This document shows positions 1 to 44,663 of a stretch of 44,663 nt of DNA, in pieces. Each line of letters opens with the position of its first letter. Position 1 is the stretch's first letter. The notes below the pieces were generated by a model. It did no database searches, was not told the DNA's origin, and saw only the letters and a list, made by a program, of their open reading frames with translations. The translations under genes and the position numbers were made by a program. Source of the DNA: Clostridia bacterium (GTDB lineage: Bacteria; Bacillota; Clostridia; Oscillospirales; CAG-272). Where the stretch lies: the NCBI GenBank assembly GCA_017504785.1, contig JAFVQL010000007.1, positions 1 to 44,663 on the forward strand. Direction: 5' to 3'.

Positions 1-200
1 GCTAAAACTATAATTGCCCTTGCGGGCAAGTTATGAGTTATGAGATACTTCGTATCGTTATGATTGGCTTCGCCAAGTTTAAGGTTTGATGGGCAATCCT
101 ATCATAACGCTTGCTGTGCGAAAGCGAGCCTCATAACTCTAAACTAAAACGAACAGAAAAAGAGCAGGCATACAAGATTTTCTTGCGTGCTTGCTCTTTT
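1..200. repeat. Hairpin-word array element, TTATGA family, left copy
   Basis: This non-coding element has the word TTATGA(G) at 31, 38 and 58, and its reverse complement TCATAAC at 102 and 131. Between the words lie small hairpins: TTGCCC/GGGCAA (14-29), GATAC-TTC-GTATC (44-56), TTGGC-TTC-GCCAA (64-76) and CGCTT/AAGCG (109-127). Words in the first half can pair with words in the second half, which gives a branched cruciform. It ends in the strong stem-loop at 160-198. A close copy lies at 44351-44600. The window begins inside or at the edge of the element. Its function is unknown. Confidence 0.8.
160..200. terminator. Bidirectional terminator-like stem-loop closing the left array
   Basis: An AAGAGCA...TGCTCTT stem of about 17 bp with a few mismatches has a T-rich loop, and is followed by a T run on the plus strand and by TTTTTCTG on the minus strand. 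It could end arginine operon transcripts on the minus strand as well as any plus-strand transcript of the array. Confidence 0.65.
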
Positions 201-206
201 TTTAGA

Positions 207-526
207 GAAAGTTTTGGCGCCGCCCCGAAGCGGTAGAAATCTATGGCGAGCTTGGAGGAAAACGGGAAAAGATGCCAAAAATTTTAATTGTTTTCGATCT
301 GTCTGCCGGCGGCTAAAAGTTTTGAGCAGAAAGTTTTGGCGCCGCCCCGAAGCGGTAGAGATCTACTGCGAGCGGGCGGCGGCGGAATCTTATGCCAAAA
401 ATTTTAATTGTTTTTGCTCTGTCTGCCGGCGGCTAAAAGTTTTGAGCATATTTTTTCGTTCTTCATCCCGAAGCCGTAGAAATCTACGGCGAGCTTGGAG
501 GAAAACGGGAAAAGATGCCAAAAATT
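207..526. repeat. Tandem repeat, about 121-bp period, 2.6 copies
   Basis: Units start near 207, 329 and 449 (periods 122 and 120). Each holds a GAAAGTTTTGGCGCCGCC-like start (diverged in the third), a CCGAAGC(G/C)GTAGA...TCTAC inverted pair, a GCCAAAAATTTTA word and a GCCGGCGGC palindrome. The stretch lies directly downstream of argF on the minus strand. The TAA stop codon of argF is the first part of the repeat word TAAAATTTTTGGC. The open frame at 187-561 is made of this repeat and is not taken as a gene. No other feature is seen in this gap. Confidence 0.85.
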
Positions 527-1516
527 TTAGTCGCACAGTGTTGCTGCCATCACGGCCTTGATAGTATGCATACGGTTCTCCGCTTCGTCAAACACCACGG
601 ACTGCGCGGACTCGAATACCTCATCGGTCACTTCCATAGAGGTGATGCCGAACTTTTCATAGATTTCGCGGCCGACCTTGGTTTTCAGATCGTGGAAGGC
701 GGGAAGGCAATGCATGAAGATGGCGGTGGGCGCGGCGTTCTTCATGAGAGCGGCGGTTACCGCGTAGGGAGAAAGCTCCTTGATGCGCTCTGCCCATACC
801 TCGGCAGGCTCACCCATGGAAACCCAAACGTCAGTATACAGAACGTCGGCATTCTTCGTTGCCACCATGGGATCTGTCTCAAAGCGAAGGGTGGCACCCG
901 TTTGCGCGGCGATCTTCTCGCACTCTGCGACAAGAGCCGCATCGGGGAAAAACTTTGCGGGGGCGCAGGCGGTGAAATTCATGCCCATCTTCGCACAGCC
1001 GACCATCAAAGAGTTGCCCATATTGTAGCGGCAGTCACCCATGTATACGAAATTCACGCCCTCGAGGCGGCCGAGCTTTTCCTTCACGGTGAGGAAGTCG
1101 GCAAGGATCTGCGTGGGGTGGAACTCATTGGTAAGGCCGTTCCATACGGGAACCTTGGCATAAGAGGCAAGCTCCTCGACAAGCGCCTGACCGAAGCCGC
1201 GGTATTCAATACCGTCAAACATACCCGAAAGCACTCTTGCCGTATCGGCGATGCTCTCCTTTTTGCCGATCTGCGAGCCGGTGGGACCAAGGTAGGTCGA
1301 GCCCATGCCGAGATCCGAGGCGGCAACCTCGAAGGAGCAACGGGTGCGGGTGCTGTCCTTTTCAAAGATCAGGGCAATATTCTTGCCCTCGCACAGCTTA
1401 TGCGGAATGCCCGCCTTCTTCTTTGCCTTCAAATCGGCGGCAAGATCCAAAAGATATGCAATTTCTTCACTCGTAAAATCAAGAAGCTTCAAGAAATCTC
1501 TGCCCTTTAAATTCAT
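527..1516 (-). CDS. argF: Ornithine carbamoyltransferase
   Basis: This cytosolic enzyme transfers the carbamoyl group of carbamoyl phosphate to ornithine, making citrulline, the substrate of ArgG. Numbered from a GTG at 1519, the carbamoyl-phosphate loop STRTR is at 56-60, HPTQ at 134-137, the ornithine-side SMG loop near 234-236, and HCLPAFHD with the catalytic Cys at 270-277. The length of about 329 residues is that of the longer ArcB-like branch, but the operon with argG and argH points to a biosynthetic role. I prefer the ATG at 1516 over the in-frame GTG at 1519, because AGAGGA lies 7 bases upstream of the ATG. It is the last gene of the arginine operon, 25 bp after argH. Family assignment is firm; the anabolic role comes from context. 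Confidence 0.95.
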
Positions 1517-1541
1517 CACTTTATCCTCTTTTTTGTTTGTT

Positions 1542-2921
1542 TTAGTTCATTTGCAAACAATTCTTTGCATATTCGATCTGTTTCTTCACGGAAGCAAGCG
1601 AGGTTCCGCCCTCGGAAATTCTCGTTTCCACGCAGGTGCGAAGCGAGATCGCCTCGTAAACGCTTTCCTCAAAGAGCTCGCTCTCGGCACGGAAGGCACC
1701 TAAGGGAAGCTCCTCAAGGACCGTGTTTTCACGAATGCATTTGGCAACGAGGCCGCCCGAGATCTTATAGGCGGTGCGGAAGGGCATGCCCTTCTTCACG
1801 AGATAATCCGCAAGGTCGGTCGCGTTGATAAAGCCCTTTTGTGCCGCGCGGAGCATATTTTCCTTGTTTGCCTTCATGGTTGCCACCATACCGTCAAAGA
1901 CCTTAAGACACATCGTCACGGTGTCGATCGCATCGAAGACGCCCTCCTTATCCTCTTGCATATCCTTATTATATGCAAGAGGCAGACCCTTCATGGTGGT
2001 GAGAAGTGCCATCAGATCGCCGTACACACGCCCCGTCTTTCCGCGCACAAGCTCCGCCATATCGGGGTTCTTCTTCTGCGGCATGATGGACGAGCCGGTG
2101 GTGAAGCTATCCGAAAGCTCCACGAACTTAAACTCCCAGCTGCACCAGAGAATGATCTCCTCGGAGAAGCGGGAAAGATGCATCATCAGCACCGAAAGCG
2201 CAGAAAGCATCTCCAGAGCAAAATCTCTGTCCGAAACACCGTCAAGGCTATTGAGGCAAATGCCGTCAAAGCCGAGCTTCTCTGCCTCGAAATAGCGATC
2301 GGTGCGATAGGTCGTGCCTGCGAGGGCACAGCAGCCGATGGGCGAAACGTTCATTCTCCTTCTGCAATCCGCAAGGCGATCGATATCGCGCAGGAGCATC
2401 ATGGCGTATGCCATCAGATGATGCCCGAAGAGAATGGGCTGCGCTCTTTGCAGATGCGTGTAGCCGGGCATGATGAGATCTGCATATTCCTCTGCCTTTT
2501 CGGTCACGGTCGCGCAGAGCTTCTTCGTCAGCGCGCGGATCTCGTCCAGCGCGCGGCGCAGATACATGCGGAAATCCAGTGCCACCTGATCGTTTCTGCT
2601 TCTCGCGGTGTGCAGCTTCTTTCCGAGGTCGCCGAGTCTTTCGGTCAAAACCTGCTCAACGAACATATGGATATCCTCTGCCGTCATATCAAAGGCAAGC
2701 GCACCGCTCGAAAGATCCGAAAGAATCGAGGAAAGCCCCTCGATCAAGCGATCCGCCTCATCCTTTTCGATGATGCCCTGCGCGCCGAGCATAGCGGCGT
2801 GCGCCATGCTGCCCTTAATATCCTCCTCGAACATTCTCGAGTCAAAATGAATGGAAGAATTGAAATCGTCCGCCAGCACGTTGACCGCGCCGTCGGTTCT
2901 TCCCGCCCACATTTTAGCCAT
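1542..2921 (-). CDS. argH: Argininosuccinate lyase
   Basis: It cleaves argininosuccinate to arginine and fumarate, the last step of arginine synthesis, as a cytosolic homotetramer of the fumarase/aspartase superfamily. The 459-residue length is normal. Visible signatures are TARSRND (105-111), HLQRAQP with the conserved general-acid/base-region His (156-162), and the superfamily signature [12 protein letters not shown] (276-287) with its catalytic Ser. AAGGA lies 8 bases before the ATG. It sits between argG and argF in the same orientation. An 80-bp gap with a hairpin separates it from argG, which may set the ratio of ArgG to ArgH and ArgF. Nothing is missing. Confidence 0.97.
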
Positions 2922-2948
2922 ATTCTTTATCCTTTTTAAAATTTCAAG

Positions 2949-2979
2949 GGGCTGTCACCCTCGTTCAAGGCGACAGCCC
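2949..2979 (-). promoter_or_regulatory. Intercistronic hairpin between argG and argH
   Basis: GGGCTGTC (minus strand) pairs with GACAGCCC, and the stem extends to 11-12 bp with a G-T wobble. No U-run follows (CTTGAAATTTTAAAA), so it is more likely a processing, stabilising or weak attenuation hairpin than a full terminator. Confidence 0.5.
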
Positions 2980-3001
2980 TAATTGTCATTTGCTTTGCAA
3001 A

Positions 3002-4228
3002 TTACTTCTTATTCTTTGCGTTGACCTGTGCCTGCACCTTGATCGGAAGGCCGAAGAGGTTGATGAAGCCCGTAGCGTCCGTCTGATCGTAAACCTGGTC
3101 CTCACCGAAGGTAGCAAGCTCCTCGGAGTAGAGCGCGTAGTCACTCTTCACGCCGGCCTTGATGATGTTGCCCTTGTAGAGCTTCAAGCGAACCGTACCG
3201 GTCACGTTCTCCTGCGTCTTATCCACGAATGCGGAAAGAGCCTCGCGCAGAGGGGTGTACCACTGGCCGTTGTAAACGAGATCTGCGAAGGTGATCGCAA
3301 GCTCTGCCTTCTTGTGCGCGGTCAGCTTATCGAGCGTCAGCGTTTCAAGATAGTTGTGAGCAAAGTAGAGGATCGTTCCGCCGGGGGTCTCGTATACGCC
3401 GCGGCACTTCATGCCGACAAGACGGTTCTCGATGATGTCGAGAAGGCCGATACCGTTTTCGCCGCCGAGCTTATTGAGAGCAAGGATCAGCTCCTTCGCG
3501 CTCATCTTCTCGCCGTTGAGCGCAACGGGAATGCCCTTTTCAAAGTCGAGGGTGATATAGGTGGGCTTGTCGGGTGCTTCAATGGGAGAAACGCCCATCT
3601 CAAGGAAGCCCTTTTTCTCGTAAAGAGGCTCGTTCCATGCATCCTCAAGATCCAGACCCTCGTGAGAGAGGTGCCAGAGGTTCTTATCCTTGGAGTAGTT
3701 GGTCTCGCGGTTGATCTTCAGAGGAACGTTGTGTGCCTCCGCATAGTCGATCTCCTCCTCGCGGGACTTGATGCTCCACTCACGCCAGGGAGCGATGATG
3801 GGCATATCGGGTGCAAACGCCTTGATGGCAAGCTCGAAGCGCACCTGGTCATTTCCCTTACCCGTACAGCCATGGCAGATCGCATCCGCGCCCTCTGCAA
3901 GAGCGATCTCAACGATCCTCTTTGCGATGATGGGACGGGCAAAGGACGTACCGAGCAGGTACTCCTCGTACATAGCACCCGCCTTCACGGTGGGAATGAT
4001 ATATTCGTCAACGAATTCCTCGGTGAGGTCCTCTACGTAAAGCTTGGAAGCACCGGTCTTGAGTGCCTTCTCCTCAAGGCCCTCCAGCTCGTCTGCCTGA
4101 CCAACGTTACCCGATACGGCAATGACCTCGCAGTTATTGTAGTTTTCCTTGAGCCACGGAATGATGATCGAGGTATCAAGACCGCCCGAGTACGCAAGCA
4201 CTACCTTTTTAATGTTCTTCTTATCCAT
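3002..4228 (-). CDS. argG: Argininosuccinate synthase
   Basis: It condenses citrulline and aspartate with ATP to argininosuccinate. The N-terminal nucleotide-binding motif AYSGGLDTS is at residues 12-20, counted from the chosen start. The family motifs [13 protein letters not shown] and APWREW follow. At 408 residues the length is normal. I take the ATG at 4228, preceded by GGAGG with an 8-base gap. An upstream in-frame start at 4261 would add 11 unconserved residues ([11 protein letters not shown]) and lacks such a site. It is the first gene of argG-argH-argF, with its own promoter and ARG-box-like operators just upstream, so repression by ArgR with arginine is expected. Confidence 0.97.
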
Positions 4229-4285
4229 TGTTAAGTCCTCCAACGTTCGCGTGCGGCACACGGCCGCTTTTGTTTTGATGATGAT

Positions 4286-4314
4286 ATTGTACCACCAATC
4301 GAATAAATATGCAA
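4286..4314 (-). promoter_or_regulatory. Sigma-A type promoter of argGHF
   Basis: On the minus strand -35 TTGCAT (4314-4309), a 17-bp spacer and -10 TACAAT (4291-4286) lie about 60 bp before argG. The -35 box falls inside the ARG-box-like sequence at 4298-4315. Confidence 0.8.
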
Positions 4315-4315
4315 G
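4298..4315 (+). promoter_or_regulatory. Putative ArgR operator (ARG box) on the argG promoter
   Basis: ATCGAATAAATATGCAAG matches the Bacillus ARG-box consensus CATGAATAAAAATKCAAK at 14 of 18 positions by my count. It covers the -35 box, so bound ArgR would block RNA polymerase. Confidence 0.7.
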
Positions 4316-4396
4316 ACTTTTTTATAAATTTCTTCATTTTCAGCAGGTTGCACCATCATATAAAGAACATGGCTTTTCCGTTTGTTCAACTTTTTT

Positions 4397-4447
4397 CGAA
4401 TAATTGCATATTTATACGCATAATGCAGAAAAATATGCAATTATTCG
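4397..4447. promoter_or_regulatory. Upstream ARG-box cluster forming a 17-bp perfect inverted repeat
   Basis: The arm at 4397-4413 is the exact reverse complement of 4431-4447, with a 17-base loop. Two ARG-box-like 18-mers converge in it: minus strand 4420-4403 (13 of 18 consensus matches) and plus strand 4424-4441 (11 of 18). It lies about 115 bp from the promoter-overlapping box, a spacing that would allow a repression loop. Confidence 0.55.
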
Positions 4448-4622
4448 TTTTTGGGAAGATTTACGACCCTTTTGCCGCACTTTTTCGCATATCGGGCGGC
4501 GGCGTGTGCACCGCCGCTTTCCCTCTCCGCGCAGCAAACGACGCGGTCTGCCCCGCGCCGCCATAAAGCGCCCTCTTTTCTCGATCGCGCCCTTGGGAGC
4601 TTATGCAAAATATTAAAACAGA
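4448..4622. other. GC-rich intergenic stretch without a gene
   Basis: No supportable reading frame is seen. It has a GCGGCGG...CCGCCGC hairpin near 4498-4519. The small frames here overlap the argG control region or lack a ribosome binding site. Confidence 0.5.
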
Positions 4623-4655
4623 AAGCGCAGAGCGCCTTCGCGGCTTTCTGCGCTT
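4623..4655. terminator. Terminator of the polysaccharide/salvage unit
   Basis: The stem AAGCGCAGA/TCTGCGCTT encloses a CGCCTTCGCGG-type inner loop. On the minus strand it is followed by TCTGTTTTA, just downstream of the PHP gene; on the plus strand by TTTG. It may act in both directions. Confidence 0.7.
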
Positions 4656-4685
4656 TTTGCTATCCCTCTCGGCGGGCGTTAAAGA

Positions 4686-5570
4686 TCACACCCTTAAAAC
4701 GATATAGTTCGTGTACGCCGTTTTTCCGTCCTTGTCCGTGACCTCGGCGCGGACGAATTTTTCGCGCGGCAAGATCTTATGGCGGTGCTCGGTGAGATTT
4801 TCGCCGCGGGAGCAATAGCCATCCGCCCACGCGACGTTGGTAAACAGGCTGATGCGGGACACGGGCGAGGAGCGAACGACGATCTCATCCCCCTCCACCG
4901 CGATATGCACCTCGGGGCCTTGCGTTGCATAAAATCTCCCTGCCCGCACGGCGGCAAGGATCTCAGACTCACTTGCATCCTCGGCGCACTCGACCATGAC
5001 GGCGCATTTCGTTTCATCGTTGCCCGCGTAGTAATGCGTATCGTCGGTTGCCAAGAGAAGCATGGGCTTTCCAAGACAAGCGGCGAGATCGGCAAAGCAG
5101 CCCGAATAGGGGCGCGAGGACTCTCCCGCATCCGAAACGCTGTTATAGATCTCCGTTATTGCGACGTCCCCTAAAAGCAAGGCGGTCCTCGGCTGGTTTA
5201 ACGACCATGCGGGATGCGCCAGCACGGGCGTGCCACCCGCTTCGAGAATTTTCTGCACGATCTTTTCCGCGGGAAGCCTTTTCTCGCTCCCGATCTCGGG
5301 ATCGCGCGCACAGCCGAGCGCAAGAATATGGTACACACCCTCTTCTCCGCAACACAGGTTCGTGTCGTACTCTGCGCCCGAAAGGATCTTCAGCCCCGAA
5401 AGACTGCCGCCCGCCGAGAAAACATAATGGTCGGTCAGAGCGATCGCATCGTAGCCTGCCGCTTTATAAAGGGCGGCGGCCTCCTCGGGCGTTTTCATTC
5501 CGTCCGAAACCGTGGTATGGGTATGGAAATTGATCTTCATGCGGCTATGGCCAAGCATATCCTTAAACAT
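4686..5570 (-). CDS. PHP-domain metal-dependent phosphoesterase
   Basis: This cytosolic metal-dependent phosphoesterase belongs to the PHP superfamily. The metal-ligand motifs are visible in order: HTHT (16-19), TDH (46-48), E67, H81, the AHP His at 119, and DDTH (176-179). The N-terminal 10 residues before MKINFHTHT look extra, but AAGGAG lies 6 bases before the first ATG, so I keep it. It is the last gene of the long unit, 15 bp after the HAD gene, and a terminator follows. The substrate cannot be read from sequence. Relatives cleave small phosphoesters such as phosphorylated nucleosides or sugars, and pairing with a HAD phosphatase suggests metabolite clean-up. Confidence 0.85.
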   Translation of the reverse strand: MFKDMLGHSRMKINFHTHTTVSDGMKTPEEAAALYKAAGYDAIALTDHYVFSAGGSLSGLKILSGAEYDTNLCCGEEGVYHILALGCARDPEIGSEKRLPAEKIVQKILEAGGTPVLAHPAWSLNQPRTALLLGDVAITEIYNSVSDAGESSRPYSGCFADLAACLGKPMLLLATDDTHYYAGNDETKCAVMVECAEDASESEILAAVRAGRFYATQGPEVHIAVEGDEIVVRSSPVSRISLFTNVAWADGYCSRGENLTEHRHKILPREKFVRAEVTDKDGKTAYTNYIVLRV

Positions 5571-5585
5571 ATAAGACTCCTTTTC

Positions 5586-6407
5586 TTACAGCGCGATGCG
5601 CCCCTCGTCCAGATCGCAAATGATCTTCGCAATGGCATGCGCTTCGTTGGAAACCGTGATCCGATCGGCGGCATTTTTCGCCTTCTCCGAGGCGTTCTCC
5701 ACCGCGATGCCAAGCCCCGCTGCGGAAAGCATCGATACGTCGTTATCATAGTCGCCGACGGCGATCGTTTTCTTCGGATCGATGCCGTAAATATCGGCAA
5801 GGCGCAAAAGGAGAGCGCCCTTTGAAACGCCCTTCGGAAGGATCTCGAAGATCGTTTTCTCCGAGCGGATAAAATCAAATTTTTCAGCGAGCGGATGCGT
5901 TGTGAGAAGCGCTTCCAGCTTCGAAAGCTCACTATCCTCCATGTGCAGAAAGATTACCTTCGCCACGGGCTCCTTCACCTCGGTATAATGGCAGGTGATA
6001 TTCGGAAGCCCCGTCACGGCACGGAAGCGGCGCATCGCCTCGTTATCCTTATTAAAATACACGCGCCGCGCCACGTTCACTTGGATGCCCATATCGGGCA
6101 TCCTCTCATCCACGAGGGAAACGAGCGAGAGATACGACTCGTGCAAGGGGTTAAAATACAAAAACGTGTCGCTCTCGTAATCGTAAACGCCGCCGCCGTT
6201 GAAGCAGCCGATCGCCGCGTTCGGGCGCACGGCCTCATAAATTTTGCGCGCCGCCTCGGGCACGCGCCCGGTGATAAAAGTGAAGCGTCCGCCCTCTCTT
6301 TGAAAGTAGCGGACAGCTTCTAAATTTTCCTTTGAAACCGATTTGTCGGCACGCAGAAGCGTGCCGTCCAGATCCGAGCATATCAGAATGCCCTCAAATT
6401 TTTTCAT
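5586..6407 (-). CDS. Cof-type HAD-IIB sugar-phosphate phosphatase
   Basis: A cytosolic Mg-dependent phosphatase of the Cof/YidA branch of the HAD superfamily. Motif I DLDGT is at 12-16 with Asp12 the predicted nucleophile, motif II is the Thr of ITGR (45-48), motif III is Lys196, and motif IV GDYDND is at 218-223. A C2-type cap occupies about residues 80-190. The 273-residue length is typical. It lies 9 bp after the NahK-like gene and 15 bp before the PHP gene, so it probably dephosphorylates sugar phosphates linked to this salvage block. Family members are promiscuous, so no substrate is assigned. Confidence 0.9.
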   Translation of the reverse strand: MKKFEGILICSDLDGTLLRADKSVSKENLEAVRYFQREGGRFTFITGRVPEAARKIYEAVRPNAAIGCFNGGGVYDYESDTFLYFNPLHESYLSLVSLVDERMPDMGIQVNVARRVYFNKDNEAMRRFRAVTGLPNITCHYTEVKEPVAKVIFLHMEDSELSKLEALLTTHPLAEKFDFIRSEKTIFEILPKGVSKGALLLRLADIYGIDPKKTIAVGDYDNDVSMLSAAGLGIAVENASEKAKNAADRITVSNEAHAIAKIICDLDEGRIAL

Positions 6408-6416
6408 ACTCTTTTT

Positions 6417-7514
6417 TTACTCCGAAAGCTGCTTTTCGATCACGTCGCGCACGATCCATTCCAGCTCATCCCACTTGCGCTGAATATCCTTGGCAAGCGC
6501 CAGCTGACAGCGCGTACGCACGAGGTTGTGCTTCGGGTATACGCATTTGAAATATTTGTCGCCCGTGATATAGTCGTCAAGGAATCTTGCGGCAAGCTCG
6601 ATCGTGATCGCAAAGGTCGCCTTCACGAGGGTCGCGATCTCGATGTTTTCAAGCGCGCCCTTCGTTGCGCCGATGAAGCCCTTGGCAAACGCGCGAAACT
6701 TCGCGGTATCAAAGAACACGCGCGAGATATCCGCCTCGTCCTCTGCCGCGGTATTCGCGATGAAGCGCACCGCATCCGCAAAGTCGTACATCGACATGCC
6801 GGGCATAATGGTGTCCAGATCGATCACCACCAACGGCTCCTTGGTCTTGCGGTCGAAGAGAACGTTATTGCACTTGGTGTCGTTATGCGTTACGCGCTTG
6901 GGAAGCTTGCCGTCGGCAAAAAGGATCGAAAGCTCCGAGGCGAGCGCGCGGCTCTCTTCGATATATTTCACCTCTGCCGCCACCTCGCGCACGCGCCCGT
7001 AGGCATCCTCCTCAACGTGCATAAACAGCGTATCGAGGCGTTTTTTCGTGTTATGAAAATCCGGGATCGTTTCGTGCAGCAACGCGCCGTCAAAGTCCGC
7101 AAGCTGCATCTGGAAGTTACCGAACGCCTTGCCCGTTGCTTCAATGACCGCGAGGTCATCCGATGCGTTGAAGGTCACGCTGTCCACGTAGTTGATAACG
7201 CGCCAGAAGGAGTCGCTATCCTGCACAAAATAGTTCAAGCCCTCGTCGGTATGATGGAAATGCAGGCCGACCTGATCGGGATACTTTTCGCGGATAAAGG
7301 TGGTCACGCGATCGATATTCTCCATGATCTTCACGGGGCTCTTAAAAACGTGCGTATTCACGCGCTGGAAAAGATACGACTTCAGCGTATCGTCTGCGCG
7401 CATATAAGTAACCTTATACGTCGCGTTGATGTTTCCCATGGAAATCGCTTGGTAGGAATATATCTCTCCCTCAAGCCTAAATTTTTTTCCGATAACTGTT
7501 AAGGTGTTGAACAT
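6417..7514 (-). CDS. nahK: NahK-like N-acetylhexosamine 1-kinase
   Basis: Predicted to phosphorylate N-acetylglucosamine or N-acetylgalactosamine at C1 with ATP. It has the aminoglycoside-phosphotransferase fold and closely resembles bifidobacterial NahK/LnpB from memory. It has the catalytic loop THNDTKCNN (209-217, Asp212), the metal-binding IDLDTIMPG (231-239) and the family-specific YPKHNLVRTR (326-335). Its 365 residues are close to the 359 of the bifidobacterial enzyme. AAGGAG sits 8 bases before the ATG. It lies 12 bp after a sugar nucleotidyltransferase gene and downstream of a GHMP sugar kinase, which supports anomeric phosphorylation followed by nucleotide activation. The family call is strong; sugar specificity is inferred. 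Confidence 0.85.
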   Translation of the reverse strand: MFNTLTVIGKKFRLEGEIYSYQAISMGNINATYKVTYMRADDTLKSYLFQRVNTHVFKSPVKIMENIDRVTTFIREKYPDQVGLHFHHTDEGLNYFVQDSDSFWRVINYVDSVTFNASDDLAVIEATGKAFGNFQMQLADFDGALLHETIPDFHNTKKRLDTLFMHVEEDAYGRVREVAAEVKYIEESRALASELSILFADGKLPKRVTHNDTKCNNVLFDRKTKEPLVVIDLDTIMPGMSMYDFADAVRFIANTAAEDEADISRVFFDTAKFRAFAKGFIGATKGALENIEIATLVKATFAITIELAARFLDDYITGDKYFKCVYPKHNLVRTRCQLALAKDIQRKWDELEWIVRDVIEKQLSE

Positions 7515-7526
7515 GCTGTGTTCTCC

Positions 7527-8264
7527 TTATCGCATAATTCCTTTATATTCTGCCTTTACCTTCTCATAGCTCTCAAGATTGCCAATATCATACCGTTTTC
7601 CCGGCATCTGCATCGCGTGCACGCTCGTTTGCGTACACAGCCAAGCAATATAGCTGCCCGGCGCATCCGTGCCGCAGCCGCTCTCTATGCCCTCTTGCAC
7701 AAGTTTAGCGTCTCGATTTGTGTAATAATAAAAGGGAGGACAGCACCAATGCGTTGCGGGGGTGGGCGACTTTTCGGTCATATTCAAGACCCTTTCGTTC
7801 TCATCCACCGTCACAACGCCGCATTTCAAAAGCTTCTTTTCATCCGCTTCATAGTAGCGCATGATGCAGGAGGTCTGCTTTGCCTTTGCATAGAAGATAA
7901 ACTCGGTCAAGCTGAAATCCAGAACGTTATCGCCCGCGATCACGAGCATATCGTCATCCAAGCCGAGCGTATCGATCGCAAACTGAATGTCCTTCACCGC
8001 GCCGAGGCGGGTTTCGTTGGTATCCGTTCCGTCATCCACCACGGTGATCTTTTGTTGCTTGCTCTTCGCCCAGTCCTCAAAGTGGCGCGCATATTTATGA
8101 TTGGAGATCACAACGTATTCATCCACGGCGGCCGCGGTATCAATATCGTCAACCAACCAATCGAGAATGGTTTTTTCTCCGACCTTCAGCAAGGGCTTGG
8201 GGAAATTCTCGGTTAAAGGATACAGTCTCGTGGCATAGCCTGCCGCCAAAATCAAACATTTCAT
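7527..8264 (-). CDS. Sugar-1-phosphate nucleotidyltransferase
   Basis: A cytosolic nucleotidyltransferase of the NTP_transferase family that should couple a sugar 1-phosphate to an NTP, releasing pyrophosphate. The N-terminal LAAGYATRLYPLT (6-18) and FPKPLL (21-26) form the nucleotide and pyrophosphate loop, and GDN (111-113) supplies the metal-binding Asp. At 245 residues it has only the catalytic Rossmann domain, without the C-terminal left-handed helix of GlmU-type enzymes. Its ATG overlaps the stop of the GHMP kinase gene (ATGA), so the two are probably translationally coupled. The sugar 1-phosphates made by the two flanking kinases are the obvious candidate substrates. Which one, and which NTP, is unknown. 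Confidence 0.85.
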   Translation of the reverse strand: MKCLILAAGYATRLYPLTENFPKPLLKVGEKTILDWLVDDIDTAAAVDEYVVISNHKYARHFEDWAKSKQQKITVVDDGTDTNETRLGAVKDIQFAIDTLGLDDDMLVIAGDNVLDFSLTEFIFYAKAKQTSCIMRYYEADEKKLLKCGVVTVDENERVLNMTEKSPTPATHWCCPPFYYYTNRDAKLVQEGIESGCGTDAPGSYIAWLCTQTSVHAMQMPGKRYDIGNLESYEKVKAEYKGIMR

Positions 8265-9433
8265 AGCTTCACTCCATCTGCACTTTCACAAATATGCACG
8301 GAATACTTTCCTTCCAGGTGCGGAAAGGCTTTTAAATATTCTTTTGTTACGGTTTCAATAATATCGGCTTCATAGGCAGGGTCAATCATTCCGAGGCAGC
8401 AGCCCTTGAAGCCCGCGCCCGAAAAACGCCCGCCATAGATCCCCTTCGTCTGTGTCATGATCTCATAGAGCTTGATCAGCTCGGGAGAGCCGGTCTCCCA
8501 ATTGTGGATCGAGCTGTATCCGCTTTCAAAGGAAAGCTTGCCATAGGCCTCGATATCGCCTCTGCGCCACGCCTCTGCACCTCTTTGAACGCGGTCAAAT
8601 TCCGTGTACCAATGTTCTGCGCGCTTGCGCCAGCTATCAGGCAAGCGTTCCCCATATTGATGAAAGACCTCAACGGGAACGTCGCGAAGATTGGTTTCGT
8701 CAAACTTACCGTATTCCATACCCGCAAATGCTTTCAGAGCATAAGCGGCACTGCGGCACTCATCCACACGCATATTGAAAGCCGAGCCGGCTAAACTTCT
8801 TTCGAGACCGCTGAAAAATACGGCAAATTTATACGGCTTCATCTTCGGAGATTGAGGGATCAATTCATAACTGTCATCCATGAGATCCATATACAAAAGA
8901 TGGTCCTTTTTGCAATACACCTCACAGCTTTGGTCAAGCTTTCCGCAGGATACGCCAACGTACTTATTCTCCGCTTCCTTGGAGATCGCGATCAGCTCAC
9001 TCGGCGTTAGCTCGATTCCGTTCATCTTGCAAAGCGCGGCCAAAAACGTCAGGATCACCGCCGCCGATGAGGAAAGACCGCCGATCGGAAGCTCTCCGTC
9101 CAAAACCGCGCAAAGACCTCTGCGAAGCGGATACCGCTTATGAAGCGCGATCGTAGCGCCGCGCAAATGATCCGCCCAGTCGTCTTCCTTCGTTTTGGGA
9201 GTCGCTTCCACGTGCCATTGTGCTCTTTTTTCAAACTGCAACGACTGTATTTCAATGACACCGTTTTCCTTCGGACCGTACGCAATATGAATTCCCTTAT
9301 TGATGGCAAATCCGGTGATCTTTCCAAGCTGGTGATCGGAATGCGCGCCGATAGGGCAAACGCGGTATGGGGTAAAAGCGGTATATTGCGGTTCTTTTCT
9401 GTATGTTTTTTCAAATGCCTCGTATGCCGTCAT
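8261..9433 (-). CDS. GHMP sugar kinase, galacturonokinase-like rather than galactokinase
   Basis: A GHMP-family kinase expected to phosphorylate a hexose or hexuronic acid at C1. The substrate motif reads PYRVCPIGAHSDHQLG (22-37). Classical galactokinases instead have a GRVNLIGEHTDY-like motif, while plant galacturonokinase, as I recall it, has YRICPLGAHIDHQGG. The resemblance continues through GGLSSSAAV (118-126), GKLDQ (164-168, Asp167 the catalytic base), a KRAEH...RV..G.EAW block and a FSGAGFKGCC C-terminal motif. Length 390 fits. It overlaps the nucleotidyltransferase gene by 4 bp and follows a UDP-glucuronate 4-epimerase gene by 100 bp, which fits uronic-acid metabolism. Automatic annotation would probably say galactokinase. 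The galacturonate substrate is inferred. Confidence 0.8.
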   Translation of the reverse strand: MTAYEAFEKTYRKEPQYTAFTPYRVCPIGAHSDHQLGKITGFAINKGIHIAYGPKENGVIEIQSLQFEKRAQWHVEATPKTKEDDWADHLRGATIALHKRYPLRRGLCAVLDGELPIGGLSSSAAVILTFLAALCKMNGIELTPSELIAISKEAENKYVGVSCGKLDQSCEVYCKKDHLLYMDLMDDSYELIPQSPKMKPYKFAVFFSGLERSLAGSAFNMRVDECRSAAYALKAFAGMEYGKFDETNLRDVPVEVFHQYGERLPDSWRKRAEHWYTEFDRVQRGAEAWRRGDIEAYGKLSFESGYSSIHNWETGSPELIKLYEIMTQTKGIYGGRFSGAGFKGCCLGMIDPAYEADIIETVTKEYLKAFPHLEGKYSVHICESADGVKL

Positions 9434-9533
9434 AAATATTCCCCTTATGAATCCTCTTATAAGTTTTTTGCGTTTTGTGCATGCATCTTCCGCTGCTGCG
9501 TGTGTTTCGCTATGGCAACCTATGATGCAAATA

Positions 9534-10625
9534 TTATTTGTTTTGATAAAATTCGTGGTACCACTCCGCGAATTTCCTTAATCCTGCGCGCAAGGAGGTT
9601 GCAGGCTTGAAGCCGAAATCTCTTTCCAGTGCAGAGGTATCCGCATACGTGATCGGCACGTCGCCCGGCTGCATAGGAACGAGCTTTTTGTGCGCCTCAA
9701 AGTCATAATCCGCGGCAAGCACCTTGGCTCTAATGAGCTCTTCTTGAAGAATGGTTACAAAGTCCAGCAGATTTTCGGGATCGTTATTTCCGATGTTGTA
9801 AACAGCATAAGGCGGCAAAGGAAGGCCGTCCTCTCCCGTCTTTTTCTCAGGCGCTTTTTGCATCACGCGCTTTACGCCTTCCACAATATCGTCTACATAC
9901 GTAAAGTCTCGTTTACAATTTCCGTAGTTAAAGATCTCGATCGTCTCACCCTTTAACAGTTTGTTGGTAAAACCAAAGTACGCCATATCCGGGCGTCCCG
10001 CAGGTCCATAAACCGTAAAGAAGCGAAGTCCCGTCGAGGGAATATTGTAAAGCTTGGAATAAGCGTGCGCCATCAGCTCGTTGCTCTTTTTGGTCGCCGC
10101 ATAGAGGGATACGGGATTATCCACCTTGTCGTCCGTTGAATACGGGATCTTCTTATTGGTTCCGTACACCGAGGAGGAGGAGGCATACACCAAATGCTCC
10201 ACCGGGTGATCGGTCTTCATCGTCGCGCGGCAGGCCTCAAGGATATTATAGAAGCCGATGATGTTGCTCTCGATATACACGTCCGGATTCGTGATCGAGT
10301 AACGCACGCCGGCCTGCGCCGCAAGATTTACGACGACGGAAAAGTGATTCTTTTCAAACAAACTCTCGATCAGCCCTCGGTCCGCAAGATTGCCCTTGAC
10401 GAATTTCCACGTGCAGTCAGGATGCGCGGCAGAGAGCTTTTCGATCTCGGAAAGACGGTATTCTTTGATAGAAACGTCATAATAATCGTTCATGCTGTCC
10501 AATCCCACGATCTGAATTTCGGGGACGGTGCGAAGCAGCTCCATCACGAGATTCGATCCGATAAAGCCGGCCGCACCGGTGACAAGAATTTCTTTATTTT
10601 TCAAATCAATGTTTTCAAGCAACAT
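9534..10625 (-). CDS. UDP-glucuronate 4-epimerase-type NAD-dependent epimerase
   Basis: A short-chain dehydrogenase-type sugar epimerase, predicted to interconvert UDP-glucuronate and UDP-galacturonate. The Rossmann glycine motif GAAGFIG is at about 17-23, and the catalytic Tyr-x-x-x-Lys sits in SLYAATKKS (about 175-179). The segment NDYYDVSIKEYR is typical of the UDP-glucuronate 4-epimerase branch rather than GalE. I take the ATG at 10625, because AGGTG lies 6 bases upstream; the ATG at 10634 is too close to that site. It follows wecB directly. No UDP-glucose dehydrogenase is in the window, so UDP-glucuronate must come from elsewhere. Confidence 0.85.
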   Translation of the reverse strand: MLLENIDLKNKEILVTGAAGFIGSNLVMELLRTVPEIQIVGLDSMNDYYDVSIKEYRLSEIEKLSAAHPDCTWKFVKGNLADRGLIESLFEKNHFSVVVNLAAQAGVRYSITNPDVYIESNIIGFYNILEACRATMKTDHPVEHLVYASSSSVYGTNKKIPYSTDDKVDNPVSLYAATKKSNELMAHAYSKLYNIPSTGLRFFTVYGPAGRPDMAYFGFTNKLLKGETIEIFNYGNCKRDFTYVDDIVEGVKRVMQKAPEKKTGEDGLPLPPYAVYNIGNNDPENLLDFVTILQEELIRAKVLAADYDFEAHKKLVPMQPGDVPITYADTSALERDFGFKPATSLRAGLRKFAEWYHEFYQNK

Positions 10626-10637
10626 ATCATACACCTA

Positions 10638-11732
10638 TCATTTTTGTTCAAGGATATCTGCAATTCTCTTGCAGGCAAAGCCATCGCCGTAGGGATTGCT
10701 TGCCTTTGCCATGGCATCGTAAGCCTCCTTGCTTTCAAGGAGCAGCTTGAAGTTTTCATAGATCACCTGTTCGTCCGTTCCGACAAGCTTCAGCGTTCCC
10801 GCCTTGATGCCCTCCGGGCGCTCCGTGGTGTCTCTCATTACCAAAACGGGCTTACCGAGCGAGGGAGCCTCCTCCTGTATGCCGCCGCTGTCCGTGAGAA
10901 TCATAAAGCTTCTTGCAAGGAAGTTATGGAAATCAAGAACCTCCAAAGGCTCAATGATACGAATACGGTCGAAATCACCGAGCTCCTCTTCTGCCGCCTT
11001 ACGCACAATGGGATTCATGTGAATGGGATAGATCGCCTTTACGTCCGGATGCTCGTCCATTACGCGGCGGATCGCGCGGAACATATTGTGCATCGGCTCG
11101 CCGAGATTTTCGCGGCGATGCGCCGTGATCATGATCAAGCGGCTATCCTTTGCCCACTCCAGCTCGGGATGCGTATATTCCTCACGCACAGTGGTTTTCA
11201 AAGCGTCGATGGCGGTATTTCCCGTAACGTAGATCGAAGCGGGATCCTTTCCCTCGCGCAGAAGATTTTCCTTTGAAAGCTCCGTGGGGGAGAAATTATA
11301 TTTTGCCACAATACCAACCGCCTGACGGTTGAACTCCTCGGGATAGGGGCTATAAATATTATAGGTACGAAGTCCCGCCTCCACGTGACCGACGGCGATC
11401 TGCTTATAGAAGCACGCCAAAGCCGTCACGAACGTGGTGGAGGTATCACCGTGCACGAGAACCACATCGGGCTTCACCTCGTCAAGAACCGCGCCGATCT
11501 TATTTAGTATGTTCGTCGTAATATCAAACAGAGTTTGTCCCGCCTTCATAATCGAAAGATCATAATCGGGAACGACCTTAAAGGTATCCAATACCATATC
11601 CAGCATCTGGCGGTGCTGACCGGTCACGCAGACCACGGTTTTTATGTTTTTTCTGGACTTCAGCTCGTTTACGAGCGGGCACATTTTGATCGCCTCGGGG
11701 CGCGTGCCAAAAACAAGCATGACTGTTTTCAT
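10638..11732 (-). CDS. wecB: UDP-N-acetylglucosamine 2-epimerase (non-hydrolysing)
   Basis: It interconverts UDP-GlcNAc and UDP-ManNAc, supplying ManNAc units for surface polysaccharide or teichoic-acid-type polymers. It has a GT-B-like fold. Visible motifs are GTRPEAIKM (9-17), HGDTST (94-99), GHVEAGLRT (115-123) and a C-terminal TDSGGIQEEAPSLGKPVLV. The 364-residue length is normal for the non-hydrolysing bacterial type. TAGGAGAAG lies before the ATG. The gene follows a 255-bp gap holding an acetyltransferase remnant and precedes the uronate epimerase with about 12 bp between. No ManNAc dehydrogenase gene is present here. Confidence 0.95.
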   Translation of the reverse strand: MKTVMLVFGTRPEAIKMCPLVNELKSRKNIKTVVCVTGQHRQMLDMVLDTFKVVPDYDLSIMKAGQTLFDITTNILNKIGAVLDEVKPDVVLVHGDTSTTFVTALACFYKQIAVGHVEAGLRTYNIYSPYPEEFNRQAVGIVAKYNFSPTELSKENLLREGKDPASIYVTGNTAIDALKTTVREEYTHPELEWAKDSRLIMITAHRRENLGEPMHNMFRAIRRVMDEHPDVKAIYPIHMNPIVRKAAEEELGDFDRIRIIEPLEVLDFHNFLARSFMILTDSGGIQEEAPSLGKPVLVMRDTTERPEGIKAGTLKLVGTDEQVIYENFKLLLESKEAYDAMAKASNPYGDGFACKRIADILEQK

Positions 11733-11767
11733 ATTACTTCTCCTATCGGTCTATAATAATGGTATTT

Positions 11768-11953
11768 TTATCCGCTGGATTCTATATACAAATCGATGCG
11801 ATGCCCGGTCCAATGGGTCACGCCGGAGTTTACGCTCACGTGATCGCCCGGCGATATCCAATACGGCTCCGCCCCAAACGAGGCAGATGAATCCATTTCA
11901 CACTGATCTCCAATCCCTGTGAGCGCCAGAGCTTTATTGGATCGCGATGCAAT
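11768..11953 (-). pseudogene. Remnant of a CatB/maltose acetyltransferase-like left-handed beta-helix protein
   Basis: Between the flippase and wecB genes the minus strand reads, in one frame, TGIGDQCEMDSSASFGAEPY then WISPGDHVSVNSGV, and ends at TAA (11770-11768). This matches the start of the hexapeptide-repeat domain of exopolysaccharide O-acetyltransferases, whose usual wording is like IGENCRIYSSASFGSEPYLI. Only about 60 codons remain. There is no start codon with a ribosome binding site, and the rest of the helix, with its catalytic His, is absent. It looks like a decayed gene that once sat in the operon. Similarity is by eye from family memory. Confidence 0.6.
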
Positions 11954-11987
11954 TTATACCTTTGAACGGGTGATTTTAACATGGAAC

Positions 11988-13457
11988 TTAATTTCCCTTG
12001 TTTTTATTCAGAAATCCTTTTCCTTTTTCCAGAATCCAAGTAAACGCTTCCACGCGGAATAATAAAGATAAGCAAAGATAAACCAAAAATCCTACCAAAA
12101 TCTGCAATCCGAGCATCAATATACCGGACAGCTTTATTAAATAAGGCAAAAAACCGACCACAGCAAACATAACAACGGATAACAAAACAGGCGGCAGGAT
12201 ATCCATGAGCTGCTCTTTAATATGCCAAGATAAGCACACCCTCATCGCAATAATAAATCCAACCAGTGCTATCAGATCTGCAACAAGCAAAAATATTACC
12301 ACTGCAAACATCTCTTTTAGAACCAATATAGAGAACAGCGCTCCCAAGAGAGCTACCGCATTGATTCCAGACATCAGTGCCATAGCTAATCCCGCCTTAT
12401 CAATTGCCAACAGCACTTGATGATATATCATCGTCAAAGGGCGTGTCAAATACATAATACTGAAGATTTGAATATAAGGGACACACGCACTCCACTTCGA
12501 TGTCAGAACCACATCTACAAAGGTTGGTGCCACCGCACAAAATCCAAAGAGCAACGGGCAGAGCAGATAGTTACTAAACTTTACTGTCTGTCGCAGCTTA
12601 TTCTTTAACAAAGCCCTGTTCTCTTGATTTTTTGAAAAATACGGAAGCATCGCCTTGCTGATCGCAGAATTCACATTATTGACCAGCAGAGACGGATATT
12701 TTTTTCCTTGATCCATAACAGCAAGATCTGCCGGGCCGAAATGCTTTCCGATCAAAAAGCTTTGTATTTCCAAAACGCCGGTGCTTATAAGATTCGCGCC
12801 GAGAACCTTACTGCCGAATCGCCATATTTCTTTTGCTTTTCTGAACGAAAACTGAAATTTGGGAATCCAATCGCAAACAAAAACAAATACCAATGTGGCA
12901 ATGAATGTGTTGCTCAAATACTGAGCCACCAACGACCAAGCACCAAAGCCCTTGTAGGCCATTACGACGCCGATAATACAAGAAATGACAGTTCCGATAA
13001 TCGTAGAGACAAAATATTTCTTAAATTGCATTTCGCGCTGAACCTTGGCCAGCTGTATCGTATTCAAAGACGTCAGTATAAGCCGTATGCCAAAGACTCT
13101 GATAATGGGCGTCAACATCTCCAATTCATAAAAATCGGCAATCAGCGGCGCCGCAAAAAACAAGCCGGCATACAGAATAAGCGATATAAAGAAGCTCAGC
13201 CAAAATGCTGTATTGTATTCAATCGAAGAAACCTCTCTTCTCTGTACCAGCGCAGTTCCGAATCCGGAAGTAACAAATACATCACACAAAGTAATAAATA
13301 TCATTACTATGGCAATAATTCCGTATTCGTCAGGCGTTAGAAGTCTCGCCAAGATGATTCCGACAATGACCGACACCAGTTGTGCAGAGATCCTCTCTAA
13401 GAACGACCAAAACATACTGACGCCAATACTACCGGAAGCATTTTTTTTATCAGACAT
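11988..13457 (-). CDS. Polysaccharide flippase (Wzx/MOP family)
   Basis: An integral membrane protein, predicted to flip undecaprenyl-linked oligosaccharides across the cytoplasmic membrane. It has about 14 hydrophobic segments and the N-terminal hallmark of this family, FWSFLERISAQLVS followed by GIILARLLTPDEYGI, as in WzxC/TuaB-type flippases. I use the ATG at 13457 (MSDKKNASG), which has AGAGG 8 bases upstream. An earlier frame start at 13523 would add 22 residues running back into the neighbouring gene. The start overlaps the end of the FemAB-like gene by 8 bp. It lies downstream of the polymerase and glycosyltransferase genes, as expected for a Wzx/Wzy cluster. Confidence 0.9.
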   Translation of the reverse strand: MSDKKNASGSIGVSMFWSFLERISAQLVSVIVGIILARLLTPDEYGIIAIVMIFITLCDVFVTSGFGTALVQRREVSSIEYNTAFWLSFFISLILYAGLFFAAPLIADFYELEMLTPIIRVFGIRLILTSLNTIQLAKVQREMQFKKYFVSTIIGTVISCIIGVVMAYKGFGAWSLVAQYLSNTFIATLVFVFVCDWIPKFQFSFRKAKEIWRFGSKVLGANLISTGVLEIQSFLIGKHFGPADLAVMDQGKKYPSLLVNNVNSAISKAMLPYFSKNQENRALLKNKLRQTVKFSNYLLCPLLFGFCAVAPTFVDVVLTSKWSACVPYIQIFSIMYLTRPLTMIYHQVLLAIDKAGLAMALMSGINAVALLGALFSILVLKEMFAVVIFLLVADLIALVGFIIAMRVCLSWHIKEQLMDILPPVLLSVVMFAVVGFLPYLIKLSGILMLGLQILVGFLVYLCLSLLFRVEAFTWILEKGKGFLNKNKGN

Positions 13458-14244
13458 TCTTCTTACCTCTATGAAAACTTCCCAACACTCTTTCAAGCAA
13501 TCTTTGTTTAAAAGAGCGCACATATTTTATGTTATAGTATTTCGCAAGCTCTCCACCGAAGCTCATTTTAAATTTGTCAATTCCGTTGGGCTCACAAGAG
13601 GATGAAATTCCACCCCAATCATAACGATCCACCCCAATAGAAGACAAACGTTCCATGTCCTTAAAGTGCAGATATTTATTGGCTCTTCCAATGGCATTTC
13701 TCGCAGCATTATCAGCAACTCTGAACTCAGAGCACGAATGCAACAGCCTGGATTTGTTTTCACACACGATGTATGAGTGAAAAACGACCTCAGAACCATC
13801 GATCAAAGCCACCGAGATAAGCAAATGCCCGCTCTTGGCGTATGCGCGCAGCTCACCGATCGGCAGCTCTATACCCGGCATTCCCTTTTCAGCATACATA
13901 TTCGTATACAGAACCGCCATTCTTTTTAACACATCATCGTTTTGATTTACGTCATCAGAGGAATAAAAACAAATCTGCACCCCTTCCCGCTCGGCTCTGC
14001 GAATCTCATTCCTTGTAGTAGAAGAGAATCTTTGCATGATCTCATCCGTATCAGCGTTTAAACAACTGATCAGACTTTCCTGCTCATGACAGCTCATGTA
14101 TTTTCCTTCCAAGGGTACGGGATTGGCACAAACAAAAATATTATCCGCCTTTGTGCGTAGCTTATGTACACTTTCGTATGTATCAAAGCCCTCAAACCAA
14201 ATTTGCTCAGATGATAAAAATCGTCCTTTATAGCATATTCTCAT
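13450..14244 (-). CDS. FemAB/GNAT-like acyl- or aminoacyltransferase
   Basis: A cytosolic protein of the FemAB-like GNAT group (Acetyltransf_6 type). The mid-region has RNEIRRAEREGVQI, typical of the junction between the two GNAT-like lobes. The C-terminal part has YDWGGISS...GIDKFKMSFGGE, the conserved end motif of this family. It has no signal peptide or membrane segment. ATG at 14244 with GGGGAG 9 bases upstream is better than the in-frame TTG at 14250. The preceding stop lies 2 bp away. In polysaccharide clusters such proteins probably attach an acyl or aminoacyl group to an amino sugar or uronic acid. The donor cannot be told from the sequence. Confidence 0.75.
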   Translation of the reverse strand: MRICYKGRFLSSEQIWFEGFDTYESVHKLRTKADNIFVCANPVPLEGKYMSCHEQESLISCLNADTDEIMQRFSSTTRNEIRRAEREGVQICFYSSDDVNQNDDVLKRMAVLYTNMYAEKGMPGIELPIGELRAYAKSGHLLISVALIDGSEVVFHSYIVCENKSRLLHSCSEFRVADNAARNAIGRANKYLHFKDMERLSSIGVDRYDWGGISSSCEPNGIDKFKMSFGGELAKYYNIKYVRSFKQRLLERVLGSFHRGKKNV

Positions 14245-14246
14245 AT

Positions 14247-15200
14247 TCAAATTCTCCCCTTGATATCCTCTGCGTAACGCTCGATCGTCTCTCCCTCAAA
14301 GTGTTTGGATGCCGCATCAAAAATTACGCCGAGATCTCTATACAGCTTTTCTATATCTTCTTCGGTTTTAAAGGTGGGGCTGCCGCCGGGCATGAATTCC
14401 GACGAATGTAACATAAACATGATATAATCCATATCCTTATCCTTCGCCGCCTTATGGATCATCCAAAGCATTTGATTTACATTCGCTCCTGTGGGTCTTA
14501 ACCAAACGGTTCTCCCCCGGATACCGCGATAAAGCTGTTTCACCTTCTCTTTTAAGGTAGCTCCATCAGCAAAAAAAGGCCGCTTCGTGGAATAGAGTGT
14601 AACCGGAACCTCCAAGAGATCACGATCTTCAAAAACAAAATACGGCTTGGTCGGGAAGTGTGAGTAATCACTTCCCATACTCCCCTCGGTTGCGCCTGTA
14701 TTGCTACACCAATTGATTCCCGGGGTTACCGAGCAATCTACGGTATATCCGTATTTCTTTAATAAAGAAAAATACCTCTCATCCATGGCCCAACGTCCTG
14801 CTCTGTGCGAAAGAATCGGCATTTCGAACACGTCCGCCAAATATTGAGTCATAAACGCTATTTTTTCTTCCATTATCTCGTCAGAATACTCTATCAGATA
14901 CGGTGCCGCCGGCACCTGCAGCTGATTTGTGAGTTCAACAAGGGGGGGAGAATTCCACGCATGCAAATGCATACCTATGCTGCAGCTATTATTCTTCAAT
15001 GCCTTTTTTGCAAAATCCACGAAGACCTTGGAGCTTGCCATTTCATAGTTCGTCAAATAAGTCGGCTTGAAGCCATAACGATCGCACTGATTCTGAAACC
15101 TTTGTAAGAATCTTGCATTTTCTGCTGTCACGGCATCTCCGGGTTTCCAACGCCACAGGTTATCGCCTTCGGTATCGATTGTAATGATAAATTTTTTCAT
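14247..15200 (-). CDS. Polysaccharide deacetylase-like (NodB-type) protein
   Basis: A 317-residue protein of the carbohydrate-esterase 4/glycoside-deacetylase fold. It starts with TIDTEGD (7-13), which contains the metal- or base-contributing Asp. MHLHAW (77-82) and HRAGRW (132-137) supply further His and Arg of the active site. No signal peptide is seen, so unlike cell-wall deacetylases it would act in the cytosol on a lipid-linked or nucleotide-linked sugar, or its substrate differs. It overlaps the stop of the polymerase/ligase gene by 4 bp (ATGA). Similar proteins occur in surface-polysaccharide clusters. The exact substrate is unknown. Confidence 0.75.
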   Translation of the reverse strand: MKKFIITIDTEGDNLWRWKPGDAVTAENARFLQRFQNQCDRYGFKPTYLTNYEMASSKVFVDFAKKALKNNSCSIGMHLHAWNSPPLVELTNQLQVPAAPYLIEYSDEIMEEKIAFMTQYLADVFEMPILSHRAGRWAMDERYFSLLKKYGYTVDCSVTPGINWCSNTGATEGSMGSDYSHFPTKPYFVFEDRDLLEVPVTLYSTKRPFFADGATLKEKVKQLYRGIRGRTVWLRPTGANVNQMLWMIHKAAKDKDMDYIMFMLHSSEFMPGGSPTFKTEEDIEKLYRDLGVIFDAASKHFEGETIERYAEDIKGRI

Positions 15201-16474
15201 TTTATCTCCGCTTTCTCTCGTCCTTGATAGTAGGCACGCTTCTGTTGCATGTCCTCATATATGCAAATTCCGATCGCAACGAAATAAAGGACAAATTCTT
15301 CCAAATTTCTGGTTCCGTTTTCTGTAAACGCATTTATGATAAAAACAAGCTGTGTAAAAAGTGAAAATTGCAAATATCCTTTATCATTGCTTTTACAAAG
15401 TAAAACGATCGTCTTCAGAAGGTAATATAAAAGCATTACCATGAAGAACGAGAAGCCCACGATTCCCGATTCGCAAAGCGTTTGGATATATGCATTATGC
15501 ACCTCCATTTCCGCACCGGTGTTCGAAATGAAATTGCCGGCACCGATTCCAAAAACAGGATTGCTCCTAAACGCTTCGAGCGCGGTTTGGATCAATTCCA
15601 TTCTGCTGGATGCAATCGACTCTCCTTGCTTATATTGCTCCAACGCATCTGCAAATCTTGTAAAAATACCGATATTGGTGGATGCCAAATAATCAATATT
15701 CGATATCACAACAAACAGTCCGCAGAAAATAACAAGTGCAATTATAAAAAATCGTTTCACCCTTTTAGACAAGCTCTTTCCCGAAAAACAGTATATCGCC
15801 AAGGGGACCATAATAGAGATCACAGAAAGCATTCTCTTGCCTGTGAGGAAGATCAAAGCGATAAAAAGCAACGCGATCGGAACAGTCCAAAACCGATTGA
15901 ATTTTTTTCTATATAGGTAAAGCACCGCCCCTTCCGCCATGATCAAAATGAACGCGCTTTGCCCAAGCTGATAGGTAAAGCCGGCATAATTCATTACGCT
16001 GCCCCAATACTTGATGTGTGTATAAGAGGTAAAAATGGTTGCCACATTGGAATAATAAAAATCCGGAAACAATATCTGGACAAATATACCGATCGACACA
16101 ATGCCTCCGGATATTATCAAGAGGTTTTTGGGAATCGTATGCGGAAAATCTGTATTTGCGGCAATAATAATCAAGAGAAGGCAGTCCATCCAGTAGGAAG
16201 CCGCTTCAAAATTAAAACTGATTCCATACTGGAAGATGGTATAAACGATAAACGGTAAACATATTGCCGCAGAAATTGAAAACTCAAAGATTTTCCCGAG
16301 CTTATATACCGTGTAGCACAACGAAAGGGTTAAAAAAACAAATGCTACATACACAAGCCCGGATACAGACCATACTGTTGACGATAATAAAAACCGCCAA
16401 AACGCATACATGATCATCAAGGAAACGGAAATTTTTTTTCCTTTCTGTTTTGTTTCTAATGCCACCGGACTCAT
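15197..16474 (-). CDS. O-antigen polymerase/ligase-type membrane protein (Wzy/WaaL)
   Basis: A polytopic membrane protein with about 11-12 hydrophobic helices and one large extracytoplasmic loop (roughly residues 265-330). In that loop the family motif NPVFGIGAGNF is followed by VHNAYIQTLCESGIVGF, whose His is typical of the Wzy_C/O-antigen ligase domain. It is predicted to polymerise or ligate undecaprenyl-linked repeat units outside the membrane. GGGGG precedes the ATG by 5 bases. It sits 9 bp after a glycosyltransferase gene and overlaps the deacetylase-like gene. With the flippase and initiating transferase it completes a Wzx/Wzy pathway. Polymerase and ligase cannot be told apart by sequence alone. 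Confidence 0.85.
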   Translation of the reverse strand: MSPVALETKQKGKKISVSLMIMYAFWRFLLSSTVWSVSGLVYVAFVFLTLSLCYTVYKLGKIFEFSISAAICLPFIVYTIFQYGISFNFEAASYWMDCLLLIIIAANTDFPHTIPKNLLIISGGIVSIGIFVQILFPDFYYSNVATIFTSYTHIKYWGSVMNYAGFTYQLGQSAFILIMAEGAVLYLYRKKFNRFWTVPIALLFIALIFLTGKRMLSVISIMVPLAIYCFSGKSLSKRVKRFFIIALVIFCGLFVVISNIDYLASTNIGIFTRFADALEQYKQGESIASSRMELIQTALEAFRSNPVFGIGAGNFISNTGAEMEVHNAYIQTLCESGIVGFSFFMVMLLYYLLKTIVLLCKSNDKGYLQFSLFTQLVFIINAFTENGTRNLEEFVLYFVAIGICIYEDMQQKRAYYQGREKAEIK

Positions 16475-16483
16475 ATTTTCCCC

Positions 16484-17599
16484 CTAAAAATTCTTTTCAT
16501 AAACATCGCGCAATTCATTTATCCCGTTTTGAATGGAATATTTTGTCAAACTGCATGCGATTTCATCGTGCGGAACTTGATCGTCCATGGCACGGATCCA
16601 ATCTGCGATGGGCGCATCCAAGGCGATTCTGTTCACGCGGTCAGAAACCACCACGCTCTGCGGGATACTGTCTGCCACAACACATCTAACTCCGGCGCAC
16701 TGCGCCTCAACCGTCACGATGGAGTTTGATTCATAAAACGAGGTAAGCATAAAAACGTCCATCGCCCGATACATGCGTTCCACATCATTACGCTGACCGA
16801 CAAATACTACCTTTTCCTTTATACCGTATTCTTTGATCCATTGCTCACAATGGGACCGCTGCTCTCCGTCTCCCACGATCATCAAGAAAGCCTTTTCGTT
16901 TCCCTTTTGGTATTCATGAAAGACCTTGATCAAAAAAGACAGATTTTTTATCTTGCTTAATCTTCCCACAAAGCCGATCACGAAAGCATCTTGCGGAATA
17001 CCGATCTCCTTCCGTATATCTTCTCTGCTTTCATCCACGGAATATCGATTCAAATCGATCCCGTTGTGGACGACCGAAACATCAGAGATGCCATATCGCT
17101 CCTTCGCCTTTGGAACCTGACTTTCCGTCACACAAACAGGATAAAAATGCAATTTATTAAAGGCGAATCTCGCCCACTTAACGTACCTATCCTCAATTGC
17201 ATAGGGATCGCTATGCAGGGTGTGGACAAAAAGCTTGGCCTTCGAAAGCTTTTCGGGTATCACCGTGAATGGCAATATACCCGTCAGATGTGTATGAATG
17301 ATGTCCGGCCGATACTTTTTTATTTCTTTATAGAACAGCCTTTGACAGCGAAACCAATTGATCATAGTCCGTACGACCGGAATTTTCGTGCTCGGTTTAT
17401 AGTTACAGTAAACGACCGGAAGCTTTTCCGCTATGACGTCAGCATCGTTTTTGCTCCCGTTTGGGGCATCTCTGACAATCAACCGCACTTCATATTTATC
17501 GTCATCCTTCATACCTCTTAAGATATTCATTACGACCGTCTGCGCGCCTGCAACAGATAGATCGTAGATTATATGAAGAACTTTTATTCTGTTAGCCAT
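16484..17599 (-). CDS. Family 4 glycosyltransferase
   Basis: A GT-B fold retaining glycosyltransferase, acting at the cytosolic face of the membrane on lipid-linked oligosaccharide. The N-terminal acceptor domain begins VLHIIYDLSVAGAQTVV. The C-terminal donor domain has VIGFVGRLSKIKN, VGDGEQR and the E-x7-E type motif ESNSIVTVE for the donor sugar. The 371-residue length is usual. Its ATG directly follows the stop of the acetyltransferase gene (no gap), with AAGGGC as a modest ribosome site, so coupling is likely. The donor sugar is unknown. Confidence 0.9.
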   Translation of the reverse strand: MANRIKVLHIIYDLSVAGAQTVVMNILRGMKDDDKYEVRLIVRDAPNGSKNDADVIAEKLPVVYCNYKPSTKIPVVRTMINWFRCQRLFYKEIKKYRPDIIHTHLTGILPFTVIPEKLSKAKLFVHTLHSDPYAIEDRYVKWARFAFNKLHFYPVCVTESQVPKAKERYGISDVSVVHNGIDLNRYSVDESREDIRKEIGIPQDAFVIGFVGRLSKIKNLSFLIKVFHEYQKGNEKAFLMIVGDGEQRSHCEQWIKEYGIKEKVVFVGQRNDVERMYRAMDVFMLTSFYESNSIVTVEAQCAGVRCVVADSIPQSVVVSDRVNRIALDAPIADWIRAMDDQVPHDEIACSLTKYSIQNGINELRDVYEKNF

Positions 17600-18145
17600 T
17601 TATTCGCCCTTCTTTTCCTCTGCAATATTTCTTGCAGGTATACCCACCAGTATGGCATTGTCCGGAGCGTCTTTCAGCACAACGGCATTGGCGCCGATTT
17701 TTACGTTATTGCCAATGCTTATTTTTCCAAAAATTTTTGCTCCGGGTCCAATATATACATTGTCTCCGATCGTAGGAACATCCTTCTCATTTTTGTTCGC
17801 ACCGATGTTAACGCCTACGTGGATCCGACAGTTTTTACCGATACGGGCGTTAGGATTTACGATTATACTCCCATAATGTGCAATGCTTAAGCCTTCTGCA
17901 AAGCAATTTTCAGGGATTGAAAAGCTCAGCCGAAGCGCCAATCCTCTCAATCTCCATTTATAAAACAAATACCTTGGAGAGCGGTATCCCTTTTTGCAGT
18001 TTCTGAGGTATTCGCATTTTCTGAGCAAGATTTGAAATTTCCAAATCGGATCCTTCATTTTCAAAAACCAAGTCGATCCATTCGGATATAATGCCTTCTC
18101 ATCCTCGTGAAGGTATCTTTTTAAATCGCTTTTGCTTTCTATCAT
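17600..18145 (-). CDS. Serine-acetyltransferase-like O-acetyltransferase of the polysaccharide cluster
   Basis: A left-handed beta-helix acetyltransferase of the CysE-like group. The N-terminal 75 residues are basic and helical. The helix follows, with hexapeptide repeats AHYGSIIVNPNARIGKNCRI, VPTIGDNVYIGPGAKIFGKI and IGNNVKIGANAVVLKDAP (about residues 87-168). The His in AHYG is the usual catalytic candidate. It ends with GIPARNI, typical of exopolysaccharide O-acetyltransferases. At 181 residues it is shorter than true CysE, and its position between two glycosyltransferase genes argues for sugar O-acetylation with acetyl-CoA rather than cysteine synthesis. Start and stop overlap or abut its neighbours. 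Confidence 0.8.
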   Translation of the reverse strand: MIESKSDLKRYLHEDEKALYPNGSTWFLKMKDPIWKFQILLRKCEYLRNCKKGYRSPRYLFYKWRLRGLALRLSFSIPENCFAEGLSIAHYGSIIVNPNARIGKNCRIHVGVNIGANKNEKDVPTIGDNVYIGPGAKIFGKISIGNNVKIGANAVVLKDAPDNAILVGIPARNIAEEKKGE

Positions 18146-19299
18146 TTGGCTCTCCCTGAGGTTTCCTCTATTAAGCGAAGAATCTTTTTGGCGCGGACAT
18201 CAATATCAAACTCTCTTGAATCCATGTACACCGCATGGCCCAAACGGCTTCGAAATTCGGAATCGGAATAGATCTTAACGATTGCATCACGAATCTCATC
18301 GACAGAGTTTGGATCGATCCGAATTGAATTCTCATTCGTAAGAATATCATCATTGAACGGAAGATCAGAGGATATGATCGGCAATCCGCACGCCGCCGCC
18401 TCCACAATCGCATTGCAAGAGCCTTCATTCAAGGTCGGCAGACAAAACGCATCTACTGCGTTGAGAAAGATCGGCACCTGATCGTGTTCCAACGCTTTGC
18501 AAAATACAACCTTATCGCCACAAGGCGGAGTATCTCCCCGCCCGGCAAAGGCTACATAAACGTCATCCGCTCCGTTAACGGCCTCTAACAAGCGCTTATC
18601 GCCCTTTCTATCAACAAAACCGCCAACAAATCCAACGATGAATTTATCCTGCGGTATACAAAGCTCCCTGCGGCACTCTTCTTTATTCCGCTTATAGAAT
18701 AAAGTCATGTCAACCGAATTGGGCGCGATGATCATCGGAATATCCGCAAACACCTTCTTGCCCTTTAATACGTTTGCATTATGCGTTGAAACCGCAACAA
18801 TTCCGGTAAGCCCTTCGATATCGCTTTGCGTTAATTCTCTGAAAAGATGAACGATTTCCGTGTCATAATTGCATTCGCCGTATGCGACGTAAGAAGGTAT
18901 ATTGCGGTATTTTCCGATTTTTATAGCAGCCAAACCACCGCTTAAGAAGAAATGCCCATATACAACGTCAAATTCCTTTTTGAGCCTTTTTGCACATTTG
19001 AATGCGCTCCTTTGGAAAAGGGCTTCCGTAAAAATTCCTGTGTTTATCTTTCCGATTTTTTTAGCAGACAGCGAAATATACCTCGGATGATACACCTTTA
19101 CCTTAGCACCCTTGGGGGTGACATCTATCCTGGTTTTCGACACCTTCCTTATGTCACGCCCATAACGGGTAACCGGAACAGGCGATATTACCGTACAGTC
19201 AATTCCCGCATCCGCCATTGCAAAAATCAAATTTTGAAAAAAAACATTTCTATAACGGTTGTATTCATCCGGATACATACCTACAAATAAAACTTTCAA
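18142..19299 (-). CDS. Family 4 glycosyltransferase
   Basis: A GT-B glycosyltransferase of 385 residues, predicted to add one sugar to the lipid-linked repeat unit. The donor domain shows VGFVGGFVDRKGDKR and the motif NEGSCNAIVEAAACGLPII with the conserved Glu pair. The start is a TTG (19299) preceded by GAGGTGG; no nearer ATG has a comparable site. Its stop overlaps the start of the acetyltransferase gene by 4 bp. The gene upstream (another transferase) ends 14 bp away. Sugar donor and acceptor cannot be read. Confidence 0.88.
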   Translation of the reverse strand: MKVLFVGMYPDEYNRYRNVFFQNLIFAMADAGIDCTVISPVPVTRYGRDIRKVSKTRIDVTPKGAKVKVYHPRYISLSAKKIGKINTGIFTEALFQRSAFKCAKRLKKEFDVVYGHFFLSGGLAAIKIGKYRNIPSYVAYGECNYDTEIVHLFRELTQSDIEGLTGIVAVSTHNANVLKGKKVFADIPMIIAPNSVDMTLFYKRNKEECRRELCIPQDKFIVGFVGGFVDRKGDKRLLEAVNGADDVYVAFAGRGDTPPCGDKVVFCKALEHDQVPIFLNAVDAFCLPTLNEGSCNAIVEAAACGLPIISSDLPFNDDILTNENSIRIDPNSVDEIRDAIVKIYSDSEFRSRLGHAVYMDSREFDIDVRAKKILRLIEETSGRAK

Positions 19300-19313
19300 A
19301 ATTCCACCTCAAA

Positions 19314-20381
19314 TCACTGAATTATAAATTCATCGATCTTATTGATATATTTATTATCCTCATCGATCACACGGTCCAGCTCTCTGCTGCAAGCCTTATC
19401 GAACGATTCGCTTTCGATATTTTGATAGTAGTCATAGAGTTTCTCTGCAAAATCCTCGTTCGGAGGGAATGCGACACCAAGACCGCCCGCCTTTGCCCAC
19501 GCCGGCTTAAAGCCTTCCGGTTCCACCAGCTGCGGAATATGATAGATCATTCCATCATAGAAACGGTTGGATACTGCATATTTCAGTTTATTGCCTGCAT
19601 TCTGCGTGTAGCCATAGCAATTGTTGAGAATGTGTGCATTTTTTAACAACAACGCTTTATCGGCGTTGTTATAAGACCCCGTAAACAAAACGTTCGTAAA
19701 TCCGTTTTCCGAGCAATACGCTTTATACAGATCCAGCTCCGGCCCGTCGCCATGAAATATTATATTAAAACGAGGGTCGTTTTTAAGAGCATCCAAATAA
19801 TACCGCTGAAACTCAAAATATCTGACGACGCCGTTCCAAACAAAGTTGATCGTCCCTTCGGTTTTCTCAAATTTTGCCCCTTCTTGGATATCGTTGCGGT
19901 TGAAGTTATGAGCAATAATATATGCATGCTCCGGCAAAAATTCCTTAAATCCTCCCGAAGATATTGCCGTAAAGGCACTATTCTTAATTACTTTTTTCTC
20001 TATCGCAAAAAAGGGCTTGATATGCTCGTAGCTGTAATCTCTTATATCGAAAACGTATTGTCCTTTCTTTTTGTACAGAAAACGGCCCAAAATGACACCC
20101 GTCAAGGTGGATAGAGCAATAATTTTTTCATATCGGTTTACTTTAAGTTCATGGATCAACCACTTGCGAAATCTAACGAAATCCAACAGCTTCTGAAGTT
20201 TTCCGTTTGTAAGCTCGGAGGCTTCATCATAATAGACGTAATGATCCGAAAGCTGCAAATCGAATTTGCTTCGATTCCAAAAATACACCTTGTAGTCTAC
20301 GTTTGCATTTTCGAGTCTTTCGATGTATCGGTTTATGTATGGACAGTATTTTAAATCCCCGCAAAACACCAAAGCAACCAT
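19314..20381 (-). CDS. GT-B type glycosyltransferase, divergent
   Basis: This 355-residue protein has the length, gene context and C-terminal features of a GT-B transferase, but it is divergent. The donor half contains FVWNGVVRYFEFQRY, IIFHGDGPELDLYK and LFTGSYNNADKALLLKNAHI, matching the usual blocks for donor binding and the helix after it. The E-x7-E motif of family 4 is not clear; YDGMIYHIPQLVEPEG takes its place. The N-terminus, FCGDLKYCPYINRYIERL, fits the acceptor domain. GGGAG precedes the ATG. It follows the ATP-grasp gene by 15 bp. Probably a capsular or exopolysaccharide transferase. Confidence 0.7.
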   Translation of the reverse strand: MVALVFCGDLKYCPYINRYIERLENANVDYKVYFWNRSKFDLQLSDHYVYYDEASELTNGKLQKLLDFVRFRKWLIHELKVNRYEKIIALSTLTGVILGRFLYKKKGQYVFDIRDYSYEHIKPFFAIEKKVIKNSAFTAISSGGFKEFLPEHAYIIAHNFNRNDIQEGAKFEKTEGTINFVWNGVVRYFEFQRYYLDALKNDPRFNIIFHGDGPELDLYKAYCSENGFTNVLFTGSYNNADKALLLKNAHILNNCYGYTQNAGNKLKYAVSNRFYDGMIYHIPQLVEPEGFKPAWAKAGGLGVAFPPNEDFAEKLYDYYQNIESESFDKACSRELDRVIDEDNKYINKIDEFIIQ

Positions 20382-20396
20382 ATTCTATCTCCCATT

Positions 20397-21284
20397 CTAC
20401 ATCAAATCGCTTATATCCAACATCTTGCCCCACTCCAAATCATATCTTTCCGGATTGAAGGGCATCATACCTGCGCCCGGAGTAAAGGTCAATTCTGCAA
20501 AATACCAAGTGTTATTTGCAACGAAGAAATCCACGCGGACAAAAGGAAAATCCTTACATAAAGTCTCTGCCGCCGCCTTCATCTCATCGTAAAACGGGGG
20601 CAAAGTAACCTCTGCAATATCCGTATAGTCGTCTCTATGCAGAGGCATTTTTTTGCCGTCTAAATAGAAGAACCCGATCTGCGCCTGTCTGTCATGAATA
20701 AGATCGGTAGATACGTAAATACAGTGGGGCTTACCGTTAAAACAGAAGAACTTATAGTCCGTGATGCTGTCCCCCAAGAATTCTTCGCAGGTAATCAGAT
20801 GTTTCTTGATTGCCGAATAGTGTATCTCAATATTAAATGCGCCGAAATCTTCCTTGAGCCAACGGTTCAGCTGCTTCGCTGTTTCAACCTTATCCAGTTC
20901 GTTTTTATCGGATACGACGATATTGTAAGCGCACCCGTGATTGCATTTTAAGACGAAACGATCCGGCAGCTTATCCCAATCAATGTCTTCGGCTTTGTCC
21001 CAGGCGCCGTGTAACGGAACGAGCTTATCTCCGTATCCTTTTTCGGTTATATACTCTCTGACAGCATATTTATCCGAGCCGTTCACAACCAAGGGATTCT
21101 TCGGATAGTAATATAGCTTTAACCACTGGATTTTCTCATTAAAGGTCTGCGGATTCTTCAAATCCAGCTTCTTATGAAGTACGACCTTAAAATACAACTT
21201 TGACATGGCTTCATTCGAAATGCATTTATGAGCCAATACCTGACATTTTCTTCTTGCTTTATAGAGAAGTGAATCTCGTTCCAT
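20397..21284 (-). CDS. TupA-like ATP-grasp protein
   Basis: A 295-residue protein of the TupA-like ATP-grasp family (PF14305 type). Family marks are FNEKIQWLKLYY (48-59), the ATP-grasp entry RFVLKCNHG, DYKFFCFNGKP, and the metal-binding end RVDFF...FAELTFTPGAGMMPF. The fold implies ATP-dependent ligation of a carboxylate to an amine, or a related acyl-phosphate step. TupA of Bacillus halodurans is tied to teichuronopeptide, a polymer of glucuronic acid and glutamate. It sits between alanine racemase and a glycosyltransferase in the same operon, so joining an amino acid to a uronic-acid carboxyl is a possible job. That activity is inferred; many members of this family are uncharacterised. Confidence 0.85.
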   Translation of the reverse strand: MERDSLLYKARRKCQVLAHKCISNEAMSKLYFKVVLHKKLDLKNPQTFNEKIQWLKLYYYPKNPLVVNGSDKYAVREYITEKGYGDKLVPLHGAWDKAEDIDWDKLPDRFVLKCNHGCAYNIVVSDKNELDKVETAKQLNRWLKEDFGAFNIEIHYSAIKKHLITCEEFLGDSITDYKFFCFNGKPHCIYVSTDLIHDRQAQIGFFYLDGKKMPLHRDDYTDIAEVTLPPFYDEMKAAAETLCKDFPFVRVDFFVANNTWYFAELTFTPGAGMMPFNPERYDLEWGKMLDISDLM

Positions 21285-21296
21285 TTGTTTATCTCC

Positions 21297-22466
21297 TTAT
21301 ACAATACTGTCAACAGCAACTACTTCGTTATTTTCTTTGTATACCCTGGGCACACGTTCGCCAACCGCGCAAATGATCTCATAATTGATGGTTCCGTTGG
21401 CATTGGCAATACGATCGATGGATACGTCCTCTGACGAACCGTATACCGTAACCTTGCTATTGACCGCAGCCGCGGGAATATCGCTCACATCGATCATACA
21501 TTGGTCCATACAAATTCTACCGATGATCGGAGCAAGCTTGCCTTCGACTTCCACCACCATGTGATTGCTGAAATTGGATCTCCACAGACCGTCCGCATAC
21601 CCGATCGGAATCGTTGCCACTCTCATCTCATGATCGGCTTGATACCCTCTGCCATAGCTGATACAGTCGCCCTTATAAACCGTCTTTATATGGTCGATAA
21701 TGGTTCTGAGTGTCATCACCTGCTTAAGATCCACGGAGGTACGCAGCATATTAGACGGTAACAGACCGTAAAGAACAACACCCGCCCTTACCATATCGAG
21801 GTGCATCTCCGGATAATCAAAAATTGCCGCACTGTTTGCACAATGTTTGATCGCAAACCTTATGCCCTTTGCTTCTAAATAGCGAATGGCAGACATAAAA
21901 CCGTCAAATTGAGACAACGTATATTTTCTTCCGGATTCTCCTTCATCGGCAGATGAAAAGTGTGTGAAAACCCCTTCATAAACGATGCCCGACATTTTAC
22001 ATACCTGTGCAGCCATATCAAGCTCTTCGTTCAAGCACCGAAAACCGATTCGCCCCATACCCGTATCAAGCTTTATGTGAATTTTGACCGTGATAGCCCG
22101 TTGTGCAGCATTTTTAGATAATGCTTTTCCGTAATCATACGAAAATACACATTGTGTTATGTTATATTCGGCAAGCTGCGAAGCGCACCGCGGATCTGTA
22201 TATCCCAAAATCAGAATCGGGATATGTATTCCGTTATTTCTGAGCTGGATGGCTTCCTCGATATTCGATACCGCAAGATAGTCGGCTCCAAGGCTTTCAT
22301 ACAATTTTGATAATTGCACGGCTCCGTGTCCATAACCGTTTGCCTTTACCACGCAGCACAGCTTTGTTCCGTTGTTTAATTGATTTTGTATGATCCGGTA
22401 ATTATGCTTTGCTGCATCCAGATCAATATTCGCCCACGTTCGTTTTTGATAAGGCTGCAACCCCAT
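21297..22466 (-). CDS. alr: Alanine racemase
   Basis: A PLP enzyme interconverting L- and D-alanine. The PLP lysine is Lys41 in CVVKANGYGHG (38-48), and the second catalytic base is Tyr271 in SYGRGY. The fold-type III barrel and C-terminal beta domain (MDQCMIDVSD) are complete, and 389 residues is the usual length. AAGGGG lies before the ATG, 4 bp after the upstream gene. What is unusual is the place: it lies inside a polysaccharide operon, directly before a TupA-like ATP-grasp gene. It may supply D-alanine for the glycan, or be the cell's only Alr placed here by chance. The sequence does not decide. Confidence 0.93.
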   Translation of the reverse strand: MGLQPYQKRTWANIDLDAAKHNYRIIQNQLNNGTKLCCVVKANGYGHGAVQLSKLYESLGADYLAVSNIEEAIQLRNNGIHIPILILGYTDPRCASQLAEYNITQCVFSYDYGKALSKNAAQRAITVKIHIKLDTGMGRIGFRCLNEELDMAAQVCKMSGIVYEGVFTHFSSADEGESGRKYTLSQFDGFMSAIRYLEAKGIRFAIKHCANSAAIFDYPEMHLDMVRAGVVLYGLLPSNMLRTSVDLKQVMTLRTIIDHIKTVYKGDCISYGRGYQADHEMRVATIPIGYADGLWRSNFSNHMVVEVEGKLAPIIGRICMDQCMIDVSDIPAAAVNSKVTVYGSSEDVSIDRIANANGTINYEIICAVGERVPRVYKENNEVVAVDSIV

Positions 22467-22470
22467 ATAT

Positions 22471-23241
22471 CTACCCCTTCTTCTTTACGTATCGCTTTTT
22501 CTTGTAAAAGCCAAACAACAAATTTCTCGCGGTGTTAAATAAAGCGACCAAACGATTCTTTCCTTCCGCATCCTTGTGCAGCTTATAATGCCAGCCGATC
22601 AACTCCTTGACGCTATGGCTGCTGATAGAGCCCTGCCGGCCTCTCCTATACAACGCCAATTCTTCATCTAACAGGTAGCAATTTGCTTTTTTGCAAACCT
22701 TTAACCACATAGCATAATCGTTATTCTTCTTGATGTCAGCGATTTGGATCAGCCCTACCGCTTCAGCATCGTACATCACGGTTAAGCATCCCGGCCAACA
22801 ATAATTCACCATGCCGCTTTTTGTAACCCGTCGAGGTCCGGTCACCGTTACACCGTTTCTTTTTCCATCTTCATCGATCTCTGCGTAATTGGTGTAAGAA
22901 AAATGATAGCCGTTTTCTTCCATAAAGCGGATCTGCTTTTCGAGCTTTTCGGGCGCCCAGAGATCGTCGCTGTCAAGAAATGCGATCCATTTTCCCTTTG
23001 CTTCACGAAGCGCGCGGTTTCTGGAAACAGCGGCACCGCTGTTGGTTTCGTTCTTGATATAACGGATACGTGCATCCGCAAGATATTGGCTAACGACTTC
23101 ATCCGTGTTGTCCTTTGAACAGTCGTCTACAAGGATCAATTCCCAATCCGAGTATGACTGTGCCAATACCGATTCTATTGTTTCTTTAATAAATCGGCCC
23201 GTGTTGTAAGACGGCATGATGATTGAAACTAACCCGGCCAT
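22471..23241 (-). CDS. Family 2 glycosyltransferase (TuaG-like)
   Basis: A GT-A fold inverting glycosyltransferase, acting on the cytosolic side. It opens VSIIMPSYNTGRFIKETIESVL (5-26). The nucleotide-binding Asp pair is in ILVDDCSKD and the metal-binding DxD-type motif in AFLDSDDLW. At 256 residues it is a catalytic domain only, and its wording and length resemble B. subtilis TuaG from teichuronic acid synthesis. It ends in a lysine-rich tail (FYKKKRYVKKKG), which may attach it to the membrane surface. It lies between the GNAT-like gene and alr with short gaps. The resemblance to TuaG fits a uronic-acid polymer but does not prove it. Confidence 0.88.
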   Translation of the reverse strand: MAGLVSIIMPSYNTGRFIKETIESVLAQSYSDWELILVDDCSKDNTDEVVSQYLADARIRYIKNETNSGAAVSRNRALREAKGKWIAFLDSDDLWAPEKLEKQIRFMEENGYHFSYTNYAEIDEDGKRNGVTVTGPRRVTKSGMVNYCWPGCLTVMYDAEAVGLIQIADIKKNNDYAMWLKVCKKANCYLLDEELALYRRGRQGSISSHSVKELIGWHYKLHKDAEGKNRLVALFNTARNLLFGFYKKKRYVKKKG

Positions 23242-23264
23242 TGCTTTGCTCCTTTTGATCTTTT

Positions 23265-24104
23265 TTATGCGTTCCTGTTTATTTCTTCCATCTTCAGCAA
23301 GGAGTTTGCCATTCTGATAGCAGGAACAAACTCAAATTTTTTAAGTAACCGCCTGCACTTATAAGCGATCCTGATTATGAAACTATATTTCGGGTTATAA
23401 ACAATATGCAAACGGCAATACGCTTTTCTAAAACCAAAATACTTCTCAAGATAATCCTGGAAAGCCGTCTCATGCTGAATGCTTCTTGCCCCATCGCATA
23501 TATATCCGCCGTTGTTCAAAAACGCCTCATGGTCTGCTAAAATTTTGTTGACCATCGCAGCATTTAAGCCTAACCTCTCCTTATCGGGTATAGCCTTCAT
23601 AACAGCGAAGTTTATATAACCTTCTTGCGGATCCTCTTTGATAAGACAAGCATATCCGCAAAGAGAGGCATCCTCTGTGGAATAAGCCCCATACACCTTA
23701 TAAAAATCCCAGCGCATAACGTCAGAAACGAATGAATCATGTGACACGTTCGGTCTGTACGATTCGGGATACGTGGCATACGCTGCCATCGCAACGGCAT
23801 AGATGCTCTCCGCACATTCTTTGGGATCGATCTCTTTCACCTCGAAATTCTTGATTCCCTTATTGATCTCGTATCTGCGCTTCGCTTTTAACTCGGAAAT
23901 AACGAAAGGGGTATCCTTTATCACATACCACCAATTTGTTTCATAGCCACAGTCAAAATCCGTAGTCCACCTTGCCAGCAACGGCTTTTTTCCGTCGATG
24001 CTCCAAATACTCTTGTCCTCAAAGACCTTCATATTCGGATCTCTGTGCGGCGGTGTCGTCGGTATCGCGGCATGATTATAATACTTCCACCCACTGTTTT
24101 TCAT
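23265..24104 (-). CDS. GNAT/FemAB-like acyltransferase
   Basis: A 279-residue cytosolic protein with a GNAT-type core. The segment ELKAKRRYEINKGIKNFEVKEI is the FemAB-like entry to the transferase lobe, and residues about 95-235 carry the GNAT alternation (YAVAMAAY..., YGAYSTEDASLCGYACLI). The C-terminal GARSIQHETAFQDYLEKYFGFRKAYC corresponds to the end of the acyl-CoA or aminoacyl site. GGAGATC lies before the ATG. It is the third gene of the unit. It probably acylates an amino sugar, for example the product of the DegT aminotransferase two genes upstream. The donor is unknown. Confidence 0.65.
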   Translation of the reverse strand: MKNSGWKYYNHAAIPTTPPHRDPNMKVFEDKSIWSIDGKKPLLARWTTDFDCGYETNWWYVIKDTPFVISELKAKRRYEINKGIKNFEVKEIDPKECAESIYAVAMAAYATYPESYRPNVSHDSFVSDVMRWDFYKVYGAYSTEDASLCGYACLIKEDPQEGYINFAVMKAIPDKERLGLNAAMVNKILADHEAFLNNGGYICDGARSIQHETAFQDYLEKYFGFRKAYCRLHIVYNPKYSFIIRIAYKCRRLLKKFEFVPAIRMANSLLKMEEINRNA

Positions 24105-24152
24105 TGTCAGATCTCCGTTTTGATTTCGGGTGACTTGCGCGCAAGTTTCCCT

Positions 24153-24848
24153 TTAAGCCTTTAAAAGCTCCTTTGCTTCTGCCTGCTTTGCATCATAGGT
24201 TTGCTGATCGACCTTGCCTTCCATCATCAGCCAATCGCCGAAGTCCATATCCGATACGGTGCCTTCACGGACGGTATCGCTTCTTTTGAGAACCTTCCCG
24301 ACCGTTTGAAATAATATCTTTACATCGCCAAAGAAGGTAATTCCCTTGATGTACTTCAAATCATACTCGAACTTTTGTTCCCAAGTGATATTATTCCTGC
24401 CGCTCACCTGTGCAAGGCCGGTAAGACCGGGGCGCACCGAGTGGCGCGCGCGCTGTGCGTCGGACATAAACACCATATCGCGCACGAGCTGGGGCCTCGG
24501 GCCGACGATCGCCATATCGCCCTTGAGGATATTCCAAAGCTCAGGCAGCTCGTCAAGCGAGGTGGAGCGAAGAATGCGGCCGTATTTATTGAGGCGCTGA
24601 TCGTCGGGCAAAAGATTGCCGTCCTTATCCTTTTTGTTGCTCATCGTGCGGAATTTCACGAGCTTGAAGATCTTTTCCTTGCCGGTCTTCTTATCGATCT
24701 TGCCGGGGCGAAGCTGCGTAAAGAAGGGGTTTCCGCCCATGGCGATCGCGCCGATCACCGTCAGGATCAGAAGAATGGGAGAAAGCGCCAAAATCGCCGT
24801 CAACGAAAGAAGAAAGTCGAATAAGCGCTTAAAAAACTTTGCGTACAT
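24153..24848 (-). CDS. Initiating sugar-phosphate transferase (PglC/WcaJ-type)
   Basis: A bacterial sugar transferase of the small PglC type. It starts repeat-unit synthesis by moving a sugar 1-phosphate from its UDP form to undecaprenyl phosphate. One hydrophobic re-entrant helix near the N-terminus (about residues 10-38) anchors it. The catalytic blocks are KLVKFRTMSNKKDKDG, RSTSLDELPELWNILKGDM (with the Asp-Glu pair), VGPRPQL and RPGLTGLAQVSGRN. I take the ATG at 24848, which has GGAGG 7 bases upstream, not the frame start at 24869. It lies 17 bp after the aminotransferase gene. The substrate may be the amino sugar that enzyme makes. Confidence 0.93.
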   Translation of the reverse strand: MYAKFFKRLFDFLLSLTAILALSPILLILTVIGAIAMGGNPFFTQLRPGKIDKKTGKEKIFKLVKFRTMSNKKDKDGNLLPDDQRLNKYGRILRSTSLDELPELWNILKGDMAIVGPRPQLVRDMVFMSDAQRARHSVRPGLTGLAQVSGRNNITWEQKFEYDLKYIKGITFFGDVKILFQTVGKVLKRSDTVREGTVSDMDFGDWLMMEGKVDQQTYDAKQAEAKELLKA

Positions 24849-24865
24849 ACGCACACCTCCAAAAA

Positions 24866-26125
24866 TCATTCAAAGCAAGAGCGGATGATCGCGATGACCT
24901 TATCCTGCTCCTCGGGGGTCATTTTATTATCGCTGGGAAGGCAGAGGCCGCGCTCGAAGATATCGGCGCCGACGTCCGTGCAGCCGCCTGCGATATAGGC
25001 GTTGGTGCGGCAGCGGCCGCTTCCCTCGCGGGTGATAAATTCGTGCATGCGGTACATCGGCTGCATATGCATGGGCTTCCAGATCGGGCGGCCCTCGGCG
25101 TTGTACTGCGCGAGCGTTTCAAGGATCTCGGTGGGGCAGGTCTTGCCCTTCTCGGGAATATAAAGCGCCTTTGAATCGTCCCTCACCTGCTTGCACATAT
25201 AGGCGGGATCGATGATCATGGCGGAAAGCCAATAGTTCGGCTCGGTGCCCTCGGTGATGGGATTCATCTGTATAGGCAGATCCTTAAAGCCCTCGCGGTA
25301 ACGCTCGTAGATCGCCTTTTTCTGTGCGATATGCTCCTCAAGGTAGGGATACTGACCGCGCACCACGCCCGCGATCACGTTGCTCATGCGGTAGTTGTAG
25401 CCGACCTCCTCGTGCTGATACCAGGGCGCGTTTTCTCTCGCCTGCGTGGACCACTTTCTCGCCTTGTTTGCCATTTCGAGATCGTTCGTCAGAAGGCAGC
25501 CGCCCGAAGAGCCGGTGATGATCTTGTTTCCGTTATAGCTGACGGCGCTGTAATCACCGAAGGAGCCGCACTGGCGGCCTTCGATCGTTGCGCCCATGGC
25601 CTCGGCGGCATCCTCGATGAGAAGGGCGCCGTGTTTTTCACAAATTCTCTTGATCTCGTCCATACGGCCGGGGAAGCCGTACAGCTCCGCAGAAACCACG
25701 AGCTTTACCTCGGGATACATCTCGAACGCCTTTTCGAGCGCAACGGGATCCATGTTCCAGGAATCCGCCTCCGTATCGATAAACACGGGGATACCGCCCT
25801 CGTATACCACGGGGTTCAAGGTCGCGTCAAAGGTCATATCGCTGCAGAACACACGCTTGCCCTCCAAAGCGCCGTGGCTGATCGGGGGCTTGCCGTAGAG
25901 CGTTTCGCCCGCGTGCTTCACGCAAAGATGCAGCGCCGCCGTGCAGCAGGAGAGGCCGACCGCATATTTCATCTGTGCCTTCTCTGCGGCAATGCGCTCC
26001 ACCTCGTTGATATTCTCGCCGACCGTGCTCATCCAGTTGGTCTCATACGCCTTGCGAACGTACTCCATTTCTTCGCCGTGCATCGTCGGCGTTGCGAGCC
26101 AAACCTTCTTTTCGAACTTTTCCAT
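24866..26125 (-). CDS. DegT/DnrJ/EryC1 (PglE-like) aminotransferase
   Basis: A PLP-dependent sugar aminotransferase, predicted to turn a nucleotide-linked keto sugar into an amino sugar. The PLP Lys201 lies in SYNGNKIITGSSGG, the cofactor Asp172 in IEDAAEAMGA, and the substrate segment is FDATLNPVVYEGGIPVFID (99-117). Length 419 is slightly above the usual 370-400. It is the first gene of the long unit and has a strong promoter 94 bp upstream. The expected partner, a UDP-GlcNAc 4,6-dehydratase, is not in the window and must be encoded elsewhere. Directly after it comes the initiating transferase gene, so its product is likely the first sugar of the repeat unit. Confidence 0.9.
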   Translation of the reverse strand: MEKFEKKVWLATPTMHGEEMEYVRKAYETNWMSTVGENINEVERIAAEKAQMKYAVGLSCCTAALHLCVKHAGETLYGKPPISHGALEGKRVFCSDMTFDATLNPVVYEGGIPVFIDTEADSWNMDPVALEKAFEMYPEVKLVVSAELYGFPGRMDEIKRICEKHGALLIEDAAEAMGATIEGRQCGSFGDYSAVSYNGNKIITGSSGGCLLTNDLEMANKARKWSTQARENAPWYQHEEVGYNYRMSNVIAGVVRGQYPYLEEHIAQKKAIYERYREGFKDLPIQMNPITEGTEPNYWLSAMIIDPAYMCKQVRDDSKALYIPEKGKTCPTEILETLAQYNAEGRPIWKPMHMQPMYRMHEFITREGSGRCRTNAYIAGGCTDVGADIFERGLCLPSDNKMTPEEQDKVIAIIRSCFE

Positions 26126-26218
26126 GCTCCGTTTCTCCGATTTCTCTAAAAGTATCTATCCTAAAATCTTCACCGCACGCCCGGGTTCAGGCGCGCAACG
26201 AAGGGTTTTCCGATAAAA

Positions 26219-26247
26219 ATTATACCATATTAACATATACAAGTCAA
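26219..26247 (-). promoter_or_regulatory. Strong promoter of the polysaccharide unit
   Basis: On the minus strand -35 TTGACT (26247-26242), a 17-bp spacer and -10 TATAAT (26224-26219), with AT-rich DNA upstream, lie before the aminotransferase. A GCGCGCC/GGCGTGC hairpin is seen in the leader. No other promoter of this quality was found within the following 21 kb. Confidence 0.88.
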
Positions 26248-26340
26248 TGATAATTATATAAAATAAAAAGAAAAATACTGTTTTTCGAGGAAAATGCTGA
26301 AAAAAACGGTGTTTTTTTGGGGAAAAGCGCAAAAAACGGA

Positions 26341-26377
26341 TAAAAAGAAGAGCGCGCCGCAAAGCCATGCGGCACGC
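26341..26377 (-). terminator. Terminator on the minus strand between giant gene and polysaccharide unit
   Basis: A 10-bp stem (26377-26368 with 26361-26352; GCGTGCCGCA against TGCGGCGCGC, one wobble) is followed on the minus strand by TCTTCTTTTTATCC. It would stop read-through into the polysaccharide promoter region. Confidence 0.8.
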
Positions 26378-26458
26378 CCTTGTCTTCGGAAAATAAAAGC
26401 GTAAAAGCTTGTACAAAAACAATTGTTTGCAAAATCAAGCGCAAACCCTTATAACGAC

Positions 26459-26505
26459 AAAAAGAGATAACATTTCGGTTCGTAGCCGAAATGTTATCTC
26501 TTTTT
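26459..26505. terminator. Bidirectional terminator-like 20-bp perfect stem-loop
   Basis: The arm 26459-26478 is the exact reverse complement of 26486-26505, with a 7-base loop. Five T residues close the stem on both strands. It forms the left border of the second hairpin array and may terminate the giant gene on the minus strand. Confidence 0.8.
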
Positions 26506-26516
26506 CAGTTGGTTTA

Positions 26517-26717
26517 ATGAAATCGTTGCACAGCAACGATGAAATCTTCACTTCGTTCAGATGAAATCCAAGGTGAAGCCTTGGATGAAATCAAATCCGT
26601 TTAACTTCAACCCGGCGAAGCAGGATTTCACCGCGATAGCGATTTCATCCGCCATAGGTGGATTTCACCCGCCGAAGACGGATTTGACTGCGTGATACTC
26701 CGTTCAGAGTATCACGC
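26517..26717. repeat. Hairpin-word array element, ATGAAATC/GATTTCA family
   Basis: ATGAAATC occurs at 26517, 26539, 26561 and 26585; its reverse complement GATTTCA at 26624, 26641 and 26661, with a GATTTGA variant at 26681. Between the words are small hairpins: GTTGC-ACA-GCAAC, CCAAGG/CCTTGG, CGC-GATA-GCG and TCCGCC-ATA-GGTGGA. It ends in an 11-bp perfect stem (GCGTGATACTC with its complement, 26690-26717). The design equals that of the elements at 1-200 and 44351-44600, but with another word. No reading frame is supported in 26378-26797. Confidence 0.85.
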
Positions 26718-26726
26718 TAACCACCA

Positions 26727-26760
26727 CCGCCGCAAAAAAGCATTGCGGCGGCGGTTTTTC
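26727..26760 (+). terminator. Plus-strand terminator after the second array
   Basis: CCGCCGCAA/TTGCGGCGG stem with an A-rich loop, followed by TTTTTC on the plus strand. No plus-strand gene lies upstream, so if it is used it would end a transcript of the array itself. Confidence 0.65.
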
Positions 26761-26797
26761 TTTATTTCGCAAATAATTGTTTGCAAAAAGCGATAGA

Positions 26798-29700
26798 TTA
26801 TCGAGGAAGCGAGGTGACTCCGTTCAAGAAGATCGCTTTCAAAAGCTCCTGCTTCTGCTCGCAAACCATACGGTAATACAAGCGCACGTAGGTGCTCTCG
26901 TAATGCTCCTCGAGAAGAACGTCCTGCCAGCGAAGCGCACCGAAGGTGATATCACCCGCGAAAGAAAGAGCGCCCGGATGATCGCCGAAGACGGCAACCG
27001 TGTTCTCAAGAGCCTGCTCGCGCTGCGAGCCGACGTGCGCGCGCATCAGAGCAAGCATACGAAGGTTTACTTCCGAAAGTGCCTCGCTTTCGGCAAATGC
27101 GCCGACGGCGAGATCCCTCTCGAAGTAAGAGGAAAGCACCTCGCCCGAATGCGTGGACTGATAATTCAGGAACGCGGAGGCGGGGCCGAATTTCTCGGTC
27201 TTTGCGCTGATCGCGCCGATGCGGCCCGTATCGTGAATGCGAGTCGCATGATCCGCGCTGCCGACGTGTACCGGCACGGGCAGGATCAGAACGCCGTCCG
27301 AAAGATCACGGTACGGAGAGGTCTCGAGCGAAGCGAGGATCGTCACACCGCCGAAGAGCGCACCGCCGCTTGCAAAGCGCGCACGCGCGGCACTTGCGGT
27401 TTCGGCACGAAGCACGCCCTTACCGCCTATTAGCTTATCGAGCTGATCCGCGAAGAGATAAAGCGCTTCGTTGTCCGCTCCGTCATAGAGAGAGACGGAG
27501 GAGGTGTACAGAAGTCCCGCAGCCGTCAGGCTATCCTCCGCAAGCACAAGGCCCGCCTTATCGGAGGAAGCGTTCGCATCGGTAAACGCCGCGCTGTAAC
27601 GCAGGAGCGCGTCATAGGTCCACTCGCCGCTCTCCGCCATCGCCGCCAGCGTCTCTACGGCGTTTTCACCGAGAGAGGAAAGCATCGTGGCGTTCACGGG
27701 AATGCAGTAGAATGCACGCGCAAGGTCGATGAAGTAATCCGATGCCAGAAGGTACATACGGTCGCTATCAAAGGCGAGCGACTCCATGTATTCGTACATA
27801 TAGCCCTCGCTGTCACCGATCGTTTCCGCATAGGACTCGTTCATCGCGAAGTCAAAGTAGTTATCCGAAAGCTCGGTCTTGAGGTTTGCAAAGCAGCCGA
27901 GCAGAGATGCGGCGAGCATATCGTATCCGAAGTTACAGTATACGTCCGCATATTTACCTATCTCCTGCTCCACGGCAATACGCTCGTAATTCTTCGACCA
28001 CGCATATTCGCCGATCATATCATCGGGAAGATAGCGGTACGAAGCCGAAACGCCGGTCGCCTCGGTGGCGGCGGCATTGCGCGCAAGGATCAAGTTCTCG
28101 GTTACAGGATCGGCGTCTATCGCGATGCCCGCCATAAAGGCTTGCGAAAGCGATTTAAAGGTTCCGCCCGAGTGGTTATTGATCTCAAGGGTGACCGTTT
28201 CGCTCTCCCATGTAAATTCGGGCTCTACCTGTTCGCCGCAATCATCGCAGAAGCCGTCCATGTTCTGATCGGCATGTGCCGTGCAGTCCACTGCCGCGGT
28301 GCAATAATCGCAGAGAAGATCGTGGTTATGATCCTTATGAACGAGGCAGACGAAGTAATTACACCACAGGCAGCCGCCGCCCGTTTCATCGAACTCGTGC
28401 ACGCAGTCCACGGCTTTGCCGCAAACGTCGCAAAGGAGATTATGATTTTCGTCCGTATGATCGCAAAGCGATCCGGTCACGATCTTGCCGTCCTCGCCGT
28501 AATACCAAAAGCTTCCCTGCTCTGTCTGTGCGACGGCGGTATAGAAATAGATCTCGGCACTCTCGAGGGGGCGGTTGTTTTTCGCCACGGTGATCTCGTC
28601 GAATCCGGTACTGTCACCCGCATAGCAAATGCTGTCAAGAGACGGGCAGCGAGAGAACGCGCCGTGTCCGATGCGAAGAACGCTCGCGGGCATGACCACG
28701 CGATCCAGCGACTTACAGCCGCTGAAGGCACCGAGGCCAAGCGTTTGCAGTCCCTCGGGAAGCACCGTCTCGGTAAGAGCGGTACAGCCGGAGAATGCGC
28801 CCAAGCGGATCACGCGCAGAGCATCGCCGAACGCAACGTCCGTAAGGCTCACGCAATTTGCAAACGCGGAAAGGCCGATGATCTCTACCCTGTCTCCGAG
28901 CGTGACACGCTCAAGAGAGGAGCAAAGCGCGAACGCCGCCGCGCCGATCTCCCTCACTCTGTCACCCACCGTGACCTCACGGAGGTTAGAGCAGCCCGCA
29001 AAGGCGGCATAGCCGATCTTCTTTACGCTGTCGGGGATCGAAACACCGATCAGACGGCGGCACGCCGCCAACGCCGCAGGGGCAATTTCGGTAACGGGTG
29101 CGCCGTTATAAATAGAAGGAATATAAAGGTAAGGATCCGTGCAGTCGCCGATCGAGATCACGGCGTAGGTGCCGTCATTCTTTTGCTTGAAGCAAAGTCC
29201 CTCTGGGAAGATCTCTCTGCCGCAAACGTCGCAGAAGCCATCGCCATCTTCGTCCGCGCAGAGCGAGATCGTGTGCGCGCACTCGTCGCAGATATGATTG
29301 CGATCCGCATCCGTGCAAGCACCCGCATTCTCACCGCAGATCTCGCAAAGGTGATCCCCGTCAAGGTCAATATCCTCGCAAGGCGTGATCCTTTCGCCGC
29401 AAATATCGCAGAGGTGATCGCCGTTATCGTCCTCACAATCGGTCAGCACCTTGCCGCAAATATCGCAAAGGTGATTTGCATCGTTATTTTGGCAGGCGGA
29501 AAGCGTTTCGCCGCAGACGTCGCAAAGATGATCGCGGTTTTCATCGCGGCATTCGGTCTGCTTGCCGCAATCGTCGCAGAGGTGGTCTTTATCCATATCC
29601 TTGCAATGGATAAGGATCTCGCCGTCCTCGCCGTAGTACCAGAAGTATCCGTCGGTCGCGGGCGCATGCTCGCAGTAGAAGAATACGGTGGCATCCGTCA

Positions 29701-32700
29701 GAGCGGTGTTACCCGCCGCCATTTCGATCGCGCCCCAGCCGGCGGCGCGGCCGCCGTAATAAACGGTGATTGCCCCGCAGTCCGCAAAGGCGTTTTCCGC
29801 CACGCTTGCAAGGCCCGTGCCGATCTCTATGGCTGCAAGAGAGGTGCAGCCCGAAAAGGCGCTCTCGCCGATGGTCTTTACGCTGTCCGTAAGGACGATA
29901 CGGCGGATATCCTTTGCATTCGCAAAGGCGCCCGCGCCGATGGCGGTGACAGGCTGACCAAGGTAGGTCGCGGGGATCACGAGCGTCGTATCCGTGCAGG
30001 TACCGATGCCCGTCAAGGTATAAGAGCCGTCCGCGTTCGCGGCAAAGGTGAAGCCCTCGCTCCAATCCGTCTCTTTGCCGCAATGCTCGCAAACGCCGTC
30101 TGCATTCGCGTCCTTGTGCGCGCTCTTGCTCTTTTGGCAAACGTCGCAAAGATGATCCTTGTCGGTATCCGCAGAGAGGCCGTTCAGCATGTCGGCGTAC
30201 AGATGTGCAAAGTAGGTATAGTTATAAAGCAGTTGGATCTTTTCGATCACTGCGGGATCGGTTTGATGATAGAGATAATTTTCAAGACTGTATTTATATT
30301 CCTCGGTCTTGCCGTCCTTGGTTGCAAGCAGGGTGAGCGTACCGAAGAACTCGTTGATATAGATCTGCTCGAAGATGACTATATCTCCCGTCATCGCGAG
30401 CGTTTCCTTTCTGCCGGAGGAAAGCGTGAGCTCCACCTCTGTGCCCGCTTCGCCGAGAAGCGCGATCGAAACCGTGCCGTTCGGCTGGAAGGCAATGAAG
30501 TGCAACAGGGTGTTACCCGCATTCTCCGAAGGACGCGCCGTGGGAACGGCTCTGCGGTAGCCCTCGGGGGCCTCGCAAAGCGAAAGTCTGGTGCCCGTCT
30601 GCGCCTCTACGTGCTCGACCATGGCATAGGTGAGATCGTGCGCGGCGGCGTAAGCACCCTCGGCAAGAATTGCCGCGGCGTACTGCTCGATGCTGACGTT
30701 GACCGCGTGCTTATACGCACCGACCGAAAGAAGGATCTGCACGGGAACGTGTGCAAGATTCGGTGCGATCGAGGCGGTGAGGCGATAATAGCCGTCCTCC
30801 GCCGTCATATCCGAAAGCGTATAGGTCACGCCTGCCACGCTTACCTCGCTCGCCCCAAGCGTCTCGGCAAGATAAATATTGAGTCCGATCGTGCCCTGCA
30901 GGGTAAGGCTCATACGAAGAACACCCGGGCGCACGGCAGCGACCTTGCTCTGTCCCAAAACGGAGCTTGTGTTCACGAGTGTGGGAAGGAAGGTATAGCC
31001 GAACATGCCGCCGACCGTCGCGTTTGCGTGGGTTGCGGTCTCGCCGAGCCCCCATACCTCGATGGGAAGGCCGTAGCCCCAATCCACCGATCCGACGCTA
31101 TCGACGGAGAAATATGCATAAAGGCGATAGGTCTTGCCCGCCACCGTTCTTTCGAGAAGGGCAGGCACCTTGCCTTCGGGCGCTTGACCGCCGTACAGAG
31201 CGGAAAGCGCATCCGTATCGGCAAGTGCCACGCCGTCATACTGCACCGCCGCGCCCGCACAAGGAAGGGTGAAGCCGAGGACGATCGCATCCGTGACCGT
31301 TAGCGAATATATACCGCCGTGAACGAAGTCGATCGCATCGCCGCCGTGCAGATACGCACCGCCGCGCACGGTCAAGGTCGCCTTTGCCGAATCGGAGAAG
31401 AAGAGTGCGCCGTCGGATTCAACCGTGATATTCTCGCCGTCGATCACGAGGTCTATATCCTCTCCGTCGGCTGCATAGAAGAGCGCGGAGGCAGAGAGGC
31501 TTTGAATGCGCGCACCGGGGCGCGAGGAAACCAGAGCAAAGAGAGGACTGTGAGAGCCTTGGAAGGCAAACGCACCGTCCGCATCGGCAGATACCGTGAC
31601 GGTATGGCCGTTCAGATCCAGCGTCACGCCGCCGATCGAGGAGAGAGTGGTACGCTCGGATAAAAGAATATCCTCGCAGAGCCGGATGCTTGCCGTGCCA
31701 TCCAGCGCGTTGAGTGCGCCGCGCAAGAGCGCTCCGAGGTCTGCCTCGGTCGCTCCGTCAAGGAACAGCTGATACGAGATCCGACCTTGGCTGTCGGTAC
31801 AGATAAACGCGATCGGGAGCTGCTCCGTCGGCATAACGGCGCCTTCGCAGAACGTGCAGCCGTCAAGGGTAAGGAGCGGCGCATCCGTCATGCCCAAATA
31901 AAGGAAATCCGCCAAGCCGCATTCGCTGAGGAAGCAGCAGCTCTCAAGGGTGATCGCCTCCGTGCCGCTCACCGCCATGAAGGCAGTACCGCGATGCGAG
32001 AGAACGAAGGTGGCGTTCGCCGCCGTGTAGAGCGGCGAAGGACAGAAGAAGTATTCTGCCGTGCTGCTCTCGCTCTGCACGAATCGGCCGCCGCGAAGGG
32101 CAACCGCCGCACCGCTTGCATTCACACGCGCGCATTCCACGGTGAGATTTTCTCCGTATTGCGAAGCGTTCTCATCGCTTTCGCCAAGCACGAAGGTCGC
32201 GCCGCTCGCCGTACCGATCAGGGTGGCGTTCTCGGCGATCACACGGCCGCCGAAGAGAGAGGAATAGAGATAGAACTCTCCGCGCTCCACCGTCATGGCC
32301 GTGCCCTCGCCCGTGAAGGTCAAGGTCTTGCCTTGCAGATCAAGGAAGCCCGCGCCGCAAGTGATGCCGCTCGCAAGCGTTACACTCTCGTACAGGGTGA
32401 TGCGCGCGCCATTCATCGTGCCGAGATAATTTTCCAACTCGGATGCGCTGTAATAGTAAAGGATCTCGCCGTTTACCGAAACGGAGAAATACACCTTTTC
32501 ATAGCCCGTCGCGTATACGGTCTGCCCTATCATGTCAGTGGTGACCGTCAGATCCGTAAGAAGTGTGCCGTTTAAATAGTACTTCCAGCCGTTACCCGTA
32601 TTGGCGTACGTGCTTCCGTTTGCACGGTAGGTTTGCGCCAAGGTGAAGGGCTCGATGGTCTTGCCCACGTAGAAGAGCTCGGTTCTGCCGTCGGGATAAT

Positions 32701-35700
32701 AAACGGTAACGAAGCCGGACGAGGAAGCGTTCAAGGCATACTTGAAGGTATATTCCTCGCCGTTCACGGTAACGCTCTGCTCCGCCACGGCGGTAAAATT
32801 CATACCGCTGTCGGTAGGCAGACTGCCCGAGAAGCCGAACAAACAGTCGGTGTGCGTCACACCGAAGGAAGTCTCGGGAATCATATCATAGAACTGACAT
32901 CCCGAGAAGGTCGGAGCGTTGGAAAGAGAGCCGTTCGCGTTAAAGAGAGAGAGCGAATTCACCGTGGAAATAAATTTGCAGTTCTTAAAATCTATTTTAA
33001 GGCCCGCGTTGTAGTACAGAGGTGCGGTTGTCTGCGTGATAACGAAGGTAGTGTTTTCTACCCCCTTGATATGGGTGTTGGAGCCGATTGACGTTCCCGT
33101 TCTGGAAAGCAGTAAAAAGTATTCTGCCGTGCTCTTGGTGCTTTGCACGAAGGTACCGCCGCGGAAATACACGCCCTTACCGTACATATACTCGTTCACG
33201 GAAGCGCAAACGACCGTGAGGTTCTTTCCGTAGGTATTCGCCCCTGCCGCGATCTCGCCGATATAGAGAGTGGCAGAGGGCTTGATCGCTTCGCCGTCTC
33301 CCCATTTGTATTCATCGTTGTTCGTGCGGAAGAGCGCATGATTTTCCGCCACAATGCGGCCGCCGGGGGTGGAAGAATACAGATAGAAGTGCGCCGCCTT
33401 AATATCCATCGCCGCGTTCGATTTATCGGGGATGGGGGTGAAGATGAAGGTCAAGGTCTTGCCGTTCAGATCGAGGAAATATTCCGCGCTCTTCACCAGA
33501 TCCGCATCGCCCGTGCGCTTGCCGGAAACGATGGTCTGCGAAAGCGTTACGTCCTCGTAAAGGGTAATGCGAGCGCCCGCATCCATCGCGCCGAGATAAT
33601 CCTGCAGAATGGATGCATAGGTGGATGCATCCGTGTAATAGGTGATCTCACCGTTCGCCTCGATGGAAAGGTACGCCTTTTCATAGCCCGTCGCGTACAC
33701 GGTCTTATTCAGCATGTCGGCGGTGACCGTCAGATCCGTAAGAAGCGTGCCGCTTTGGCTTCCGAGACGGAAGCTCCACCCCTCCGCGGTAAGAGTGTAA
33801 TAGTTTCCGTCTTCGCCGGCATACAACCGCAGATCGATCGCGGGAACGATCCGGGAGCCGACCGGGAAGATCTGCGAAAGACCGCCGGGATATACGACCG
33901 TACAGCCCTCTAGCGAAAGCGTGTACCCGAAGGTATACGCCTTGCCGCCGACCGAAAGGGCGACCTCGGAGATCGAAGAGAACGCAGCTCCCTCGAGCTT
34001 TTCGGAGGGGGCAGAGGCCGTGAAGCCGAACACGCAATCCTCATAGCTTACGTATACCTCACCCAAAAAGATAGAGGGATATATATTATAGAAGTAACAA
34101 TTCTTGAAGGCGGGCACGCCGAAAGTCTCGCCGTCCTGCCTGAAGAGCGCGACCGACTCGCTTGCCGTATGGATAAAGCGGCAATCCTCAAAGGTGATAC
34201 GCTCGGTGGTGGCGAAAAGAAGCATCTCCGCTTCGCCGCCCGTGATGAAGGATGCGCCCTTGATCTTCATTTGATTGCTTCCTTCCATCGGAAGGAAGGG
34301 CTCTGTGCCGCCGCTCTGCTCGAGCGTTACGCCGAGAATGGCGATCGAGGCGTTTTCTGCGCCACGGAGCATGCACGGGGTAAGAACGGTGAGATTTTCT
34401 CCGTATTGCGAAGCGTTCTCATCGCTTTCGCCAAGCACGATGCCGCCCGCAACACAGATCTTGCTTCCGCCCCTCACCGTGTAGACATGATCGCCGGCCG
34501 AAAGGAGCGCATGACTCGGTGCTTCGATCCTTGCACCGCCGACAGAGGAATAAAGATAGAGCCTATGCACGCGAACGTCGATCGCGGCACCTTCTCCACC
34601 TGCAAAGCGCAGCGTGTGACCGTTCAGGTCAAGATAATTCTCTGCGTTTTCCGTTTCGATCTTTGCGCTGCCGTGCGCGTTGATCACGCGAAACGCCTCC
34701 ACGGTGATATCCGAATAAAGCTTTATGCGCGCGCCGATGGGAAGCGAGGACATCAAAGCCTTGAAGTCAAATACATAGGTATCGGCATTTGCGTAGTACT
34801 CGATCCCGCCCTCGGTTTCTACGGCAAAAAATATCTTTTCATAGATGTGCTCTACCTCGAGGGTATAGCTCCCTCCGATCATATCCAGCGTGACCGTCAG
34901 AGAAGAAAGCTGTGCGCCATTCGCGCCGATGAGCGCCCACTTCTCTTCCGTGAGAACGTAGAAAGCACCGTCAGAATCGGTATACGTCTGCTCTGCCGTA
35001 GGAAGAGCGATCGTCTGACCCAGAGTATAGGAAACGGTCTTTCCGCTCGGCAAAGTAACCGTTGCCATGTTGTCTATCACGGAATCGGTCACGCCGTTCA
35101 GTGTGCAAGCGGTAAAATTAGGACTCAACGCGGTTCTGCTACCGAGCTTACACAGCTTGTATACCGAAGCATCGGCGGAAAATTGGCAATTCGTGATCTC
35201 CGGCGCGGCGGCACTCGTAGCGGCCGTATCGCCGAAAAGAGCCGCGGAGCCTTCCGCAAGAGTGAACTTTGCATACACGATCTTTGACACATTGAAAAGC
35301 TCGATAAAGGTGAGCGCGGGTGTGCTTTGCTCGTAAACGCCGCCAAGGATAGAGCCGCCGTTGCTTTGAAGGCCGGTGAAGATCGATTTTCCAAAGAAGG
35401 TGATATACTCCTTTCTTTGCGTTGCATTCGGAGAAAGGTCGCCGAGACAGATCTGGGATTTATCAGCACCCGTGCTGAACATATAATCCGCGCTCTCGTG
35501 ATGCCACTGCGCGCCCGCGACCTTGGAATAGATGTAAAAGATGATACCGCTGATCTTGACCGGCTCGGTCTGCGTCACCGTAACGCTGTGTCCGTTCAGA
35601 TCGAGGGCACAGGTGGTGTTTTTGGTAGCGCTTTCGTCCTCCCAGTTGGGATTGAAGCTTGAAAACTCCATATCGGCGTAAAGCGTCACGTAAACGACCC

Positions 35701-37123
35701 CGCCAGAAAAACCTTTGTAGTCCGTATTGGATTGTTTGTCCAAAAAATCATCCAGATCGTCCTCAAAATGATAGACGGTCTGATCACCTACAACGGTTTT
35801 GTAATACGCCCTTTGATAGGTATGCTGTCCTTCCATGCGGTAGCTCTTTCCGATCATATCCGGCGTGACCGTCGGAGAAGAAAGCTGCGCGCCATTCGCG
35901 CCGATGAGCACCCACTTCTCTTCCGTGAGAACGTAGAAAGCACCGCCAGAATCGGTATACGTCTGCTCTGCCGTAGGAAGAGCGATGGTCTGACCGACGG
36001 TATAGGAAACGGTCTCGCCGCTCGGCAAAGTAACCGTCGTCGTGTTGTCTATCACGGAATCGGTCACGCCGGTTAAAGGCTCGCCGTTCAGTGTGCAAGC
36101 GGTAAACGCAAGGCTCAGCGCGGTTCTGCTGCCGAGCTTACACAGCTTGTATACCGAAGCATCGGCGGAAAATTGGCAATTCGTGATCTCCGGCGCGGCG
36201 GCACTCGTAGCGGCCGTATCGCCGAAAAGAGCCGCGGAGCCTTCCGCAAGGGTGAACTTTGCATACACGATCTTTGACACCTTTAAAAGCTCGATAAAGG
36301 TGAGCGCGGGTGCGCTTTGCTCGTAAACGCCGCCAAGGATAGAGCCGCCGTTGCTTTGAAGGCCGGTGAAGATCGATTTTCCAAAGAAGGTGATATTCTC
36401 CTTTATTTGCGTTGCACCCGAAGAAGTGTCGCCGAGACGGATCCCGGATTTATTAACACCCATGCTGAACATATAATCCGCGCTCTCGTGATGCCACTGC
36501 GCGCCCGCGACATTGGAATAGATGAAAAAGATGATACCGCTGATCTTGACCGGCTCGGTCTGCGTCACCGTAACGCGGTGTCCGTTCAGATCGAGGGCAC
36601 AGTTGGTATTTCCGCTAGCGCTGCTGTTCTCCCAGTTGGGATTGAAGCTTGAAAACTCCATATCGGCGTAAAGCGTCACGTAAACGACCTTGGTAAGAAG
36701 GCTTGTGTAGCCCGTATTGAATTGTTTGTCAAAAAATTCATTCAGGTCGTTTTCGTAATACTCGGTGACCGTACTGCCCACCTTCGTCTTATAGTACACC
36801 TGGCTTGCGCCCAAGGCGAGAATGCGCTTGCCCGCAAGGCTTTCGGTGACCTCTAAAGAGGAGAGCGCCGTGCGCTCCTTCTCCAGAGCGAATTGCCAGC
36901 CCGCGGCCGCATCGACCTTAAAAAGCGTATTCCCTTGGCCGTGATAATAGCCGTCCGCCACCGAGGGGGGGACGATCGTTTCGCCAACGGGGACCTGCAC
37001 CTCGGTGCCGTCGGGATACACCACGGTGGCGGTCTCCGCCTCGGCAAACGCCGTTACGGAAAGAAGCACCGCAAGAAGCGAGGCGATCAGGGTGATAAAG
37101 AAAAACTTTGCAGCTTTTTTCAT
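26798..37123 (-). CDS. Giant secreted mosaic protein: beta-helix-like modules, BspA-type LRRs, DHxCDxCG repeats, solute-binding-like C-terminus
   Basis: A 3441-residue exported protein. A signal peptide (1-27, cleavage after AFA) is followed by about five modules to roughly residue 2000. Each opens with a (V/T)xYPxG or TLPSG segment plus VGxTI and contains a conserved LDLNGH strand, suggesting parallel beta-helix folding. Residues about 2010-2310 form a further domain (LQGTIGLNIYLAETLG). Two BspA-type leucine-rich blocks follow (about 2357-2487 and 2654-2864), each ending in a FWYYGEDG linker. Twelve Asp-rich CxxC repeats of the type DHLCDVCG surround them. The last 470 residues resemble the C-terminal part of a family 1 solute-binding protein (GEWTYDALLRYSAAFTDAN, FASGGALFGG, ILPVPV). 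No LPXTG motif is seen. AAAGGAG lies 8 bases before the ATG. It is probably a surface or adhesion protein; its ligand is unknown. Confidence 0.85.
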   Translation of the reverse strand: MKKAAKFFFITLIASLLAVLLSVTAFAEAETATVVYPDGTEVQVPVGETIVPPSVADGYYHGQGNTLFKVDAAAGWQFALEKERTALSSLEVTESLAGKRILALGASQVYYKTKVGSTVTEYYENDLNEFFDKQFNTGYTSLLTKVVYVTLYADMEFSSFNPNWENSSASGNTNCALDLNGHRVTVTQTEPVKISGIIFFIYSNVAGAQWHHESADYMFSMGVNKSGIRLGDTSSGATQIKENITFFGKSIFTGLQSNGGSILGGVYEQSAPALTFIELLKVSKIVYAKFTLAEGSAALFGDTAATSAAAPEITNCQFSADASVYKLCKLGSRTALSLAFTACTLNGEPLTGVTDSVIDNTTTVTLPSGETVSYTVGQTIALPTAEQTYTDSGGAFYVLTEEKWVLIGANGAQLSSPTVTPDMIGKSYRMEGQHTYQRAYYKTVVGDQTVYHFEDDLDDFLDKQSNTDYKGFSGGVVYVTLYADMEFSSFNPNWEDESATKNTTCALDLNGHSVTVTQTEPVKISGIIFYIYSKVAGAQWHHESADYMFSTGADKSQICLGDLSPNATQRKEYITFFGKSIFTGLQSNGGSILGGVYEQSTPALTFIELFNVSKIVYAKFTLAEGSAALFGDTAATSAAAPEITNCQFSADASVYKLCKLGSRTALSPNFTACTLNGVTDSVIDNMATVTLPSGKTVSYTLGQTIALPTAEQTYTDSDGAFYVLTEEKWALIGANGAQLSSLTVTLDMIGGSYTLEVEHIYEKIFFAVETEGGIEYYANADTYVFDFKALMSSLPIGARIKLYSDITVEAFRVINAHGSAKIETENAENYLDLNGHTLRFAGGEGAAIDVRVHRLYLYSSVGGARIEAPSHALLSAGDHVYTVRGGSKICVAGGIVLGESDENASQYGENLTVLTPCMLRGAENASIAILGVTLEQSGGTEPFLPMEGSNQMKIKGASFITGGEAEMLLFATTERITFEDCRFIHTASESVALFRQDGETFGVPAFKNCYFYNIYPSIFLGEVYVSYEDCVFGFTASAPSEKLEGAAFSSISEVALSVGGKAYTFGYTLSLEGCTVVYPGGLSQIFPVGSRIVPAIDLRLYAGEDGNYYTLTAEGWSFRLGSQSGTLLTDLTVTADMLNKTVYATGYEKAYLSIEANGEITYYTDASTYASILQDYLGAMDAGARITLYEDVTLSQTIVSGKRTGDADLVKSAEYFLDLNGKTLTFIFTPIPDKSNAAMDIKAAHFYLYSSTPGGRIVAENHALFRTNNDEYKWGDGEAIKPSATLYIGEIAAGANTYGKNLTVVCASVNEYMYGKGVYFRGGTFVQSTKSTAEYFLLLSRTGTSIGSNTHIKGVENTTFVITQTTAPLYYNAGLKIDFKNCKFISTVNSLSLFNANGSLSNAPTFSGCQFYDMIPETSFGVTHTDCLFGFSGSLPTDSGMNFTAVAEQSVTVNGEEYTFKYALNASSSGFVTVYYPDGRTELFYVGKTIEPFTLAQTYRANGSTYANTGNGWKYYLNGTLLTDLTVTTDMIGQTVYATGYEKVYFSVSVNGEILYYYSASELENYLGTMNGARITLYESVTLASGITCGAGFLDLQGKTLTFTGEGTAMTVERGEFYLYSSLFGGRVIAENATLIGTASGATFVLGESDENASQYGENLTVECARVNASGAAVALRGGRFVQSESSTAEYFFCPSPLYTAANATFVLSHRGTAFMAVSGTEAITLESCCFLSECGLADFLYLGMTDAPLLTLDGCTFCEGAVMPTEQLPIAFICTDSQGRISYQLFLDGATEADLGALLRGALNALDGTASIRLCEDILLSERTTLSSIGGVTLDLNGHTVTVSADADGAFAFQGSHSPLFALVSSRPGARIQSLSASALFYAADGEDIDLVIDGENITVESDGALFFSDSAKATLTVRGGAYLHGGDAIDFVHGGIYSLTVTDAIVLGFTLPCAGAAVQYDGVALADTDALSALYGGQAPEGKVPALLERTVAGKTYRLYAYFSVDSVGSVDWGYGLPIEVWGLGETATHANATVGGMFGYTFLPTLVNTSSVLGQSKVAAVRPGVLRMSLTLQGTIGLNIYLAETLGASEVSVAGVTYTLSDMTAEDGYYRLTASIAPNLAHVPVQILLSVGAYKHAVNVSIEQYAAAILAEGAYAAAHDLTYAMVEHVEAQTGTRLSLCEAPEGYRRAVPTARPSENAGNTLLHFIAFQPNGTVSIALLGEAGTEVELTLSSGRKETLAMTGDIVIFEQIYINEFFGTLTLLATKDGKTEEYKYSLENYLYHQTDPAVIEKIQLLYNYTYFAHLYADMLNGLSADTDKDHLCDVCQKSKSAHKDANADGVCEHCGKETDWSEGFTFAANADGSYTLTGIGTCTDTTLVIPATYLGQPVTAIGAGAFANAKDIRRIVLTDSVKTIGESAFSGCTSLAAIEIGTGLASVAENAFADCGAITVYYGGRAAGWGAIEMAAGNTALTDATVFFYCEHAPATDGYFWYYGEDGEILIHCKDMDKDHLCDDCGKQTECRDENRDHLCDVCGETLSACQNNDANHLCDICGKVLTDCEDDNGDHLCDICGERITPCEDIDLDGDHLCEICGENAGACTDADRNHICDECAHTISLCADEDGDGFCDVCGREIFPEGLCFKQKNDGTYAVISIGDCTDPYLYIPSIYNGAPVTEIAPAALAACRRLIGVSIPDSVKKIGYAAFAGCSNLREVTVGDRVREIGAAAFALCSSLERVTLGDRVEIIGLSAFANCVSLTDVAFGDALRVIRLGAFSGCTALTETVLPEGLQTLGLGAFSGCKSLDRVVMPASVLRIGHGAFSRCPSLDSICYAGDSTGFDEITVAKNNRPLESAEIYFYTAVAQTEQGSFWYYGEDGKIVTGSLCDHTDENHNLLCDVCGKAVDCVHEFDETGGGCLWCNYFVCLVHKDHNHDLLCDYCTAAVDCTAHADQNMDGFCDDCGEQVEPEFTWESETVTLEINNHSGGTFKSLSQAFMAGIAIDADPVTENLILARNAAATEATGVSASYRYLPDDMIGEYAWSKNYERIAVEQEIGKYADVYCNFGYDMLAASLLGCFANLKTELSDNYFDFAMNESYAETIGDSEGYMYEYMESLAFDSDRMYLLASDYFIDLARAFYCIPVNATMLSSLGENAVETLAAMAESGEWTYDALLRYSAAFTDANASSDKAGLVLAEDSLTAAGLLYTSSVSLYDGADNEALYLFADQLDKLIGGKGVLRAETASAARARFASGGALFGGVTILASLETSPYRDLSDGVLILPVPVHVGSADHATRIHDTGRIGAISAKTEKFGPASAFLNYQSTHSGEVLSSYFERDLAVGAFAESEALSEVNLRMLALMRAHVGSQREQALENTVAVFGDHPGALSFAGDITFGALRWQDVLLEEHYESTYVRLYYRMVCEQKQELLKAIFLNGVTSLPR
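34891..36850 (-). repeat. Tandem internal duplication in the giant gene (period about 975-991 bp)
   Basis: The stretch from about 34891 recurs from about 35866 with long identical tracts; the offset is 975 bp there and 991 bp near 35103/36094. It encodes two adjacent modules of about 330 residues, one from TVSYTVGQTIALPTAEQTY onward. A 15-bp in-frame insertion near 36070 in the upstream copy explains most of the offset change. Confidence 0.85.
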
Positions 37124-37194
37124 TTTGCATTCTCCTTTGAGAGTTTTCGGGGCGAGATATCCGTGCCGGACCTCTCTGCATTTTAAACGTTTAT

Positions 37195-37223
37195 ATTATA
37201 ATATAAAAAGAGAATAAAAGCAA
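37195..37223 (-). promoter_or_regulatory. Promoter of the giant gene
   Basis: On the minus strand -35 TTGCTT (37223-37218), a 17-bp spacer and -10 TATAAT (37200-37195) lie about 70 bp before the ATG. The surrounding DNA is very AT-rich. Confidence 0.75.
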
Positions 37224-37369
37224 GTCGCGTAAAGTAAAAAATTAACATTTTTTAAAATTAAATTTAAATTTTATAATAAAATCGGTTTAATTTTTGTGCA
37301 TTTCTTCATATTTTCTCGCTTCCCGCGCATTTTTTCGGGATCGGCTGCCGCGCTTTTGAGAGCCCCCTG

Positions 37370-37415
37370 AAAAAAAAGAGAGAACGAATCGGTTTTCAGC
37401 CAAAATCGTTCTCTC
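37370..37415 (-). terminator. Minus-strand terminator upstream of the giant gene
   Basis: GAGAGAACGA (37378-37387) pairs with TCGTTCTCTC (37406-37415), with a GG...CC inner pair. On the minus strand a run of about eight T follows. It isolates the giant gene from read-through out of the third hairpin array. Confidence 0.8.
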
Positions 37416-37461
37416 ACTTTTCCATTATTTTTCGGAGCCGTCAGCGGTGCAAAGGATGCGC

Positions 37462-37684
37462 TTGGTGCACCTGCCATAAAGCAGGTGCACCAACTCTATT
37501 CGCCTGCGGCGAGTGATATGCACTTCGTGCGTGATATTGCCTTCGGCAGTGATATGCGCTACGCGCGTTTGAAAGTACAAAGGCGAATAGAATATCACTG
37601 CGACCACAGAGTTGCAAAGCAGCTCGGAGCAATATCACTTTTGCGAAGCAAAAATATCACGCCGAGCCATGCGAGGCATATCAC
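37462..37684. repeat. Hairpin-word array element, GTGATAT/ATATCAC family
   Basis: A 13-bp perfect stem-loop (TTGGTGCACCTGC, 37462-37493) opens the element. GTGATAT then occurs at 37513, 37531 and 37549, and the reverse complement ATATCAC at 37592, 37632, 37654 and 37678. Small hairpins lie between the words: TCGCC-TGC-GGCGA, GCAC-TTC-GTGC, TGCC-TTC-GGCA and TTTTGC/GCAAAA. CTATTCGCCT (37496-37505) is the exact complement of AGGCGAATAG (37581-37590). Same layout as the other elements, third word. No gene is supported in 37124-37902. Confidence 0.85.
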
Positions 37685-37756
37685 TTAAAAATCTTTACCG
37701 CCTGACAATACACCTATAAGGTGTAACACACTACACCTTGCAGGGCAAGAAGTGTG

Positions 37757-37791
37757 AAAAGGAGTACAGACAAAATTCCCGTACTCCTTTT
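37757..37791. terminator. Terminator downstream of the cyclophilin gene and of the third array
   Basis: An 11-bp perfect stem AAAAGGAGTAC/GTACTCCTTTT has T-rich flanks on both strands, so it can serve the cyclophilin operon on the minus strand and any array transcript on the plus strand. The 110 bp between it and the cyclophilin stop hold no gene. Confidence 0.7.
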
Positions 37792-37902
37792 GTTGTATTT
37801 GCGGTTAGTAAAAACTGCTTTATGGTAGGTGCCCCTTCGCGCTTTCCTTTTTCCATGATGCGCTTGCGGATCTTCCTTTTTTGCTTTCAAAGGGGCAAAG
37901 GA

Positions 37903-38493
37903 TCAATCCTTCACCAGCACGATGCTTTCGATCACGGCAGGATTGGAAACCAATTGGCGGTTGGGATCCGTTTCGTATTCCGCATTTTCCACGATCGCGT
38001 CCACGACCTCCATACCCGAGGTAACGCGGCCGAAGGCGGCGTACTGATCGTCAAGCGAGCGCGTGTTGCTCTCCGAGGTCTGGTGCACGATAAAGAACTG
38101 GCAAGAGGCGCTGTTATAATCACCGCCGCGGCGCGCCATGGAGATAACGCCGCGCTCGTGGGCAATGGGGTTGTTGTAGCCGTTTAAGAGAAACTCGCCC
38201 TTGATCGGCTCCGTGCCGCCCGTACCGTCACCCTTCGGATCTCCGCCCTGGATCATAAAGCCGTCGACCACGCGGTGGAAGGTCCGTCCGTCATAGAAGC
38301 CCGCCTTCACGAGCTTTACGAAGTTTTTGACGGTGATCGGAGCCGCCTTTCCGTCCAGCTCGATATCGATCACGCCGTAGTCCTTCACCGTCATGCGGAC
38401 GTTGAATTTTCTTCTGTATCCGCAAGAGGAAAGAGAAAATACCGCCGTGCAAAGAAGCACCGCCGAAAGCAAAAGAGAAATGATTTTTTTCAT
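37903..38493 (-). CDS. Cyclophilin-type peptidyl-prolyl cis-trans isomerase, lipoprotein
   Basis: A membrane-anchored foldase on the outside of the cytoplasmic membrane. The signal peptide ends in a lipobox, SLSSC, with Cys24 as the lipidation site. The cyclophilin domain (about 35-194) contains RTFHRVVDGFMIQGGDPKGDG, with the catalytic Arg and the Phe of FHRV, then SASCQFFIV and AFGRVTSGMEVVD. The 196-residue length fits the small bacterial type. AAGGA lies before the ATG. It follows holA by 44 bp and is the last gene of its operon. It probably assists folding of secreted proteins. Confidence 0.93.
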   Translation of the reverse strand: MKKIISLLLSAVLLCTAVFSLSSCGYRRKFNVRMTVKDYGVIDIELDGKAAPITVKNFVKLVKAGFYDGRTFHRVVDGFMIQGGDPKGDGTGGTEPIKGEFLLNGYNNPIAHERGVISMARRGGDYNSASCQFFIVHQTSESNTRSLDDQYAAFGRVTSGMEVVDAIVENAEYETDPNRQLVSNPAVIESIVLVKD

Positions 38494-38537
38494 ATTTATC
38501 TTCCTTTTGAAAAGTATTATTTACATTTTTGCAGGTT

Positions 38538-39563
38538 TTACAGGTTTTGAAGCAAGAACATCTCGATCGCGCTATACCCCGCAACGCCGCCGTTTTTAGA
38601 AGCAACGTCCATCTCCGAGAGTGCCGCAATGCTCTCTCCGAGGCGCAAGAGTCCGATCGATCGCGCCGCCTTGACCATGTGCTTTAGGCGGAAGGGATTG
38701 ATCTTCAGCGCGGCCTCGATATCCTTTTGCTCCTTGCCGTCCTCCACTAAGATCGCGACGGGCAGAAGCTCCTGATAGATGCGAACGAGCATACCGAGCG
38801 CCATGGTGCTATCGATCCTCTCTGCCTTCATCTCGCGAATGGCATCCAGAGCAAGGGCGCGATCCCCCTCGTACACGGCGTTGGAGAGTGCGAAGGCATC
38901 CGAGCGCACCGTGCCCGCGGCTACGGCGTGCACGTCCTCTGCCGTTAATTCCGCTTTGTGCCTTGCGTGCAGATAGGCAGAGAGCTTATTCACCTCATGT
39001 GAAAGAAGATCCATCGAATTGCCGACGAGCATCAGAAGCTCGCGAAGGGGCTGTGCCGTCACGGCGATGCCCTCGGCGTCAAAATGCTTTTTGAGCCATG
39101 CGAGAAGCGCGTTCTCCGAAGAGAGCGCAAAATCCACGATGCAAAGGTCCTTTCCGTATTTGGTGACGAGCTTGCCCGGGCGCTTCTGCGTTCCCATCTC
39201 GAAGCCCTCCGCCGTGGTGACGAAGACCAAAGCCGTGTAAGGATATTCCTTTTTTAGAGAAAGAAGCTGTGCAAGCGCAGCCTTCTCCCTTTCCTTCATT
39301 TTTTCAAAATCGGCATAGCGCCACTCGACGAGCTTACACTCTGCCATCATGGGCGGCGCCTTAACGGCGTCTGCCAATGCGCCGAAATCCACCTCCGCAC
39401 CGTCAAACACCACGTGATTCAAGGCGGCGAACGCCTCGTCCGGTACGAGCTGCTTGCGAAGGAGCGAGAGATAATACCGCTTGAGATAATCCTCCTCGCC
39501 GCCGAACACATACCAGTCGATAGGTGCTGTATTCAGTTTTTCCTTCAGTCCCCGCGCGTCCAT
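38538..39563 (-). CDS. holA: DNA polymerase III subunit delta
   Basis: The delta subunit of the clamp loader, which opens the beta sliding clamp during replication. The AAA+-like N-terminal domain starts WYVFGGEEDYLKRYYLSLL, a typical HolA beginning without a functional Walker A. The clamp-contacting region and the LVGNSMDLLSHEVNKLSAYL segment follow, and then the C-terminal helical collar (INPFRLKHMVKAAR). Length 341 is normal. It lies 23 bp after the DUF1934 gene and before the cyclophilin gene, on the minus strand. No competing function is suggested. Confidence 0.93.
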   Translation of the reverse strand: MDARGLKEKLNTAPIDWYVFGGEEDYLKRYYLSLLRKQLVPDEAFAALNHVVFDGAEVDFGALADAVKAPPMMAECKLVEWRYADFEKMKEREKAALAQLLSLKKEYPYTALVFVTTAEGFEMGTQKRPGKLVTKYGKDLCIVDFALSSENALLAWLKKHFDAEGIAVTAQPLRELLMLVGNSMDLLSHEVNKLSAYLHARHKAELTAEDVHAVAAGTVRSDAFALSNAVYEGDRALALDAIREMKAERIDSTMALGMLVRIYQELLPVAILVEDGKEQKDIEAALKINPFRLKHMVKAARSIGLLRLGESIAALSEMDVASKNGGVAGYSAIEMFLLQNL

Positions 39564-39586
39564 TTCCGTCTCCTTTTTTGAATCCT

Positions 39587-40036
39587 TTAAGAGCCTAAAA
39601 GCGCACTCGGCGAAAACTCTACCGTCAAGCGCACCTTGCGCCTCTGGCCGCCGAGCGTCATAAAATAAAAAAGATCGAGCCTTCCGCCCTTGATGCTCAT
39701 ATCGTTGCGAATGCGGATCGCCTCCACCTCCATATCGAAGGCATAAGGCGGCACTTTGTAAACAGAAGTGTGCTTTTCGCCAATTTTTAAGCGAATAGAG
39801 CTTTCGCTCGCGCCCCGTCTGGTGACGATCACGCTGTCTGCAAGAATCGTGATCTGCGAAAAGATCTTTGCTTCTCCCTCTCCCTCGGTATAGGTGAGAA
39901 GCATCTCGCCGTCACCGTCGCGCAAAAAGCCCGCGCTCGTATTTTCGATCTGCTCCGCATCGGCGGCAAGACCGCTCTCGTCAAGGTCCTCGATGCGCGA
40001 GCGCACCGCAAACGTGCCTTCCTTGATAAATGCCAT
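39587..40036 (-). CDS. DUF1934 beta-barrel protein (YwiB-like)
   Basis: A 149-residue cytosolic protein of the DUF1934/YwiB family, a calycin-like beta-barrel. It is almost entirely beta-strand by pattern. The typical family end GGRLDLFYFMTLGGQRRKVRLTVEFSP (about 117-143) is present, together with the YTEGEGEAKIFSQITI strand pair. There is no signal or membrane segment. The biochemical role of the family is unknown. It lies between the MgsA-fold gene (87 bp with a hairpin) and holA (23 bp). Nothing in the context gives a function. Confidence 0.85.
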   Translation of the reverse strand: MAFIKEGTFAVRSRIEDLDESGLAADAEQIENTSAGFLRDGDGEMLLTYTEGEGEAKIFSQITILADSVIVTRRGASESSIRLKIGEKHTSVYKVPPYAFDMEVEAIRIRNDMSIKGGRLDLFYFMTLGGQRRKVRLTVEFSPSALLGS

Positions 40037-40053
40037 TTTTCCCTCCGAGTATC

Positions 40054-40095
40054 AAGAAAGCAGGCGCACGATCATCGTCCGAGCCGCGCACCTGC
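40054..40095 (-). terminator. Attenuator or terminator hairpin between the MgsA-like and DUF1934 genes
   Basis: An 11-bp stem with two wobbles (40095-40085 with 40070-40060, GCAGGTGCGCG against CGTGCGCCTGC) is followed on the minus strand by TTTCTT. It may partly separate the first gene from the rest of the operon. Confidence 0.5.
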
Positions 40096-40123
40096 CTCAT
40101 GCTGCAAATTTTCCCGCGAAGAA

Positions 40124-40558
40124 TTATCTCTTCGCGCGTTTTTTCATATTATATTCACTGCGGGGATTGATAAACTCGCGCCAATCGAGCTGCCCCTTAT
40201 CCAGCGCCATGACGAGCACCTCGGCCGTGGCAATATTCGTTGCAACGGGGATATTGTAAACGTCGCAAAGGCGCAAAATATTCGTGTCCGACTCATAGGT
40301 CGGGCGATCCGCGTCCGTGGCTCTGAAGTAAAAGAGAACGTCGATCTCGTTATAAGAAACGCGCGCAGAGATCTGGTCCGTGCCTCCTTGCGGGCCGGGC
40401 AGATAGGTTTCTATATCAAGGCCGGTAGCATCGGTTATATATTTTCCCGTCGTATGCGTCGCGCAGAGATGGTGTCGGCTGAGAATACCGCAATACGCAA
40501 TACAAAACTGTGCCATCAGTTCCTTCTTGTTGTCATCCGCTATGATTGCAATTTCCAA
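40124..40558 (-). CDS. Methylglyoxal-synthase-fold protein with substituted catalytic residues
   Basis: A 144-residue protein clearly related to clostridial methylglyoxal synthase, which converts dihydroxyacetone phosphate to methylglyoxal. It keeps IADDNKKELMAQFCIAYCGIL, the His of SRHHLCAT, and LRLCDVYNIPVATNIATAEVL. An ungapped alignment from memory shows the active-site positions changed, however. The Asp of GGDQQ reads Thr (GGTDQ), the Asp of FRDP reads Ala (FRATD), the His and Asp of PHEPD read Thr and Ser (PTYESD), and ATGTTG reads ATHTTG. I doubt methylglyoxal synthase activity. The start is a TTG with AGGAGG 8 bases upstream. It has its own good promoter and is divergent from pfkA. 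Confidence 0.8.
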   Translation of the reverse strand: MEIAIIADDNKKELMAQFCIAYCGILSRHHLCATHTTGKYITDATGLDIETYLPGPQGGTDQISARVSYNEIDVLFYFRATDADRPTYESDTNILRLCDVYNIPVATNIATAEVLVMALDKGQLDWREFINPRSEYNMKKRAKR

Positions 40559-40601
40559 TATTTGCCCCTCCTTTGGTAATGCTTATCCTTTTACAAATTC
40601 A

Positions 40602-40630
40602 ATTCTATCACAAAACACCTCTTTTGTCAA
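40602..40630 (-). promoter_or_regulatory. Promoter of the MgsA-like/DUF1934/holA/cyclophilin operon
   Basis: On the minus strand -35 TTGACA (40630-40625), a 17-bp spacer and -10 TAGAAT (40607-40602) lie 44 bp before the TTG start. Confidence 0.85.
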
Positions 40631-40693
40631 TCATCTCGCGTTCTTTTTTACACCTTTTACACATAATTTTGTGAAATATTTTGTAAAATCCCA

Positions 40694-40722
40694 TTGTATT
40701 TTCTCTCACGGTGTTGTATAAT
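40694..40722 (+). promoter_or_regulatory. Promoter of pfkA
   Basis: -35 TTGTAT (40694-40699), a 17-bp spacer and -10 TATAAT (40717-40722) lie about 50 bp before the ATG. It stands back to back with the divergent promoter at 40602-40630. Confidence 0.8.
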
Positions 40723-40773
40723 ATTATTCAGTTAAAGTAATTTTAAATCTCTTGACAGTAAGGATGTTCAAAA

Positions 40774-41838
40774 ATGAAACAATTTAAACGTATCGGCGTT
40801 CTCACCTCGGGTGGAGACGCTCCCGGCATGAATGCCGCCGTTCGCGGCGTCGTTCGCTCCGCCATCGCAAAAGGCATCGAGGTTTTGGGTATTTACCACG
40901 GCTATTCGGGCCTCATCCGCGGTGACATCCGTCCGCTTTCCGTGCGCGACGTTTCCAACGTGATCAACAAGGGCGGCACGTTCCTCTATTCCGACCGTTG
41001 CCCCGAGTTCAAGACCCCCGAGGGACAGAAGCAGGCACTTGCAAACTGCGAAAAGTTCGGTATCGACGGCATCGTTGCCATCGGCGGTGACGGAACCTTC
41101 CAGGGTGCTTCCGTGCTTTCGAGACTCGGTGTCCCCACCATCGGCATTCCCGGCACGATCGATAACGACATCACCTCTACCGACTATTCCATCGGCTTCG
41201 ACACCGCGATGAACACCGTTATCGACCTCGTTGACAAGCTTCGCGACACGGGTGAATCCCACGCGCGCTGCAACGTGGTTGAGGTTATGGGCCGCGGCGC
41301 GGGTGACATCGCTCTGCAGACCGCCATCGCTTCCGGCGCGACCGCCGCTGTGATCGCAGAATTTCATACCGACGTAGATGCGCTCCTCAAGAAAATGGAA
41401 AACTCCCGCGCCCTCGGCAAGAGAAACTTCCTCGTCTTCGTTTCCGAGGCTATGGGCTCGGAGTTCGGCCCGATGCTCAATAAGAGGATCAACGACGAGG
41501 CGAAGATCGATTCCCGCTTCGTTCGCGTGGGCCACATCGTTCGCGGCGGTAACCCCTCTCTGGCAGACCGCGTGAGAGCATCCCGCATGGGCGTTTTCGC
41601 CGTAGATAAGCTCCTCGAGGGCAAGTCCGACCTCGTGGTTTGCGAGCGTCTTGGCAACCTCGTTGCAACCGACATCCGCTACGCACTGGTGCTCGACCGC
41701 TTCTATAAGGGCATCGCCACCGAGGAAGAAATGCAGAGCTTCACAAAGGAGCAGCTCGACAGCATGCGCGCGCATGCGAAGGAGCGTGCCGATCGCATGA
41801 AGGAGCTGCATGATATGGCAGAACTCATCTCCCTTTAA
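40774..41838 (+). CDS. pfkA: 6-phosphofructokinase
   Basis: The committed step of glycolysis, fructose 6-phosphate to fructose 1,6-bisphosphate. The phosphoryl-donor site TSGGDAPGMNAA is at 11-22. GGDGT (104-108) has Gly, not Asp, after GGD, which marks an ATP-dependent rather than a pyrophosphate-dependent enzyme. The catalytic motif PGTIDND is at 126-132 and the substrate part VVEVMGRGAGDIA follows. At 354 residues it is a little longer than the 320 of E. coli PfkA; the extra part is a charged C-terminal helix. AAGGA lies 9 bases before the ATG. It is a single-gene unit with its own promoter and terminators. Confidence 0.96.
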   Translation: MKQFKRIGVLTSGGDAPGMNAAVRGVVRSAIAKGIEVLGIYHGYSGLIRGDIRPLSVRDVSNVINKGGTFLYSDRCPEFKTPEGQKQALANCEKFGIDGIVAIGGDGTFQGASVLSRLGVPTIGIPGTIDNDITSTDYSIGFDTAMNTVIDLVDKLRDTGESHARCNVVEVMGRGAGDIALQTAIASGATAAVIAEFHTDVDALLKKMENSRALGKRNFLVFVSEAMGSEFGPMLNKRINDEAKIDSRFVRVGHIVRGGNPSLADRVRASRMGVFAVDKLLEGKSDLVVCERLGNLVATDIRYALVLDRFYKGIATEEEMQSFTKEQLDSMRAHAKERADRMKELHDMAELISL

Positions 41839-41892
41839 GGGTGTGGGGCTATGATCTCCCGATAAGATCGAAAACGAAATTTATAAAAGATT

Positions 41893-42095
41893 ACGGAGAA
41901 GCAAGCCGCTTCTCCGTTCTTTTTTAATTGTCTGCTGAAAGTGTTAAGGTCGGGGGGGCTTTATGATCTCCCCGCGAGATCTAAAACGAAATGTTTATGT
42001 ATGAGGTCGGAGGGGCTTTATGCTCCTCCGTTCTTTTTTCGTTGTCTAGTGAAAGTGTTAAGGTCGGAGGGGCTTTTGCTCCTCCGTTCTTTTTT
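41893..42095 (+). terminator. Three stacked terminator modules after pfkA
   Basis: Three stem-loops with related sequence each end in TTCTTTTTT: 41893-41917 (ACGGAGAAG/CTTCTCCGT), 42008-42030 and 42065-42086 (both CGGAGGGGC/GCTCCTCCG). The second and third lie in near-repeat units containing GTGTTAAGGTCGG, and a GGGGCT...GATCTCCC relative lies at 41845-41866. The stretch 41839-42169 holds no gene. Confidence 0.85.
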
Positions 42096-42169
42096 GGGTT
42101 TGGTTTATGTGTCTCATGTGGAAAACTTTGCTTTTTTTGAAAAGCTGTATTCGTTTTTTAGCATGCAAA

Positions 42170-42195
42170 AAGGTCTGCGGTAAAAAGCAGACCTT
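42170..42195 (-). terminator. Terminator of the antiporter gene
   Basis: AAGGTCTGC/GCAGACCTT, a 9-bp perfect stem on the minus strand, is followed by TTTGC, 15 bp after the antiporter stop codon. Confidence 0.7.
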
Positions 42196-42210
42196 GCATT
42201 TATGTTTAGA

Positions 42211-43497
42211 TCACTGTGCGTTTTTAGAATTGAGTTCCCTTGCGGATTTGCGATGCTCGGGGATGATCTCGCCCGCCTTGGTGAGCGCCTGCTTGGTGAG
42301 CAACGGGCCGACAAGCTCGTATACCAGCACCGAGAACAGAACGATATTACGCACCACGATGCCCGCATTGCCCGAAAGCTGCATAGCAAGCACGGACATA
42401 CCGAGCGCAACGCCTGCCTGGGGCAGAAGCGTGATACCGAGGTACTTCACGATCATATCGTTGCAGCCGGAGATCTTTGCGGAGAAGGCCGCGCCCGTTA
42501 TCTTACCCGCAGAGCGGAAGATGATGTAAACGACGCCGATGAGCACCATGGCACCCTGCGCGAAGATCGAGAACTCAAGCTCTGCGCCGCTGATAACGAA
42601 AAAGAGAACGAAGAGGGGCGTGGTCCATCTGTCCACGCGGTCCATCAGCTCCTCGGAGGATTCGCAGACGTTGCAGAAGGTGGTGCCGAGCATCATGCAG
42701 GTGAGAAGCGAGGATGCCGCAAGCTCTACGCCGCCGCCGAGCGGGATCTTGATCATCGTGAGCGCCACGGTGAGGATCACGAAGGTGACGGACACGGAAA
42801 GACGCTTGGAGCGCGAATGGAAGTGCTTTTCCACCTCGGAGAAGATAAGACCCATCACAACGCCGAGGATCAGCGAGAACACGATCTCGATCAAAGGATT
42901 CAAAACGATAGAGATAATATCCAGCGTGCCGAGGTCGATCGCCTTGGCAACACCGAAGGAAACGGCGAATATGATGAGGCCAACCGCATCGTCCAGAGCG
43001 ACGACGGGAAGCAGAATATTCGTCAGCGGGCCCTTTGCCTTATACTGGCGGACAACCATCAGCGTTGCGGCAGGGGCAGTTGCGGTGGCGATCGCACCGA
43101 GGGTGATCGCCGCGCTGATCGGGAATACGTCGCTTCCGAGAATGAAGCTCATAACGATCAGGGCAATATCTACGAAAACCGTTGCCGCCACAGCCTGAAT
43201 GACACCGACGATCAAAGCCTGCTTACCGATGGTTTTGATCTGCGAAAAACGAAATTCGTTTCCGATCGAGAAGGCAATAAAGCCGAGTGCCACATCCGCG
43301 ATCACGCCGAAGCGCTCCACGTATTCCATCGAAACGAAGCCGAGGCCCTCTACGCCGAATGCGCCGAGCACGTACGGGCCGATCAGAATGCCCGCAACGA
43401 GATAACCCGTAACGGCAGGAAGCCCCGGGGGCTTGATCACGCGCGTCATCAAAAGGCCGACAAGCAGCGCAACCGAAATACTAAGTAAAATTTCCAT
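42211..43497 (-). CDS. CPA2-type cation/proton antiporter
   Basis: An integral membrane Na+ or K+/H+ antiporter of the NhaA-fold CPA2 family, exchanging cations for protons across the cytoplasmic membrane. About 12-13 hydrophobic helices fill residues 1-405. The unwound helix motif ATATAPAATL (137-146) and the ion-binding Asp pair ALDDAVG (Asp169-Asp170) are conserved; a double Asp is usually linked to electrogenic exchange. It lacks the C-terminal TrkA-N/KTN regulatory domain of KefC-like members and ends with a 25-residue hydrophilic tail. GGGAGG lies 5 bases before the ATG. It is a single gene between its own promoter and terminator, convergent with pfkA. Confidence 0.9.
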   Translation of the reverse strand: MEILLSISVALLVGLLMTRVIKPPGLPAVTGYLVAGILIGPYVLGAFGVEGLGFVSMEYVERFGVIADVALGFIAFSIGNEFRFSQIKTIGKQALIVGVIQAVAATVFVDIALIVMSFILGSDVFPISAAITLGAIATATAPAATLMVVRQYKAKGPLTNILLPVVALDDAVGLIIFAVSFGVAKAIDLGTLDIISIVLNPLIEIVFSLILGVVMGLIFSEVEKHFHSRSKRLSVSVTFVILTVALTMIKIPLGGGVELAASSLLTCMMLGTTFCNVCESSEELMDRVDRWTTPLFVLFFVISGAELEFSIFAQGAMVLIGVVYIIFRSAGKITGAAFSAKISGCNDMIVKYLGITLLPQAGVALGMSVLAMQLSGNAGIVVRNIVLFSVLVYELVGPLLTKQALTKAGEIIPEHRKSARELNSKNAQ

Positions 43498-43575
43498 TTT
43501 TTCCTCCCAAAAAGGCTAAAGCTGCGCTTTGGCTCTCGCCTCTTTTTTATAAATAACCGTTAAACACAGTTTTGT

Positions 43576-43604
43576 ATTGTATCACTACTTTGAAGGAATG
43601 TCAA
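43576..43604 (-). promoter_or_regulatory. Promoter of the antiporter gene
   Basis: On the minus strand -35 TTGACA (43604-43599), a 17-bp spacer and -10 TACAAT (43581-43576) lie about 80 bp before the ATG. Confidence 0.85.
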
Positions 43605-43768
43605 GATGTTTTTTTTAAAAAGCCGCGAATTTTGCCGTTTCTTATAAAAATTTTTTCGCAAAGACCGCAAAGCGGCTTGTAAAAATTTTTTTGAAGCAAA
43701 ATTTTGGGTATTTTGCATCGTTTGTAAAAGAAATTGTAAAATTTTTTTCACTTTTTTCCAAAAAAGTA
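43605..43768. other. AT-rich divergent intergenic region
   Basis: Long T and A runs and a weak GCCGC...GCGGC pairing (about 43621-43675) are seen; no gene is supported. It separates two divergent promoters. Confidence 0.5.
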
Positions 43769-43797
43769 TTGCAATCTTTAAAATTATAGTGTATAAT
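43769..43797 (+). promoter_or_regulatory. Promoter of the small tail-anchored protein gene
   Basis: -35 TTGCAA (43769-43774), a 17-bp spacer and -10 TATAAT (43792-43797) lie 32 bp before the ATG, with A/T tracts upstream that could act as an UP element. Confidence 0.8.
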
Positions 43798-43828
43798 ATA
43801 CGTAACAAATTATAGGCGGTGAATAACA

Positions 43829-44254
43829 ATGGGAAAAAAGAAACTCAATAACAACTATATCAAGGCGTATGCACAGCTTGAAAGCAGATGCCAGGAGAAG
43901 TTCGGCGTTACCGCCGGCGGCGTAGACGAATATGTAAAGCGTCTTGAGTCTGCTCGCTTTGCTCCCAAGCGTGAAGAGGTTCTTGGTAAGCTTTCCGCAT
44001 ACCAGGCTCTTTCTCGTCGCTTTGATACGGAGCCCAATGCACTTCGTCACATCAAAGAGGTGCAGAAGGACGACATTAAGTGGGTAAAGAAGTTTACCGG
44101 TGCCCTGAAAGGAAAGAAGGATCCTATCTCTCGCTACCTCAAGAGCGCGCGCAAGTACGCAAGAGGTCGCAAGGCTCGCCGCATCTTTATTACGATCCTT
44201 ATCCTCGCCGTTATCGCAGGTGCCGCAGTAGCTGCTGCCGCTTTTCTTCTGTAA
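43829..44254 (+). CDS. Small tail-anchored membrane protein of unknown function
   Basis: I do not recognise this 141-residue protein. It starts basic (MGKKKLNNNYIKAYAQLE). A charged, mainly helical cytosolic part (10-112) follows, and it ends in one hydrophobic segment, RRIFITILILAVIAGAAVAAAAFLL (about 117-141), right at the C-terminus. That is the layout of a tail-anchored protein with its bulk in the cytosol. There is no signal peptide. Codons are rich in CGT, GCT, CTT and TCT, unlike most neighbours, which suggests high expression, as does the consensus promoter. AGGCGGTG precedes the ATG. It is a single gene, followed by a stem-loop and a hairpin array. Confidence 0.8.
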   Translation: MGKKKLNNNYIKAYAQLESRCQEKFGVTAGGVDEYVKRLESARFAPKREEVLGKLSAYQALSRRFDTEPNALRHIKEVQKDDIKWVKKFTGALKGKKDPISRYLKSARKYARGRKARRIFITILILAVIAGAAVAAAAFLL

Positions 44255-44273
44255 GAGCATTTGAAAAAGCGGT

Positions 44274-44300
44274 TTCCTTTGGAGCATCGCTCTAAAGGAA
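44274..44300 (+). terminator. 12-bp stem-loop downstream of the small membrane protein gene
   Basis: TTCCTTTGGAGC pairs with GCTCTAAAGGAA (one wobble) around a 3-base loop, 19 bp after the stop. No T run follows directly, so it may protect the 3' end rather than terminate. Confidence 0.5.
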
Positions 44301-44350
44301 GATGGAGATTGAAAAATTACGATACCTACCAATAAAAAGGACAGAGAATT

Positions 44351-44600
44351 TTAGCGTGTTATCCTTAACGGAGAACACGCTAAAACTATAATTGCCCTTG
44401 CGGGCAAGTTATGAGCGATGATATGCTTCGCATAGTTATGATTGGCTTCGCCAAGTTTAAGGTTTGATGGGCAATCCTATCATAACATTTGCGTAGCAAA
44501 TTCATAACGGTGAGCGAAAGCGAGCCTCATAACTCTAAACTAAAACGAACAGAAAAAGAGCAGACATGCAAGATTTTTCTTGCGTGTTTGCTCTTTCTGT
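44351..44600. repeat. Hairpin-word array element, TTATGA family, right copy
   Basis: It opens with the 10-bp stem TTAGCGTGTT/AACACGCTAA (44351-44383). The word TTATGA is at 44409 and 44436; the complement TCATAAC is at 44480, 44502 and 44527. Hairpins between are TATGC-TTC-GCATA (44422-44434), TTGGC-TTC-GCCAA (44442-44454) and ATTTGC-GTA-GCAAAT (44487-44501). It closes with a 19-bp stem, with mismatches, at 44555-44596, of terminator type. It is nearly identical to 1-200 but has one more hairpin module and one exchanged stem. Confidence 0.85.
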
Positions 44601-44602
44601 TT

Positions 44603-44663
44603 GTGTAGGGGTTCCCCGAAGCGAAGCATGAGCTTTGGGGGTTCACGTGTAGGGGTTCCCCGA
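44603..44663. repeat. Start of a tandem repeat, 44-bp period, at the window end
   Basis: The 17-mer GTGTAGGGGTTCCCCGA occurs at 44603 and 44647, containing the palindrome GGGGTTCCCC. The window stops inside the second unit, so copy number is unknown. Confidence 0.75.

Follow-up and report, generated by a model that had tools for sequence, protein, structure and literature searches.

Word-hairpin arrays of gut Clostridia as probable mobile cassettes in terminator loops, with a candidate MOBV-type origin of transfer

The word-hairpin arrays described here probably belong to non-autonomous, terminator-nesting mobile cassettes of uncultured gut Clostridia, which in one family (family B) bear a candidate origin of transfer (oriT). 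We propose that each cassette consists of terminal inverted repeats (TIRs), a payload and a right-end module, and that it would be seated in the loop of an intrinsic terminator. The broad kind, a non-autonomous element bounded by TIRs, is known; the target and the array are unusual. The window, the whole stretch of 44,663 nucleotides that was analyzed, is one complete contig (C33) of a 1.52-Mb genome bin that is 77% complete and comprises 85 contigs.

Four arrays and their relatives

A first-pass annotation of the window had described four arrays in which a short word is repeated with hairpins between its copies and is followed by repeats of the reverse word. All four are present where they had been placed, their words having been located by direct reading of the window, and with stems and folds beyond those of shuffled sequences they are real and not products of chance. 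Some details need correction. The arrays at 1-200 and 44349-44663 are of the same family and each is cut by a contig end, the element at 26459-26717 is inverted and incomplete at its right end, and only that at 37462-37835 is complete. The features are as follows.

1-200, plus strand: family-A element, cut by the contig start
30-137: its words, GTTATGA three times (30, 37, 57) and TCATAAC twice (102, 131)
about 150-200: its internal terminator
26459-26717, minus strand: family-A element, inverted, with its left hairpin at 26690-26717
26517-26667: its words, ATGAAATC four times and GATTTCA three times
26459-26505: its internal terminator, the remainder of the right end being missing
37449-37461: putative left arm of a host terminator outside the family-B element, decayed in this copy (score 13, L027, not above control)
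37462-37835, plus strand: family-B element, the sole complete one of the four
37462-37493, plus strand: its left TIR hairpin, TTGGTGCACCTGCCATAAAGCAGGTGCACCAA
37491-37560, plus strand: left half of its array, a match to the Rfam Gut-1 RNA (51.2 bits)
37494-37504, plus strand: word 1 and the left arm of hairpin 1 (CTCTATTCGCC), which can re-pair with 37582-37591 (11-nt complement)
37513-37684: its words, GTGATAT three times and ATATCAC four times
37582-37684, plus strand: right half of its array, GGCGAATAGA and ATATCAC at 37592, 37632, 37654 and 37678, with hairpins between
37721-37756, minus strand: MOBV-type oriT candidate, ..TAGTGTG/TTACAC.., the nick being predicted to fall on that strand between 37727 and 37726
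37757-37791, both strands: internal terminator-like stem-loop
37811-37835, plus strand: right TIR, AAAACTGCTTTATGGTAGGTGCCCC, inverted relative to the left TIR
37836-37854: putative right arm of the host terminator outside the element, decayed in this copy
44349-44663, plus strand: family-A array with its ends, cut by the contig end at 44663
44349-44385, plus strand: its left-end hairpin, TTTTAGCGTGTTATCCTTAACGGAGAACACGCTAAAA, about where the best copies start (query position 51-52)
44408-44533, plus strand: its word array, GTTATGA twice (44408, 44435) and TCATAAC three times (44480, 44502, 44527)
44455: GTTTAAGG, between the forward and reverse words of this array, in which hairpins separate the words
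44553-44596, no strand assigned: its internal terminator-like stem-loop
44608-44644, plus strand: hairpin GGGGTTCCCC..GGGGGTTC within the element

The elements run from a left-end hairpin, often a perfect one, through word 1, hairpin 1 and further words with hairpins between them to a centre, and from there through reverse words with hairpins to the right-end module, with its internal terminator-like stem-loop, and the inverted right end. The hairpin at 44608-44644 also recurs away from arrays, in places as copies about 40 bp apart (G016). Elsewhere in the window, a 3441-aa open reading frame with BspA-type leucine-rich repeats (Pfam LRR_5) occupies 26798-37123 on the minus strand, and a direct repeat, gaaagttttggcgccgccccgaagcggtaga, lies near the contig start at about 205-240 and 330-365, about 125 bp apart.

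Further copies in the genome, on which the annotation's idea of a repeated family turned, were found on other contigs. The six best copies of the family shared by the arrays at 44349 and 1-200 are 89-96% identical, with unrelated flanks, and in the search for relatives a query starting at 44300 matched 23 of 40 genomes, the window's own counted. This family (A) has the words TTATGA and TGAAATC and the ends TTTAGCGTG..CACGCTAAA and TTCTCCGCTAAGGACATCACCC, and seven complete copies measure 352-450 bp. Family B, in which several words (TGATAT, TGATGT and TGAAAT) occur under one end type, is bounded by ACCTGCnATAAAGCAGGT-type hairpins and an inverted right end; the TIR pattern has 32 sites in the window's genome at one mismatch or fewer, against none for the reversed control. 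Among the matches listed (80 of at least 112), the carriers of the family-B left hairpin are mostly Clostridia or Oscillospiraceae gut bins, accompanied by chance matches in unrelated genera. Three patterns searched for in viral contigs gave no match, and neither did a whole-element search of plasmids and phages.

The elements are thus short, bounded by TIRs, multicopy and free of a transposase gene, as miniature inverted-repeat transposable elements (MITEs) are. CRISPR loci consist of identical repeats of about 20-50 nt separated by unique unstructured spacers, a definition that these arrays do not fit, the words being of 6-8 nt and most spacers being hairpins (199 of 298). The anatomy of REP/BIME elements also differs, as the elements here have TIRs and measure about 230-450 bp where they hold arrays. 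Correia, BOX/RUP/SPRITE and other prokaryotic MITEs are likewise short, intergenic and multicopy, many with TIRs (PMC10969869), and BrickBuilt also has an internal tandem repeat (PMC4596501); the portions of these two sources consulted describe no terminator-loop targeting, oriT or word-hairpin/reverse-word array. A literature search for a prior description of the elements found nothing.

Terminator loops, gene cassettes and mobility

The annotation had offered a mobile element as one possible identity, and this is borne out by the dispersed copies, the TIRs, the location within terminator loops and a single empty site at which 2 bp were duplicated. The DNA just outside both ends pairs as the arms of a terminator, in the order A-rich, stem, element, stem, T-rich, and this position is shown for about half to two thirds of the complete copies. 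For 25 complete family-B elements the mean arm complementarity is 21.0, versus 14.7 for swapped flanks (600 pairs), with 14 at or above the 95th percentile of the control and seven at or above the 99th; the other 11, the window copy (score 13) among them, are without significant arm pairing. Among seven distinct complete family-A elements, four exceed the 95th percentile of a control that includes some self pairs, since each element was entered twice; one more has visible arms (score 20) and two show no arm pairing.

The one strict empty site lies between acn and hpf, where the terminator GTGCCGATCGGCAC is plain in the sister genome G070 and interrupted in the window's genome. Specifically, the latter reads AAAAAAAGAGATGTGCCGATC, an element of about 350 bp and TCGGCACATCTCTTTTTTTT, and the former AAAAAAGAGATGTGCCGATCGGCACATCTCTTTTTT, from which it follows that TC was duplicated. 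G054 has a different plain terminator between the two genes, and the remaining 27 aconitase loci fetched are too different for an empty-site comparison. Solo left-end hairpins also occupy terminator loops (L082, L111, L116, L127, L130, L131, L170, L223 and L245), and L116, L127, L130, L131 and L170 have similar surroundings except for the outer stem of the terminator, in which the differences are matched between the arms. Group IIC introns, which are ribozymes with a reverse transcriptase, insert adjoining terminator stem-loops, beside the hairpin and not inside it, whereas the elements described here sit inside it.

The annotation had also suggested a 3'-end structure, and with regard to place this holds: the 3' end of at least one neighbouring gene lies within 400 bp in 31 of the 35 complete elements that could be judged by simple ORF calling (a further two extended beyond the fetched stretch, and for three it contained a single neighbour). 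With regard to role it is a rival reading, in which the arrays would be mRNA 3'-end structures, either stabilizers of the REP/BIME sort or double-sided terminators, spread by duplication and not by a dedicated recombinase. The internal terminator-like stem-loops and the intercistronic, stop-codon-adjacent arrays without TIRs (see below) fit such a role as well as the 3'-end positions do, but it does not call for sharp TIRs, an empty site with a target duplication, similar cassettes at different terminators or an oriT candidate, and we consider it unlikely.

The ends of family B also enclose single genes, in elements of 943-1631 bp that contain no word array. When 23 cassette ORFs were compared with Pfam, 16 had an XRE-type HTH domain (HTH_3 or HTH_26) over the cut-off, one was AraC with a Cass2 domain, one LytTR, one LPG_synthase_C and one DUF6809, and three had no domain over the cut-off; in about half of the cassette loci the left end alone falls inside the fetched stretch. 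Cassettes that by eye are closely similar occur in more than one record (L094/L168/L317, L099/L110, L137/L176 and L126/L180); mostly XRE-type regulators, they sit at different terminators, with differing flanks where these were read.

No transposase or integrase was found among the 23 cassette ORFs with Pfam or, by eye, in the other cassettes, and no autonomous parent transposon with matching ends was found among the cassettes examined. IS30 elements make 2-bp duplications and use palindromic targets, and were considered as the mobilizer; they were dropped because genes with the IS30-type HTH_38 domain are too rare, occurring in just 14 of 60 genus genomes and not at all in the window's genome. 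At L137, positions 3451-7746 hold, next to an XRE cassette, the gene of a large serine recombinase together with ORFs that by eye are ParB-like and relaxase-like. As a mobilizer this recombinase was also set aside: the gene set, judged by eye, suggests a separate neighbouring mobilizable element, and no right TIR lies beyond it within the fetched stretch. We propose that a recombinase supplied in trans would move the cassettes within the cell.

A candidate origin of transfer in family B

The right end of family B resembles the MOBV oriT of pMV158/MobM and is, judged by its sequence, a likely start site for conjugation. Array cassettes and gene cassettes alike have the right-end core GTnTAACACACTATACCTTGCnnGCAAGG (seen in 54 right ends that the core itself was used to select); on the reverse strand it is CACAC-hairpin-TATAGTGTG/TTATAC. 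Of 37 elements defined by their TIRs, 35 contain the nick motif at two or fewer mismatches, and in 32 it comes with an inner hairpin of at least 5 bp; once six loci fetched by the core are left out, the motif is present in 29 of 31. As reference we used the 43 nt of the pMV158 oriT printed in PMC5863519, of which the sections consulted describe the nick TAGTGTG/TTA and the flanking CACAC..GTGTG that family B has in common with it, together with the inner hairpin before the nick and the repeat around the nick, also found in family B.

In a scan of the window against this reference, the right end of the element at 37462-37835 ranked first of 4460 scan positions with a score of 35, the next locus scoring 31, and none of 6168 background positions reached 35 (maximum 33). 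Across the elements, the nick strand scores at least 35 in 19 of 31 (range 18-46), versus none of 31 for the other strand (range 15-30). A typed 38-nt version of the core matched 21 plasmid records, seven of them at 80% coverage or more (best E 2e-5), versus nine weak records for the reversed core, none at that coverage (best E 5). The letters of real copies gave weaker matches: those of the window copy matched 17 records, none at 80% coverage or more, by the nick half (best E 2), and those of the L303 copy 16 records, eight at 80% coverage or more (best E 0.5). These weaker matches are offset by the unsupervised scan with the pMV158 oriT.

In six of the 11 plasmid places opened, a mobV/Mob_Pre relaxase gene (one confirmed by Pfam) lies near the match, at 41 (H8), 42 (H9), 6 (H56) and 50 nt (H58), at 61 nt in H11, where the match is just 18 nt long, and in H2 at 138 nt from the ORF start, with the relaxase on the other side; the stretches at the other five have no annotated relaxase. 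At L332, from another order, the core lies about 175 nt from a Mob_Pre ORF. The core pattern occurs in 16 of 295 order genomes, across many families, and in 8 of 391 class genomes, and with this scatter it looks to have spread horizontally; at least three core loci (L304, L312 and L313) are without element ends. Against an oriT role, Mob_Pre relaxases are not enriched with the core (4 of 16 core genomes versus 61 of 295), and none is present in the window's genome at its 77% completeness. Five phage records also match the core, one of them, MT836484.1 (a human faecal 'Bacteriophage sp.' of 13.5 kb, unannotated), over the whole core at 3068-3105 with 89.5% identity (E 7e-5), and the rest weakly.

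The MOBV oriT of plasmids lies beside mobV, whereas here it would lie in chromosomal cassettes of about 230-1630 bp without a relaxase gene, and the overall sequence identity of the family-B right end to any single plasmid is modest. Close parallels are MTnSag1 / tISCpe8 and relaxase-less mobilizable elements, which according to PMC5704250 are likewise tiny and bounded by TIRs, lack a relaxase and carry an oriT mobilized in trans; they encode an IS1595-family transposase and make 8-bp duplications, whereas no transposase was found here and the duplication, at the single site where it could be read, is of 2 bp and lies in a terminator loop. Family A, to which the element at 44349 belongs, shares the array and the occurrence in terminators but has no identified oriT. 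Its right end had no plasmid match, and when shortened gave a single weak one (E 9); a reading of this end as a MOBQ oriT, suggested by a resemblance, found no plasmid support and was rejected. A third end type yielded nothing beyond weak matches.

Gut-1 RNA and the role of the array

The statement in the annotation that the arrays match no named repeat class does not hold, as the left half of the family-B array in the window matches Rfam RF01706 (Gut-1) end to end at 37491-37560, its 51.2 bits exceeding the curated gathering cut-off of 50. The other arrays of the window fall below it, with 48.5 bits at 26620-26690 (minus strand), 19.0 at 44383 and 18.2 at 5. In the window's genome, 16 matches exceed the cut-off and 48 are found at E≤10, a loose limit at which nine of 14 control genomes also match, none over the cut-off. 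In ten of the 16, four or more reverse words follow within the next 230 nt; a contig end truncates another three after 31-36 nt, and the remaining three are arrays of a single orientation with no more than two reverse words. The right half of two copies also matches Gut-1, on the opposite strand and more weakly (33.6 and 33.7 bits). At E≤1e-3, 56 of the 60 genus genomes have a Gut-1 match, which in 47 exceeds the cut-off (controls: one of 14, none over it); at E≤1e-4 the order genomes give 123 of 295, with 103 above the cut-off (controls: none of 14). An Rfam search of five loci at E≤0.5 returned nothing beyond Gut-1 and one chance microRNA match.

Weinberg et al. 2010 (PMC2864571), in the part that lists Gut-1, mark it 'Y' (certainly RNA) and not cis-regulatory, and give human gut sequences as its sole source. 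In the elements described here it forms one arm of a longer palindrome that has mobile ends and occurs in many genomes, and a literature search found no published account that places Gut-1 within a larger element. As far as sequence matching can tell, the elements account for Gut-1, such that this named orphan RNA family would be half of a mobile element.

The design of the array is constant while its words are not. RNA folding energies lie 9.0 to 11.5 sd below those of shuffles for three of the four arrays, all but that at 1-200 (z of -9.81 for the word array within 44349-44663). Distinct word-to-word spacers form a stem in 199 of 298 cases, versus 14.0% of shuffled spacers, counted for five preset words over the loci fetched by that point. 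The words vary across elements (TGATAT, TGATGT, TGAAAT, TGAAATC, TTATGA, TGAAGT and TCGATA), and of 150 half-arrays, 141.5 have the same word class on the left as on the right, a count that used nine preset words, left out halves with fewer than two reverse words of any class, may include one element once per strand and takes related copies separately. In 39 of 48 family-B arrays, versus none of 960 shuffles, the centre is the complement, over 10 nt or more, of the segment made up of word 1 and the left arm of hairpin 1, and this long-range complement shows matched changes on both sides (GATGTTTGCCC/GGGCAAACATC, GATGCTTGCCC/GGGCAAGCATC and GAAATTTGCCC/GGGCAAATTTC). Compensatory change, on which the annotation's folded structure depended, is thus seen both in the agreement of the words and in the long-range pairing. 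Hairpin 1 and the long-range stem are mutually exclusive because the left arm of hairpin 1 also complements the centre.

Might the words instead be subterminal binding sites of a putative transposase, shifting as the specificity of the enzyme shifts? They point inward from both ends and change together within the copies of an element, as such sites might, but the gene cassettes with family-B ends have no word array and one end type carries TGATAT, TGATGT and TGAAAT, which makes this reading very improbable. The same array design occurs in both end families, and word arrays without TIRs lie beside genes at L019, L030, L057, L060 and L066, so that the array is able to exist without family-A or family-B ends. 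At L066 a tandem TGATAT-type array at about 1340-1950 has many Gut-1 matches about 64 bp apart, and its first word by eye overlaps the stop codon of the adjoining reverse ORF.

These observations bear on whether the array works as RNA or as DNA. Gut-1 with its mirror half could be a true structured non-coding RNA for which the mobile ends are a mere vehicle, with hairpins under selection and unpaired words that make contact with proteins or antisense partners. Such a role would be in line with the 'Y' grade and with the discussion of Gut-1 as noncoding in the sections of PMC2864571 consulted, which also argue, for another motif, that UUCG loops stabilize RNA rather than DNA. On the word-forward strand of the arrays the commonest loops are TTC (38 of 199) and TTT (22 of 199); the same array sits under two TIR families, the arrays without TIRs adjoin or separate genes, and the oriT candidate at L029 is overlapped by a promoter-like match (10 of 12) that is directed into the array. 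Against this, promoter-like matches are near shuffle level (2 versus 0.6 at L029, and 1, outside the array, versus 0.5 for the window copy), the near mirror-image structure means that either strand would form it, and the stems show no excess of G.T over A.C (5 versus 10 among 1084 pairs). The last test is weak because 115 terminator-like hairpins used as control gave 34 G.T versus 24 A.C among 1054 pairs; the array stems are cleaner than terminator stems. Overall we regard an RNA as the less probable product, a possibility that deserves some weight.

We lean toward a role as DNA because the stems show no G-U excess and the array lies directly behind the predicted nick. In the mechanism that we put forward for family B, a visiting MOBV relaxase would nick the element at the candidate oriT and pass one strand to other cells. 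In conjugative transfer the 5' end enters first, and the array would enter the recipient first because it sits just behind the nick. With less assurance, we suggest that the array may work as folded DNA on the transferred or lagging strand by means of its hairpins and two mutually exclusive pairings, and that it might serve, for example, in second-strand priming or protection; such a role would explain why the hairpins are kept as perfect palindromes and the words are matched between the halves. We advance this role of the array tentatively, as one that may well prove wrong. The whole combination is bolder, and we hold it to be possible yet doubtful: the array would be a new DNA structural module for the single-stranded phase of transfer that lies behind a MOBV nick, enters first and folds into a branched ladder with a pairing switch, its word copies being rewritten together, and its hosts would be cassettes that lack a transposase, nest in terminators and ferry single regulator genes among gut Clostridia.

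Insertion in the terminator loop would let the elements accumulate with little harm, and in one family this targeting is tied to a likely start site for conjugation. If the proposal is correct, this is the way in which many single-gene cassettes of gut Clostridia (XRE, AraC and LytTR) move, and the joint change of all word copies within an element becomes testable.
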